DNA from: Deltaproteobacteria bacterium
GTDB lineage: Bacteria; UBA10199; JACPAL01
Length of the DNA stretch: 49,849 bases
Assembly (NCBI GenBank): GCA_016180855.1
Contig: JACPAL010000017.1
Location: 1-49,849, forward strand
Direction: 5' to 3'
Part shown: positions 1 to 49,849 of the stretch, in pieces
Numbering within the stretch: the stretch's first letter is position 1
How the letters are laid out: every line of letters begins with the position of its first letter
Made by a program: the position numbers and the translations under genes
Notes under the pieces: model-generated
What the model was told of the DNA's origin: nothing
Seen by the model: the letters and a program-made list of their open reading frames with translations, nothing else
Databases searched by the model: none

Positions 1-12
1 ACCTTGTTAATT

Positions 13-28
13 TGGCATTGATTATGCA
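13..28 (+). promoter_or_regulatory. Candidate sigma-54 (-24/-12) promoter upstream of the S8 protease
   Basis: TGGCATTGATTATGCA matches the sigma-54 pattern TGGCACG-N4-TTGCW at 9 of 12 fixed positions. The GG (14-15) and GC (26-27) doublets have the required 10-base spacing. The predicted transcription start is near 39, so the ATG at 52 would have a leader of about 13 nt. This is a motif match by eye; the match is weaker than the two similar sites at 24554 and 42958, and the sequence further upstream lies outside the window. Confidence 0.4.
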
Positions 29-42
29 TCATCTAAGACCCT

Positions 43-3000
43 GTGAGAGAGATGCTCAAACGGTTTGCCTTTGGGCTGATTATTCTGCTCCCCCTTTTCC
101 CCTTAATTTTATTGGCTGGCTCCCCAGTGATCAAACAACCGGTCCCGATCAAAAATATTGCGGGAATCAAACCAACTTGCGGGAAGAAGGTCTGTATTAC
201 TGTCGAGTCTACAGAAAATCTGAAAAAAGATTTCCCAAAACTCTCTTTGGAAGGAAAACCGATTGCTATCATGGTTGGGCCGAATAAAAAACCACAGAGG
301 TTCATCCCTGATCAGATTATTTTCAAGCCACGCGACCTGGCCCACTTAAAGACTTTTCTCAAAAGGACGAACGCAAAGATCCTTCATGACGGGACACTGG
401 CTCTCCCCCCTCAACGAGCAGGATTAAACAATCCAAAGATTCGTCCCAAAAAAAGTGGTTATTACCTCCTCAAAATACCGGCTTTCACTAGACCGAATTC
501 AAAAGAATTTGCGAAACTGATGGAATCTCAATTGAAGTCGGCAAATGGGACCTATCGGTTGAATCAAGAAGGATTGGCCCTCACTCATTTCATCTTGAAG
601 GAAACGGCACGAGGAGAAAAAGTATCGCCCAATGTAATCATTGATTCAGCGGCGCAACCTGATGTCATGAGCTTTACGGAGGAAGAACTTGTTGATGACC
701 TTTTCCTTGATGCCTTCGATTTCCCAGGAGTTGGCACCCCTTATGGTGTTAATCTCCAGAAGGCATGGCAGTATATTGATCTCCTGCAACCATCAGCCGC
801 AACAGCAAACCCCAACACAGAGGAGCGAGACACGATGGTCAAGGTCGCCTTCATTGATGAGGGATTCAGGGCTGTCCCCGATCTCATTTCCACTGATCTC
901 ACATTGGATGGCTGGGATTCGGAATGTTCTACATGGGATAATGGGCCCTGGTATTATTCGCACGAACCGGTTTGTACTGAGTGGAACGTTGATTACAGTG
1001 TTATAAACGAACCGATCATCTCAGCCGTAAATTCGTCCACATGTCTAAACGACATCTGTTGGCATGGGTTTAATGTTGAAAGCGTCGCCGCCTCGAGGAT
1101 CAACAACTCCGTAGGTATTGCCGGGACCGGTGGACAGGTCATCTATCCGATCCTCATGCAGCGTGGCAATTTAATTACTCGCAGACCCACAACCTACGAA
1201 GATGCCTGGCTCGTCCTAAGTGCCACGATGCCAGAGTGGGGCACACAGATTATCAATATGAGTTTTGGCATGATTGATGACGGGTCAGAGACGTTTGACT
1301 ATAATATAGACCCTTTAAGGGAGGCGGTTGGTGCAGCAGTCGACGCGGGAGTCATTGTCGTCGCCGCTGCCGGTAATGAGAGTGTCAGTCTTGATCTTCA
1401 TGCGAGCACGGTCTGTGGAGTTGACGGGATCATCTGCGTCGGTGCCGGAGATACGGCACGATGGGTCGTACGCGGTGTCTTTCGCAGTGTAGAGCTACCC
1501 GCTGGAGGTGGTGTCGGAGTCGAATGTGTGGCTCCCGATCCCGAAGGGCCAGCGACATTGACTGATTGTGATAGAGCTGGTTCCAATTGGGGAGGGAACG
1601 TCGACATCTGGGCCCCTGTCCCCCTAAAAACTCTTAATGCACCAAAATGTGATACGGATTATCCCTGTTCCACTCCCGAAGAGATTGAGGCAAGACCAAT
1701 CAATGTCAGTAGTGGAAGTGCAACTTCTCATGCAACTCCTTATATCACTGGTGTCATTGCGATGATGAAGGCATTGAAACCCTCACTGACAGCGGATGAG
1801 GCAAGAATGATTCTGAGAGATACAGCGACACCGAGCGACGATCCTCTCGTCACGCCCGGTTATGTCAATCCCTACAAGGCGATCCAGCATGTGATGGAGC
1901 TTCAAGGGCTGACACTTCCCGATGACGGAAATGACACCCCTGAAGAATCGATTGCAACCAGTATCGGACTCGCCCCAGAATCGTCAGCATTAGGATCGAT
2001 CATCCCTGGAGGGGATGAGGATTTTTACACCTTTACCTTTCCTGACACCTATTCATCGCTTCGCATTGAATTGCTAGCGGGAAATCACGAGATCAATGGA
2101 CCATTTTATGCCCACCTTTATACAGATGGTTACTTGCTCGGCGAACCTTTTTTCTCGGTCACCCCTTATCCGGGTGGGTCTTATGATGCCTCTTTGGTCC
2201 CTCCTCGCCAAAGATATGACGTGAAGATAAAGGGACTTGACGATACCTTCGGTAATTATCGTCTTCGATTCATTCGGAGTAACGGCGCCGTTTCACCCGA
2301 TCGTTATGATGATCAATCTCCCACGGGAGAGGCTCGAAATGACCGACGGGAAGATGCCGCAAGACTCGGTATTGATTCCGGAGGTGAAATCACACGAGAG
2401 GATCTGATCAGTCCCTTCGGGGCAAGGGTCATGGATCTGAATTTCGATCGGGCCGCCGGAGGCACGAGTCCGTATCCTGCCGACCCTGAGGATCTCGACA
2501 TTGATTATTTCATTCTCGAACTCCCCTCAGAGGTACCAACAGGTCAATTTGGGATACTTGGAACCGACTGTCTTTCAGACGATGCCCTTACATCGATGGA
2601 AGCGGAAATAGAAGGTCTTAGGGGTCGCGATATGGACCTCAACTATTCACCAGGATATCTCCAGGTCTATGCAGAACCTTACCATTACTTGGATCATGAT
2701 TGGCCTGAAAGTATTCATATCGAGCTTTTCAACGGCGACACATGGGCCCCGCTCGAACTCGAATCGATTCCACCGATCGATTTTGGACTCCCCGGTTATG
2801 ATACCAGAGAGGAAGGAACAGATATCACCCTCACTGGACCGCCTGTACTCACATGTCCTCGTCAAAAGGTTCCATCAGGCCGTATCGGAATAAAAGTGAC
2901 CTCAACAGGTACAGCAGAACCAAGAAATTTTTACAATCTCACATTGAAGTATCGAGGATGGGGAATCTATCCTGTAGAACACCGAAATCCACTTCCCCCT

Positions 3001-3423
3001 TTGGAGCTCCTGCTCGATATTAGCCGCCTGCTGGCTCTCTTTAAGGATTTTGACCTCACGGGGGGTAACTCCGAAAAGTGGTTCTCGTTTCAATATCCTA
3101 AAATTCTTGACAAATGTGCAAACACAGCCTGCCCTGATCCACTACCGGATTATTTTGTCATCAGTCTTCAGAATGAACTCAGGGACTTTATTTTCGAGGT
3201 CATGACTGACTCCACCTGTCATCTCAATACAAGGTTCCTCGATAACCAAAAAAGTCCGATACACGCCCGTGAAAAAATGGAGATACGAAAGGATGGCCGA
3301 CGAGAAACGAAAGGGTTTCAGATCGACAGGCTCACAAAAGGAAAATATCTCATTGAGATCGACGGCAGCTCTCCTTGTCCCTATCAGATAAGAATGGGGA
3401 ATAAGAGACGTCAAAAAGGTTAA
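43..3423 (+). CDS. Secreted subtilisin-like (S8) serine protease with C-terminal beta domains
   Basis: A large exported S8-family endopeptidase. Numbering from the GTG at 43 (1126 residues), the triad is Asp272 in VAFIDEG, His341 in WHGFNVESVAA and Ser562 in SGSATSHATP; the oxyanion Asn is in VVAAAGNE. The first 25 residues form a signal peptide (hydrophobic LIILLPLFPLILLAG) without a lipobox Cys. About 200 residues precede the catalytic domain and may be an inhibitory propeptide. After the protease domain, a stretch around residues 645-745 (GGDEDFYTFTF) resembles a pre-peptidase C-terminal (PPC) domain, followed by further beta-rich sequence. The ATG at 52 may be the true start: it begins a cleaner signal peptide, but the GAGAGAG in front of it is too close to be a normal ribosome site. 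The stop interlocks with the convergent gene. Substrate is unknown. Confidence 0.88.
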   Translation: MREMLKRFAFGLIILLPLFPLILLAGSPVIKQPVPIKNIAGIKPTCGKKVCITVESTENLKKDFPKLSLEGKPIAIMVGPNKKPQRFIPDQIIFKPRDLAHLKTFLKRTNAKILHDGTLALPPQRAGLNNPKIRPKKSGYYLLKIPAFTRPNSKEFAKLMESQLKSANGTYRLNQEGLALTHFILKETARGEKVSPNVIIDSAAQPDVMSFTEEELVDDLFLDAFDFPGVGTPYGVNLQKAWQYIDLLQPSAATANPNTEERDTMVKVAFIDEGFRAVPDLISTDLTLDGWDSECSTWDNGPWYYSHEPVCTEWNVDYSVINEPIISAVNSSTCLNDICWHGFNVESVAASRINNSVGIAGTGGQVIYPILMQRGNLITRRPTTYEDAWLVLSATMPEWGTQIINMSFGMIDDGSETFDYNIDPLREAVGAAVDAGVIVVAAAGNESVSLDLHASTVCGVDGIICVGAGDTARWVVRGVFRSVELPAGGGVGVECVAPDPEGPATLTDCDRAGSNWGGNVDIWAPVPLKTLNAPKCDTDYPCSTPEEIEARPINVSSGSATSHATPYITGVIAMMKALKPSLTADEARMILRDTATPSDDPLVTPGYVNPYKAIQHVMELQGLTLPDDGNDTPEESIATSIGLAPESSALGSIIPGGDEDFYTFTFPDTYSSLRIELLAGNHEINGPFYAHLYTDGYLLGEPFFSVTPYPGGSYDASLVPPRQRYDVKIKGLDDTFGNYRLRFIRSNGAVSPDRYDDQSPTGEARNDRREDAARLGIDSGGEITREDLISPFGARVMDLNFDRAAGGTSPYPADPEDLDIDYFILELPSEVPTGQFGILGTDCLSDDALTSMEAEIEGLRGRDMDLNYSPGYLQVYAEPYHYLDHDWPESIHIELFNGDTWAPLELESIPPIDFGLPGYDTREEGTDITLTGPPVLTCPRQKVPSGRIGIKVTSTGTAEPRNFYNLTLKYRGWGIYPVEHRNPLPPLELLLDISRLLALFKDFDLTGGNSEKWFSFQYPKILDKCANTACPDPLPDYFVISLQNELRDFIFEVMTDSTCHLNTRFLDNQKSPIHAREKMEIRKDGRRETKGFQIDRLTKGKYLIEIDGSSPCPYQIRMGNKRRQKG

Positions 3424-3839
3424 TAATAAGGGATATAATTACAGGCCTCGGCTTCAGTCTCTGTAGAATTCAGGATCTGAATTCCCAAAGTTGTACGATC
3501 ATCGAGTTGATAAGTAATTGTTGATTGGCATCTTTGCATGTTGTCGACAGGGGAAGTCCAATACGTAATGGTGGTACACTGACCACTCTCGACGATTCTT
3601 TTCAATTCTTCCAGATCTTCAGGCGGATTCTCAAATACCTGATCACCCCATGTCTGAGATAAATTCGGTCGATGGCTAGCAGCATTGATACGAGCCTCAA
3701 TCTCCTCACAATTGTTATAATATTGATTGTTTAAACACTCCCGATCCCCTTTGGCGCACGACTCCTCAGCCGCTCTGCCACCACAAGCCCAGGCCAATGA
3801 CGCCCCTACTGCGGCCAAGACTGTTAAGAATCGACTCAT
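3420..3839 (-). CDS. Small exported Cys-containing protein, unknown function
   Basis: 139 residues with a signal peptide (MSRFLTVLAAVGASLAWA followed by CGGRAAEE). The Cys after AWA could be a lipidation site, but Trp at -2 is not a canonical lipobox, so a soluble periplasmic or secreted product is equally likely. The mature part has several Cys residues, including CAKGDREC and CEE, consistent with disulfides. A G-rich ribosome site (GGGGGG) lies upstream of the ATG. The stop codon interlocks with that of the convergent protease gene (TTAA at 3420-3423). I do not recognise a family. Confidence 0.6.
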   Translation of the reverse strand: MSRFLTVLAAVGASLAWACGGRAAEESCAKGDRECLNNQYYNNCEEIEARINAASHRPNLSQTWGDQVFENPPEDLEELKRIVESGQCTTITYWTSPVDNMQRCQSTITYQLDDRTTLGIQILNSTETEAEACNYIPYY

Positions 3840-3964
3840 TGAGAACCCCCCTTTTTAATAATTCTTACCAAGAGACACATCATGTGTTATCGATTTCGAA
3901 TCAAAAAAGTTGCTTCCCCAAAAAGTCTTCTTAAAATTCATCGTGTTAACCTGTTACCTGCTAG

Positions 3965-3993
3965 TTGACACCTTTTCTTCACTTTGCTACCAA
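3965..3993 (+). promoter_or_regulatory. Candidate sigma-70 promoter for the cupredoxin gene
   Basis: A perfect -35 TTGACA (3965-3970) is followed 17 bases later by a weak -10 TACCAA (3988-3993, three of six matches). It sits about 50 bp upstream of the ATG at 4040, in the only sizeable gap (3840-4039) between two divergent genes. The rest of that gap shows nothing else recognisable. Confidence 0.35.
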
Positions 3994-4039
3994 GGCGCAG
4001 GCATTGAACAAATATTCAAACAGAACAAGGAGGAATAAT

Positions 4040-4750
4040 ATGAAGGCTTTAAGGTTACTCACGTTGGTTGCGGTTCTCTTGGTGTCAGGTCTCTTGCTTC
4101 TTCCGGAATTACACTCTCAGGGAGCCGCGGGAACGATCAAGGGGACAGTCAAGCTGACAGGGACCCCCCCTGCGGTCAAGCCGCTCAAGAAACAGGCCGA
4201 CCCGTACTGTGCCAAAAACCCCTCCAATGATGAGACGGTTGTTGTCAATGGCAATGGGACCCTCAAGAATGTGGCCGTGAGGATCAAGGGACCTGTTGTA
4301 GGCGCTGTCGCCTCCCCTACAACTGTTAATGTGACTCTGGATCAGAATCAGTGCATGTATGTCCCTCGTGTTGCTGCCTTGGGGTTGGGGCAGAAGCTTA
4401 GTATCAAGAATAGCGATCCGGTTCTCCACAACGTTCATTGTTATAATGGACCGCAGACCTGCTTCAACCAGGCCCAGATGAAGGGGGCGAAGGATATTGA
4501 GAAGGAGCTGGCCCCTGGTCTCTACAAGATGAAGTGTGATGTCCATCCCTGGATGACCGGTTACGTCGTTGTGGGTGAAAATCCATTTGTTTCCGTTACG
4601 GGGGGTACCGGTGAATTTTCGCTCGCCAATGTTCCCGCTGGAACCTACACCGTAGAGGCCTGGCACGAGCTGTACGGAACTCAAACAGCTCAAGTGACGG
4701 TCGCTGCCGGTGGAGCCGCAACGGCTGATTTTACGTTTGCAGTGAAGTAG
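4040..4750 (+). CDS. Exported cupredoxin (type I copper) protein with carboxypeptidase-regulatory-like C-terminus
   Basis: 236 residues starting at the ATG at 4040, chosen because AAGGAGGA lies 6 bases upstream; an upstream in-frame start at 3965 lacks a ribosome site. The N-terminus is a Sec signal (LLTLVAVLLVSGLLLL). A plastocyanin-like domain follows, with likely copper ligands His130 (LHNVH) and Cys166, His169 and Met172 in CDVHPWM, the normal order for a blue-copper site. The last 55 residues (GEFSLANVPAGTYTVEAWHE) look like a carboxypeptidase regulatory-like beta-sandwich. Such proteins are periplasmic or surface electron carriers or copper binders; the redox partner is not apparent from neighbours. 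The family assignment is good, the role is open. Confidence 0.85.
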   Translation: MKALRLLTLVAVLLVSGLLLLPELHSQGAAGTIKGTVKLTGTPPAVKPLKKQADPYCAKNPSNDETVVVNGNGTLKNVAVRIKGPVVGAVASPTTVNVTLDQNQCMYVPRVAALGLGQKLSIKNSDPVLHNVHCYNGPQTCFNQAQMKGAKDIEKELAPGLYKMKCDVHPWMTGYVVVGENPFVSVTGGTGEFSLANVPAGTYTVEAWHELYGTQTAQVTVAAGGAATADFTFAVK

Positions 4751-4763
4751 GGAAGAGACGAAG

Positions 4764-5168
4764 TTATTTACTGTCGGTAAAAACACCGAGACAGAATCCA
4801 ATGGTGCTGCCGAGGAGAACTCCGCCAAGAGTTCCTCCGAGAACAGCCCCGAGACCTCTCCATAGTCCAAGGCCGTTTCTTGCCTTGATAAGGCCAAGCG
4901 TAAAGCCGACATCCCCTGCCAGGAAACCTCCAATGAGAGAGAAGGTGACGGGCCTTTTTATTCTGTCTTGGTAACCTTGTCCCGGATTGAGGCACTCCAG
5001 GCCATAGCTCCCGATGAGTCTTTGCAACGCCTCAGGATCATTGGGATCATGCGGCAGATCTTCCATTTCGGGGATGCCATTTTTATTGCCATATTTCGAC
5101 TGGTCAATGTTTTGGCAGAGTACGGGAATACAATGGCAGACATCAGATTGAATCGGGGTCAAGGCCAC
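4764..5168 (-). CDS. Small membrane protein, unknown function
   Basis: 134 residues from a GTG start that has AGGAGA 8 bases upstream. The N-terminal half is hydrophilic with three Cys residues (CHC, C). The C-terminal half (from about residue 72) has Gly-rich hydrophobic segments, SLIGGFLAGDVGFTLGLI and GLGAVLGGTLGGVLLGSTIGF, consistent with two transmembrane helices forming a hairpin. It is the last gene of a leftward set with the DUF1802 and flippase-like genes, separated by 24 bp from the DUF1802 stop. No family recognised. It ends 13 bp from the convergent cupredoxin gene. Confidence 0.55.
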   Translation of the reverse strand: MALTPIQSDVCHCIPVLCQNIDQSKYGNKNGIPEMEDLPHDPNDPEALQRLIGSYGLECLNPGQGYQDRIKRPVTFSLIGGFLAGDVGFTLGLIKARNGLGLWRGLGAVLGGTLGGVLLGSTIGFCLGVFTDSK

Positions 5169-5192
5169 AGGTTTGTTCTCCTATCACCCCTT

Positions 5193-5759
5193 TTATCGTT
5201 TGATGAGGGAGAGAGATTGCTGAAAAAATTCACTGTCCGACAAAACGGGTCTAAGCCCGAGAGGAACAGTTAAAGGGGGAGAGATCGTTACCCACGATTT
5301 GCAGCCCCGATAAGAGGTCTTCATCGGCAGTTCGATCATTTGAGGAAGTTCATAGACCCGGAGGATAAGGAGGGTCAGTCGGCCGTCCCCTCGATAATCA
5401 AAGCGACTTTCGAGAAAGGAGTTTGTCCAAATATGTTCTTTAAGAAGGTGATGCAAGGAACGTTTATCTTGACACACAACGGTAGCCGTCACTTCCGCAA
5501 AATATTGAAGGAGAATTTTTCCTTGTGACTCTTCGGAACCGATGAGCTCAAGATCAAGATAAAACTCCGGCTTAATCTCTTCCCGGTTTTGGTGGAGGGT
5601 CGTCGGAAAAAGAAAGAAACTCCGGTTTTCCACGACAAATCCTTCTGTCTCCTCGGAGATCCCCCCTTTTCGTGCAACAAAGATCTGCCGGCCCTCACCG
5701 AGCGCCTTGCAGACAATTGCCCACTCTTTAAGAAGCTTGTTGCAGGTTTTTTCCTTCAT
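5193..5759 (-). CDS. DUF1802 family protein
   Basis: 188 residues. The N-terminal segment LKEWAIVCKALGEGRQIF followed by VARKGGISEE is characteristic of the DUF1802 family, whose biochemical function is not known. The protein is soluble and has no signal peptide. Its start overlaps the 3' end of the flippase-like gene by about 30 bp on the same strand, which suggests translational coupling within one transcript. Nothing in the sequence reveals a catalytic motif. Confidence 0.75.
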   Translation of the reverse strand: MKEKTCNKLLKEWAIVCKALGEGRQIFVARKGGISEETEGFVVENRSFFLFPTTLHQNREEIKPEFYLDLELIGSEESQGKILLQYFAEVTATVVCQDKRSLHHLLKEHIWTNSFLESRFDYRGDGRLTLLILRVYELPQMIELPMKTSYRGCKSWVTISPPLTVPLGLRPVLSDSEFFQQSLSLIKR

Positions 5760-6753
5760 CTCTTTTCCTCACAACGGCTTCCCTCTTGAAGGTCAGGGCG
5801 ATCGCTGCCCCGACAAAATACCAGAGCCCCGAATTCAGTTTTCTCAAAAGTTCCAGTGAAACTCCTGTGGCAGGATCGAACCCGAGCCAGTGAAACAGGA
5901 CGCCATAAGTTCCCTCCAAAATGCCGAGGTTACCAGGAAACAGAAAAAAAAGAACGGTCATGAGAAGCGACATGGAGGAGAAGATAATCGCCTCAAGAAA
6001 ACCTAAGGGAATGTTCAGAAACTTAAGCAGAAGGAAAATTTCAAGGGCGACCGTCAGGCGGGCGACAACGATAATCCCAACCGCCTTCAAAAAGTCGGAA
6101 TGTCCCTTTTCGTAATAACGTCGTATCGAGGTGTCGATCTCCTTCGTTTTTTCAACCCAGGTTGGTTTGATCCATCTTTTAAAACCGATTCTGCCCAGAA
6201 GATTCAGCAATGATTCAAAGGCGGTTTTTTTCTGGTGTGAGATAATAAAAAAGAGTCCCGCAAAAAGGAGGCCGACAAGGAGCCAAAGGGTTAATTGGGG
6301 CAGAAGAGAAAGGGGGAGTCGGAAGCTGGCCAGCATGAGTCCCAAAAGAACGATAATCCCCCCACCAAAGGTCATGACGGTCCGGTCGATGATGACGGAT
6401 CCAGCCTGATCGGTCCTTGAGAGCCTTTTCCCCATGAGAAGGATTCGGGCCGTGTCTCCGCCCAAAAAGTGGACAGGGGTCGATCGGGTGATCAGTTCGC
6501 CGGCTACCTTGATCTGAAATAATTTGCCCAGGGAATAGCTGTTTGGTGGCAGAAACATTCTCCAGGCGATCGTGTAGAGAATATAGCGTGGGAACCCTAT
6601 CAGAAAGACCCATCCTAAATTCCAGCCAACCAACCTGATATTCTGGAGAATTTTTGAAGGCCCCAAGACATAAATGATAGAAGTGGCGAGTCCGATCGCG
6701 AAGAGAAGAAAAAAAAAGCGTAGGAATTTCACGGTTTGCACTTGGGGTATCAA
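5728..6753 (-). CDS. Flippase-like integral membrane protein (LPG-synthase TM region / UPF0104 family)
   Basis: About 341 residues with many transmembrane helices (RFFFLLFAIGLATSIIYVLG, GGIIVLLGLMLASF, LTLWLLVGLLFAGLFFIIS, AIIFSSMSLLMTVLFFLFPG). The conserved core HFLGGDTARILLMG and the FPGNLGILEGTYG motif place it in the LPG_synthase_TM / UPF0104 group, which includes lipid flippases and transport modules of lipid-modifying enzymes. I chose the TTG at 6753 because AAGAGAG lies 5 bases upstream; an ATG at 6846 would overlap the divergent gene, and GTG codons at 6741 and 6732 are alternatives. It faces the CDP-alcohol phosphotransferase fusion across a short divergent region, so a role in moving that product across the membrane is a reasonable inference. 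Confidence 0.75.
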   Translation of the reverse strand: MIPQVQTVKFLRFFFLLFAIGLATSIIYVLGPSKILQNIRLVGWNLGWVFLIGFPRYILYTIAWRMFLPPNSYSLGKLFQIKVAGELITRSTPVHFLGGDTARILLMGKRLSRTDQAGSVIIDRTVMTFGGGIIVLLGLMLASFRLPLSLLPQLTLWLLVGLLFAGLFFIISHQKKTAFESLLNLLGRIGFKRWIKPTWVEKTKEIDTSIRRYYEKGHSDFLKAVGIIVVARLTVALEIFLLLKFLNIPLGFLEAIIFSSMSLLMTVLFFLFPGNLGILEGTYGVLFHWLGFDPATGVSLELLRKLNSGLWYFVGAAIALTFKREAVVRKRDEGKNLQQAS

Positions 6754-6826
6754 GAGAACTCTCTTATTGTAAAGGGAAATAGCGATTGACCGGGGATCGT
6801 TGCAGAGGTAGGTTCCGCGACTCCAT

Positions 6827-8254
6827 ATGGTCCAGGCTGTTATCATTGCCGCCGGAAAAGGGAATCGTCTCCGAAAAGAGAATGGGCGTTTACCTAAGCC
6901 GCTTTATTCCGTTGCGGGCCTCCCGATTATTGAAAGGGTGATTCTCTCTGCCAAGAAGGCCGGGATTTCTGAATTTGTGATTGTTATTGGCTGGGCAGGA
7001 GAAAGAATTCAACGGTGGCTGGAAGGTCGGCAGAAAAAACTGGGGGTTCGTCTCCAGTTTGTCGTCAATCCTGAATGGGAGAGGGCAAACGGTTTCTCAC
7101 TGCTGAAGGCAAAGGATCATTTGAGAGATGACTTTGTTCTCCTCATGTCAGACCATATCTTTGATTGGAAGATTCTGGAGAATCTTCTTAAACGACCGCC
7201 AGCGCCCGATGAGATGACGTTGGGTGTTGATCGTCGTCTGGAAGAGATTTTCGACGAGACTGATGCGACGAAGGTGAGGACGGAGGGAGACCGGATTCGC
7301 GTGATTGGCAAGGAGATCGGTCCGTATGATGCGATTGATACGGGTCTTTTCTATTGTTCGCCTCTTTTTCTGAAGGCCGTGGAGAAGAGTTGTAGAGAAG
7401 GGAATGGGAGTATTTCGGAGGCGGTCCAGGCGATGGCGGCTGAAGGGAAGGGAAAGATTTTTGATATTGGCAACCGGTATTGGCAGGATGTCGACACGCC
7501 GGAGGCCCTCAAAGAGGCCGAGAGGATTCTTTTTCAGGCGGCGCGGAAGCCGGCAACGGATGGATTTGTGTCGTCGCTTCTCAACCGAAAAATTTCCGGA
7601 GTGATTTCCCGCATGCTCATTCGGCTCCCCGTTACCCCGAATCAGATCACCTTTTCATCATTTTTGATTGGTCTGCTCTCCTCCTTTCTCATTTCGCGCG
7701 CTGATTATCCCAGTGTCGCACTCGGGGGGCTCCTCTTCCAGTTCGCCTCGATCTACGACGGCTGTGATGGTGAAGTGGCAAAGATCAAAATGGCCCAGTC
7801 AAAACTCGGGGAATGGATGGATACCGTTTCTGACAATCTCACGTATCTTGCCTTTTTTGGTGGTGTTTTGATTGCCAGCCTTCGGCAGGGGATTTTCCCT
7901 CACACAGTTTCGGTGGGGATCTCGGCACTGACCGGGATTGTTCTATCGATGTTTGTGATGGCCTTTTATTTGATACGGTATACGACTTCCGGCAGTTTTG
8001 TGACGGTGCAACAAGACTTGACGAGTGATATCAAAAACCGGCAGCAACCGTCCCTCGGCCGTCTTTTTATGTCTCTCAAATTTCTCGTCAAAAGGGATTT
8101 CTTCGCTTTTCTTTTTATGATCCTCTGTCTCTTCAACAAACCACACTGGATCCTTGTCTTCTGGGCGATTGGGGCCAACGCCTTGTGGCTGACGCTGCTC
8201 TTTTTGAAGAAAGAGTTTACGCGGGCCAGAACAACGCTACAACCTCAAGATTAG
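6827..8254 (+). CDS. Bifunctional nucleotidyltransferase / CDP-alcohol phosphotransferase (IPCT-DIPPS-like)
   Basis: 475 residues with two domains. The N-terminal 230 residues are a sugar-phosphate or inositol-phosphate nucleotidyltransferase (AAGKGNRLR, LPKPL, MSDHIFD). The C-terminal part is a membrane CDP-alcohol phosphotransferase with the metal-binding signature D311xxD314G315xxA318K319x8G328xxxD332xxxD336; the usual Arg after Ala is Lys. This order matches the inositol-1-phosphate cytidylyltransferase/DIPP synthase fusions of thermophiles and related bacterial enzymes. It probably activates a phospho-alcohol with CTP and transfers it to a lipid or second alcohol at the membrane. The exact alcohol cannot be read from sequence. 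The downstream radical SAM gene begins 1 bp after the stop, so they form one operon. Confidence 0.82.
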   Translation: MVQAVIIAAGKGNRLRKENGRLPKPLYSVAGLPIIERVILSAKKAGISEFVIVIGWAGERIQRWLEGRQKKLGVRLQFVVNPEWERANGFSLLKAKDHLRDDFVLLMSDHIFDWKILENLLKRPPAPDEMTLGVDRRLEEIFDETDATKVRTEGDRIRVIGKEIGPYDAIDTGLFYCSPLFLKAVEKSCREGNGSISEAVQAMAAEGKGKIFDIGNRYWQDVDTPEALKEAERILFQAARKPATDGFVSSLLNRKISGVISRMLIRLPVTPNQITFSSFLIGLLSSFLISRADYPSVALGGLLFQFASIYDGCDGEVAKIKMAQSKLGEWMDTVSDNLTYLAFFGGVLIASLRQGIFPHTVSVGISALTGIVLSMFVMAFYLIRYTTSGSFVTVQQDLTSDIKNRQQPSLGRLFMSLKFLVKRDFFAFLFMILCLFNKPHWILVFWAIGANALWLTLLFLKKEFTRARTTLQPQD

Positions 8255-8255
8255 C

Positions 8256-9224
8256 ATGCTATCGAAACAGCTTTCGACCGCGAGAAAAATAGACGGTTTT
8301 TATAAATACCTTCATCTCAAGATGAAGGGCGGCGGCCCCCGCCTCATCAACCTCGAGGTGACGAAGCTCTGCAACGCGCAATGCGATTTTTGCCCCTGCT
8401 GGGAGATCAAGGACTATCCACAGCTCAAGGATTATGGTCCGGTTATGGAGAAGTTCAAGCCGATCGTCCTCTCCCTGAACGGCGGAGAGCCTCTTTTACG
8501 TAAGGATTTGATCGATATTATCGATCAGGTTCGGCCTCATTGTACCTATTTGACTTTGATTACCCATGGACAACTGCTGACGGAGAAGAAGTTCAAGGAG
8601 TTCTGGGATCATGGTGTCGATCAGGTCTCTATTTCAAGAAATTATATCGATGCGACCCACGATGAAGAACGCCACCTGCCCGGTTTGACAAAACATTTTG
8701 AAAATCTCATCCCCCATTTAACACGCCAGGGATTCGATAATATCGTTTTTAATACGGTGATTATGGATCGGAATATCGATCATATTGTCCCTCTTGCGAG
8801 GCAGGCCTATGAATGGGGGGCGAAGATCTCTTTTAGTTCCTATAGCTCGATGAAGAACGACCGGCCGGAGTATCAGGTTCGTGAGGCGGGGCTTCAAAGG
8901 CTCAAGGAGGTTGTTGAGGAAATTCTTGTTTTAAGAGGGAAACAGGGGAACATCCTGACCTCCGAGTATTATCTGAAAAAGATTCCGGAATACTTTGAGA
9001 ATGGTTATGTGAACGACTGCCGGGCCGGTCTTAATTTTATCCAGATGACACCGGATGGTTATATCAAGAGGTGTTCCGAGATGCCGGTCATGATGCATTG
9101 GTCTGACTATGAGCCGAAAAAGGTAGAGCAGCCGAACCCCTGCAATGTCTGCTGGCTCTCCTGTCGTGGGGAGACAGAGACCCCGTTGACGGCGGCTCGG
9201 ATTTGGGAGTTTATAAAGCATTAA
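8256..9224 (+). CDS. Radical SAM protein with SPASM-like C-terminal Cys cluster
   Basis: 322 residues. The [4Fe-4S]/SAM motif is CNAQCDFC (CxxxCxxC) near residues 39-46, followed by LNGGEPLLR, the GGE motif that binds the SAM amino group. The C-terminus has further Cys residues (NDCRAG, KRCSEM, NPCNVCWLSC), consistent with a SPASM or twitch-type auxiliary cluster. Cotranscribed with the nucleotidyltransferase/phosphotransferase fusion, so it may modify that product or its lipid acceptor. Alternative: a peptide-modifying enzyme, but no precursor peptide gene is visible nearby. Confidence 0.8.
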   Translation: MLSKQLSTARKIDGFYKYLHLKMKGGGPRLINLEVTKLCNAQCDFCPCWEIKDYPQLKDYGPVMEKFKPIVLSLNGGEPLLRKDLIDIIDQVRPHCTYLTLITHGQLLTEKKFKEFWDHGVDQVSISRNYIDATHDEERHLPGLTKHFENLIPHLTRQGFDNIVFNTVIMDRNIDHIVPLARQAYEWGAKISFSSYSSMKNDRPEYQVREAGLQRLKEVVEEILVLRGKQGNILTSEYYLKKIPEYFENGYVNDCRAGLNFIQMTPDGYIKRCSEMPVMMHWSDYEPKKVEQPNPCNVCWLSCRGETETPLTAARIWEFIKH

Positions 9225-9284
9225 TGGAGATATGGTTGATCAGCTTTTGGTTAGTACATTTTTGTTGATAAACCATAAGTATTT

Positions 9285-9376
9285 CTAACTTTTAGCGGGT
9301 ACAGTCGTATCCGCTAAAAGTTGAAATACTCTAACTTTTAGCGGGTACAGTCGTATCCGCTAAAAGTTGAAATACT
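9285..9376. repeat. Two perfect tandem copies of a 46-bp hairpin unit
   Basis: Units 9285-9330 and 9331-9376 are identical over 46 bp. Each contains AACTTTTAGCGGGTAC and GTATCCGCTAAAAGTT separated by AGTC, a 16-bp stem with one G-T pair and a 4-nt loop. The second copy ends 4 bp before tRNA-Leu. No T-tract follows either stem, so these are not typical intrinsic terminators; they resemble a REP/BIME-like doublet. The bases between the radical SAM gene and the repeat (9225-9284) show no feature. Confidence 0.9.
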
Positions 9377-9380
9377 ATAG

Positions 9381-9464
9381 GCCGCCTTGGCGGAACTGGT
9401 AGACGCGCCAGACTCAAAATCTGGTGGGGGCAACTCCGTCCCGGTTCGACTCCGGGAGGCGGCA
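9381..9464 (+). tRNA. tRNA-Leu (anticodon CAA)
   Basis: An 84-nt class II tRNA. The acceptor stem is GCCGCCT (9381-9387) with AGGCGGC (9457-9463) and discriminator A9464. The anticodon arm is CCAGA-CTCAAAA-TCTGG, giving anticodon CAA, which reads the Leu codon TTG. A long variable arm (around TGGGGGCAACTCC) and a T-arm with GGTTCGACTCC are present. CCA is not encoded. Confidence 0.96.
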
Positions 9465-9513
9465 CAAAAACTTTGACTTCGGGACAATTTTCAAGTTCTA
9501 CTCCGTCCCTGTC

Positions 9514-9924
9514 ATGGGGAAATCGTTCTTTTTTCTCTTGTTTGTCGTGCTGATCGCCTCGTGCGGGGGGGCTGAAGAGGAGTTTGCTCTCTCGTCTTCC
9601 CTCGATGAACCGGTGGATGAAGAGGAGTTTTCCCCTTCCGACACCCTCAAATCGGCCGTTACCAACACCGGGGCCACTGTTGCGGCAGAGGCCGGCTATA
9701 TTACGGATGGAGCGACCATTACGATTCCGGAAGGTTTTGCTGCCTCACAGTGCGTCTTCACAGCAGCGCTCGCTAACGTCAGCGGCTCGGCTATTTCCTC
9801 AAGGGCTACCGTGAATCCGACGACCGGCCAGGTGACCTGCCGGTCGGTGGTTCAGGAGAGGGAGGAAGTTCAACCAACGGAGAAGAGTTGTGTCGCCTCT
9901 TATACTGTGATCTGCGCCAAATGA
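9514..9924 (+). CDS. Small lipoprotein, unknown function
   Basis: 136 residues from the ATG at 9514. An open frame extends back into the tRNA, so this start was chosen as the first ATG outside it. It gives a clean lipoprotein signal, MGKSFFFLLFVVLIASC, with lipobox IASC. The mature part is acidic at first (EEEF, DEPVDEEEF), then Ala/Thr-rich with Cys residues in QCVF, VTCR, KSCVASYTVIC. Its stop overlaps the pgi start (ATGA), so the two are translationally coupled. No family recognised. Confidence 0.6.
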   Translation: MGKSFFFLLFVVLIASCGGAEEEFALSSSLDEPVDEEEFSPSDTLKSAVTNTGATVAAEAGYITDGATITIPEGFAASQCVFTAALANVSGSAISSRATVNPTTGQVTCRSVVQEREEVQPTEKSCVASYTVICAK

Positions 9925-11303
9925 CCTCTTTTTCTGATATCACCCTAGATTTTAATAACATGATGGCCGACCGGGTCGGACCGGGCGGAATCCAGGTCTC
10001 GGAGATCGACGAGTTGATCCCGGGTTTACGCCAGATCTATCAAGGGCATACGGATTTAAGAAGATTAGGACAGTTGCCGTTCCGCGACCTCCCTTATCAG
10101 GAAGAACAGGTCGAGCTTATTCTCAAGGTGGCTCGAAAAATTCGCGAACAGTTTGAGAGTGTTCTGCTCCTGGGCACCGGAGGTTCTTCTCTGGGGGCTG
10201 CCTTTCTGCTTCAGGCACTTAGACCGGAGGGCGATCGATCGCCAAGAATCGAGATTTGTGAAGATCTCCACCCTCATACCTGGAAGCTCATGACGGAAAG
10301 ATTGTCGGAGAAGAAGACATTCTTGGTCGTTGTGAGCAAATCGGGAAAGACGATTGAAACGCTGGCTGCCTTTCTTTTTTTCAGAAAGTGGATGATTGAG
10401 AAGGTCGGAGAAGAGACCTACAAAAAGAGCGTGCTGTTTATTACCGATCCTCAAAAAGGCCCCCTTCGGAGGATCGCTGAGTCTGAAAAAATTGAGACAC
10501 TGTCTGTTCCGCCTGGCGTGGGGGGACGTTACTCGATCCTTTCCACGGTCGGTCTGATCCCGACCGCCTGTGTTGGTATTGAGATCCGCGAGATTATGGC
10601 CGGGGCGCGTCGAATGGACCAACGTTGCCAGAGGGAGGATGTCTGGATGAATCCTGCGGAGATGTCGGCGGCCCTTCATTATCTATTGGATCTGAAACGT
10701 CGTAAGAAGATGAGGGTGATCATGCCGTACGACGACCGGCTTCGGGCCTACACCGATTGGTTTGCCCAGCTTTGGGCTGAGAGTCTGGGGAAGAGGTTTT
10801 CACTGAAGGGTGAGGAGGTTCGGGCTGGCTCCACACCGGTCAAGGCGCAAGGGTCGATTGATCAACATTCCCAGCTCCAGCTCTATCTGGAAGGGAGCCA
10901 GGACAAGACCGTAACGCTCATTGCCGTCGAACAGCCGGCGGTTGATTACCGGATTCCACAGGCATACGAAAATATCCCGGAATTCAGCCTTTTGGTGAAC
11001 AAGGGGACCCAGCAGCTCCTGACGATTCAACGGCGATCGACCGAGGCCGCTTTGAGTCAGGTCGGTTGTCCCAATATGACGATTGAACTTAAGTCGGTGA
11101 ATCCGTACACGATCGGTCAACTTCTCTATCTGGCGGAGGTTGAGACCATTTTTGCCGGGACGCTCTATAACATCAATCCGTTTGATCAGCCAGGCGTTGA
11201 ATTGATCAAGAATTACATCCGGGGTTTTCTGGGTGAACCGGAGTACCGTAAATACAGGCAGGTTGTGGAGGGGAACAAGAAGGACAGTCGCTACACTATT
11301 TAG
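9921..11303 (+). CDS. pgi: Glucose-6-phosphate isomerase
   Basis: 460 residues from the ATG at 9921, which overlaps the previous stop; an upstream GTG at 9888 is possible but unlikely. Family motifs: LLGTGGSSLGAAFLLQAL (phosphate-binding loop), VVSKSGKTIETLAAF, GGRYSILSTVGL and the C-terminal Lys region, with QLQLYLEGSQDKTVTLI and DQPGVELIKNY. It interconverts glucose-6-phosphate and fructose-6-phosphate in the cytoplasm. The length fits the shorter bacterial class. The stop interlocks with the convergent lipoprotein gene (TTAG at 11300-11303). Confidence 0.95.
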   Translation: MTSFSDITLDFNNMMADRVGPGGIQVSEIDELIPGLRQIYQGHTDLRRLGQLPFRDLPYQEEQVELILKVARKIREQFESVLLLGTGGSSLGAAFLLQALRPEGDRSPRIEICEDLHPHTWKLMTERLSEKKTFLVVVSKSGKTIETLAAFLFFRKWMIEKVGEETYKKSVLFITDPQKGPLRRIAESEKIETLSVPPGVGGRYSILSTVGLIPTACVGIEIREIMAGARRMDQRCQREDVWMNPAEMSAALHYLLDLKRRKKMRVIMPYDDRLRAYTDWFAQLWAESLGKRFSLKGEEVRAGSTPVKAQGSIDQHSQLQLYLEGSQDKTVTLIAVEQPAVDYRIPQAYENIPEFSLLVNKGTQQLLTIQRRSTEAALSQVGCPNMTIELKSVNPYTIGQLLYLAEVETIFAGTLYNINPFDQPGVELIKNYIRGFLGEPEYRKYRQVVEGNKKDSRYTI

Positions 11304-12064
11304 AGATGAGAGGGGTCTCCTCCGTTTCCCGTTCGAGAACCAATGAGCCCTCCCGTCGTTGGAGCTGGTAGTGGTGTAGAATGCTCCTCGGCATAGGACT
11401 CTGTTCCAGGGATAGATGAGTCTCCGCTTCCCGTTTGAGAACTCGTAAAGCCTCCTCCCGTCGGTACATCCGGTGATGTGTCAAAAGTAATCTCGGAATA
11501 GGATGATGGGTCTAGAAGATTACGATTTGATTCAAAGGCGCTTCTTAAGCGAAGGCGGTCTCTCAGCTCATCCCCCACAGTAAAGCGGACCTCGAGAGAG
11601 GTTGTTTCATCGAGTGAGACCTGAAGACTCAACCCCTCCGGATCGCTTCTGAGATTCCCGTCCGGGTCAACCTCGAAAGAGGCGCTCGTGGAGTGAAAAG
11701 GTTCATCGCTTGTCAAATCGTCATAAAAGGAGACCGTGAGGTCCTGCTGATCGACATCAAAGGTCGTCTCAAAAAAGCCTCCCTCCAGTTCCAGAAGGGG
11801 CCGTCGTTCGGAAGTCGGATTATCCCGGAGATAAGTGATGAGTCTCTCCAGGGGGGAGAGGCTCTCTTCCGTCTCCTCTTCGGCCTGATCTCCCGTTTCC
11901 GAATCAGAACTCTCGGAACCGGCGGTGTTTGTCGGATTGCCGGCACGTGTCGCCTCCTGGGTCGTTGGGATGAGGAGAGAGATCTCACCAGATTCTTCGA
12001 GGCATCCTGCGATCAAGGCAGAGGAGAATAACAGGGTAACCAATAAGGGAAACGGTGTATTCAT
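11300..12064 (-). CDS. Lipoprotein, unknown function, coupled to a TIGR02147 regulator
   Basis: 254 residues. Lipobox LIAGC at residues 17-21 after a typical signal. An acidic Ser/Glu-rich linker (SESSDSETGDQAEEETEES) leads to a beta-rich central domain, and the C-terminus holds two imperfect Gly/Thr/Ser copies (TGGGFTSSQTGSG and TGGLIGSRTGNGG) that are also visible as an imperfect DNA repeat. Its ATG overlaps the upstream regulator stop (TAATG), so they form a two-gene operon. TIGR02147 genes often sit next to lipoprotein genes; the function here is unknown. Confidence 0.7.
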   Translation of the reverse strand: MNTPFPLLVTLLFSSALIAGCLEESGEISLLIPTTQEATRAGNPTNTAGSESSDSETGDQAEEETEESLSPLERLITYLRDNPTSERRPLLELEGGFFETTFDVDQQDLTVSFYDDLTSDEPFHSTSASFEVDPDGNLRSDPEGLSLQVSLDETTSLEVRFTVGDELRDRLRLRSAFESNRNLLDPSSYSEITFDTSPDVPTGGGFTSSQTGSGDSSIPGTESYAEEHSTPLPAPTTGGLIGSRTGNGGDPSHL

Positions 12065-12930
12065 TATTTTCCTCCTGAGACTACCGTCAACGGAAAGAGC
12101 TGAAAGTTAAATTGATAGACGGTTGTTGCTAAAGGATCCTCCCCCTCAAGATTCTGCATGAGTCGGTTCTGAAATTCCTGTATCTCCTGCTTCATTTGGC
12201 GGAATTTTTCCGGTGAGAGGGCCGCTGTGATGCATGAAACCTCGCGGTCGGTACCATGGTTTTTTGAGAGAGATTCCTTGGCACGATCGAGCATCTGTCG
12301 ATGAAAATGGGTCATACAAACCTCCTCGACCTCTGGAGAGGTTTCCACATTTTTACTCGTCACGCTCAATCGTCCATCGGGGTCTCTCTCGACGAGCTTT
12401 AATTCAAAGAGGAGTTGGATCCCCCGTTTGATCTCAGCCGGGGTTAATTGCTTCCCCAACTTACGGATGATCCAGGCGTGGTCCTCTTTAAAATGAGACG
12501 TCCCGATGAGCTCACGAATGACCGGCAAGTACCAGTGGGAGAAATATTCGTACTGACAACTCTGGATCCGGAGCCCGTTCTCCTTTTTAAGGATCGGGAG
12601 CAGTTGTTCATAGTAATGCTGTTTCGTCTCCATATCCTTTGACTGATTGAACCGAACAAGGTTTTCAAAGTAGAATCGTTCTTTGGTTGTGAGTCCCAAT
12701 GCCCGACAGATACCGTCTATCGATTTATCGGCGATGTTTTTCTTTCTCCGGATCAGATCGAGCAGATAACTGGGCGAGGTGAACCCGGCCTTTCGTGAGA
12801 AAACTCGGTGGGAAAATCGGGGATTCTCCTTTTTTCGTTTAAGATAAAAATCGGCCAGAAACTGTCGATAATCGGTGTATCCTATCAGGGAAGGGGTTTC
12901 AGGCCCTTGTGTTGGTTCTAAGGAATCCAT
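12064..12930 (-). CDS. TIGR02147 family putative regulator
   Basis: 288 residues. The N-terminal segment YTDYRQFLADFYLKRKKEN, then FSRKAGFTSPSYLLDLIRRKKN, looks like a helix-turn-helix, and LGLTTKERFYFENLVRFNQSK is typical of the TIGR02147 family, found in Fibrobacteres and deltaproteobacteria-like groups. The middle and end (DPLATTVYQFNFQLFPLT) complete the family length. The likely role is DNA-binding control of its own operon; inverted repeats at 12990-13031 in the divergent region are candidate operators. It overlaps the lipoprotein start by one base. Confidence 0.8.
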   Translation of the reverse strand: MDSLEPTQGPETPSLIGYTDYRQFLADFYLKRKKENPRFSHRVFSRKAGFTSPSYLLDLIRRKKNIADKSIDGICRALGLTTKERFYFENLVRFNQSKDMETKQHYYEQLLPILKKENGLRIQSCQYEYFSHWYLPVIRELIGTSHFKEDHAWIIRKLGKQLTPAEIKRGIQLLFELKLVERDPDGRLSVTSKNVETSPEVEEVCMTHFHRQMLDRAKESLSKNHGTDREVSCITAALSPEKFRQMKQEIQEFQNRLMQNLEGEDPLATTVYQFNFQLFPLTVVSGGK

Positions 12931-12989
12931 AACGCGTGTTTATTATCGTATTCCGTACCCATAGGTTTCGTTAAAAAACAATCGCCGGG

Positions 12990-13031
12990 AATTTGACTTT
13001 CGGGATCAAGTCAAATTGATTGTAATCAATT
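12990..13031. promoter_or_regulatory. Two adjoining inverted repeats in a divergent intergenic region
   Basis: AATTTGACTT (12990-12999) and AAGTCAAATT (13008-13017) form a 10-bp perfect inverted repeat with an 8-base spacer. It runs into AATTGATT (13014-13021) and AATCAATT (13024-13031), an 8-bp inverted repeat with a 2-base spacer. They lie in the roughly 300-bp AT-rich gap 12931-13230 between the TIGR02147 gene and the gene at 13231. Palindromes like these are typical operator sites. A third, smaller stem (GATCCGA/TCGGATC, 13180-13198) lies closer to the rightward gene. Operator function is inference. Confidence 0.5.
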
Positions 13032-13230
13032 GATTTTAAATAACTTTTATAAAAAGCCCTTCAAAAATATTCTACTCAAAATAGTGTTTAAGTGTACGCC
13101 AGGTAGGTACAGATTTCTCAAAAACGGGTCATTTTTAAGCGACATTAATAGTTCTTCATCGAGACCTGAAATGAAAAATGATCCGAGTGGTTCGGATCTT
13201 AAAGATCAAATTCAAGGAAGAGGAGGAATT

Positions 13231-13989
13231 ATGAGAGGCATCCATCCAGCGGCATCCGCTGTCGTAGAGGCGGCTATTGCCATGTTAAGAGCGGGTAGAG
13301 GAACAAGGGTCATCAGTGCAACTCAAGAGTTTGTTGTGCCGGTTGGAAGGATCGTCGGTGGAGGAGAACGGTTGGTCTATCCTGCCGGAGAGAAAATAGG
13401 TCAGGCGATTGTTGATTGCAGAGGGAGGCCGGTTGGCAGATTAGGAGTCGTCTTTTTTAATAATGAGAAGCAGGCCTGGCAGGCGGCAAGAGGGGATGGA
13501 ACTGCTGTTATTATAATGAACGGGATTGACAAACTGACGGCGAACCGTCTTCGTGGCACGTATAGAGAGCTTATTGGTAGTTCTGCTCTTAGTCCTGAAA
13601 CCCCCAATCTAGTGGGGCTCCTTAATTTTTTACGGGCAGCCAATGTCAGGGATCTCTATGGGTCTACCAGGAAGTATGTCCAATCTCACATGGTGCCGGT
13701 TGACGGTTTAAATGTTTTTACCGCCTTTGGTGAGACGTTTGGTCATATGAGGGGTTCGCATGATGTTTCTTTGGCTATCTACTTCGCGCAACCATTTGCA
13801 TTTGCCGGTCCGGTGGCAACGTCTCAGATATTTAAACGGGGTGGAGTTCTGCTCTTTCGGTCCTCAGCAGATGCAGTCCAAGCAATACCACCGGATGTTT
13901 TTGCGCGGACCTACAGGTTGGCAGATGGAGCCCGTGAGATTAGTGATATGAGTGAGATTGTTCCGGTTCCACCCATTTCACCAAACTGA
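13231..13989 (+). CDS. Hypothetical protein
   Basis: 252 residues from the ATG at 13231, chosen because AGGAGGA lies directly upstream. The frame stays open back to 13030, but that part looks non-coding (AT-rich, Lys/Asn/Phe-rich translation). The protein has no signal peptide or clear transmembrane helix; it begins MRGIHPAASAVVEAAIAML and contains Gly/Val-rich stretches (VGRIVGGGERLVYPAGEKIG). I do not recognise a family. It is divergent from the TIGR02147/lipoprotein operon and may share its control region. It ends 10 bp from the convergent acyltransferase gene. Confidence 0.55.
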   Translation: MRGIHPAASAVVEAAIAMLRAGRGTRVISATQEFVVPVGRIVGGGERLVYPAGEKIGQAIVDCRGRPVGRLGVVFFNNEKQAWQAARGDGTAVIIMNGIDKLTANRLRGTYRELIGSSALSPETPNLVGLLNFLRAANVRDLYGSTRKYVQSHMVPVDGLNVFTAFGETFGHMRGSHDVSLAIYFAQPFAFAGPVATSQIFKRGGVLLFRSSADAVQAIPPDVFARTYRLADGAREISDMSEIVPVPPISPN

Positions 13990-13999
13990 GAAAAATCTT

Positions 14000-15063
14000 T
14001 TAACCAAACCAGGGGGAGCGGCGTTGTTTCAATCCGTCCATCACCATCTCCTGGATCGTCCCACGAACCTCTTCGGAGAGACGGTTGACGAGGAGCTGGT
14101 CTTCTGCCGCTTCAGACGGGTATTGCTTGTGGAGCTCAATAGGCTTTCCGAAACTGATCGTCCATTTGGAGGGGAAAGGGATGAGCCCCAGCGGACCGAG
14201 GAGCGGGAGGGTAGGGGTTACCGGTAAATAGGGGATCCCCAACGGTTTGGCCAGTACGGTCGACTTGTAAAGGATCGGATGGATCTCTTCGGCGCCGATA
14301 ACAGAAACGGGGATAATTGGGGAACCGGTCGTAAGGGCCAGCTTGACGAAACCGCCGCGCCCAAACCTCTGGAGCCGATAGCGGTTTTTGTAATGTTTCC
14401 CAATCCCCTTTACCCCCTCCGGGAAGACGACGACGAGGTGCCCCTTCTTGAGTAAGCGCTCGGCATTCTCCGGACAGGCGCGAACCCCACCGATGCGGTA
14501 CATAAAGGTACCGAGAAATGGAAAGTGGTAGACAAAATCTTCTACGAGAAAACGGACATCACGTCGTGAGGGATGATCATTTTCAACGGCGAGCCGGATC
14601 ATCGCCCCGTCGTAGGGGAGTGTTCCGGAGTGATTGGCCACAATAAGTGCCCGCCCATCCGCGGGGACGTTCTGTATCCCCTGCACGCGGACGCGCCAAT
14701 AATCATAATAGAGGAGGTCGAAGAGCGGTTTGACCCGTCGCCCGAAGGAGGGGTCCATGCCGAACTCATCGACTTCACTCTCCTCCACCTTTGATTCTCC
14801 CCACCAGAGAGATTTGAGCGAACTAAGGGCCCCCTCCAGCTGGTGGCCGGAGAGAAGGGTTTCCATGAGGGAGATCGAGGCGGGCTTCTTCTCCGGACGA
14901 GAAGAAGGTTCCTTGCCGGTCTTATTGAGAAGGCTTTTCATCTCCCTTTCTACCTTTTCGAGACGCCGTGAAAGCTTCATTGCGAGCTCCTTCCAATTTT
15001 CGGTTTTAGGGCTGTCACCCGCTCCCTGGAGAAGCTTAAGGTAAGAAATTTTATGAGGTTTGG

Positions 15064-15067
<4 letters not shown>
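14000..15067 (-). CDS. PlsC-like lysophospholipid acyltransferase family protein
   Basis: 355 residues. The first 120 are charged and probably partly coiled-coil (WKELAMKLSRRLEKVEREMKSL). The acyltransferase domain has NHSGTLPYDG (residues 145-154), in which the catalytic His146 and Asp153 are six residues apart (Hx6D) instead of the usual four, and the block III motif FPEGVKGIG. This variant is seen in some glycerophospholipid or diacylglycerol-type acyltransferases. It overlaps the upstream epimerase stop (ATGA) and ends the long leftward run that begins at thiS. It probably acylates a lipid at the membrane; the acceptor is unknown. Confidence 0.8.
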
Positions 15068-17522
<2,455 letters not shown>

Positions 17523-17524
17523 TT

Positions 17525-18481
17525 TCATAAAATATTCTCCCAATCCTTCCAGACCGGCTCGTAACCGTGTGCCATAATGGCGGCGGCAACCTCAGCCGGT
17601 GTTCGCATGTCTTCAATCTCAAACTGTCCTTCTGACTCTTCGGGTTTTAAATAACCTCCCGGTTCCGTTCTGGAGCCGGCACTCATCTGCGTTACCCCGA
17701 CCCCGATCAACCGATCACGCAATTGAGGCGATTCTCGCGTTGAAAGGAGAATACCAACATCCGGCAGGGCGATCCGGAGAGCACAGATCATCTTCAGAAA
17801 CTGTTCATCAGAGACAGGAGAGGAAATCTCATAGTTTCCGGCGCAGGGGCGGAGGCGAGGGAGGCTCACCGTAAATTCTGTCTGCCAGAATTTTTTCTTC
17901 ATGCAACGGACATGCTGTATCAACGCTTCCAAATCGTCCTTCCATTCGGAAAGGCCGACCAGTATTCCCATACCGATCCGACGCATACCGGCCCGGGCTG
18001 CTGCTTCCGGGGCCTCGAGACGGCGACTATAATTTTTCTTGGGGCCGGCTAAATGAACCTCTTCATATCGCTTTTGATTGTAGGTCTCCTGGTAGATCAC
18101 GACCCCATCGACACCGGCAGAGATGAGCTCTCGATACTCCTCCTCCCGAAAAGGGGCCACCTCGATCGAGAGGGATGCCAGACGGGGTTTAAGTTTTGTT
18201 GCAATCTCCTTGAGATAGCCCGGTGAAACCAGGCGTGGATGCTCGCCGGAGACGAGCAGGAGGTGTTTAAAGCCTTGGCTGGTCAGGTAGTTTGCCTCTG
18301 ATAACACCTCCTCGACGGAGAGGGTTTTACGGGTAATTTTATTCTCCAGGCTAAAACCACAATACTTGCAGATGTCGATACATTCGTTGGAGAGGTAGAG
18401 GGGGGCATAGAGTTGGATGGTCCGGCCGAAACGCAAGAGAGTAAGCCGGCGAGCCTCGTCTGTCAGATCTCGAACGATCAT
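17525..18481 (-). CDS. thiH: 2-iminoacetate synthase ThiH, N-terminally short
   Basis: 318 residues. ThiH cleaves tyrosine to dehydroglycine for the thiazole of thiamine. The radical SAM cluster is Cys34-x3-Cys38-x2-Cys41 (CIDICKYC), preceded by [17 protein letters not shown] and followed by [21 protein letters not shown] and STRESP. From memory, E. coli ThiH is about 377 residues and has roughly 55 more before the equivalent of LTLLRFG, so this protein lacks the N-terminal region. The start overlaps the thiG stop (ATGA), and a palindromic repeat lies just upstream in the 3' end of thiG, which suggests rearrangement at this junction. Confidence 0.92.
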
Positions 18482-19320
18482 AACTCTCCCCGTCCTTTGG
18501 CTCGCCCCGCTCGCTCAGGACTTCCCCCTCTTATCTTAAGAGGGGGAGATAAAAGGTCTGGGATATTATCATAGGGACTCGATGCCTCTGCCCCTGTCTG
18601 CTCCCCCATAATTCCCGCCAAAAATCCTTTTCGTCCCGCTTCAACAGCGAGACGAAACGCCTCGGCCATTTTTACCGGATTCTCTGCGACAGCGATCGCT
18701 GTATTAACCAAGACGGCGTCGGCGCCCATCTCCATCGCTTCGCAGGCGTCTGAAGGAGAGCCGATTCCGGCATCGACAATGACCGGAACGGTTGATTGTT
18801 CAATGATGATTCTTATCGTTTCTTTCATTCTCAGTCCTCTCCCTGAGCCGATTGGTGCGGCGAGTGGCATCACTGTGGCACAACCGGCCTCTGTCAATTT
18901 CCTGGCGAGAACCGGATCGGCCTGAATGTACGGTAACACGGTGAACCCCTCTTTGGTTAACGTCTTGGCCGCCTCCCATGTTTCAATCGGATCCGGCAAA
19001 AGGTACCGAGGATCCGGAATCACCTCCAGCTTCAACCAGTTTCCGAGCCCTGCCTCTCGGGCGAGGTGGGCGAGCAGGATCGCCTCTTTGGCATTTCGGG
19101 CGCCGGAGGTATTCGGAAGAAGCGTGAAACGATTTCGGTCGATGAAGCTTAATATATCCTGTTCGGGTCTCGCCAAGTTGACCCGACGGAGCGCTACGGT
19201 AACAATCTCTGTTTCGGACGCCTCGAGACTCTCTCTCATGACAGGACCCGAAGGAAACTTTCCGGTCCCAACCAGGAGACGGGATCTGAATTGTTTATTA
19301 AATATGGTTAGTTTATCCAT
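18478..19320 (-). CDS. thiG: Thiazole synthase ThiG, with repeat-derived C-terminal tail
   Basis: 280 residues, longer than the usual roughly 255. ThiG builds the thiazole phosphate from DXP, dehydroglycine and ThiS thiocarboxylate. Lys97 in [10 protein letters not shown] is the Schiff-base residue; [11 protein letters not shown] and [13 protein letters not shown] are family motifs. The normal end is near GAEASSPY; the following 25 or so residues ([11 protein letters not shown], then [14 protein letters not shown]) are encoded by a G/C-rich palindromic repeat. ThiS ends 4 bp upstream and ThiH starts within the stop, so the three are one translational unit. Confidence 0.95.
18523..18547. repeat. 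Palindromic repeat inside the 3' end of thiG
   Basis: TCCCCCTCTTA (18523-18533) and TAAGAGGGGGA (18537-18547) are an 11-bp perfect inverted repeat with a 3-nt loop. It is read in frame as the tail of ThiG (SPPLKIRGG) and belongs in style to the other G/C-rich palindromes of this window. Confidence 0.8.
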
Positions 19321-19324
19321 TTTT

Positions 19325-19528
19325 TTATCCCCCTCCCACGGCCTTCACGACCTCAATCCGATCCCCCTCCTTGATTTTGAAGAGGGGAAACTCGGAGCGG
19401 GGGACAATCTCCCGATTGACAGCGATCGCCATAGCGGAAAGAGGGATTCGTAGCCTCTCCAGAATTTCACTCAAGGTGATTGGAGCCTCGAACTTTTGAA
19501 TCTCTCCATTGAGATAGATGTCAATCAT
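19325..19528 (-). CDS. thiS: Sulfur carrier protein ThiS
   Basis: 67 residues with the ubiquitin-like fold signature: MIDIYLNGE at the start, [12 protein letters not shown] in the middle and [14 protein letters not shown] at the end. The C-terminal Gly-Gly is adenylated and converted to thiocarboxylate to supply sulfur to ThiG. First gene after the TPP riboswitch; its ribosome site AGGGAG lies inside the conserved 3' end of the riboswitch aptamer. Confidence 0.95.
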
Positions 19529-19533
19529 TGGAT

Positions 19534-19612
19534 CTCCCTACGCCGGCATTACCCGGATCAGGTTAAAGGGTCTCATCTCAGCCCTCTGGCACAAGTTGAA
19601 GGGCACCCCTGA
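19534..19612 (-). promoter_or_regulatory. TPP riboswitch (THI element)
   Basis: On the minus strand the conserved THI-box blocks occur in order: GGGGTGCCC, then GGGCTGAGATGA, ACCCTTTAACCTGATC and CGGGTAATGCCGGCGTAGGGA in one aptamer of about 80 nt. The final AGGGAG of the aptamer doubles as the thiS ribosome site, 6 nt before the ATG. Thiamine pyrophosphate binding would therefore directly hide the site, i.e. translational control of thiS. No separate terminator hairpin with a T-tract is seen. The driving promoter must lie in the 39-bp gap upstream or inside the MBL-fold gene. Confidence 0.95.
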
Positions 19613-19651
19613 TAGTTCCGGTTCGTATCAACCTGGCTTGAGGATGTCAAA

Positions 19652-20446
19652 TTATGAGCGAATTTGTTTGGACTCTACGAGTCGGAGTGCTTCGGAGGAT
19701 GCCCAGGCCTCCCCCGGGTTTAGAATCTGAATCTGCACTTGAAGCCGTTTTTCGCTCGCAATCTTCTTGAGCCACTCAATTGGCTCTTCCATCGGTTCGG
19801 TTGAAAGTTTGAACGCCCCCCAATGGATCGGGATCATCTGCTTCGCCTGAATCTCCTCAAAAACACGAACGGCCTCCTCGGGATTCATGTGGCGCCCCTT
19901 CATGAGCCATCGGGGTTTATAAGCGGCGATCGGAAGCAGTGCCAGGTCGATTTTTTCATCCGGGAAGAACGATCCAAAGTCGGATCGATAGGCGGTGTCA
20001 CCGGGGAAGAAGGCCGTCTCTTCATTCATCTTGATCAGGTAGCCGTTGCAACGGGTGTATCGAAATGGAAGAAGCCTGAAACCGTAATGCCTCACAGGAA
20101 ACGCCTTGATGAGGAGTCCCTTCTTGATCTCCGTCGATCTCCCTGTTTCAAGTTCAATAAGGGGATTTCTTAGGAATTTACCGACCAGTTTCGCCAGCCC
20201 CGGGGGGAGAACAATCGGTACGGAGGAGGGGATATATTTGAACGAAGGGATATCCAGATGGTCATAATGGGCATGGGAAATAAGGATGGCATCAAGGGGA
20301 GGGAGGTTTGAGGGGTCAATACCAACGGGGGTATGGCGCCTTAAAAAGAAGATCTTCTCGCTGAAGAGGGGGTCTGTCATGACCTTCACCTCTTCATTTT
20401 CGAGCAGGACGGAGGCGTGTCCAAGGTAAGTCGCCTTCAGTGGCAT
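19652..20446 (-). CDS. MBL-fold metallohydrolase (UlaG/NAPE-PLD-like)
   Basis: 264 residues. Metal motif SHAHYDHLD (His58, His60, Asp62, His63), with later ligands in VRHYGFR, FFPGDTAY and PIHWGAF. The overall pattern (LGHASVLLE, MTDPLFSE, HMNPEEAVRVF) matches the UlaG-like/NAPE-PLD-like metallo-beta-lactamase group that hydrolyses phosphodiesters or lactones. No signal peptide, so cytoplasmic. It lies upstream of and codirectional with the thi riboswitch, but shares no obvious pathway with it. Confidence 0.85.
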   Translation of the reverse strand: MPLKATYLGHASVLLENEEVKVMTDPLFSEKIFFLRRHTPVGIDPSNLPPLDAILISHAHYDHLDIPSFKYIPSSVPIVLPPGLAKLVGKFLRNPLIELETGRSTEIKKGLLIKAFPVRHYGFRLLPFRYTRCNGYLIKMNEETAFFPGDTAYRSDFGSFFPDEKIDLALLPIAAYKPRWLMKGRHMNPEEAVRVFEEIQAKQMIPIHWGAFKLSTEPMEEPIEWLKKIASEKRLQVQIQILNPGEAWASSEALRLVESKQIRS

Positions 20447-20478
20447 AGGAGGAGAGTTCTAGTATTTTAACGACCCCG

Positions 20479-20508
20479 TTGCAAATTTAATTCAAATAGG
20501 GATATAAC
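20479..20508 (+). promoter_or_regulatory. Candidate sigma-70 promoter for alr
   Basis: TTGCAA (20479-20484) and TATAAC (20503-20508) are 18 bases apart and match the -35 and -10 consensus at 4 and 5 of 6 positions. The predicted transcription start is about 8 nt before the alr ATG, and no ribosome site is visible there, so a very short leader is implied. Confidence 0.45.
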
Positions 20509-20522
20509 GCCCCCGCTTTACT

Positions 20523-21644
20523 ATGAGGGATACACCGACATCGATTGAGATTGATCTTGGGGCCGTCCGCCATAATTTTCAGGTCTTGAAGAAACTGATT
20601 CCTCCGACAACAAAGACGGTGACGGTCGTCAAATCGAATGCCTATGGGCATGGCGCAGTACCAACCGCACGGATCCTGCAGTCTCAGGGGGCAGATATTT
20701 TCGGAGTTGGTACGATTGATGAGGGAATTCAGCTTCGTGAGGCAGGGATCAAGCGACCGATTCTGATTCTCCTGGGATTGGTCGAGGGGAGAGGGGCGGA
20801 GCTGCTTCGATATCAATTGACCCCCGTTCTCTATGATTTAAACACGGCACGGGATCTGCAGAGCTATCTGAAGGGGCGTGGAGAGAAATTGGATCTTCAT
20901 GTCAAGATCGATACGGGGATGACGCGCCTCGGTGTAACAGTCGAGGAGACCCCTCGCTTCTTTGAAGAATTGAGCAAAATGGACTGTCTGAACCCGATTG
21001 GTCTTATCACACACCTTTCGGATGCTGATAAGACTGATTTTGCTGGCAAGCAGATCGTTGCCTTTGAAAAGGCCCGCGTTGAGTTTCAAAAGAGATATCC
21101 AGCCGCTTTGTGCCATGTGGCGAATAGTCTGGCAACGGTTGACAAGCGGTACGGGGACTATGGTGCCGTCCGACTGGGTGTGGTTCTTTATGGGGCCTAC
21201 CCGATCCCTCGACAAAAAAAGATTGTCTCATTGCAACCGGTTATGAAGTGGAAGAGTCGGATCATCTCGATCAAGAAGGTTCCCAAGGGGACCTTTGTCA
21301 GTTATGGGAGGACCTTCCTGACCAAGAAGCCTTCCCGGATCGGTTGTGTCCCGGTCGGTTATGCGGATGGATATCCGCGGCTTCTTTCCAATAAGGCCTC
21401 TGTCCTGGTGAGAGGACAACGAGTCCCGGTTGCAGGAACGGTCTGCATGGATATGTTTATGATCGATCTCACGACTCTCCCATCGGCTCAGGTGGGAGAC
21501 GAGGTGGTCCTGCTGGGGCCTCAAGGCAAGGGACTGATCACAGCCGAAGAGGTGGGGGCCTGGGCCAACACCATATCCTATGAAATCTTTTGCAAAGTGG
21601 CTGAACGACTTCCGCGCCACTACATCGATCCCGACCGCCGTTGA
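20523..21644 (+). CDS. alr: Alanine racemase
   Basis: 373 residues. PLP-dependent racemase that makes D-alanine for peptidoglycan in the cytoplasm. Lys37 in VVKSNAYGHG forms the PLP aldimine; Tyr261 in SYGRTF is the second catalytic base; IDTGMTRLGV, VCMDMFMIDL and EEVGAWANTISYEI are family motifs. No ribosome site precedes the ATG. The last 65 bp overlap the in-frame-extended start of the mlaE gene, so the two are probably cotranscribed. Confidence 0.95.
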   Translation: MRDTPTSIEIDLGAVRHNFQVLKKLIPPTTKTVTVVKSNAYGHGAVPTARILQSQGADIFGVGTIDEGIQLREAGIKRPILILLGLVEGRGAELLRYQLTPVLYDLNTARDLQSYLKGRGEKLDLHVKIDTGMTRLGVTVEETPRFFEELSKMDCLNPIGLITHLSDADKTDFAGKQIVAFEKARVEFQKRYPAALCHVANSLATVDKRYGDYGAVRLGVVLYGAYPIPRQKKIVSLQPVMKWKSRIISIKKVPKGTFVSYGRTFLTKKPSRIGCVPVGYADGYPRLLSNKASVLVRGQRVPVAGTVCMDMFMIDLTTLPSAQVGDEVVLLGPQGKGLITAEEVGAWANTISYEIFCKVAERLPRHYIDPDRR

Positions 21645-22416
21645 GCGACTGGGACGATCTGTTTTGGTTGGAACCGCGGAATTGGGGGAGTTTCTTCTCT
21701 TTGCCCGCTCCTTTTTCAGCTGGCTTTTGAGGCCTCCTTTCAGAAGGCCTCTTTTCTTCAGGCAGTTTGAAAATCTGGGTATCCGGTCACTCCCGATCAT
21801 TCTGCTCACAGCGACCTTCACCGGAATGGTCTTTGCGCTGGAGGTCGGATTCGGTTTTCAACTTTTTCATGCGGAATCACTTGTGGGGGCGACAGTTGGC
21901 CTCGCCCTCTCACGTGAGATTGCCCCTGTCTTTACGGCCCTTATGGTGGTTGCGCGCGTCGGTTCTTCGATGGCGGCGGAGATCGGCACGATGCAGGTGA
22001 CTGAACAGGTCGAGGCGATGTCATCGATGGCAGTCAGTCCCGTTCAGTATCTTGTCGTACCGCGGGTTGTTGCCGGGACTTTAATGGTCCCCTGTTTGGC
22101 CGCTCTTTACTGTTTTGTGGGGGTTTTGGGTGCCTATGTTGTGGCGGTGGGGCTCATGGATATTTCGCACATCGCCTTTATCAGAAGGCTCACCTATTAC
22201 GTCGATGCCGACGACTTTGTCTCCGGCCTGCTCAAGGCGGCGGTTTTTGGATTCGTTCTGACCCTGATCAGCTGTTTTAAAGGATATCGGACGACGGGGG
22301 GCGCCGAGGGGGTGGGGCGCGCGACAACACAGGCGGTCGTGGTCTCCTCTGTCACAATTCTGATCCTCGACTATTTTCTGACCTCCTTCATTATTGAGCT
22401 CTTTCCGGAATTCTAA
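21580..22416 (+). CDS. mlaE: MlaE-type ABC transporter permease
   Basis: 278 residues. Inner-membrane permease of the Mla/MCE lipid-transport system. The N-terminal amphipathic region (FFRQFENLGIRSLPI) precedes about five helices, and VVARVGSSMAAEIGTMQVTEQVEAM is the coupling segment typical of MlaE. The ATG at 21580 overlaps alr by 65 bp; a later TTG at 21664 (SVLVG) is an alternative that would avoid the overlap. The stop overlaps the mlaF start (TAATG). Confidence 0.93.
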   Translation: MKSFAKWLNDFRATTSIPTAVERLGRSVLVGTAELGEFLLFARSFFSWLLRPPFRRPLFFRQFENLGIRSLPIILLTATFTGMVFALEVGFGFQLFHAESLVGATVGLALSREIAPVFTALMVVARVGSSMAAEIGTMQVTEQVEAMSSMAVSPVQYLVVPRVVAGTLMVPCLAALYCFVGVLGAYVVAVGLMDISHIAFIRRLTYYVDADDFVSGLLKAAVFGFVLTLISCFKGYRTTGGAEGVGRATTQAVVVSSVTILILDYFLTSFIIELFPEF

Positions 22417-23144
22417 TGATACAGATCTCTTCCCTTTATAAATCTTTTCACGGCCAACCAGTTTTAAACGGAGTGACCCTTGAGGTGCCTCAGGGGGGGA
22501 TTACCGTTATTCTGGGGGCCTCGGGGCAGGGGAAAACCGTCCTCCTGAAGCATATCATCGGTCACCATCGGCCCGATCGCGGAAAGGTTTTGGTCGATGG
22601 GGTTGATATCAATCTTCTGAACGAGAGGGAGAAGAACGAATTTCGGAAAAGATTCGGGATGCTTTATCAAGGGGCTGCCTTATTTGACTCCATGACGGTT
22701 GGGGAGAACGTTGCCTTTCCACTCCGGGAGCATACAAAACTCTCCGAGCGCGAAATTACTCTCAAGGTTGGCGGTTTTCTGGAGATGGTCGGTTTGAACG
22801 GTATCGAGGCCAAAATGCCTTCAGAACTTTCCGGCGGGATGAGAAAAAGAGTTGGACTCGCACGGGCCATTGCGTTACAACCAAAAATTATTCTTTATGA
22901 TGAGCCAACGACAGGGCTGGATCCGATTACAACCACGCAGATTAACCGTCTTGTTCTGGAGATGCAGAAGAAATTGAGAATTACGTCGGTTATTATCAGC
23001 CACGATATTGAGTCAACCTTTGCCGTTGCCGATCAGGTGGCAATGCTTCATGAGGGGAAAATTATTGAAGTGGCCCCCCCGGAACTCTTTCGCTCCTCTC
23101 GGCACCCGTTTGTGAAACAATTTTTGGCCAAAGAACCGGTATGA
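22416..23144 (+). CDS. mlaF: MlaF-type ABC transporter ATPase
   Basis: 242 residues. Walker A GASGQGKT, Q-loop LYQGAALFDSMTV, signature LSGGMRKRVGLARAIA, Walker B ILYDEPTTGLDP and switch His in ISHDIES are all intact. The Lys in the signature (MRKRV) is the MCE-transporter form. Powers phospholipid movement between inner and outer membranes with MlaE and MlaD. It overlaps both neighbours by 1 and 4 bases. Confidence 0.95.
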   Translation: MIQISSLYKSFHGQPVLNGVTLEVPQGGITVILGASGQGKTVLLKHIIGHHRPDRGKVLVDGVDINLLNEREKNEFRKRFGMLYQGAALFDSMTVGENVAFPLREHTKLSEREITLKVGGFLEMVGLNGIEAKMPSELSGGMRKRVGLARAIALQPKIILYDEPTTGLDPITTTQINRLVLEMQKKLRITSVIISHDIESTFAVADQVAMLHEGKIIEVAPPELFRSSRHPFVKQFLAKEPV

Positions 23145-24412
23145 GAATCAGCTCTGAAATGAAAGTGGGACTGTTTGCCGTCGTGGTGATTCTTGTGGTC
23201 GCCTACATCACGGTCCGTATCAGCGATCGTGAGGCGGTTCAGGGGGAGGGGTATGAGGTCAAGGTTGTTATCGATTCCGCCGAGGGGCTCATCCGTAAAA
23301 CGCCGGTTGAGGTGGCCGGGATCCAGGTTGGCTATATCAGCCGCCTCGAGCTGGTCGAGGGTCGGAGGGCGATGGCAGTGCTTCGGATCGACAATCGGGT
23401 CAGAATGGCCAAGGATGCCGTCGTTGCCGTTCGGACAAAAGGTTTTCTGGGAGAGACCTATATCGATTTGATCCCCGGTAATCTCGAAAAGGGAGAATTG
23501 GGGCCCGGCGATGAGATCACCACCACAAATCCTTTTGTGGATCTCGGCAAGGTGGCCGGCGGGGCTCAGGAGTTTGTTGATCGTTTAAATAAACTTTCCC
23601 AAAAAAATGAAGAAAACATCAACCGTATTCTTGAGGGACTCGCCCAGTTCTCTGAGGATATCAGCGGTATCCTTTCGGAGGAGAAGGAGAGCCTGTCGGA
23701 GACCTTTCAAAGAGTTTCCAGTATCTCCCGGAAGATCGACGAGGGGCGTGGTACGGTGGGACGTCTCGTGAACGACGAGGAGATTGCTGACAATATCAAT
23801 CAGGCGGCCCGGGGCGTTTCCGAGACGATTGGCGGGATCAATCGCTTCCAGTTCCAGTTTGATTACCATCTTGAGTACCTGGGGAGGACGACCGATTTCA
23901 AAAACTATGTCGGGCTAAATCTGCGCCCGCGACCCGACAAGTATTTCAGGCTGGAATTTGTCGTTGATCCAAGCCCATCACCCAATCAGACGGTTACAAC
24001 AACCGAAACGACAACAGGAGGAGTCACGACGGAGACAATCAGTGATGAACGGGTCGTTGCGATGGACGACTTCCGGATCTCTGCCCAACTGGCCAAGTCT
24101 TTTTATGACTTCACCATTCGTGGAGGGATGATTGAGTCCCGGGGTGGTATCGGCCTGGACTGGCAGAGAGGTCCCCTTCAGATGCAGTTTTCTGCCTTTG
24201 ATTTCCGGACGAATTTGAATCAACGCCCCCATCTCAAGGGGATGGCGAATCTGTACATGACCCGCAATCTGTTTCTCGTGGGCGGTCTTGACGATTTCAT
24301 CTCCCGTCAAGAGAGGCCTGACTGGTTTGTTGGGGCCGGTTTCAGCCTGATCGACGAGGATATCAAGTCGCTCTTTACGGCCGTCTCACTCGGCGCAACA
24401 CGAGGGAAATAG
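23141..24412 (+). CDS. mlaD: MlaD-type MCE-domain lipid transport protein, long C-terminus
   Basis: 423 residues. One N-terminal transmembrane helix (VGLFAVVVILVVAYITV), one MCE domain (YEVKVVIDSAEGLIRKTPV through TKGFLGETYIDL), then a helical region (residues 150-230) with ISGILSEEKESLSETFQRV, and a C-terminal part of about 200 residues rich in alternating polar/aromatic strands (QFQFDYHLEYLG, FRLEFVVDP, FRTNLNQRP, LFLVGGL), which resembles a beta-barrel or beta-sheet module that could contact the outer membrane. This is longer than E. coli MlaD (about 180). It overlaps the mlaF stop by 4 bp. Confidence 0.9.
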   Translation: MRISSEMKVGLFAVVVILVVAYITVRISDREAVQGEGYEVKVVIDSAEGLIRKTPVEVAGIQVGYISRLELVEGRRAMAVLRIDNRVRMAKDAVVAVRTKGFLGETYIDLIPGNLEKGELGPGDEITTTNPFVDLGKVAGGAQEFVDRLNKLSQKNEENINRILEGLAQFSEDISGILSEEKESLSETFQRVSSISRKIDEGRGTVGRLVNDEEIADNINQAARGVSETIGGINRFQFQFDYHLEYLGRTTDFKNYVGLNLRPRPDKYFRLEFVVDPSPSPNQTVTTTETTTGGVTTETISDERVVAMDDFRISAQLAKSFYDFTIRGGMIESRGGIGLDWQRGPLQMQFSAFDFRTNLNQRPHLKGMANLYMTRNLFLVGGLDDFISRQERPDWFVGAGFSLIDEDIKSLFTAVSLGATRGK

Positions 24413-24517
24413 CCCTAATCAGCAAAAACTCTAGTGATGACTATAGCCTGCCTTTCTGGTGACTCAGTGCCATATCTTTTTGATAATTCAAAAAAACGCA
24501 TAATTTTTATCAAATTA

Positions 24518-24530
24518 TATCAATAAGTTG
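24518..24530 (+). promoter_or_regulatory. IHF-consensus site upstream of the 24.6-kb operon
   Basis: TATCAATAAGTTG fits WATCAANNNNTTR at every position. It is centred about 30 bp upstream of the -24 element of the sigma-54 site at 24554, the usual place for IHF to bend DNA so that a distant activator can touch sigma-54 polymerase. The surrounding 24480-24545 segment is very AT-rich. The rest of the gap after mlaD (24413-24480) shows no other clear element. Confidence 0.55.
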
Positions 24531-24553
24531 AATAAAAAATATTTTTTGGTGAA

Positions 24554-24569
24554 TGGCACATTCTTTGCG
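24554..24569 (+). promoter_or_regulatory. Candidate sigma-54 promoter for the 24.6-30.8 kb operon
   Basis: TGGCACATTCTTTGCG matches TGGCACG-N4-TTGCW at 10 of 12 fixed positions, including TGGCAC and TTGC in full, with GG (24555-24556) and GC (24567-24568) exactly 10 bases apart. The predicted start is near 24580, 12 nt before the ATG at 24592, with GGGAAG (24583-24588) as ribosome site. Confidence 0.65.
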
Positions 24570-24591
24570 TTAACCCCCTCTTGGGAAGTCT

Positions 24592-27366
24592 ATGTCCGGA
24601 AGTTTACAACGGCTCTTTTTATCGTTGGTTCTTCTGCCTGTCTCACTTGTGGCAGGGGAATATGGGGCGAATAGAAATCAGCAGCAGTTTAATCAACTCA
24701 GTGAGGCCGGCCGGACCTTGGCGAACGGTAATTTTACATTGCTGGGGTACAACAGGATCCAAAAACCGCAGTTTTCTCTTGAAGAGGTAAGCGCGGGGGA
24801 TCTCATTTACAATGGAGGCGTTGGGACCGGCTCAGGTAATTCCTATTTTTGCAGCGGAGAGGATGAGGCGAACGAATATCGGCGTCTCCATCCGGATCTG
24901 GAGATCAATTCACAGTGGAATCCAAATAGCGGGTTTGAAGATTATGGGCAGTACAAGATTCTCCGTTTGGTCGACCACTGTCGAACCGGTTCTGGTTGCG
25001 GTGATCTGATTCCTGATGGGAAGACGTTTCTCGTCGGCATTCCGCTCCATGCCACCAATTGTCATCCGCTCGGTCGGCAATTTGTCAGGGATGGGACGGG
25101 TTGGGGCTCTTCGACAAATCTTCGTCAGAGATCAGACGATGCCTGGCAGGGGAGAAATTATATCGATGATGGCCATTTCTTCACCTATGGGCGCTATTTG
25201 ATCAATCAGTTGTCGGAAAATCTATCGGGGGCGGCGCTTCGGACGGAGGCGTATGATGAGCTGAGTGTCTCGATCACGAGTGGGGACGTTTATAGTTTAG
25301 GTGGAATCAGCCCCAATTATCTCGACCTTCCCTACAGCTCCGCCCATCTCCAATGGGGTTTTACCTGCTCACAGGCGTTTCGGGCCGGTGGTTATCGAAA
25401 GAGTCTTTCTCTCTTTCCAAGGGGGAACTCTTTAACGAGCAAGACTGTTACCGTACGACAGGCAGAGGCGGAACGTGGGCTACATTATCGGACACTCCTT
25501 GAATATGCAACGAACCGGCTCGGTCACAAAATCAATCATGGGGAATACGGTGTTGTCAGGTCACGCATCGAGGGGGATCTCAAGCAGGGGCTCAGTACGG
25601 AAGAGCGTGAAATGCGTGAGATCGTCGTTAATATCTGGAGGATTTTAGACGAGATCATTGGCGATGTCGAATGGGAACCATGCACCGGTGATTTCTGTTG
25701 GATCCGGGCAATTGCGGAATCCCTGTACGGCCCAAAAATCAGGATAAAACGATGCGCCGTGGCACGCGGTTCAATTGTCGATTATCAACATGACGAGGCC
25801 CGAATCTGTATCAAGTCGGAGGTCTTCAACGACTGTCAGAGCAAACGGACGAACAACTCACATCCATTTTATAATACGGGTGGTGTTACCCAAGGCTCCT
25901 CTTGCACTCCCTCGTATGGTGAAAAGGTCGATGGCGGACTTTACATCCGTAACTGGGAGGTCGATCGCGGTTATCAACTCCGGGATGTTGGATCCCACAT
26001 GGGGGCGATTCGTGGTCTAAGCGGCTATCTCCCGGCGGATGGGTACAGCCCGGTGATCGTCTCCCTTATTGCGCATCAGCTGGTCCACGCCTATTTTCAA
26101 AGAGAACTTGATCGGAACCGGATGAATGGATGGCCCAACAGCCCTGAATCGCTTTGGGAGGAGGAGTTGGCTGTCATGGCCCAAGCGATCGTCTTCGACC
26201 TCCTTCGTCAGATGGATTACGTCGATTCAACCTTTAAGATGAAGAAAGAGGAGTTTACGCGCTCTATCCAAAGAGAGACACCAGGCGATACAAGTACTGG
26301 CGTCGTTGATACGACAAGTGGTGTCCGCTACTTCTATCCGGATGAATGTCGAGGCTACGGTGGCATCTTTCTGGGTCCTTTCTGTGCCAACATGCGGAAC
26401 ATCCACGCGACGCTTGCGAATCAGGATAATCCTGAATTAGGTCGTATGATGGCGCTTTTCCATTCTCTTGCGCCGATCTTCGATCTTCCAAACAAAATGA
26501 CCTTCAATGGTGTTGAGATCGATGTTCGAGAGTCTCGTCCCTCTGATTCTACAACCTCGGCCAGTGCAGAACATCCCAGATGGGTGACGGCAAGTGCCGA
26601 CTTGGCTGTTAGTCTCGAAACGAATCCAGTAAGGGTCGATAGGGGCGGGACACTGATGAGTACTGTCCATGTGCGGAATGTCGGACCCGATCGTGTCGAA
26701 CAGGCCTCTCTCAGTATCACCTTGCCTGCGGCCCTTTCGTACGTCTCTTCCGCTGTTGTGCAGACCGGTGGAGGCGAGTGCAGCCATTTTCCCGCAGTCA
26801 ATCGACTTTTTTGTGATTTGGGGAGTGTTGAGGGGGCACAGATTGTTGATGTCAATTTTACTATCATAGGGAGTGAAGAAGGCTCCTATGCGGCGATCAT
26901 TGAAGTAGACGGCAGCATTGCCGATTTGGATACCTCCAACAATGAGCAGGAACTCCAGATTGTCGTTGGGCCTCCTCTGGCCGATTTACAAGTCAATATG
27001 GATTCGGATCCGTTGCCCACTTACGCTGTCGGTAATCCCGTTTTGTATGTTGTCGTTGTTGAAAATTTGGGGCCTGAGGCGGCTCTGAATGTGTCACTTG
27101 TTTTTGATGACATCTCCAATCTCCTCACATTTAATTCTGTTAACATGATTCCATCATCGGCAGGGGATTGTTACTATGAGGAAGGTTCCGGGGTAATTTT
27201 TTGCGGTTTTCTTGGAAGCGTTGCCCCGGGTGCCTCCTTCACTATTTCTATTGAGATGACACCGCTCGGCAGCGGGACCCACATCACCAAATCGGTTGTG
27301 AGTAGCGATTCGAATGACCTGATCGATGGCAATAATCAATCAACCAACGTCATTGAGGTGCCGTGA
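24592..27366 (+). CDS. Large exported protein with HQxxH motif and two C-terminal DUF11-like domains
   Basis: 924 residues. Signal peptide MSGSLQRLFLSLVLLPVSLVAG. The long middle part is of unknown family and contains Cys pairs. H495QLVH499 (IAHQLVHAYFQ), followed by a Glu-rich helix (LWEEELAVMAQAIVF), looks like a gluzincin-type zinc site, but the catalytic Glu of HExxH is Gln, so hydrolysis is doubtful. The C-terminal 230 residues are two immunoglobulin-like DUF11/CARDB-type repeats (ADLAVSLETNPVRVDRGG... and ADLQVNMDSDPLPTYAVG...). The stop overlaps the next gene (TGATG). First gene of a three-gene exported-protein operon behind a sigma-54-like promoter. Confidence 0.8.
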   Translation: MSGSLQRLFLSLVLLPVSLVAGEYGANRNQQQFNQLSEAGRTLANGNFTLLGYNRIQKPQFSLEEVSAGDLIYNGGVGTGSGNSYFCSGEDEANEYRRLHPDLEINSQWNPNSGFEDYGQYKILRLVDHCRTGSGCGDLIPDGKTFLVGIPLHATNCHPLGRQFVRDGTGWGSSTNLRQRSDDAWQGRNYIDDGHFFTYGRYLINQLSENLSGAALRTEAYDELSVSITSGDVYSLGGISPNYLDLPYSSAHLQWGFTCSQAFRAGGYRKSLSLFPRGNSLTSKTVTVRQAEAERGLHYRTLLEYATNRLGHKINHGEYGVVRSRIEGDLKQGLSTEEREMREIVVNIWRILDEIIGDVEWEPCTGDFCWIRAIAESLYGPKIRIKRCAVARGSIVDYQHDEARICIKSEVFNDCQSKRTNNSHPFYNTGGVTQGSSCTPSYGEKVDGGLYIRNWEVDRGYQLRDVGSHMGAIRGLSGYLPADGYSPVIVSLIAHQLVHAYFQRELDRNRMNGWPNSPESLWEEELAVMAQAIVFDLLRQMDYVDSTFKMKKEEFTRSIQRETPGDTSTGVVDTTSGVRYFYPDECRGYGGIFLGPFCANMRNIHATLANQDNPELGRMMALFHSLAPIFDLPNKMTFNGVEIDVRESRPSDSTTSASAEHPRWVTASADLAVSLETNPVRVDRGGTLMSTVHVRNVGPDRVEQASLSITLPAALSYVSSAVVQTGGGECSHFPAVNRLFCDLGSVEGAQIVDVNFTIIGSEEGSYAAIIEVDGSIADLDTSNNEQELQIVVGPPLADLQVNMDSDPLPTYAVGNPVLYVVVVENLGPEAALNVSLVFDDISNLLTFNSVNMIPSSAGDCYYEEGSGVIFCGFLGSVAPGASFTISIEMTPLGSGTHITKSVVSSDSNDLIDGNNQSTNVIEVP

Positions 27367-30077
27367 TGAGAAAGACCTGGTTTACTCTTAACCTTTTTGT
27401 CTCTCTTCTTCTCATGCCGGCGGCCGAATTATGGGCGATCAACTGGTCTGAATTCATGCGCGATGATCGGATGTTTGTCGGTGCGGAGATCACGCAAATA
27501 AATGATTGGCGTCTTCCGGAAGGGTGCCGCCGTGAATCGCTTTCCCCGAATGATGATGAGGTGGAAGAGGAGGATTGCGAACGAATCATCTGCGACGGGC
27601 ATTTTTGGGGGAAATCGGCGATCGATGTCTGTTGTGCGGAGGAGGTGACCACAGAAGGAGAAGGGGAGGAGGCACCTGCCTACAAACGATGTCATGTGAG
27701 GGAACCCCGTTTCAGTTCTACTTCGGGAAGATGGAGACAGGTTCGATTTCAAACACGAGGGATTCCACGATCCGGCTGTGGAACTCATGTTTTAAGGCCA
27801 ACCGAGGCAGAAGAGACGACCTCACTCGTTGATCTGTTATTGTCATCGGCTTATGCCCATCCTGGTTCACGTCCTTCGGACAACCCGATCCCATGGTCCT
27901 ACGAGGAGCGATTACTGATCGCAAACAGCCTCTCTGTGGCGGCCGACCGGATCGAATATGCCCTGACGTCAGGCGATACGTCGGAGGTAGGCACGGAAGG
28001 TTCACAATTTAGGGGGTGGATTGAAGATGCCTTTCTCGTGAGTCGATTTTTGGGCCATACCCTCTCCCCCGTGGGGTTTCCGGCCTGCCCCCCCGAACTG
28101 CTCGGGCTCTGTGACTTTATTGGACACCAGGTCGACGGATATTGGGCCAACCTTTCCCTTTATTTGTTGGGGGAAACACATCACCTGAACAGCTTTATCA
28201 TCACCGCTGATTTTGCCGTCGAGTTGAATCCCACAGCCTTGGGGCTTGCCCTCAATACGATTTCCCATGAGGCAACCCACATTGTCTTCCACTGGAGTCG
28301 TGGACTCTATGCCGATCCGACGGCACCAGGTTTTGATTATGATTTTATAATGAGTACCGATCCGGTGTTGAATTATGAAGACGAGATGACGGCCCGAATC
28401 GTTGGGGCGATTGTCTATCATTTTTTAGCGGATAGTGTCCGCAACGAGTCTCCTGAGGAATGGAATTGGTTGGCAGAGCATTACGGTGGTTCTTTCGACG
28501 ATATGGCGAGAGATCCGGAATACAATGCCAGCAACTCGATGCCTGATTCTTATGTGGAGACCTTCTTTTGGCAAAGTTTAACCGATGAGCAGAGGGCAGA
28601 GGTCTTGGAGTGCATGGATTGGGGGAGCCGCCATGGCTCTATTACGCCGGATAATGAGGAGCTGTACCTCCAGTGGCTTGTTTATTGTATTGGAGAGACG
28701 CTCGGCGAGACGAACGCCGCCGCCTTGCTCAATGAACTTCACAACAGATTGATGGGGCAAGGAGGAGGTGAAGGTTTTGGGGAGAGTGCTGGTTCTTCGG
28801 GTGGGACAGGTGCGGTGTTTGATCTGGCAGAGCATCCAGCCATTCACCACGATTATGTCGATAGTCCAGAGACCGAGACGAGTCCCGGTGGTTCCTCCGA
28901 AGGGGAACCGCCACCGAGCGATTTTGACTGGCACCACCCCGGTAATTTTACGGAGGATCCGAATGATCCAAATTATGAGCCGCCGAACACTTCCAACCAT
29001 ATTCCACCGGAATGTGTTGGGACATTTGGTGCGCCGGAGGTAGCTGGGGCGTCAGTTCCTGCTTCTTGTTTTGACTGGTGTTGGAACCATTTTTCACGTG
29101 GACGAGACGGTGGAATCTGTCAACAGATGAGCGATCGTGATCTGGAGAGCGGATGTACCTACTCAACGGGAGATCAGTGTGAGGAGGAGAACGAACAACG
29201 ACTCGATGACTGTAATACAGACGCCTCCTTCCGAAATTCGGAGTTCTGTCAAGAGGCCTGTGGCAGCTCAGGAACTCCGGCCCACTGCGACGAGTTGTGC
29301 GCCAGCAATAGATCACTGCCATTTTGCGATAATATCTGCGGCCGGAATCACACCTACGGATTTTGCGGCGATATCTGTCACAACGACAATAATTCTCACG
29401 GTTTCTGTCAGGATCGATGCGTCGATGACCCCGGGCGACCGTACTGTGACAACATTTGTGCAACGAACCGCTCCTTAAGTTTCTGCGATGATACCTGTTC
29501 GAGAAACCGCTCCTACAGTTATTGTGATGATCTTTGTGCGAGCAATCCGGGCTTAAGTTTCTGCGATGATTTTTGTAGTGAGAACAGCTCGCTTGGTTTT
29601 TGTGACGATGTCTGCCGAAGAAATAATTCTTATGCCTTCTGTGAAAGCTTCTGTGATGCCAATCCGAACCTCGATTTTTGCGCACCTCCCACAGAGAGTT
29701 TTCGGGGTTGGGAGTGCAACGGCCCTTGGGTTTCCCGGGGTAGTCGCACCCTCTGGGAGCATTGGATGTTGACCAACTGTTATCCCTATGTGGGGCCTGT
29801 CCGCTGCTGTGGAACACCCACCGCGGAAATGTCGGAGCTCATGAGTGCATTCGGGATTTCAGGAGAGCTTTGTCTGCCGGAGACATCAGGTCCTGAATGT
29901 AACGCGAGGGATTACTGTGGTTGCGGAACTCATTACACATTGGCTGATTCTGCCAATTGTTGCATTGAGCCTGGGAGTGGTGCGGTCGGTTATTTTGCCT
30001 GCGATACGGACTTTATCTCGGACGGTGTTGATAATGTCGCTGGCTGCAACTGTTATCTTGTCTCCGGTTGTCGTTAG
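27366..30077 (+). CDS. Large exported protein with HExxH motif and Cys-rich tandem repeats
   Basis: 903 residues from the ATG at 27366 (a GTG just before it is possible). Signal peptide ending LLLMPAAELWA. H301EATH305 in ISHEATHIVFHW is a canonical zinc metallopeptidase motif, and the acidic NYEDEMTARIVGAIV about 40 residues later could give the third ligand. A Gly/Ser/Pro-rich linker (residues 470-550) leads to a Cys-rich part. Residues about 641-772 are ten tandem 13-residue units of the form FCDDxCxxNxSxx, and more Cys-rich sequence follows to the end. Paired with the preceding gene, which has a degenerate HQxxH. Function unknown; a surface or secreted metalloprotease with a Cys-repeat stalk is the best guess. 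Confidence 0.8.
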   Translation: MRKTWFTLNLFVSLLLMPAAELWAINWSEFMRDDRMFVGAEITQINDWRLPEGCRRESLSPNDDEVEEEDCERIICDGHFWGKSAIDVCCAEEVTTEGEGEEAPAYKRCHVREPRFSSTSGRWRQVRFQTRGIPRSGCGTHVLRPTEAEETTSLVDLLLSSAYAHPGSRPSDNPIPWSYEERLLIANSLSVAADRIEYALTSGDTSEVGTEGSQFRGWIEDAFLVSRFLGHTLSPVGFPACPPELLGLCDFIGHQVDGYWANLSLYLLGETHHLNSFIITADFAVELNPTALGLALNTISHEATHIVFHWSRGLYADPTAPGFDYDFIMSTDPVLNYEDEMTARIVGAIVYHFLADSVRNESPEEWNWLAEHYGGSFDDMARDPEYNASNSMPDSYVETFFWQSLTDEQRAEVLECMDWGSRHGSITPDNEELYLQWLVYCIGETLGETNAAALLNELHNRLMGQGGGEGFGESAGSSGGTGAVFDLAEHPAIHHDYVDSPETETSPGGSSEGEPPPSDFDWHHPGNFTEDPNDPNYEPPNTSNHIPPECVGTFGAPEVAGASVPASCFDWCWNHFSRGRDGGICQQMSDRDLESGCTYSTGDQCEEENEQRLDDCNTDASFRNSEFCQEACGSSGTPAHCDELCASNRSLPFCDNICGRNHTYGFCGDICHNDNNSHGFCQDRCVDDPGRPYCDNICATNRSLSFCDDTCSRNRSYSYCDDLCASNPGLSFCDDFCSENSSLGFCDDVCRRNNSYAFCESFCDANPNLDFCAPPTESFRGWECNGPWVSRGSRTLWEHWMLTNCYPYVGPVRCCGTPTAEMSELMSAFGISGELCLPETSGPECNARDYCGCGTHYTLADSANCCIEPGSGAVGYFACDTDFISDGVDNVAGCNCYLVSGCR
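29286..29681 (+). repeat. Ten tandem 39-nt units encoding 13-residue Cys repeats
   Basis: The translated unit is FCDDxCxxNxSxx, with Cys spacing C-x3-C-x8-C. Ten units run from HCDELC to FCAPP. One unit is 14 residues long. DNA copies have diverged from each other (aromatic/Cys/Asp conserved, variable positions free), so it is an old protein repeat rather than a recent DNA expansion. Confidence 0.9.
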
Positions 30078-30085
30078 GAGGAGTG

Positions 30086-30796
30086 ATGATTAAAAAATAT
30101 CCTCTTGTGATCCTTTTGGTTGTCATCGGGACGTTACTTTTGTTTCCCCTCGAAGCGGTTTCGTCCCTCCTTGAGGAGGTGAGATCGAAAAGTCTGCTCG
30201 GTGAAGTTCAATATGATGAGGAGAGGAACGAACAGGCCAAGGAACGCCTGATATCAGTCCAACCTCTCCCTGACCCTGGACAAAAAGGAACGAGTTCACG
30301 CAGAAAAACAGAGGTTCATATTTTTAGTTCTGGAAAAAGTTTTGAGGAGTGCCTCAATCTACTCAAGGCAAAAGGAGTTGATCTCCATGAGACGGACGTC
30401 TTCTCTCAGAAAGTGCGTTTGCCAACCGTCATGAAACAGGTTGAGGATTTAAAAAAGAGGAACCGGCAAATCCATGAAATGGAAAATCAGCTCCCCAATC
30501 CGATTTATATTGAAGGATACCGCGAGGCTCGAGGGAGGGTCGATGAGAGCTCGTTTCTTATCCTCTCCTCACACACCTTTGATTCATTTCTTAATCAATG
30601 GGTGCTGAGGAGCTCTCTCACCTTTGTTGTTTCTTCTGAGGAGATGGACAACTCTCCATTGCCGGAATCCCCAAAAGGATCCGCGCCGAGTTACAAAGCT
30701 GATCCTCATAAGAAGGCCGCTCCGAAACAATCGACTGGTAAAATGCCACCTTCTCCTCCTGTCTCGAAAAAGACATTAAAACCCGTTGCAAAGTGA
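30086..30796 (+). CDS. Exported or membrane-anchored protein, unknown function
   Basis: 236 residues from the ATG at 30086, which has AGGAGG 5 bases upstream. N-terminal hydrophobic segment (YPLVILLVVIGTLLLFPLEAV) is a signal or anchor. A helical middle (VMKQVEDLKKRNRQIHEMENQL) is probably coiled-coil. The last 50 residues are Pro/Lys/Ser-rich and low in complexity, and this part overlaps the antisense lipoprotein gene by 179 bp. Third gene of the exported-protein operon, 8 bp after the previous stop. No family recognised. Confidence 0.6.
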   Translation: MIKKYPLVILLVVIGTLLLFPLEAVSSLLEEVRSKSLLGEVQYDEERNEQAKERLISVQPLPDPGQKGTSSRRKTEVHIFSSGKSFEECLNLLKAKGVDLHETDVFSQKVRLPTVMKQVEDLKKRNRQIHEMENQLPNPIYIEGYREARGRVDESSFLILSSHTFDSFLNQWVLRSSLTFVVSSEEMDNSPLPESPKGSAPSYKADPHKKAAPKQSTGKMPPSPPVSKKTLKPVAK

Positions 30797-31076
30797 TTGG
30801 GACGAGTGGTTCCCCATGAAGCAGATCTATCTTGGGACCTTGCGATGGAATCAGGTTCAGAACGGCCCCTCTGACATTATTCAGAAAAGTAGTCGTGAGA
30901 TGCCCTTGGGACAGCTGTCTCATAGAGCCTTGTAGGAAAGACCGTGCCTTCTCTTCTGGGGTTGGTTGCGGAGCCGGCTCCGATCGTTTCTCTTCGGTGC
31001 CGCAGGAGCTGACGGCCAATCCCAAGACCCCCAGTAATGTGGCCATAGAGGATGGAAAACAGATTTTGGGTGACAT
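30618..31076 (-). CDS. Lipoprotein, unknown function, overlapping the convergent gene
   Basis: 152 residues. A lipoprotein signal peptide ends in the lipobox VSSC (LLGVLGLAVSSC), then a Pro/Glu-rich linker and a helical domain with GSMRQLSQGHLTTTFLNNV. The 3' 179 bp overlap the low-complexity tail of the gene on the other strand. The clean signal and lipobox support this being real; the overlap makes one of the two 3' ends questionable. Confidence 0.55.
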   Translation of the reverse strand: MSPKICFPSSMATLLGVLGLAVSSCGTEEKRSEPAPQPTPEEKARSFLQGSMRQLSQGHLTTTFLNNVRGAVLNLIPSQGPKIDLLHGEPLVPITLQRVLMSFSRQEEKVAFYQSIVSERPSYEDQLCNSARILLGIPAMESCPSPQKKQQR

Positions 31077-31147
31077 GACATCTCTATTATCGGTTACTCT
31101 ACAAAAAGAGTTGTGTAGAGACTCCCAGCTCGATTATATCCAATCTT

Positions 31148-32815
31148 ATGCCAAAGATAAGAAGGGCCTTGGTAAGTTTGTCGGATAAGTCAGGGATTAT
31201 ACCGTTTTGCCGTGCCTTAGGTGAGTTAGGAGTTGAGATCCTTTCGACGGGAGGGACCTGCAAGCTGCTTCGGGAAAACAAGATAGCTGTCATTGAGGTC
31301 TCGGATTACACGGGTCAGCCGGAGATCCTCGATGGGCGTTTGAAGACGCTTCATCCCAGGATTCATGGGGGGATATTGGCAATCCGGTCGAACAAAAAAC
31401 ACGAGGAGGAACTCAAGAGGTCAGGAATTCAGGCAATCGACATGGTTGTTGTAAATCTCTATCCATTTGAAGAGGTGGTTGAAAAGCAGATGGGGGTTGT
31501 CGAAGAATCTGGCCTTGCCAGTTCTGAGCGAATCGCCGAGGCGATTGAGAATATCGATATTGGTGGCCCGACAATGCTTCGTGCTGCCGCCAAAAATTGG
31601 CAAGATGTGACAGTGATTTGCGATACAGGAGATTATATTGGTATTCTTGAAGAACTGCACAAGGGTGCGGCAAGCGGCGCCCCTACCATTTCAAAGGAGA
31701 CGAATTTTCGACTTGCTCAAAAGGTCTTTGCACTAACGGCCCGCTATGAGGCTGCAATCTCCAATTACCTCTCAGGCGGCATGGAAGGGAAATTCCCCCA
31801 AACATTTACCTTTCAGGGAGAGAAGATTCAGGATCTTCGGTATGGAGAGAATCCGCATCAAAGGGGGGCGTTTTATCGAGAGGGGAGGTGTGAGGGGGTT
31901 ACCGATGCAAAACAACTCCACGGCAAGGAGCTTTCCTTCAACAATATCCTCGATCTCGAGGCTGCGATTGGAACGGTCAGAGAATTTGAGACACCCGCCT
32001 GTGTTATTATTAAACATACGAATCCTTGTGGGGTTTCAGCCCTCACCCTTGATCCCTCTCCCGTAAAAGGGAGAGGGGAGGAGGGGGCGACGAGGGGGGT
32101 CTTTATTGCCGCCCGTTCCTGCGATCCTCTCTCCGCCTTTGGTGGCATTGTTGCGATTAACAGGGAGATTGATCCCCAAACGGCTGAGCAGATCGGAAAA
32201 GACTTCTATGAGTGTGTCGTGGCACCGTCATTTTCCAAGGAGGCGTTTGAAATTTTGGCCAGGAAGAAGAATATCCGGTTGATGGAGTTGCCATCACCCC
32301 CGACCCCTCCCCCGCGAGCGGTAGAGGGTGCTTACGATATCAAAAAGGTGTCCGGTGGTTTTCTTCTTCAGGATCTGGATGCCAAGAGGATTGATATTCG
32401 TCAGTGTCCGATTGTCACAAAAAAGAGGCCATCGGACGAGGAGTGGGCCGCCCTCGACTTTGCCTGGAGGGTTGTAAAACATCTCAAGTCGAATGCGATT
32501 GTAATCGCGGGAGAAGAGGAGGGCATTTTGAAGCTCTTTGGTGCAGGGGCCGGTCAGATGAGCCGGATTGATTCTGTAAGAATTGCCATTTCAAAATTTG
32601 ATGGGATGGACCAGGCATTCCCCCTCACTAAACCAGTGGTTCTGGCCTCCGATGCCTTTTTCCCTTTTCGTGACAGTGTTGATGAGGCGGCTGAGGTGGG
32701 TGTAACGGCGATCATCCAACCCGGAGGCTCACTGAAAGATCAGGAGTCGATTGATGCGGCCAATGAGCAGGGGATCGCGATGGTTTTTACGGGCACCCGG
32801 CATTTTCGGCACTAA
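31148..32815 (+). CDS. purH: Bifunctional AICAR transformylase / IMP cyclohydrolase PurH
   Basis: 555 residues, longer than the typical 510-530. The N-terminal cyclohydrolase (MGS-like) domain has ALVSLSDKSG, STGGTCKLL and DGRLKTLHPRIHGG. The C-terminal transformylase has RYGENPHQRGAFY, HGKELSFNNILD, CVIIKHTNPCGV and SDAFFPFRDSVDEAA. It carries the last two steps to IMP. Two stretches with no family counterpart, SALTLDPSPVKGRGEEGATRG (about residues 297-316) and LPSPPTPPPRAVEG (about 381-395), are G/C-rich palindromic repeats read in frame. A short hairpin (CTCTACA/TGTAGAG, about 31099-31122) precedes the gene. The stop interlocks with the next gene. Confidence 0.95.
   Translation: MPKIRRALVSLSDKSGIIPFCRALGELGVEILSTGGTCKLLRENKIAVIEVSDYTGQPEILDGRLKTLHPRIHGGILAIRSNKKHEEELKRSGIQAIDMVVVNLYPFEEVVEKQMGVVEESGLASSERIAEAIENIDIGGPTMLRAAAKNWQDVTVICDTGDYIGILEELHKGAASGAPTISKETNFRLAQKVFALTARYEAAISNYLSGGMEGKFPQTFTFQGEKIQDLRYGENPHQRGAFYREGRCEGVTDAKQLHGKELSFNNILDLEAAIGTVREFETPACVIIKHTNPCGVSALTLDPSPVKGRGEEGATRGVFIAARSCDPLSAFGGIVAINREIDPQTAEQIGKDFYECVVAPSFSKEAFEILARKKNIRLMELPSPPTPPPRAVEGAYDIKKVSGGFLLQDLDAKRIDIRQCPIVTKKRPSDEEWAALDFAWRVVKHLKSNAIVIAGEEEGILKLFGAGAGQMSRIDSVRIAISKFDGMDQAFPLTKPVVLASDAFFPFRDSVDEAAEVGVTAIIQPGGSLKDQESIDAANEQGIAMVFTGTRHFRH
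32041..32100. repeat. Palindromic repeat inserted in frame in purH (first)
   Basis: CCCTCTCCC (32054-32062) and GGGAGAGGG (32069-32077) form a perfect 9-bp hairpin with a GTAAAA loop, preceded by CCCTCACCC and followed by a G-rich stretch. The same core arms occur in the element between thiH and thiC (17464-17487). It is read in frame with no stop, adding about 17 residues between NPCGV and the conserved FIAARSCDPLSAFGG. Confidence 0.8.
32291..32328. repeat. Decayed palindromic repeat inserted in frame in purH (second)
   Basis: CCCTC-CC-CCGC (32305-32315) pairs with GCGG-TA-GAGGG (32318-32328), with two internal mismatches. Together with the preceding CACCCCCGACCCC it resembles a worn copy of the same family. 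It is in frame and adds about 13 residues between two conserved parts of the transformylase domain. Confidence 0.55.
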
Positions 32816-33762
32816 TCCCACTTTCCTCTTGCGACAATTCCTCCCCGAAACACTCCGTCCACATTGGTGGCGATACTTAAGCCCAAAGACCAACTTCTGT
32901 CCTCTGACTCGATGCGAGGGGTCCATTCGAATCCGAGTCCATCGGCCGGATTTTTTTCAGAGCTTCGAACGCGGTATTGAATGTTCGTATCGAGAATGAT
33001 CTTGTTTTTTCTGAAACTTGTTATCTCTGAGTCGGCGCCTCCTGTGAGTGTTGTCAAAATTCCAAAGGGGTTGGTCCCCACCGTTGTCAAGGCGCCGGCG
33101 TAGAATCTCAAATTGGGATCAAAGGGAAGATATCGGTTGGTCATTCTTTCGTCAAACCAGCGGTTGAATTCCGGATTCGTCGCCCGAAAGCGAAGCTGGT
33201 GAAGGCTCTTCCCTTCCTCGCTGGCTGTCTGCACCATGCGGAGTTCACCATAAAGGTAAGGAGGCAGATGATAGGTAAATCCCTGTGTGACAAATTCGCG
33301 AACAAGTTCGGTCGTGTAGAATTTGAGTGAGGGGGAGATGAAGAGGCTATTTTCATCGCGGGAGACCCAGTAAAGTGAGGGGCGTCTCTTGGGGTCAACC
33401 CTCTTTCGGAGGGGTTCCAGAAACTCAGGGGTATTGAGGATATTGTCGTCCCACTTCTCTGCCTCCTGAAGGTAGAGGTGATCAGGCTCCCAATAAAAAT
33501 GTTCCGGTCGAGAATAATCTCTTGGAAATCGTCGCACAAACTCTTTCCTTTCGAGATTGATCAGCTGCAACCTTCCCGACGGGGTGAGGTTAATGAGTGC
33601 TGCTGTGGGGTAGGTTGTCAGATATCTGGCAATGGGGACGAGAAGGGGGTCATCAAATTCGATCACGGTCCCCTTGATTTCGCAGGAACCGTGGGTGTTG
33701 TCAGGGAGATAGCGGCAAGGCGGCGGCTCTTCGGATCTCATGGTGAGGGGAGAGAGGCTCAT
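32812..33762 (-). CDS. Hypothetical protein, start uncertain
   Basis: 316 residues from the ATG at 33762. The N-terminus (SEEPPPCRYLPDNTHGSCEIKGTVIEF) has no signal peptide, whereas the aromatic, alternating C-terminus (GLGFEWTPRIESEDRSWSLGLSIATNVDGVFRGGIVARGKWD) has the look of outer-membrane beta strands. An in-frame stretch upstream (QPPLFGPDLRANR) reads like coding sequence but ends at a stop, so the 5' end may have been lost by mutation. The stop interlocks with purH (CTAA at 32812-32815). No family recognised. Confidence 0.5.
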   Translation of the reverse strand: MSLSPLTMRSEEPPPCRYLPDNTHGSCEIKGTVIEFDDPLLVPIARYLTTYPTAALINLTPSGRLQLINLERKEFVRRFPRDYSRPEHFYWEPDHLYLQEAEKWDDNILNTPEFLEPLRKRVDPKRRPSLYWVSRDENSLFISPSLKFYTTELVREFVTQGFTYHLPPYLYGELRMVQTASEEGKSLHQLRFRATNPEFNRWFDERMTNRYLPFDPNLRFYAGALTTVGTNPFGILTTLTGGADSEITSFRKNKIILDTNIQYRVRSSEKNPADGLGFEWTPRIESEDRSWSLGLSIATNVDGVFRGGIVARGKWD

Positions 33763-33895
33763 TCGGTTTGCTCTTAAATCGGGGCCGAAGAGAGGTGGTT
33801 GCTAGATAACCAAGGCAACAAAATCAATTAGTTGGCGATAACATTATTGAATTTGTTCTAGATTTTAAAGACCAACTCACGCTAAAGATAGACTC

Positions 33896-35164
33896 ATGCG
33901 TCTCCTCGTAGTTGGCGGCGGTGGTCGTGAACATGCCCTCGTCTGGAAGCTCAGGCAAAGCAAAAAGGTCTCCAAGATTTACGCTATTCCCGGCAATGGG
34001 GGGATTGGTGAAGAGGCCGATCTGCTTTTGGGGCGTCCAGAGGATCTGGAAGGGATTGTGACCCACTGCAGGGGACAGAAGATCGATTTTGTTGTTGTCG
34101 GCCCCGAATTACCTTTGACACTCGGATTGGTTGACCGCCTGGAAAGGGAGAAGATTCCCTGTTTTGGTCCCTCCCGACAGGCGGCGGAACTCGAGGGCTC
34201 CAAGGCATTCACGAAACAACTCTTGAGAGAAGAGAAAATCCCGACTGCCCATTTTGAAACTTTTTCGGATTTTGACAGGGCAGTCGATTTTCTGAAGAGC
34301 CAGGCGTATCCGATCGTCATCAAGGCGGATGGGTTGGCGGCAGGGAAGGGGGTTCTCATTTGTAAAGACCGGTCTGAGGCAGTCGGTGCACTGGAAAAAA
34401 TTCTTAAAAAGAGGATTTTTGGAGGAGCAGGAGAAAGAGTTGTCATTGAGGAGTTTCTCAAAGGAGAGGAGGTCTCTTTTCACGTTCTGGTCGACGGGGA
34501 ACAGGCCGTTCCTCTTGCCACGGCGCAGGATTACAAAAGGGTGCGTGATGGAGATGAAGGGCCCAATACCGGCGGGATGGGGGCCACCACCCCAAATCAG
34601 TTTTTCTCGCCCGATCTTGAAAAAGTCGTTCTGCGGACGATCATCCGGCCAACGATCGAGGGGCTCAAGAGAAGAGGAATTATTTATCGAGGAGTTCTTT
34701 ATGCCGGCTTGATGTTGACCTCGTCCGGTCCACGGCTTTTGGAATACAATGTTCGTTTTGGGGATCCTGAAACCCAGGTACTGATGGCACGACTTGACTC
34801 TGACTTGATGGAACTCATGGAATATACTATGGCCGGCCGACTTGATCGGGCCGCTCCCGTCTGGAAGAAGGAGGTAGCGCTCACCGTTGTTTTGGCGGCC
34901 CATGGTTATCCGGATGAGGTTTGTAAGGGCGATGAAATAGCCGGTTTGGAGAAGGCAAAGTCAGTATTGGGGACAGTGGTATTTCATGCTGGCACGAGGA
35001 AGGAGGAGGGGAGATGGCTGACCAATGGAGGGAGGGTGCTGGGGGTTACCTCCTGGGGTAAAGATTTGAGACAGGCACGGGAGAGGGCCTATGATGCTTG
35101 TGATAAGATTTATTGGAAAGGGGTTCATTACAGAAAAGATATTGGATTAAAGGGGTCTTTATGA
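33896..35164 (+). CDS. purD: Phosphoribosylamine-glycine ligase PurD
   Basis: 422 residues. ATP-grasp ligase making GAR in purine synthesis. Motifs: VVGGGGREHALVWKL, GPSRQAAELEGSKAFTK, VIKADGLAAGKGVL, EEFLKGEEVSFHVLVDG, QDYKRVRDGDEGPNTGGMG and EYNVRFGDPETQ. The length is standard. The start of purE overlaps its stop (ATGA). The 133-bp gap before it (33763-33895) is AT-rich, with no clear promoter. Confidence 0.97.
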   Translation: MRLLVVGGGGREHALVWKLRQSKKVSKIYAIPGNGGIGEEADLLLGRPEDLEGIVTHCRGQKIDFVVVGPELPLTLGLVDRLEREKIPCFGPSRQAAELEGSKAFTKQLLREEKIPTAHFETFSDFDRAVDFLKSQAYPIVIKADGLAAGKGVLICKDRSEAVGALEKILKKRIFGGAGERVVIEEFLKGEEVSFHVLVDGEQAVPLATAQDYKRVRDGDEGPNTGGMGATTPNQFFSPDLEKVVLRTIIRPTIEGLKRRGIIYRGVLYAGLMLTSSGPRLLEYNVRFGDPETQVLMARLDSDLMELMEYTMAGRLDRAAPVWKKEVALTVVLAAHGYPDEVCKGDEIAGLEKAKSVLGTVVFHAGTRKEEGRWLTNGGRVLGVTSWGKDLRQARERAYDACDKIYWKGVHYRKDIGLKGSL

Positions 35165-35670
35165 ACAACAAACAACCACTCGTTGGTATTTTGATGGGAA
35201 GTGATTCCGATCTTGAGGTCATGAATGAGACGGTCAAGGTTCTGGAACAGTTCTCAGTCCCCCATGAGATTGTGATTACCTCGGCCCACCGGTCACCGAA
35301 GAGAACGACCGTTTATGTGGAGTCGGCGGAGAAGAGGGGACTGCATCTTCTGATTGCCGGTGCCGGTTATGCGGCCCATTTAGCCGGAGTTCTGGCCGCC
35401 CATACGACACTGCCGGTCATTGGCGTGCCGATTGATTCCTCGTCTCTGCAGGGGCTGGACGCGCTCCTTTCCACGGCCCAGATGCCCGGCGGGGTTCCTG
35501 TTGCCTGTATGGGTATTGGAAAGGCGGGGGCAAAAAATGCAGGGATCCTTGCCGTAGAAGTTCTTGCCTTGCAGGATCCTGAACTCAAGAAGAAGCTGAT
35601 TCAATATCGCCAGGAGATGGAAAAAAAACTGGCTGAGAAGAACCGCCAGGTTGGCGGAGGAGAGGTATGA
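35161..35670 (+). CDS. purE: 5-(carboxyamino)imidazole ribonucleotide mutase PurE
   Basis: 169 residues from the ATG at 35161. Motifs GILMGSDSDLEVM, ITSAHRSPKRT, GAGYAAHLAGVLAAHT and STAQMPGGVPVACMGIG are typical of class I PurE, which isomerises N5-CAIR to CAIR. PurK, its usual partner, is not in this window. It overlaps purD and tsaC by four bases each. Confidence 0.96.
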   Translation: MNNKQPLVGILMGSDSDLEVMNETVKVLEQFSVPHEIVITSAHRSPKRTTVYVESAEKRGLHLLIAGAGYAAHLAGVLAAHTTLPVIGVPIDSSSLQGLDALLSTAQMPGGVPVACMGIGKAGAKNAGILAVEVLALQDPELKKKLIQYRQEMEKKLAEKNRQVGGGEV

Positions 35671-36314
35671 GCCACATTTTGAAGATCGATTCTGAGAACC
35701 CTGACGAATCACTCGTCCGTGAGGCAGTCGGGATGATCCGTGAGGGGGCGATCTGTGCCTACCCGACAGAGACTTTTTATGGGCTGGGGGTTGATATCTC
35801 CAACGAGGCGGCGATCAAACGTCTTTTCGATTTCAAGAGGCGTGATTATGGAAATCCGATTGCCGTGATTGTCTCCGATCGTACCATGTTGGCGAATTAT
35901 GTTCGCGAGATCCCTGAGAAGGCGCTACTCTTGATCGATCTCTTTTGGCCCGGACCCCTGACGATCCTTTTTCGGACGAATGGGAAGATCTCGGATCAAC
36001 TGACAACCAACACCGGCAAGATTGGAATCCGCATCTCTTCCCATCCTGTGGCAACAGCGATCGTGCGTACCCTCGGCAGGCCACTTTCCACCACGTCAGC
36101 CAATCTCTCTGGCTTTCCGCCGTCAACGCATCCGAAGCATATTCGGAACTACTTTGGTGAAAAGATTGATTTGATAATTGATGGAGGAGAACTCCCCCCC
36201 TCAAACGGCTCGACCGTTGTGGATGTCACCGAGGAGAAACTGTCCGTTATTCGTGAGGGAGTCATTCCTGTCGAAATGATCTTCAAGCATTTTGAAAATG
36301 AGGAGGCGGTTTGA
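35667..36314 (+). CDS. tsaC: Threonylcarbamoyl-AMP synthase (TsaC/YrdC family)
   Basis: 215 residues. YrdC-like domain that makes threonylcarbamoyl-AMP for tRNA t6A. The substrate pocket signature is present: YPTETFYGLG, FKRRDYGNPIAVIV, LFWPGPLTILF and STTSANLSG. It ends shortly after the domain, without a Sua5 extension. ATGA overlaps with purE, and TTGA with the next gene. Confidence 0.93.
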   Translation: MSHILKIDSENPDESLVREAVGMIREGAICAYPTETFYGLGVDISNEAAIKRLFDFKRRDYGNPIAVIVSDRTMLANYVREIPEKALLLIDLFWPGPLTILFRTNGKISDQLTTNTGKIGIRISSHPVATAIVRTLGRPLSTTSANLSGFPPSTHPKHIRNYFGEKIDLIIDGGELPPSNGSTVVDVTEEKLSVIREGVIPVEMIFKHFENEEAV

Positions 36315-37630
36315 AAACAACTTTGCCGGTGGAGGGGGCGACGCGAGCCCCTAAGATTGTCCCGTTTCGCGGGCTTCTTTATCATCAGGAGAAGGCAGGG
36401 GATCCCTCCCGGTTTGTTGCCCCTCCTTATGACGTGATCTCTCCGACACAACAGGAGCGTCTTTACGCAAGAGACCCTCACAATGTTGTTCGCCTCATTT
36501 TGGGGAAGCAACATCCGGAGGACACCGAACAGGAGAACCGCTACACCCGTGCGGCGGCCGATCTCAAAAAATGGATCCAAGAAGGGGTTTTGGTTCGGGA
36601 CGAGAAGCCGGCTCTTTACCTCTATGAGCAGGAATTTGTCCTACAGGGGAAGAAGCGAAAGAGGAGGGGTCTGATCACCCTCCGGAGGCTCGAGGATTTT
36701 GGGCAGTCGATCCATCGACACGAAAAGACCCTGGAAGGACCCAAGCGGGATCGGTTTCAGCTCATCACCCATTGTCATGCCAACTTAAGTCCCATCTTTT
36801 CCCTCTATGAGGATCCGCAAAAAGAGGTCGTTTCCCTGCTGGATCCCCATTACAAGACCGCTCCGTTTTTGGAGGTGGTGGACGATGACCAGACTTTTCA
36901 CCGTCTCTGGCGGCTTACTGAGTCGGCCCTTCTGAAAAAAGTTTCGGAGAGACTTGCCGCGAAAGGGATGTTCATTGCCGATGGACATCATCGCTACGAA
37001 ATTGGGCTTGCTTACCGGGATTGGATGAAAAAAAAATATCCGGAGGCAGGCGATCAAGCCCCCTTTTACTACATCATGATGTTTTGTGCCGAGATCTCTG
37101 ATCCGGGCCTTATTATTCTTCCAACGCATCGACTGGTTCTTCGTCCGAACCTTGATTCCACCACCCTCATTTCAAGGCTCCGGGAGAGGTTCAAAGTTCA
37201 TTCCTTTTCAAAAGAGCGCCTCGGCCTTTTTTTACAGGACTTCGGAGCAAAGGCCGATCGTCGCGGATTCGGAGTTGTTTTGGGACAAGAAGCGACCCCC
37301 TACCATTTTATAGAACTGCCGCCTTCCGATCTTCTTGACGTCCAGTCGGTCCATCAATCGGTTTTGAGAGAGATCCTGGGCTTTACCGAGGAGGATGAAA
37401 AGAATCCGGAACGGATTGCCTATGTTAAGGATCAGCAGGAACTGCTCTCCCTCGTGGAGAGAGAGCCGGACGATTTTGGGATTCTCCTTTCAGCCCCCTC
37501 TCCAGCGGAGGTGTTTCGAGTGGCCCAAAAAGGAACGGTTCTTCCTCCCAAAAGCACCTATTTTTTTCCAAAGCTTCTTTCGGGGCTCGTTTTTAATCCG
37601 ATTGATCCGGAGGAAGAGGTCATAATCTGA
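36311..37630 (+). CDS. DUF1015 family protein
   Basis: 439 residues from a TTG start that overlaps the tsaC stop (TTGA), with AGGAGG 4-5 bases upstream. Family features: PFRGLLYHQEKAGD near the start, RFVAPPYDVISPTQQE, RRGLITLRRLEDFG, and DGHHRYEIGLAY near residue 224. The biochemical role of DUF1015 is not established. Its 3' end overlaps the convergent DUF721 gene by 73 bp. Confidence 0.88.
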   Translation: MKTTLPVEGATRAPKIVPFRGLLYHQEKAGDPSRFVAPPYDVISPTQQERLYARDPHNVVRLILGKQHPEDTEQENRYTRAAADLKKWIQEGVLVRDEKPALYLYEQEFVLQGKKRKRRGLITLRRLEDFGQSIHRHEKTLEGPKRDRFQLITHCHANLSPIFSLYEDPQKEVVSLLDPHYKTAPFLEVVDDDQTFHRLWRLTESALLKKVSERLAAKGMFIADGHHRYEIGLAYRDWMKKKYPEAGDQAPFYYIMMFCAEISDPGLIILPTHRLVLRPNLDSTTLISRLRERFKVHSFSKERLGLFLQDFGAKADRRGFGVVLGQEATPYHFIELPPSDLLDVQSVHQSVLREILGFTEEDEKNPERIAYVKDQQELLSLVEREPDDFGILLSAPSPAEVFRVAQKGTVLPPKSTYFFPKLLSGLVFNPIDPEEEVII

Positions 37631-37920
37631 AAGCGGAGTTCAGAAACCTTGAGTGAGGGGATCTCTTTTTTGATCCGTTCGATCAAGGTCGATTGCAGAA
37701 AGATCAGTTCATTGGCGAGTGTTGAATGGACCACTCCGATTTTTAATTTACCTTCTTTGATCGAGAGGGGACGGGTCTGTCGGGCAAGCGGCGCCCCCAC
37801 AATTTGCTCCCAAAGGTCGTCGAGGGACCAAATAATTGACTTTTGATCAGGCACTGTTTGATGCATGGCATTGGGTAGAATCTCCTTGATTGACAACAAC
37901 TTGGGAAGCCTTTTTCGCAT
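37558..37920 (-). CDS. DUF721 (DciA-like) family protein
   Basis: 120 residues from the ATG at 37920. LDDLWEQIVGAPLARQTRPLS and GKLKIGVVHSTLANELIFLQ are typical of DUF721 proteins, small KH-like nucleic-acid-binding proteins; the related DciA loads the replicative helicase in many bacteria. The C-terminal 24 residues overlap the DUF1015 gene. The start region is shared with a candidate dksA promoter on the other strand. Whether it is a true DciA is inferred. Confidence 0.8.
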   Translation of the reverse strand: MRKRLPKLLSIKEILPNAMHQTVPDQKSIIWSLDDLWEQIVGAPLARQTRPLSIKEGKLKIGVVHSTLANELIFLQSTLIERIKKEIPSLKVSELRFQIMTSSSGSIGLKTSPERSFGKK

Positions 37921-37948
37921 TGACAAGGGAGAGTAAAATACAGATACT
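37920..37948 (+). promoter_or_regulatory. Candidate sigma-70 promoter for dksA
   Basis: A perfect -35 TTGACA (37920-37925) is followed after 17 bases by GATACT (37943-37948, 4 of 6 consensus). The predicted start is about 9 nt before the ATG at 37964, with CGGGAG as ribosome site. Confidence 0.5.
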
Positions 37949-37963
37949 TCCGGGAGTCAATCT

Positions 37964-38329
37964 ATGAACAAAAAAGAACTTAAACGGTTCAAGGAGATCT
38001 TGCAGGAGCGCCAGAATGAGCTTCGCAAGATGGCTGAATCAACAAAAGATCAGGGGATCGGTTTCTCGACGGACGATCTTGCGGATGAGGTTGATCTCGC
38101 CTCCTCGGAGTCGGATCAATCAATGGTTCTCCGTCTTCGTGATCGTGAGAGGGTCCTCTTCAAAAAGATTGAAAAGGCGCTGCAGAAGATCGAGGCGGGG
38201 GAATACGGTGTCTGCGAGCGCTGCGGTGAGGATATTGGCCTTAAGCGGCTCGAGGCACGTCCCGTCACGGATCTCTGTATCCGTTGTAAGGAAGAGGAAG
38301 AGCGGGTTGAGCGGACCTTCGCTGAGTAA
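37964..38329 (+). CDS. dksA: DksA/TraR-family C4 zinc-finger transcription factor
   Basis: 121 residues. Two N-terminal helices (FKEILQERQNELRKMAES) lead to the acidic tip DDLADEVDLASSESDQ, which carries the DxxDxA-like residues that act in the RNA polymerase secondary channel. The zinc finger is Cys-x2-Cys (CERCG) ... Cys-x2-Cys (CIRCKEEEER). A stringent-response partner of ppGpp in related bacteria. Standard length. Confidence 0.92.
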   Translation: MNKKELKRFKEILQERQNELRKMAESTKDQGIGFSTDDLADEVDLASSESDQSMVLRLRDRERVLFKKIEKALQKIEAGEYGVCERCGEDIGLKRLEARPVTDLCIRCKEEEERVERTFAE

Positions 38330-38334
38330 TTTTT

Positions 38335-40224
38335 TTAAGTCTCATTCAAAAGAAGAGAAGGCCAACTATGGGATGGGCTGTTTCCCTTTGGGGGGCGTGA
38401 AATCGGCAAGTAGAGCTGTTCTTTGGCCCGTGTCAGGGCAACATATAGGAGCCTCTTCGATTCTTCCTGTTCCGCCGCCTTCTCCTGCAATTCGGAACCG
38501 ACATACTCCTCTGATTTTTCGAGTTTATTCTTGAGACCGTTCTCCTCGTTACTCCTTTCTTTGAAGAAAATCTTTCCATCCGCCCTTTTTAGGTACGGGA
38601 GGTGGGAGTTGGTAGGGCGGGCCCCCAGGTCACAAAGAAAAACAATCGGAAATTCGAGTCCTTTGGCTGAATGAACCGTCATGAGCCGGACCGCGTCACG
38701 GCGAGACTCCTTGTCGGGAGAGGGGATTTGGACCTTTTCTTGGCGAAACAGATCTACGGTTTCGAGGAGTCCCTTGAGGTCTGGTGAGTCAAGCCGGTTT
38801 AACTCCAAAAGCCATTCCTGAAACCGTTCCAGGTTGTTTTTGGCTGTGGAATCCCCTTCGTAAAGACCAGTCAGTTGTTTAAAGAGATTGGGGAGCCATT
38901 TTGTGAGCCCCTCTTCCGGGAGAGAAAGGGAGAGATTCCTTAAGGGGGTACTTTCAAGGCCTAGCAGGAGATAGGGATCCGAACGGTTTAGAAGATGTTT
39001 CATGGCAAACAGGGCGGCGATACTCTCCGGCTGATCCAGAAGAGACTCCCCTTTATCAGTCAGAAATGGAATCTTCCGGGAGTTGAGTTCCTCTTCATAA
39101 GACCTCATGGCGAGACGGGTTCTGAAGAGAAGGACAATCTCGTGCCAGGCGTTTTTTTCACGAAGCAGGAGGATTTTTTCCGCAACCGTCATGGCCTCCG
39201 CCTTGCGTTGTTCTTCGGCGTTTTTTTGGGAGTTGATTTCAAGGTATTCAACCTTCGCCATCTGGTTTGAAGGGCGGGTGGCGATGATCGGACGATGAAA
39301 ATCCGGGAAGAGTTTGGGAGAGATTCCGTTGACGTAATCGATCAGCTCCGGTCGGGAACGAAAATTCGAATCGAGATAAAAAACCTTTCCCCCTTTTTTT
39401 TGGAGGTTTTCCGTCTGGCGCAAAAAAAGTTCCGGGACGGCACCCCGAAAACGGTAGATTGATTGACGTGGATCTCCGACAAAAACAAGATGGTTCTGTG
39501 TCGGATCATGAAGCCTATCCGCCATTTCATTCTGGGCAAGGCTCGTATCCTGAAACTCATCGATCAATATCCAGCGGATCTCTTGTTGGATCGATTTTTG
39601 AATGGAGCGATCCCGCAGGAGTTGAAGTCCCCATCGTTCGAGATCCTTAAAATCCATGAGGTTTCGTTCCCGTTTCTTTGTCTCATAGGCCTCATGGAGT
39701 CTCTGCAGAACCGCCTCGCCATCGGTCTCCGCAAAGTGGAGTTCCTTTGTCAGCAATTCCATTGCCATTTTGGTTGATGTTGAAATTCCGAACCTCTCAA
39801 CCCACTGGGTTATCTTCTTCTCCCCCTGCTGCAGTGCTTCTTGAATCGTTATGTGACAGGTTTTAAGCCTGAGAAGGTAGGCGATCGCCTCATCGATAAT
39901 TTCAAAATCTGTTTTAAGATGAAGACGATTGCCGTGACGACGAAGAAGAGAGGCGAGATAGGAATGCATTGTCCCAATCGGCATTCTCTCAAGCTGTTCC
40001 AACGTCCTCTTCAACCGGGAAGAGAGGCGCCCTTTGAGCTCGGCTGCGGCCTTCTCGGTAAACGTCATGACAATAATTTGATCTAAAGGGATTTTTTTCT
40101 GCTCGTAGAGATAGGCGACCTTACGGACGAGGACCTCGGTCTTTCCGGAGCCGGGGGCGGCAATGATCACGGAGTCGCCCGGGTATACAACCGCCTCTTG
40201 TTGCTCCGTTGTCAGAGTGATCAT
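38335..40224 (-). CDS. UvrD/Rep-like superfamily 1 DNA helicase
   Basis: 629 residues. Q-motif region LTTEQQEAVVYPG, Walker A APGSGKT (residues 23-29), VMTFTEKAAAELKGRL, DEFQDTSLAQ (Walker B), VGDPRQSIYRFRG, VLLFRTR, TVHSAKGLEFPIVFL and LLYVALTRAKEQLYL are in the correct order for SF1A helicases. Shorter than typical UvrD, and no C-terminal nuclease domain is present, so not AddA. It likely acts in repair. It ends 5 bp from the dksA stop. Confidence 0.93.
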   Translation of the reverse strand: MITLTTEQQEAVVYPGDSVIIAAPGSGKTEVLVRKVAYLYEQKKIPLDQIIVMTFTEKAAAELKGRLSSRLKRTLEQLERMPIGTMHSYLASLLRRHGNRLHLKTDFEIIDEAIAYLLRLKTCHITIQEALQQGEKKITQWVERFGISTSTKMAMELLTKELHFAETDGEAVLQRLHEAYETKKRERNLMDFKDLERWGLQLLRDRSIQKSIQQEIRWILIDEFQDTSLAQNEMADRLHDPTQNHLVFVGDPRQSIYRFRGAVPELFLRQTENLQKKGGKVFYLDSNFRSRPELIDYVNGISPKLFPDFHRPIIATRPSNQMAKVEYLEINSQKNAEEQRKAEAMTVAEKILLLREKNAWHEIVLLFRTRLAMRSYEEELNSRKIPFLTDKGESLLDQPESIAALFAMKHLLNRSDPYLLLGLESTPLRNLSLSLPEEGLTKWLPNLFKQLTGLYEGDSTAKNNLERFQEWLLELNRLDSPDLKGLLETVDLFRQEKVQIPSPDKESRRDAVRLMTVHSAKGLEFPIVFLCDLGARPTNSHLPYLKRADGKIFFKERSNEENGLKNKLEKSEEYVGSELQEKAAEQEESKRLLYVALTRAKEQLYLPISRPPKGNSPSHSWPSLLLNET

Positions 40225-40254
40225 TTTTCAACACACCCATCATGGGAAATAAGC

Positions 40255-42945
40255 CTATCGTGCAATGCTGATAACCTTAATGTCAAACGGGCTTGACCCC
40301 GCCGAAAATGGGGATCCGGAAATAGCGGTCAAGGCGCCGGTCGAGCTGTTGACAGTAAAGCCTGAAATATTGTTGCTTCCCGGATTCACAACATAGAGGA
40401 ATTTGCCGGTCGGATCAAGCCTGACTCGCGTTGGTGTTGTGCCTCCTACCGCATAGGTGCTGATTTGTGTCAGGAAACCGTTTGAGGTGTTGATTGCAAA
40501 GGCGCGAAGGCCGTTGCTATCGTTGGTGTCGACGGTGTAAAGAAATTTACCGGTTGGGTCGATGGTTATATCACTGAGGCCCGCATTATCACCCAGATCA
40601 AGGTACTTTTCATTCGGAAGCTCTGAAGGGGAGAGATCGAGTTGATTGAGGGCGCCTGTAGAGGCATTGACTGAAAAACCCCAAATGGTACTGGTGCCAT
40701 CATCAACAGCATAGAGAAAGTTGCCATCTGGTGTTATCGCCATGCCTCGTAGCGACATGACGTTGAGCGGATAGGGTGAACCGAAATATCGCGTCAAGGC
40801 ACCCGTTGAGGAATTAATCTCAAAAATGGAGATATTTCCATCGTCATAGTTTGATACATAGAGAAACTTTCCATTCGGATGAACCACAGGCTCATAGGGG
40901 CTGTCGCATGTCGGCGAGTCCACAAAAGGAGAACCCGAGATCGGTGTTAAGGCGCAGGTTGTTCCGTTAATGCTGTAACCGGAGATATCGTCAGAGACAT
41001 AATTTAACATATACAAAAAACTGCCGTTGGGAGTAACGGCGGAGCTCCATGGTGTTGTCCCTGTACTTGCCGATGACCCCTCCTCGAGGGCACCGGTCGA
41101 AGCAGTAATTGGCTTGATCAAGACCGAGCTGTTGTTCTGGTTGTTGACGTAGAGACATTGACTATTCGGAGTGATCGCTATCCTTTGGGGCACGGAACCG
41201 GCTCCGAAGGGAGAGCTGCTCAACGCGGTGAGGGCCCCTGTTGTCGCGTCCAAGCGGTATGCAGAAATATTATTACCCATTACGTTCGGTGCATAGGCAA
41301 AATAGAACGTATCGACTTGATTGTCATTCTGCTGTTGGACCCCCACCCCCCCGGCCGTATAGCTTCCCCCACAGCTTTCCAGGGTACCTCCACGGCCAAG
41401 ACAACTCCGAAACGAGGTGTTTTCCCCGACGTTTTCAAAATCACTCTCAAGAACCCCACCCAGAGATGCAAAATTAGCTGAATCAGGATCAAAGGTCCCC
41501 CTCTCGAGTCCCTCCTCGACGTATTGATCAAAATAGCTCAGCTTATCCAGATCGAGTTCTCCATTCTCCTTGAGCATCCCGTTCCAACCTCCTACGGAAT
41601 TGACAAGGCCTTCGAGTGACATGCCCCAATCTCTCCTCTGGTCCGGTGTCAGTGAGGCATCGATTCCGTTCATAAGGGTATAGAGCCCTTCAATTGGGGC
41701 GTCTGCTAGTTTACCATCACCTGCAAAGTAGAGATCAAAACTGTCGACGCCTTCGAGGAAGGCGGCAATCCCCTCCGGGGCATCCTGAAGGAGATCAAAT
41801 TCTCCTGCATTCTGGTATTGTTCAACCAATCCAAGAAAGACCTTCATCCCCGTCCTCGAAAATGTCTTCTCGAGTGTCGTTGGGCTTGAGGAGGCAAGAA
41901 TAACTCCGATGAGCGACTCGGTATAATTGAAGTTAGCTGAACTCTTGATAGAATCGCAGGCACTCCCGGAAGCGGTTGTCAAGGCGCTGAAACTCGAAAC
42001 TGCCTCGACCCCGACATCGCTGGCCAGCTGAGTCCCAATAACCTCCTCCAAACCCTCCATGGCCTCTGCAGAATTCGAGTATCCGGAGGTACAGGCGGAG
42101 GCGTCCATTCCTGTTGTTGAAGAGGCAGCGGCACAGAGCTGTGAAATGGCGTTATTCGACAGCTCTCCAGAGAGGGCCTTCTTTATGACGCCAGACCAGC
42201 TCGAGTATCCCAAGCCGGCAGGTGTCACAGAGCCTCGGGCCATGACCCCCTGGATCATATCTTTCATAAGCCCCATATCATCCTGGAGTCCCTCACCAGT
42301 TCGATCCCCCTGATCTGAGGCGGTTTCCATGGCACGAAAATAACAGGCAGGGTCGAGAGAGGAGGCTGGTGTGCGGCAATCACCTCCCCAATCACACCCG
42401 ATCTTTTTTTGAAGTGCCGCGGAGGCAAGTGTTGTCTCGATATCGGCTGTCCCGAGCGAAATCTGGCTGGTGTTTCCCTCCGTAATAGTCGCTTCGACAT
42501 ACGTTTCAATCTGAATTGTCCCTGTCTCATTGGTGGCAACGAGGATCAGTGAAGTTGTCCAGGTTGTGCCGGTGATTCCGCTTGGTTTTAATGATGAGAG
42601 ATTTGGTGAGAGGACGAACGATCCGTTTGTAATAGCAGCAGTCCCAAGATTCGTCCCTTCGAGTGTGTAGAGGGTCCCGGTCAATCCTGAGGCGGCTGTT
42701 TGTGTCACTCCCTGTTTTGTCGGTTTACCGAGTTCAAGTCCCAGGATCGATAGTCTGCCCGAAGAACTTGTTGGAGAGTTGACAGTCGCTGTGATGGCGA
42801 CCGTTGAAGTCGTTATAGCAGCGGTGCCAGGATCTCCTATGGTGCTTGAACAGCTGACAAGAGAGGCGCAAAGCGTGATGAGGGGCCCCCAACTTAAAAA
42901 GTAAGCAAGCCGTCTCCCCACGAGTCCCCCTGGGTAGAACTTCAT
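40255..42945 (-). CDS. Lipoprotein with C-terminal seven-bladed beta-propeller (YVTN-like)
   Basis: 896 residues. Signal with lipobox LVSC (SLVSCSS). A GTG at 42921 (MGRRLAYFLSWGPLI...) with a GGGGGA ribosome site gives a more typical signal length and also fits the promoter below; the ATG at 42945 has AAGGA too close. The middle is of unknown family with scattered Cys (GCDWGGDC). The C-terminal 350 residues are seven blades sharing the patterns GKFLYVxN and STGALTxISGSPF, the lactonase/YVTN beta-propeller type. Surface or periplasmic binding protein; ligand unknown. Codirectional with the Rieske gene upstream. Confidence 0.82.
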   Translation of the reverse strand: MKFYPGGLVGRRLAYFLSWGPLITLCASLVSCSSTIGDPGTAAITTSTVAITATVNSPTSSSGRLSILGLELGKPTKQGVTQTAASGLTGTLYTLEGTNLGTAAITNGSFVLSPNLSSLKPSGITGTTWTTSLILVATNETGTIQIETYVEATITEGNTSQISLGTADIETTLASAALQKKIGCDWGGDCRTPASSLDPACYFRAMETASDQGDRTGEGLQDDMGLMKDMIQGVMARGSVTPAGLGYSSWSGVIKKALSGELSNNAISQLCAAASSTTGMDASACTSGYSNSAEAMEGLEEVIGTQLASDVGVEAVSSFSALTTASGSACDSIKSSANFNYTESLIGVILASSSPTTLEKTFSRTGMKVFLGLVEQYQNAGEFDLLQDAPEGIAAFLEGVDSFDLYFAGDGKLADAPIEGLYTLMNGIDASLTPDQRRDWGMSLEGLVNSVGGWNGMLKENGELDLDKLSYFDQYVEEGLERGTFDPDSANFASLGGVLESDFENVGENTSFRSCLGRGGTLESCGGSYTAGGVGVQQQNDNQVDTFYFAYAPNVMGNNISAYRLDATTGALTALSSSPFGAGSVPQRIAITPNSQCLYVNNQNNSSVLIKPITASTGALEEGSSASTGTTPWSSAVTPNGSFLYMLNYVSDDISGYSINGTTCALTPISGSPFVDSPTCDSPYEPVVHPNGKFLYVSNYDDGNISIFEINSSTGALTRYFGSPYPLNVMSLRGMAITPDGNFLYAVDDGTSTIWGFSVNASTGALNQLDLSPSELPNEKYLDLGDNAGLSDITIDPTGKFLYTVDTNDSNGLRAFAINTSNGFLTQISTYAVGGTTPTRVRLDPTGKFLYVVNPGSNNISGFTVNSSTGALTAISGSPFSAGSSPFDIKVISIAR

Positions 42946-42957
42946 TCCTTGTGCTGA

Positions 42958-42973
42958 AGCAATTATCGAACCA
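42958..42973 (-). promoter_or_regulatory. Candidate sigma-54 promoter for the beta-propeller lipoprotein
   Basis: On the minus strand TGGTTCGATAATTGCT matches TGGCACG-N4-TTGCW at 10 of 12 fixed positions, with the GG (42972-42971) and GC (42960-42959) 10 bases apart. The predicted start is near 42947, which favours translation from the GTG at 42921 rather than the ATG at 42945. Confidence 0.6.
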
Positions 42974-42987
42974 ACAGAATAATAATA

Positions 42988-43000
42988 TAAATATCTGATA
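42988..43000 (-). promoter_or_regulatory. IHF-consensus site upstream of the beta-propeller gene
   Basis: On the minus strand TATCAGATATTTA fits WATCARNNNNTTR completely. It is centred about 22 bp upstream of the -24 element, in an AT-rich stretch, mirroring the layout at 24518-24569. Confidence 0.45.
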
Positions 43001-43018
43001 ATGCACTACTATTTTGTT

Positions 43019-43507
43019 TTAAAAATTGAAGGAATGGGTTTGTTTTAACCCTTTTGAGCGGCCAATTTTGACACCTGTTAGCAGTCTGTTGACAAAGGGG
43101 TTTGAAAGGATGTTGAGAAAGGTCCCAGATACGAGGCAGGCTGCTGAGGCGCGACGCAGGCGTACTTGCCGGTACGTAAGACAGAGACCGGTTTTGATAT
43201 TGAATCTCCAGTTGTGCGAGGCACAGGTGACTGTTTCACCTCGGACCATGCCTTTGGAGAGCGGATACTCGGCATGGGGGCAGGCATCCTTGATCGCATA
43301 GAACTGACCGTCAAGATTGAAAACCGCTACCCTAAAGTTATTTAATACAACGGCCCTTGCCTTGCCGGGTGGAATCTCATCAATGGTACCGACAAAAACC
43401 TTTCCCCTTGTATCCGGGCTCTTTCTGCGTTTACGGGGGACATAGTCGACACCAAACGGTCGGGGCAGATTAATGCTGTGGCCCTCGGGATCTTCTTTCT
43501 TCTTCAC
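43019..43507 (-). CDS. Rieske [2Fe-2S] protein, atypical C-terminus
   Basis: 162 residues. Cluster ligands CPHAEYPLSKG (Cys-x-His) and CASHNWRF (Cys-x2-His) bind a Rieske cluster, with FYAIKDACPH and FNIKTGLCL around them. N-terminal 35 residues are basic and unrelated. After GLCL the expected end of the Rieske fold (usually PLxxYPV) is replaced by YRQVRLRRASAACLVSGTFL, so a late frameshift or a diverged end is possible. Probably a ferredoxin-like electron carrier; no oxygenase gene is adjacent. No signal peptide. Confidence 0.75.
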   Translation of the reverse strand: MKKKEDPEGHSINLPRPFGVDYVPRKRRKSPDTRGKVFVGTIDEIPPGKARAVVLNNFRVAVFNLDGQFYAIKDACPHAEYPLSKGMVRGETVTCASHNWRFNIKTGLCLTYRQVRLRRASAACLVSGTFLNILSNPFVNRLLTGVKIGRSKGLKQTHSFNF

Positions 43508-43549
43508 TCAGCAAGAATAAACAGGCGAGAAAAAACTGGCAAGGGTCAA

Positions 43550-44815
43550 TTAATTCGCAAGAAAGAGGAGGGACCCTTTTCCATAGAAGGTGCCGGCAAC
43601 CGCCGCGGTCATGAGACAGGCAAGGGTGGCGGCAAGAAAGGAACGCATCGCAATCTGGGCGAGTGTAAGTGTCCTCTCCGGAACGAGCGCTGCTGTCCCG
43701 CCGACAAAAATGGCAACGCTGGAGAGGTGGGCAAACCCACAGAGGGCGTAGGCGGCAATCACCGCACTTCTCCCATCGTGGAGTGCCCCATGTGCCAGTA
43801 AATCGTTTAGATGTTGATAGGCCGGGATCTCCGTCAAAATCATCCGTTCGCCCAGGAGTCGGGCGATCTCCATCGCATCGGATGGGGGAACCCCAATGGC
43901 GAGGGATAACGGATAAAACGGATACGCCAGGATTGTTTCAAGGTGAATACCACCGATCGATCCGATCCCCATATTGAGAAGCCGCACCATTCCGAGAAAG
44001 GCAACAAGGAGGACGATAATTCCCATCACCAGTTTTCCTCCGGCCGTTGCCCCGTTGATAATTGCCTCCATCCAGTTTCCCTCCCGCTCATAATGGGGTT
44101 CAATCGAGGTCCCGAGTGTGATCGGTCTTTCCGTCTCCGGGAGAAGGATCTTGGACATGACAATGGAGGCGGGGGCCGAGATGAGGGAGGCGGAGATCAG
44201 GTGCCCGGCAATATTCGGAAAGTGGGATTGAAGAAGCAGGACGTAAATTCCCATCACACTGGAGGCGATTGTTGCCATGCCGGCCGTGAGAATCGTGTGA
44301 AGTTCCGATCGGGTCATCTGATTGAGGTAGGGCAGCACGGTTGTATTCGCCTCGATTCCGACAAAAATATTGCTGGTAGTACAGAGTGATTCGGCGCCGC
44401 TGATACCGAGCAGTTTAGTAAAAACCTTTGCAAACAGCTTGATGATAAACGGCATCACCCTGAAGTAATAGAGAAGACCCATAAGCGCCGAGAAGAAGAT
44501 GATCGTCGGTAACGCCTGAAAGGCGAGGATGAAGCCGGGGCTTCCTTCCGTTCCGGGCGGGAGTCCCAGAGGGCCAAACACAAATTCAATACCTGCGGAG
44601 GACGCCTCAATGATTTTGACCGTGATATGACTCAAAAAAAGAAGGGCCTGGGTCCCCGGCGGGAAGAGAAAGACAAACGCCCCCATGGAAAACTGGAGGA
44701 GGAGACCGACAACCACTAATTTCAGGTTGACCCGCCTCCGGTCGGTCGAAAAAATCCAGGCGATGAATGCGAGCAGGAAGACGCCTGAAAGGCTGACAAG
44801 ATTGTAAACTGACAT
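43550..44815 (-). CDS. Concentrative nucleoside transporter (CNT/NupC family)
   Basis: 421 residues from the ATG at 44815, which has GGAGG 7 bases upstream. Polytopic inner-membrane protein with the CNT signatures FQALPTIIFFSALMGLLYY, NIFVGIEANTTVLPYL, TRSELHTILTAGMATIASSVMGIY and LCGFAHLSSVAIFVGG. Imports nucleosides with H+ or Na+. Full length, all helices present. The gap to the Rieske gene is 42 bp. Confidence 0.93.
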   Translation of the reverse strand: MSVYNLVSLSGVFLLAFIAWIFSTDRRRVNLKLVVVGLLLQFSMGAFVFLFPPGTQALLFLSHITVKIIEASSAGIEFVFGPLGLPPGTEGSPGFILAFQALPTIIFFSALMGLLYYFRVMPFIIKLFAKVFTKLLGISGAESLCTTSNIFVGIEANTTVLPYLNQMTRSELHTILTAGMATIASSVMGIYVLLLQSHFPNIAGHLISASLISAPASIVMSKILLPETERPITLGTSIEPHYEREGNWMEAIINGATAGGKLVMGIIVLLVAFLGMVRLLNMGIGSIGGIHLETILAYPFYPLSLAIGVPPSDAMEIARLLGERMILTEIPAYQHLNDLLAHGALHDGRSAVIAAYALCGFAHLSSVAIFVGGTAALVPERTLTLAQIAMRSFLAATLACLMTAAVAGTFYGKGSLLFLAN

Positions 44816-44928
44816 CAACCCGCCTCCATATCATTTCCGCGGTTACCTGGACAAGAAAAATGCAAGAAACCGGGTAAGTTCCATTTTTGACTTTAAGAAG
44901 TTTTAGAGATAGGTTCGATCCAATTTCT

Positions 44929-45426
44929 ATGGAGTTTTTTGAACTGCTCAAGCAAATTGTGAAGGCAGAGATACGCTTTGTCGTGGTCGGCGGCATTGCC
45001 GTCAATTTACATGGTATCGAGCGGCCTACAAAAGATATCGACCTGGTTGTTTATTTGGAAGAAAAAAATCTCCTCAAGTTTTTAAAGCTGATGGCAAAGC
45101 TCGACTTCCAGCCTAAAGTTCCGGTTGGTGCCACCGAATTTGCGGATCCCAAAAAACGTGCGGATTGGATAAAAAACAAGAATATGATTGTCTTCAGCTT
45201 CTGTCATTCAAGAGACATGATGAGGGTGATTGATGTCTTCGTGAAACATCCCCTGCCGTTTGGTCCGATGTATCGGAGGAAAGAAATGATTGTCGTTGAT
45301 GACATTAAAATCCCTGTCATTTCAATCCTGGACCTGATAAAATTAAAACAAAAAGCCCGACGGGCCCAGGATAGGGCGGATATTGTTATGCTGCAAAAGG
45401 TCCTGAGGACCAGAAAAGAACTTTGA
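44929..45426 (+). CDS. Nucleotidyltransferase-fold protein
   Basis: 165 residues from the ATG at 44929; a frame from 44887 is longer but lacks support, and neither start has a clear ribosome site. The N-terminal GG...DxD motif (FVVVGGIAVNLHGIERPTKDIDLVV) is the nucleotidyltransferase signature shared with AbiEii/MNT-type proteins. C-terminal IKIPVISILDLIKLKQKARRAQDRADI matches the same family (R/K-x2-D). Forms a pair with the small downstream gene, as in toxin-antitoxin-like systems; no HEPN partner is visible. The exact role is unknown. Confidence 0.8.
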   Translation: MEFFELLKQIVKAEIRFVVVGGIAVNLHGIERPTKDIDLVVYLEEKNLLKFLKLMAKLDFQPKVPVGATEFADPKKRADWIKNKNMIVFSFCHSRDMMRVIDVFVKHPLPFGPMYRRKEMIVVDDIKIPVISILDLIKLKQKARRAQDRADIVMLQKVLRTRKEL

Positions 45427-45428
45427 AA

Positions 45429-45629
45429 ATGAAGGCGAAGAGAACCAATAAACGATTAGGGGGATTCCGGTATTTTCGGACCAAGGCTCAGATCCTTGAT
45501 TACATGAAGGTGCCTGCCAAGAGAAAACTGCAATGGATTGAAGAGATGTACCAATTCAATCGTCGTGTCGCACGAGGGAATCCCACCATTGCCAAAATTC
45601 AGGAAAAATTCCGCCGGGGCGAGATTTAG
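45429..45629 (+). CDS. Small basic protein, likely partner of the nucleotidyltransferase
   Basis: 66 residues from the ATG at 45429 (a TTG at 45423 overlapping the previous stop is possible). Very basic, with a helical centre, AQILDYMKVPAKRKLQWIEEMYQFNRRVARG. The pattern MKVPAKRKLQWIEEM is reminiscent of small proteins found beside nucleotidyltransferase genes. It ends 13 bp before the histidine kinase start. A toxin-antitoxin role is inference only. Confidence 0.6.
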   Translation: MKAKRTNKRLGGFRYFRTKAQILDYMKVPAKRKLQWIEEMYQFNRRVARGNPTIAKIQEKFRRGEI

Positions 45630-45642
45630 AAAAAATATTGTC

Positions 45643-47136
45643 ATGTCTTTTCTGGATGATATTTGGGATTGGTTCAAAGAGGAAGGAGGTCCTCCCGAGG
45701 GGTCTCCCCTTGCAATTTTTGCGAGCAGGATTGTTGGCTCCTTCCCTTTTCCTCTGCTTCTTTGCGATGAACGCCTTTCTATTCTTGCGGTGAATCGGCT
45801 CTTCAACAGGACTTTTATGATGAAGGGGGGGGATGGGAAAAATCTTGCCGACGTTCTCACTCACGAAGTGAAGATCGTTCGTCATAAGCAGGAAGAACCG
45901 ATCACCGACTTGAATGCGATGCTGGATCAACGAAATCCGAAGGTGCTCTCGGGTCTCTTTCCGAAAATCGGGCAGAAGACCTTTCATCTTTATTCCCGAA
46001 AAATTTCAGTTGCCGGGGAGAAAGGCGTTCTCCTCGTCTTGCAGGATGTGACGGAGATGAGGGGACTGGAGGAGATGATCGACAGGAGCCGATATGAGCT
46101 TCTGTCGATCTTTGACGGGGTGGAAGATCCAATGGTTCTCATTGACAAAAACATGAGGATCCGCCGGATCAACCGCCGAATGCTTACAGTCCTCGGTGGA
46201 AGATCGTATCGGGATTTTGTGGGAAAGGCCTGTTATTTTAAACTTCATGGTTTGAACGAACCTTGTTCCGCATGTATGGTGCCTGAGAGTTTTCGTACCG
46301 GTGAGAAGAGGGAGAGGACCGGATTGCTGGAGAAGTCGCTGAAAGGGGATGAGTCCACCTATCAAATCATCTGCTATCCGATCAAGGATAACAAGGGAGA
46401 GGCAACCAGCATGGCCGAGTGTTATCGTGATATGACGGAGGTCGTGAAGATCAGGGAGGAGTTGTATGAGTCGGAGCGAAGCCGGGTCATGGAATCTTTT
46501 GCGGCGGGTGTCGCCCATGAGGTAAGGAATCCGCTTGCTGTGATCCAATCGAATGCCCAGCTTTGCCTGGATCAGGTAGGTGAAAAAGATAATGACTTGA
46601 AGGAAGGCCTGGAGGCGATTATCAAGAGTGTACAGACGGCCAATCGAGTCATTAAGGGCCTTATGAATTTTGCGCGGCCCCAGGAGGTGGAGTTCGAAAG
46701 GCAGTCAGTTGGACCGATCCTCAAAGAGGGGTTGGATCTCATTAAAGGGCGCGCCAGAAAACAGTCGGTCGGTCTAAAAATTTTAATTTTATCCAGACTC
46801 CCCAAAATAATCGTCGACAAGAAAAGGTTTTTGCAGGCCTATCTGAATTTCCTCTTAAACTCGCTTGATGCGATGCCCAAGGGAGGAAAGATCGAGGTTT
46901 CTGTAAAGAACAACCGGAAGGAAAAGAAAATGGAAATCCTTATCAAGGACACAGGAGAAGGTATTTCCGAAGAGATAATCCCCCGTGTTTTTCAGCCGTT
47001 CTACAGCACAAAAAAAGAGGGGTTGGGGTTAGGGTTACCGATTGCCGAAGGAATTATTCGATCCCATGGAGGGGAGGTTGTTTTCAAGAGTTGTCGTGGG
47101 AAGGGATGCGAGGTCAGGATAGAACTTCCTGTGTGA
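45643..47136 (+). CDS. PAS-domain sensor histidine kinase (NtrB/ZraS type)
   Basis: 497 residues from the ATG at 45643; the frame extends 105 bp further up, overlapping the small gene. No transmembrane helix, so a cytoplasmic sensor. Two PAS-like domains; the second contains GKACYFKLHGLNEPCSACMV, a Cys/His cluster seen in other PAS kinases that could bind a metal or heme. HisKA phospho-acceptor His292 is in AAGVAHEVRNPLAVIQ. The ATPase has NSLDAMP, DTGEGISEEIIPRVFQPFYSTK and GLGLGLPIAEG. The two downstream regulators are its probable partners. Confidence 0.92.
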   Translation: MSFLDDIWDWFKEEGGPPEGSPLAIFASRIVGSFPFPLLLCDERLSILAVNRLFNRTFMMKGGDGKNLADVLTHEVKIVRHKQEEPITDLNAMLDQRNPKVLSGLFPKIGQKTFHLYSRKISVAGEKGVLLVLQDVTEMRGLEEMIDRSRYELLSIFDGVEDPMVLIDKNMRIRRINRRMLTVLGGRSYRDFVGKACYFKLHGLNEPCSACMVPESFRTGEKRERTGLLEKSLKGDESTYQIICYPIKDNKGEATSMAECYRDMTEVVKIREELYESERSRVMESFAAGVAHEVRNPLAVIQSNAQLCLDQVGEKDNDLKEGLEAIIKSVQTANRVIKGLMNFARPQEVEFERQSVGPILKEGLDLIKGRARKQSVGLKILILSRLPKIIVDKKRFLQAYLNFLLNSLDAMPKGGKIEVSVKNNRKEKKMEILIKDTGEGISEEIIPRVFQPFYSTKKEGLGLGLPIAEGIIRSHGGEVVFKSCRGKGCEVRIELPV

Positions 47137-47178
47137 ATTTCCTTGAAGGAGAAAGGCGGTTGTTTTACGGTTGCCTCA

Positions 47179-47553
47179 ATGACTTCGAAGCGAACGATAC
47201 TCGTTGTTGATGATGAAGTCGACCTCTGCACGGTCCTCCGAAAAATTCTGACAAGAGAGGGGTACTCCGTTTTGATAGCCCTCGAAGGGGGAAAAGTACT
47301 CCCCCTTCTTAAAAGAAATGTCGTTGATCTCGTTTTGCTTGATCTCAAGATGCCGAAAATGGACGGTATAGAGGTCCTCAAGGCGATCCGAAGAAAAATA
47401 AAAAAACCGATACCGGTTATCATCCTGACGGCCCATGGAAGTCTCTCCTCTGCGAGAGAGGCGATGGAGCTGGGATCTGTTGATTACCTGACGAAACCGT
47501 TCAATCTCCAGACAGTCAAAAAAGCGGTTCGGGAGGCACTCGGTGAGGACTAG
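47179..47553 (+). CDS. Single-domain response regulator
   Basis: 125 residues from the ATG at 47179; upstream in-frame starts lack a ribosome site. Only a receiver domain is present: acidic pocket VVDDEVD, phospho-acceptor Asp55 in VLLDLKMPKMDG, Thr in ILTAHGS and Lys in TKPFN. No output domain, so it may relay phosphate or bind another protein. It follows the kinase by 42 bp. The next gene starts within its end. Confidence 0.88.
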   Translation: MTSKRTILVVDDEVDLCTVLRKILTREGYSVLIALEGGKVLPLLKRNVVDLVLLDLKMPKMDGIEVLKAIRRKIKKPIPVIILTAHGSLSSAREAMELGSVDYLTKPFNLQTVKKAVREALGED

Positions 47554-48178
47554 GCGCAAGCTGGTCTATGTCCCGATCCTCCATACGACCTCTGACATGG
47601 GAAGTATGGCCGGCCCCATGAAAGAGGCCTACATCCAGAGGTTTGGCGAAAAGAAATGGCTGGAACATATCATGGTTATTGGCGAGATGTGGATCGGGCT
47701 TGCCCGCGAGGTAGAGGGACTGCATCTTCCTTACAAGAAACTGAAGATTTATCAAGATGGTCTCCCGGTCTGTGGCAAGGAGAGAGAGATTGTCGAAGAT
47801 CTGGCAAGGCAGGGGAGTCCCAATCATCGACTCCTTTACCTCATGATGCGACGGGGGGCGACGGTTGTCGGGACGGAGGATGCCAAACTGCTCCTGGAAG
47901 AGTATAGCTATTTAAAAAGGATTGCCGAGACGAAGACACACCGTGAAAAAGAGAGGCTCCGGCTCGAATACGAAAAAAAGGCCCCGTCCTTGCTTAAGAA
48001 AAGAGACAACAAGATTGCCGAGAGAATTCTTTCGACCCTCAAGGAGGGCGAGGCCGGTATCCTCTTTATTGGACTGCTTCATCATGTGGATGAATTTCTG
48101 ACTTCAAAGCTGGATATCAGCTATCTGATTCACCGTCTGCCGTTCCGGCGGAGCTTTGAAATGGAGATGGCGGTTTAG
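47543..48178 (+). CDS. Unknown protein, possibly TraB/GumN-like at its C-terminus
   Basis: 211 residues from a GTG that overlaps the receiver stop by 11 bp. N-terminal VYVPILHTTSDMGSMAGPMKEAYIQRFG and C-terminal RDNKIAERILSTLKEGEAGILFIGLLHHVDEFL; the latter resembles the TraB/GumN motif (RDxxMA...VxxVGxxHxxG), but the match is weak. The middle is helical and basic. It sits between two response regulators, so it may be part of the same signalling pathway or its target. Confidence 0.65.
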   Translation: MRTRRKLVYVPILHTTSDMGSMAGPMKEAYIQRFGEKKWLEHIMVIGEMWIGLAREVEGLHLPYKKLKIYQDGLPVCGKEREIVEDLARQGSPNHRLLYLMMRRGATVVGTEDAKLLLEEYSYLKRIAETKTHREKERLRLEYEKKAPSLLKKRDNKIAERILSTLKEGEAGILFIGLLHHVDEFLTSKLDISYLIHRLPFRRSFEMEMAV

Positions 48179-48191
48179 AGAGCTATATGTT

Positions 48192-49589
48192 ATGGGAGAA
48201 GAAGTGGCCGAAAAAATTTTAATTATCGACGATGAAGAAGCTCTCTGCAGGACCCTCGATAAAATTCTCTCACAGGCAGGTTATGAGGTGGCCTGGAGGC
48301 GCAACAGCGCCGACGGCCTTAAGAGCCTTGGGGAATCGTCTCCGGCCTGTCTGCTTCTCGATCTAAAACTCCCGGATATTGATGGAATCAGTCTTTTAAG
48401 TGAGATTAAGGAGCAATATCCTCATGTTCCTGTGATCATACTGACCGCCCATGAGACGGTTAAAACCGCCGTTCTGGCGATGAAGAATGGGGCATTTCAC
48501 TATCTTTCAAAGCCGTTTGATAATGAAGAATTAAAAGTGTTGGTCAGTAAGGCGGTGGAACAGTCGAGGTTGTACAGGCAACTGGAAGAATTGAAGGGTC
48601 GCCTCGGTGAGGAGGGGGGGCTTGAGTTGCAAATGGGGAGTTCACAAAAGATTCGAGAGGTTATCCGCTCGATTCATTCTGTTGCGCCCAGCAATCTAAG
48701 TGTCCTTATCTTTGGGGAATCGGGGTCCGGAAAGGAGTTGGTCGCTCGTTCTGTTCACCGTTTTTCTAAACAAAAGAATGGGCCGTTTGTCGCCGTTGAT
48801 TGTGCCGCCATTCCGGAGACGCTCATTGAAAGTGAGCTCTTCGGTCATGAGAGGGGGGCGTTCACGGGAGCGGCCTGCCTCCAAAAAGGAAAATTCGAGA
48901 TCTCCGATGGAGGGACAATTTTTCTGGATGAGGTGGAGAACATCCCTCTCGGCGTGCAGGCCAAGCTCCTCCGCTTTCTTGAAGAACATACCTTTCAGAG
49001 AATCGGCGGCAAACAGTCTATCCGCCCCTCGGTACGGGTCGTTGCGGCGAGCAACAGGGATCTTGAAGAGGCAACAAAATTGTCCGGCTTTCGTCTGGAC
49101 CTGTTTTACCGCCTGAATGAGTTTCCCATACAGGTCCCCCCTCTGCGTGAGAGGCGTGAAGATATCCCGTTTCTTTGCAGTCTCTTTCTTCATCAGTATC
49201 GTGATGATATCGGAAAGGAAATTAATGAGATCCATCCGGAGGCGCTCGACAAACTCCTCCTTTATAGCTTCCCCGGCAATGTGAGGGAGCTTCGCAACAT
49301 CTTGAGGAGGGCGATGATTCTGGCAGATCACCGTATAGAAATGAAAGACCTCCCTTCTGAAGTGAGGTTGTTCAGGAACACTGCTTCCTTAAGCGAGCTC
49401 CATATCCCGCTACAGACGGGCCTTCCCTTAAAAGAGGCCGCACATGAGGCGGTAGTTAGGATTGAAAGAGCGCTTATCCTGGAGGCCCTGACCCGATCTA
49501 AACAACGCAAGGGGAAGGCGGCCAAGCTCCTTGGTATTGATGAGAAGACGCTCTACAACAAGATGAAAGAGTTTGATCTCAAGGGGTAG
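48192..49589 (+). CDS. NtrC-family sigma-54-dependent response regulator
   Basis: 465 residues from the ATG at 48192 (a GTG at 48204 is an alternative). Receiver domain with Asp57 in LLLDLKLPDIDG. AAA+ domain with Walker A GESGSGKE, GAFTGA loop (residues 222-227) for sigma-54 contact, and Walker B GGTIFLDEVENI. C-terminal Fis-type helix-turn-helix GKAAKLLGIDEKTLYNKMKEF. An activator of sigma-54 promoters, possibly of the candidate sites at 13, 24554 and 42958. It probably receives phosphate from the upstream kinase. Confidence 0.95.
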   Translation: MGEEVAEKILIIDDEEALCRTLDKILSQAGYEVAWRRNSADGLKSLGESSPACLLLDLKLPDIDGISLLSEIKEQYPHVPVIILTAHETVKTAVLAMKNGAFHYLSKPFDNEELKVLVSKAVEQSRLYRQLEELKGRLGEEGGLELQMGSSQKIREVIRSIHSVAPSNLSVLIFGESGSGKELVARSVHRFSKQKNGPFVAVDCAAIPETLIESELFGHERGAFTGAACLQKGKFEISDGGTIFLDEVENIPLGVQAKLLRFLEEHTFQRIGGKQSIRPSVRVVAASNRDLEEATKLSGFRLDLFYRLNEFPIQVPPLRERREDIPFLCSLFLHQYRDDIGKEINEIHPEALDKLLLYSFPGNVRELRNILRRAMILADHRIEMKDLPSEVRLFRNTASLSELHIPLQTGLPLKEAAHEAVVRIERALILEALTRSKQRKGKAAKLLGIDEKTLYNKMKEFDLKG

Positions 49590-49849
49590 GGAAAAAATCG
49601 GGAAGATCCGCCCAATTTCGGGAGGCAGTTCCTTTAATCTATCGATCAACAGCTTAACTTTTCGTTGCTACTATCCACACAGTATGGTGCCAGGCACGCG
49701 TCGAACTCATTGAAAGATAGATAGAATGATTTTTGAAGGGAGCAATTTTGACATGCTTATCCGAAAAGTGTACCAAGAGTCCTCGGAGAGGCAAAAACAC
49801 AGGCGGTAAGAGCTCGATGGAACCATGAGTCTGGATCATGTCGGCGGTT
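49590..49849. other. Terminal 260 bp without a supported gene
   Basis: No convincing coding sequence or terminator follows the NtrC gene. TGGTGCCAGGCAC (49685-49697), containing the palindrome GTGCC-A-GGCAC, resembles a motif often found next to REP-associated tyrosine transposase genes. The one minus-strand open frame here has no family features. Confidence 0.4.

Follow-up and report, generated by a model that had tools for sequence, protein, structure and literature searches.

A candidate CDP-inositol-type inositol-lipid locus with a conserved radical SAM partner in a class of uncultured bacteria

Organization of the locus and its predicted proteins

The window, which is the whole 49,849-nt stretch of deltaproteobacterial DNA analysed here, carries three ORFs between 5728 and 9224 (Table 1): a flippase-like gene on the minus strand, which diverges from a plus-strand gene for a nucleotidyltransferase/CDP-alcohol phosphotransferase fusion, and a radical SAM gene downstream of the fusion. 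The three-gene locus of the original prediction was borne out, with the ORFs in place, family scores above the Pfam cut-offs and a single base between the TAG stop codon of the fusion (8254) and the ATG of the radical SAM gene (8256). The ATG of the flippase ORF (6846) overlaps the start of the fusion (6827). Judging from a relative of 60% identity and from an upstream AAGAGAG stretch, the gene most likely begins at TTG 6753 or GTG 6741 instead, which would separate the two divergent genes by about 73–85 bp. Ahead of the fusion ATG, AGAGGTAGG resembles a ribosome-binding site. A promoter scan returned 7 sites in the region, compared to 3.9 ± 2.0 in shuffled sequences, and none inside the divergent stretch; since this count is about that of the shuffles, no promoter is claimed, and terminator claims were dropped as well.

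Table 1. Features of the locus (positions in the window).
Feature	Position	Strand	Basis
LPG_synthase_TM/HpnL-like membrane protein, putative lipid flippase	5728..6753	-	PF03706, TIGR03476, hydrophobic segments
Divergent intergenic stretch, flippase/fusion	6754..6826		Sequence reading
Nucleotidyltransferase domain of the fusion, IPCT-like	6827..7534	+	NF041135, 2xme and 4mnd matches
CDP-alcohol phosphotransferase domain of the fusion, DIPPS-like	7535..8254	+	PF01066, NF041135, NF040950, motif
Radical SAM protein rSAM1	8256..9224	+	PF04055, alignments, AlphaFold2 model, fold matches

The flippase-like protein contains strongly hydrophobic segments and matches LPG_synthase_TM (PF03706) with 77.3 bits (cut-off 33.4). 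Against the HpnL model (TIGR03476) it scores 99.9 bits, which is below the cut-off of 195.65, and an HpnL/hopanoid reading was rejected on this ground.

The fusion scores above the Pfam cut-offs for NTP_transf_3 (45.5 bits), NTP_transferase (43.4 bits) and CDP-OH_P_transf (PF01066, 38.0 bits, cut-off 22). Its closest solved structure is the Archaeoglobus IPCT-DIPPS (PDB 4mnd, E 2.5e-54 across both domains), and the bifunctional IPCT/DIPPS equivalog NF041135 is matched with an E-value of 1.5e-82, yet with 277.9 bits, below the cut-off of 580. Taken alone, the nucleotidyltransferase domain reaches 151 bits against NF041135 and the phosphotransferase domain 104 bits, the latter also matching the archaetidylinositol-phosphate synthase model NF040950 (51.6 bits). 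R14, K24 and D109, together with a W-D-D stretch, are invariant across 14 of the 18 fusions (alignment A2, which leaves out G002, G025, G034 and G046 for extra length or divergence), and these three residues correspond by motif to the active-site residues R16, K26 and D112 given for the Thermotoga cytidylyltransferase in the available passages of PMC12275187. In the phosphotransferase domain, the stretch DGCDGEVAK...G-x3-D-x3-D retains the D-x2-D-G-x2-A...G-x3-D-x3-D frame (D311, D314, G315, A318, G328, D332 and D336). The Arg that follows the Ala in the motif as quoted in the accessible part of PMC9246714 (DX2DGX2AR) is replaced by Lys, a conservative change, both in the window and in 11 of the 14 fusions in A2; superfamily membership is supported, despite this Lys, by the curated PF01066 score.

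The radical SAM protein matches PF04055 with 44.5 bits (cut-off 29.5), and its CxxxCxxC motif (C39-x3-C43-x2-C46) is invariant in the 22 sequences of alignment A3 (the window and 21 of the best 80 loci from a search with alignment A1). Five further Cys (255, 273, 296, 299 and 303), in a SPASM/twitch-like C-terminus, are invariant in both A3 and A1, the latter holding 11 of 15 radical SAM proteins after four from other subfamilies were left out. Among the best 25 of 42 NCBIfam families, no named radical SAM subfamily reached its cut-off, the top one being PTO1314 (58.4 vs 306 bits). The PTO1314 and Tes models scored no better than generic radical SAM models, and a calditol-synthase or tetraether-synthase identity was rejected on these model scores. 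An amphipathic-helix calculation for the N-terminus was set aside, being without a control.

Conservation of the neighbourhood within and outside the class

A phosphotransferase of this type is present in 43 of 46 genomes of the class, and in 39 of the 43 a radical SAM gene lies within 5.3 kb of it, counted per genome as at least one phosphotransferase with such a neighbour. These radical SAM genes fall into two unrelated subfamilies, rSAM1 (30 genomes) and rSAM2 (nine, including an incomplete gene at the edge of its contig in G005, with just 51 bits). The flippase family is matched in 42/46 genomes. Locus by locus, with G023 and G042 left out for want of a strong phosphotransferase match, the 44 primary loci contain a nucleotidyltransferase in 38 cases, a flippase in 32 and a HAD gene in 25. 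A radical SAM gene accompanies 39 of these 44 and none of the seven secondary phosphotransferase loci of the same genomes, a contrast that arises partly by choice, as the primary locus of a two-locus genome is the larger or radical-SAM-linked set, and for which the Fisher test ignores shared ancestry. The missing radical SAM gene in L050 and L056 means little, since the contigs that carry these loci are 5.9 and 6.7 kb long.

The three-gene combination singled out by the original prediction is thus conserved, the exact LPG, fusion and radical SAM arrangement of the window recurring in six other genomes (7/46 with the window). Gene order and strand vary between families, which suggests that the link has been re-made or selected rather than solely inherited as one block, and a chance neighbourhood was rejected because in most of the class the genes remain neighbours even where their order and orientation have changed. 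Gene fusions tie both the flippase and a radical SAM domain to the same enzymes: the nucleotidyltransferase is fused to the flippase in L143, L149 and L158, the nucleotidyltransferase and phosphotransferase together to the flippase in L054, and the phosphotransferase to a radical SAM/SPASM protein of a third subfamily in L226. A nucleotidyltransferase-phosphotransferase-HAD fusion occurs in L055. Glycerol-3-phosphate acyltransferase or its homologues adjoin the flippase gene in L045, L046, L047 and L049 (identified by Pfam in L047 only). Two genomes break the linkage: G003 (96% complete) keeps rSAM1 and an inositol-1-phosphate synthase and gave no nucleotidyltransferase/phosphotransferase or flippase match, and G025, which has a three-part fusion, shows no radical SAM gene in the DNA that was inspected.

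Outside the class, where the broader survey sample comprised 385 relatives, rSAM1 is more often found beside a PF01663 phosphodiesterase (8/20 loci) than with a phosphotransferase nearby (4/20 genomes), which counts against a strict link. The best 80 loci of the A1 search (L060–L139), which do not amount to a census, gave no nucleotidyltransferase, phosphotransferase or flippase match to the models, a result that does not establish absence, and no such genes were seen in the DNA examined around the named rSAM1 homologues L060–L065. L064 is identical to L157 of G044.

Inositol supply and a proposed pathway

An inositol-1-phosphate synthase (PF01658) is encoded in the window genome on another contig (G000:C14). 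The synthase is found in 41 of the 46 class genomes, the window genome included, while five show none, and it lies inside the locus in 10 of the 44 primary loci (Pfam identity check in L145). In five genomes outside the class an archaeal-type synthase adjoins the fused enzyme (L053, L239, L240, L253 and L254; identified by Pfam in L053 and L254). With the synthase so widespread, and present in the window genome too, inositol is the most likely head group, activated by a CDP-inositol route, and the unusual head group that had been envisaged is not required. A variant of the same pathway with another sugar or polyol phosphate as the activated group, comparable to CpgD, a related nucleotidyltransferase that takes phosphoglycerate according to the available text of PMC12275187, appears distinctly improbable: it would fit the sub-cut-off equivalog score, the five genomes that show no synthase and the stand-alone nucleotidyltransferases of HAD-type loci, which score about equally or better against sugar nucleotidyltransferase models, but the frequency of the synthase, its place inside ten primary loci and its adjacency to the fused enzyme outside the class argue against it.

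In the proposed pathway, the synthase encoded elsewhere in the genome would provide L-myo-inositol-1-phosphate, which the first domain of the fusion would convert with CTP to CDP-inositol; the second, membrane-embedded domain would then use CDP-inositol as the donor of inositol phosphate and a lipid alcohol (such as diacyl- or dialkylglycerol) as the acceptor, and the LPG_synthase_TM protein would carry the resulting lipid to the opposite leaflet. A single tailoring reaction on this molecule would fall to the radical SAM enzyme, at the CDP-inositol or the lipid stage and most likely on the cyclitol (oxidation, epimerisation or deoxygenation). Inositol phosphate is the likely substrate of the fusion and a lipid the probable acceptor, and flipping of the product by the LPG protein is plausible.

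The acceptor is where a soluble product has to be weighed. Known IPCT-DIPPS fusions make a soluble solute, and by analogy with this nearest characterised enzyme a lipid product would be less expected. The fusion could make di-myo-inositol phosphate from CDP-inositol and inositol-1-phosphate, followed by dephosphorylation, with the flippase-like and radical SAM genes being mere neighbours or serving to export or modify the solute. Such a role would agree with both the closest structure and the top family model, and a HAD phosphatase that could strip the extra phosphate is present in 25 of the 44 primary loci. However, four loci have flippase-type domains fused to these enzymes, and HAD, although found in 32/46 class genomes, neither adjoins the window locus nor gives a match in the window genome at E ≤ 1e-30, and is missing from most genomes with the fused type only. 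Di-myo-inositol phosphate is not known from organisms other than thermophiles, and a crude estimate from amino-acid composition (IVYWREL, 99 ORFs) puts the window genome at about 49 °C, too low for a hyperthermophile. The soluble solute seems unlikely, and the product is more probably a flipped lipid, as first supposed, than soluble DIP. The missing HAD also suggests that window-type and HAD-type loci may differ somewhat in function.

The radical SAM enzyme may, as first supposed, modify the head group. The AlphaFold2 model of rSAM1 (pLDDT 89.7, pTM 0.88) is best matched by the cytosylglucuronate decarboxylase BlsE (7vob; Z 24.1, rmsd 2.9, 278 aligned), which works on a cytosine-linked sugar, and SkfB, MoaA and viperin (20.9 for the viperin-like match) also reach Z of about 20–23, with further matches to DesII (Z 19.6), a tetraether synthase (Z 18.5, rmsd 3.3, 242 aligned) and BtrN (4m7t, 16.1). 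The best folds of the model are general to the superfamily, and a shared fold shows no function. It is conceivable, if fairly unlikely, that the locus makes an inositol lipid and the radical SAM enzyme acts elsewhere, namely on the chains of the lipid (in a desaturation or C-C step), on a partner protein or on some unrelated phosphodiester; this would be in line with the tetraether synthase among the matches, with rSAM1 persisting outside any such locus in G003 and with the phosphodiesterase pairing outside the class. On the other hand, radical SAM genes of two unrelated subfamilies take up this position in the class and the phosphotransferase of L226 is fused to a member of a third, which is most easily explained by a shared substrate pathway, and the best fold match is to a sugar-modifying enzyme.

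In summary, the analysis shows how the domains are composed, that active-site residues are retained, that the genome encodes the synthase and that the genes are linked across the class and in part fused. The reading favoured on these grounds is an inositol-lipid locus of the CDP-inositol type to which a radical SAM step has been added, and we give it a probability of roughly 0.5. The distance of the fusion from the NF041135 cut-off and the other substrates of related nucleotidyltransferases weigh against inositol; the Lys in place of the motif Arg, the broken linkage in G003 and G025 and the company of rSAM1 outside the class also count against this reading. More tentatively, the locus may represent a widespread bacterial inositol-lipid pathway in which the inositol head is tailored by radical SAM chemistry, as CDP-inositol or on the lipid, and the modified-cyclitol phospholipid is then flipped, different radical SAM subfamilies having been recruited and, in one lineage, fused to the phosphotransferase. 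The CDP-inositol route to bacterial inositol lipids is barely characterised. It seems to be present throughout a class of uncultured bacteria, where nearly every copy has a radical SAM gene for company and informative gene fusions occur. The analysis makes a testable pathway out of a vague annotation, suggests that LPG_synthase_TM proteins may transport inositol lipids and raises the possibility that radical SAM chemistry of a new kind acts on a membrane lipid or on the activated form of its head group.

Comparison with known systems

Bacteria are said to contain inositol lipids only rarely, and the accessible part of the same source predicts an "alternative" inositol-lipid cluster in Bacteroides vulgatus with MIPS, an NTP transferase, a CDP-alcohol phosphotransferase, a HAD hydrolase and an LPG-synthase-annotated neighbour, the production of inositol phospholipids by these enzymes being unconfirmed there (PMC9246714). 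Compared by gene content only, this enzyme set matches the HAD-type loci of the class, and a route from CDP-inositol and diacylglycerol was proposed for it, as here. B. vulgatus has a phosphotransferase-HAD fusion, whereas the class has the three-part fusion of L055, and the phrase "radical SAM" is absent from the main text of the paper, whereas the class loci contain such genes. The window has the MIPS, nucleotidyltransferase and CDP-alcohol phosphotransferase of this cluster, but with the two enzymes fused and the synthase on another contig; since it lacks the HAD hydrolase, it is a variant rather than a member. Hence, the claim of a new polar-lipid locus holds in part: the conserved radical SAM partner is new, while the LPG-synthase-like gene was already in the B. 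vulgatus cluster and the inositol-lipid cluster itself had been predicted in Bacteroidetes, as far as the available passages of PMC9246714 go.

With the IPCT-DIPPS of Archaeoglobus and Thermococcales (4mnd, NF041135), in whose solute synthesis CDP-inositol takes part (PMC12275187, in the passages available), the fusion shares domain order and active-site residues, but its score stays below half of the equivalog cut-off, the motif Arg is Lys, and its neighbours are a flippase and a radical SAM gene. A further parallel, drawn at the level of description, is the CDP-inositol pathway to inositol phospholipids that Jorge, Borges and Santos reportedly described in Rhodothermus marinus in 2015. There, CDP-inositol is said to be the activated form from which a lipid alcohol receives inositol, as proposed here; a radical SAM or flippase gene is reportedly not part of that description. 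Finally, although structural alignments of rSAM1 to BlsE, viperin, DesII and BtrN give 12–20% sequence identity and its scores are far below the family cut-offs, its model resembles these sugar, cyclitol and cytosine radical SAM enzymes in fold, as it does SkfB and MoaA, and like them rSAM1 has extra iron-sulphur cysteines.

The window locus and its fused enzyme

The window is contig C17 of a 2.2-Mb source genome (96% complete), and we confirmed that the flippase-like protein, the IPCT-DIPPS-like fusion and the radical SAM enzyme of the original prediction lie where it had placed them (table). The putative flippase would overlap the fusion gene if it started at 6846; a TTG start at 6753 or a GTG start at 6741 appears to fit a 60%-identical relative better. 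Elsewhere in the source genome, a second CDP-alcohol cluster forms one gene run encoding two nucleotidyltransferases, three CDP-alcohol phosphotransferase matches, a RuBisCO-large-chain-like protein (PF00016, 155 bits), an AAA_33-HAD protein and a GFO/IDH/MocA oxidoreductase.

Coordinates of the genes discussed, by window or by surveyed stretch (L) with its genome (G) where given
Stretch	Feature	Position	Strand	Remark
Window	DUF1802 gene (PF08819, 182 bits)	5193-5759	-	overlaps 3' end of flippase gene, same strand
Window	LPG_synthase_TM (PF03706) protein, putative flippase	5728-6846	-	ORF as called; later start favoured
Window	nucleotidyltransferase-CDP-alcohol phosphotransferase fusion, 475 aa	6827-8254	+
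Window	radical SAM protein (rSAM1), 322 aa	8256-9224	+
L160 (G000:C15:90000-109999)	second CDP-alcohol cluster	4860-17775
L044 (G009)	two rSAM2-type genes	10982-11989, 14425-15426		on either side of flippase
L046 (G027)	flippase gene as two ORFs	2789-3729		match profile start and end
L041	MMPL-family transporter	6131-8659
L052	MMPL-family transporter	2855-4178
L054	MMPL-family transporter	5310-7721
L068 (Phycisphaerales)	four ORFs matching radical SAM profiles	3064-9135		close together

Archaeoglobus IPCT-DIPPS (4mnd) aligns to the fusion across both domains (E 2.5e-54), and a soluble di-inositol phosphate, instead of a lipid, is a possible product. The whole fusion scores 277.9 bits with NF041135, below the equivalog cut-off of 580; taken singly, its first domain scores 151 bits and its second 104, and with the archaetidylinositol-phosphate synthase model this second domain reaches 51.6 bits. 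R14, K24 and D109 are kept, as are the acidic phosphotransferase motif residues, all of them invariant across 14 aligned fusions, and a Lys replaces the motif Arg in the window protein.

Conservation and arrangement of the locus in the class

At E <= 1e-30, 43 of the 46 class genomes have a phosphotransferase or fusion (missing in G003, G023 and G042), the fusion being full-length or nearly so in 14 (E <= 1e-118). The flippase was found in 42, the inositol-1-phosphate synthase in 41, and HAD and rSAM1, the radical SAM (PF04055) subfamily of the window gene (E <= 1e-40), in 32 each. Loci were then read by a six-frame profile search, and the gaps to the phosphotransferase were measured at 51 loci from 44 genomes, where the larger or radical-SAM-linked locus of a genome was called primary. 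Phosphotransferase is present at 43 of the 44 primary loci, the exception being G003, fetched for rSAM1. A radical SAM gene lies no more than 5.3 kb from it at 39 of the 44, namely rSAM1 at 30 and, at 9, rSAM2, an unrelated subfamily with about 20-29% identity to rSAM1 over part of the length only. The other genes at primary loci are the nucleotidyltransferase (38), flippase (32), HAD (25) and synthase (10). No radical SAM gene accompanies the primary phosphotransferase loci of G025, G034, G041 and G044 (those of G034 and G041 on contigs shorter than 7 kb), or any of the seven secondary loci in the same class genomes. Counting against a strict link, G003 keeps rSAM1 and the synthase, and nucleotidyltransferase, phosphotransferase and flippase were not found among its profile matches.

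Two arrangements recur. In the window type, the radical SAM gene follows the fused enzyme directly, the flippase is divergent and HAD is not beside them; rSAM1 is directly downstream in 10 genomes (profile gaps of 0-83 bases), the flippase is divergent in 9 of the 14 fused-enzyme genomes, and the complete arrangement with rSAM1 occurs in seven (G000, G006, G012, G017, G027, G032, G037). By profile search, HAD was not found in the source genome, nor in most of those genomes whose only type is the fused one. In the split type, a phosphotransferase with a long N-terminal part comes first; HAD, nucleotidyltransferase, flippase and, frequently, the synthase follow it, and rSAM1 is divergent. In an alignment of 10 such phosphotransferases (L143, L146, L149, L150, L153, L155, L158, L174, L175, L178), the N-terminal part resembles a nucleotidyltransferase that has decayed, with its AAGxGxR, MSDH and WxDVD stretches lost, and hence we infer that a fused form may have been ancestral to the split type.

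Gene fusions, none of whose ORFs contains ambiguous bases, argue most strongly that the flippase, HAD and the radical SAM protein probably share a pathway with the window-type enzyme. These gene fusions are nucleotidyltransferase-flippase (L143, L149 and L158; Pfam on L143, the others by profiles), nucleotidyltransferase-phosphotransferase-flippase (L054, 821 aa), nucleotidyltransferase-phosphotransferase-HAD (L055, 700 aa) and phosphotransferase-radical SAM-SPASM (L226, 703 aa), the last directly adjoining an rSAM1 gene.

The flippase gene neighbours a glycerol-3-phosphate acyltransferase in L045, L046, L047 and L049 (Pfam on L047, BLAST homologues in the others); its two-ORF form in L046 could reflect a frameshift, decay or an assembly error. 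In three genomes, two of the class and one outside it, an MMPL-family transporter adjoins the fused enzyme.

The radical SAM protein within and beyond the class

The window protein has the CxxxCxxC motif and five more Cys invariant in the alignment (C255, C273, C296, C299, C303), whose spacing we take to be that of a SPASM/twitch region in shortened form; among the best 25 of 42 NCBIfam families matched, none of the radical SAM models reached its cut-off. An AlphaFold2 model built from this protein and 21 relatives (pLDDT 89.7, pTM 0.88), for which fold matches were also sought with Foldseek, best matched BlsE (Z 24.1, rmsd 2.9, 278 aligned), followed by SkfB (22.9, 4.8, 281), SuiB (21.8, 3.3, 269), viperin-like enzymes (20.9, 3.2, 259), MoaA (19.8, 3.1, 256), DesII (19.6, 3.7, 265) and BtrN (16.1, 2.9, 205). 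Since BlsE and viperin work on cytosine compounds, CDP-inositol as the rSAM1 substrate would suit this likeness, a common fold being no proof of function.

In a wider survey of 385 genomes (46 class, 339 others), rSAM1 was found at E <= 1e-60 in 50, 20 of them outside the class. A match to phosphotransferase or nucleotidyltransferase (E <= 1e-40) occurs as well in sixteen of these 20, and in four (G292, G322, G334, G391) a strong phosphotransferase match was not found; either gene lies within about 10 kb of rSAM1 in only four (adjacent in G059 and G268, about 9 kb away in G233 and G369). At the 20 outside rSAM1 loci, which come from the 19 genomes other than G059 (two from G271), a PF01663 phosphodiesterase of about 480 aa adjoins rSAM1 by profile in eight (L215, L216, L219, L221, L222, L223, L225, L232; Pfam on L216, L219, L222, L223), so a phosphodiester may be the substrate of rSAM1 more generally, and not in this pathway alone. 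Near the named rSAM1 relatives (L060-L065), none of the pathway genes was among the matches listed. Also outside the class, the flippase lies beside the phosphotransferase in L235, L236, L251 and L252, and the fused enzyme has an archaeal-type synthase as its neighbour in L053, L239, L240, L253 and L254 (Pfam on L053, L254).

Comparison with predicted CDP-inositol clusters

Our literature search, with most subscription papers outside its scope, returned no paper pairing CDP-inositol with radical SAM and no description of such a locus. The suggestion of a new polar-lipid locus holds in part: what is new is the conserved radical SAM partner, and the locus itself is most likely a fused variant of the predicted CDP-inositol cluster for inositol lipids. 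According to the available text of PMC9246714, the alternative cluster of Bacteroidetes comprises synthase, NTP transferase, CDP-alcohol phosphotransferase and HAD; a gene annotated as LPG synthase lies nearby, and in P. veroralis the phosphotransferase and HAD are fused. The route proposed there, with functions described as unconfirmed, joins CDP-inositol and diacylglycerol to give phosphatidylinositol, and is restated in the available part of PMC10191378. The term 'radical SAM' is absent from the available main text of PMC9246714. Compared to this cluster, the split-type loci of the class have an identical gene content, whereas the window type is a fused variant without HAD.

Follow-up and report, generated by a model that had tools for sequence, protein, structure and literature searches.

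A recurrent exported-protein operon of a deltaproteobacterial family pairs an HExxH protein with a partner carrying a degenerate motif

The stretch of DNA analysed here (the window) is a 49,849-nt contig (JACPAL010000017.1, C17 below) from a Deltaproteobacteria bacterium whose genome comprises 2.21 Mb in 30 contigs (assembly GCA_016180855.1). Positions 24592-30796 hold three consecutive plus-strand genes for exported proteins, termed A, B and C, the products of which all begin with a signal-peptide-like segment as read from the sequence. Gene A (24592..27366) encodes 924 amino acids with a conserved core at approximately residues 50-655, gene B (27366..30077) encodes ∼903 amino acids, and gene C (30086..30796) encodes a small protein of 236 amino acids, counted from its ATG; A and B each form a set of seven homologues. 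The ATG start of B overlaps the stop codon of A (TGATG); alternative starts are listed for B (a GTG at 27363) and for C (a TTG at 30068). A sequence-only reading of this region had described the genes, their motifs, DUF11-like repeats in A, Cys repeats in B, and a third small exported protein, here gene C; its coordinates and frames, and each of these features, are borne out by an ORF check, Pfam searches and alignment. It had also placed the motifs of A and B at similar relative positions, which is not so (0.54 of the length of A vs. 0.33 of B). Elsewhere in the window (43-3423) lies a gene for a subtilase (Peptidase_S8) of 1126 residues.

Protein B contains the zinc peptidase motif HEATH (residues 301-305; 28266..28280, + strand), and HExxH is found in 8/8 homologues, namely the seven operon copies and one truncated orphan. 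In the alignment of B proteins, a glutamate lies 27-53 residues after the first His of this motif; in the window copy it is Glu340 (28383..28385, + strand), the proposed third zinc ligand. The six copies that align best all keep this Glu, together with an Ala further on. HExxH followed by a downstream Glu is the pattern of gluzincins (clan MA), and the conservation of the motif across all homologues supports the prediction that B is gluzincin-like. The protein is fast-changing overall, with the His, Glu and His of the motif and the downstream Glu among its few invariant residues. Further downstream, approximately a dozen units of 13 residues with the pattern CxxxC-x8 (Cys spacing 4,9,4,9; residues ∼628-772; 29247..29681, + strand) precede a Cys-rich C-terminal domain (29715..30071, + strand) that aligns in, and stands at the end of, most B copies. 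The repeats are present in five operon copies; they are replaced by a charged Glu/Arg-rich run in the copy on contig C4 of this genome, and by Glu/Arg-rich and Asp/Gly-rich runs in the C6 copy from a related genome.

Protein A has HQLVH (residues 495-499; 26074..26088, + strand), a degenerate form of HExxH that is HQxxH in 6/7 homologues and GEMVH in the remaining one, the C4 copy, where a downstream Glu cluster is also lost while the rest of the protein is conserved. In the window copy this cluster is Glu-Glu-Glu (residues 523-525; 26158..26166, + strand), which a profile comparison aligns with Glu340 of B, at the place of the gluzincin third zinc ligand. HExxH is absent from 7/7 A proteins, and the His and Glu of that motif are never found together. 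Since a single HxxxH is expected by chance in a 900-residue protein, its presence alone says little; it is taken to be more than chance here because HQxxH is kept in six of the seven copies, at 31-40% identity (one orthologous pair at 80%), and because the A-B profile match described below is centred on the motif. The positions at which A is invariant are mostly away from the motif region, many of them in the N-terminal half, which may point to another function of A in those parts. In the pair formed by C11 of the window genome and C3 of the related genome, A has a dN/dS of 0.18 and B one of 0.26, and identity is higher for A (81%) than for B (64%); A is under purifying selection and is not decaying.

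The modules attached to A also vary. Its C-terminus in the window copy consists of DUF11-type repeats (PF01345, E=4e-22; TIGR01451; 26599..27363, + strand), which occur at that place in none of the other six A proteins; the C6 copy instead has DUF4215 and DUF11 modules at its N-terminus, and the other non-window copies have neither. Conserved A and B cores with exchanged attachments would fit cell-surface stalks or anchors.

The A-B-C set was seen seven times, always adjacent: three times in the window genome (C17, C4 and C11) and four times in a second genome, from a different genus in its family (C3, C4, C6 and C7), which also carries the truncated, internally deleted orphan B on C10. Searching other genomes for the gene pair, as the sequence-only reading had proposed, found each of the seven A genes followed by B and then by C, in two genera; this rules out the refuting case of homologues that are never paired. 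A homologue of C stands directly after B in 7/7 operons. The C gene on C11 is split over two frames (L014:5036-5651), both of which hold a similar short segment; either the gene is disrupted or the assembly is at fault. Trees of A and of B share their two pairings with strong support (C11 with C3, and C4 with C7). Each joins copies from both genera, which suggests that the genus split came after at least two operon lineages had formed.

In profile searches, A and B were confined to these two genomes, both among 46 genomes of the class and among 385 in a wider sample; gene C had one further, marginal match within the class. No homologue of the A and B cores was found outside the family in genome contigs, viral contigs, plasmids or the 385 genomes, the other matches of A being to its DUF11 repeats. 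As far as sampled, this distribution indicates a system confined to one family, with parts that travel together. Apart from the DUF11 repeats of A, none of the three proteins had a significant match in Pfam, NCBIfam, PHROGs, PADLOC or PDB sequences; with empty PHROGs and PADLOC scans, nothing supports a role in phages or in defence. Because seven copies of the set, most of them preceded by one type of promoter, occur across two related genomes, we regard A-B-C as a real, unstudied surface or secreted system.

That promoter is of the sigma-54 type. At the window locus, TGGCAC-N5-TTGC (24554..24568, + strand) matches the -24/-12 consensus at 10/10 positions and lies 24 nt upstream of the A start codon. 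Sites matching at 9/10 or better precede five of the six assessable operons (the C11 operon, which starts at a contig edge, was left out), with a probability of ∼1e-14 if sites were randomly scattered. In the related genome they lie directly ahead of A on C3, C4 and C6; on C4 of the window genome, the site is ahead of the gene preceding A. For the C4 and C6 operons of the related genome, and for this preceding gene, the site is upstream only if translation begins internally in the longest ORF; on C6 such an internal start leaves a very short leader. No sigma-54 site was found upstream of the C7 operon. A scan for sigma-70 promoters and terminators around the operon yielded nothing beyond chance. 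On these -24/-12 elements, A-B-C is predicted to be a sigma-54 dependent operon.

The gene that carries the promoter site of the C4 operon of the window genome encodes a YCF48/BNR propeller with laminin-G (L013:9874-11895) and runs in the same direction as A. Near the C4 operon of the related genome there is a gene for a 634-residue protein with a zinc-protease-like motif, HEIAGHG (L042:784-2688), for which Pfam gave no match. The orphan B of the related genome (L046:6958-8265) is directly downstream of a gene for a 1675-residue fusion of protein kinase, TPR, GAF and sigma-54 activator (L046:1626-6653).

The two genomes contain 40-52 sigma-54 type sites each, vs. 8-10 for a control pattern (L074-L161), and both have 4 to 6.5 times as many sites as the reversed control pattern. 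The genes behind these sites appear to encode mostly exported proteins and lipoproteins. A signal-peptide-like start was found in 51/75 ORFs behind sites vs. 5/32 window genes (p=5e-7), a contrast that is somewhat inflated, since export was judged by a simple rule on hydrophobicity, which membrane proteins satisfy too, the best start codon was taken at sigma-54 sites and only the listed start for controls, and all controls come from one window. Both genomes thus have an apparent surface-protein regulon under sigma-54. Sigma-54 has been viewed as a controller of the bacterial exterior, and the bias towards exported proteins observed here agrees with that theme; in the literature the connection mostly concerns how envelope components are made and transported (PMC3162934), whereas here large exported proteins are encoded directly behind the promoters.

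In a profile-profile comparison, residues 488-541 of A match 294-357 of B, with HQ over HE and Glu over Glu, at a score of 33.9 vs. 16.0 ± 2.6 with shuffled columns (reached in 0/150 shuffles) and 21.0 with reversed B. When HxxxH is masked, however, the match is gone; the best remaining score, 19.5, is inside the shuffle range, at a colinear position upstream. Scored alone, this upstream stretch is reached by 1/150 shuffles, although this choice of region was post hoc. Single-sequence structure models of the motif regions (mean pLDDT 44 for B and 39 for A) are too poor to decide. We favour A as a degenerate zincin, with moderate support from the profile match; since that match hinges on the motif, we do not claim proof that A and B share an ancestor. 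The active/inactive pair of the sequence-only reading therefore fares unevenly: B has an active-looking, gluzincin-type site, and A never combines the catalytic Glu with both His residues in the alignment, but A as a degenerate member of the fold of B has gained moderate support from the profile match, set against its dependence on the motif.

A rival account, rather unlikely in our judgement but the strongest of those considered, is that A is not a zincin at all, its HQxxH being structural in an unrelated exported protein (an adhesin, some other enzyme or a binding protein) whose only tie to the protease B is co-expression. In its favour are the failure of A-B similarity to exceed shuffles without HxxxH, the many invariant residues in the N-terminal half of A, the C4 copy, which lacks both the first His and the Glu cluster yet is conserved elsewhere, and the absence of any peptidase family match for A in Pfam scans of all members. 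It is harder to reconcile with a match at the motif itself, Glu on Glu, that no shuffle reached, and, with the caveat on how that region was chosen, with the weak colinear similarity upstream.

Two further readings are less likely. That A is a decoy or inhibitor, occupying B or its substrate so that the protease stays off until needed, would suit a strongly conserved protein encoded first, beside B and with overlapping stop and start codons; we think it improbable, as A is as big as B and has surface-type modules of its own, and the sequence offers nothing to tell inhibition from scaffolding. Less probable still is that B is not a working peptidase and that its HExxH is a structural metal site or belongs to another hydrolase: B has no match to a peptidase family or PDB sequence save one weak zincin-like hit in one member, but invariant His, Glu and His with a downstream Glu, in a family changing this fast, are the signature of a catalytic metal site.

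The reading we prefer, which we consider evenly poised, is that A-B-C encodes a sigma-54-controlled exported pair in which B is a live metallopeptidase, A its dead partner and C an accessory. Its observed basis is gene order, co-occurrence, conserved motifs, promoter elements and purifying selection: the seven sets, HExxH in all B proteins and in no A protein, the constraint on A, the A-B profile match, the shared tree pairs, the exchanged stalk-like modules, and sigma-54 sites both at five of six operons and before other exported-protein genes. Against it stand the loss of the A-B match on masking and the lack of a peptidase-family match for B. A sigma-54 promoter would drive A-B-C, as such promoters would many other surface-protein genes in the lineage. 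B would be secreted as a gluzincin-type zinc metallopeptidase, using HExxH and the downstream Glu, on an exchangeable stalk. A, with a degenerate site that presumably cannot hydrolyse, would be its non-catalytic partner and may position substrate, anchor B or control it, as the inactive subunit does in M16B peptidases and the mitochondrial processing peptidase, and C could be a small accessory factor, such as a folding aid, an inhibitor or an anchor. The divergent operon copies per genome suggest pairs specialised for different cell-surface substrates.

Two-gene peptidases of the M16B group, like the mitochondrial processing peptidase, combine an active and an inactive subunit (reviewed in PMC11266112). 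A-B resembles them in pairing subunits with and without a complete zinc site and, as regards M16B, in the adjacency of the genes, but M16 proteins have HxxEH and a fold of their own, whereas B has HExxH and a downstream Glu. Membership of M16B was rejected on this motif and on Pfam scans of all members, which gave no M16 match. Among the ADAM pseudopeptidases, ADAM7 carries HQLGH (PMC11266112); proteins of the ADAM7 type share with the present system an extracellular setting, Gln in place of the Glu of HExxH, and Cys-rich modules alongside. Unlike A, ADAM pseudopeptidases are animal metzincins with a third His and have no operon partner. B shares HExxH and the downstream Glu with gluzincins, clan MA(E), but has no sequence match to any described family.

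A protease with a pseudoprotease is a known theme, and what is new here is a lineage-restricted variant built from proteins of no named family. Put in its fullest form, which we advance only tentatively, A-B-C would represent secreted metallopeptidases of two subunits, one live and one dead, with a small third protein. They would form an undescribed family specific to this lineage, belonging to no known peptidase family, which has multiplied within a sigma-54 regulon of surface proteins to give several specificities. If true, this would provide a clear-cut example from bacteria, and one not belonging to M16, in which an inactive protease has been retained next to its active partner across several operon copies, so that the job of the pseudoprotease could be tested directly; and large exported proteins tied to sigma-54 would offer a handle on how a little-studied lineage regulates its cell surface.
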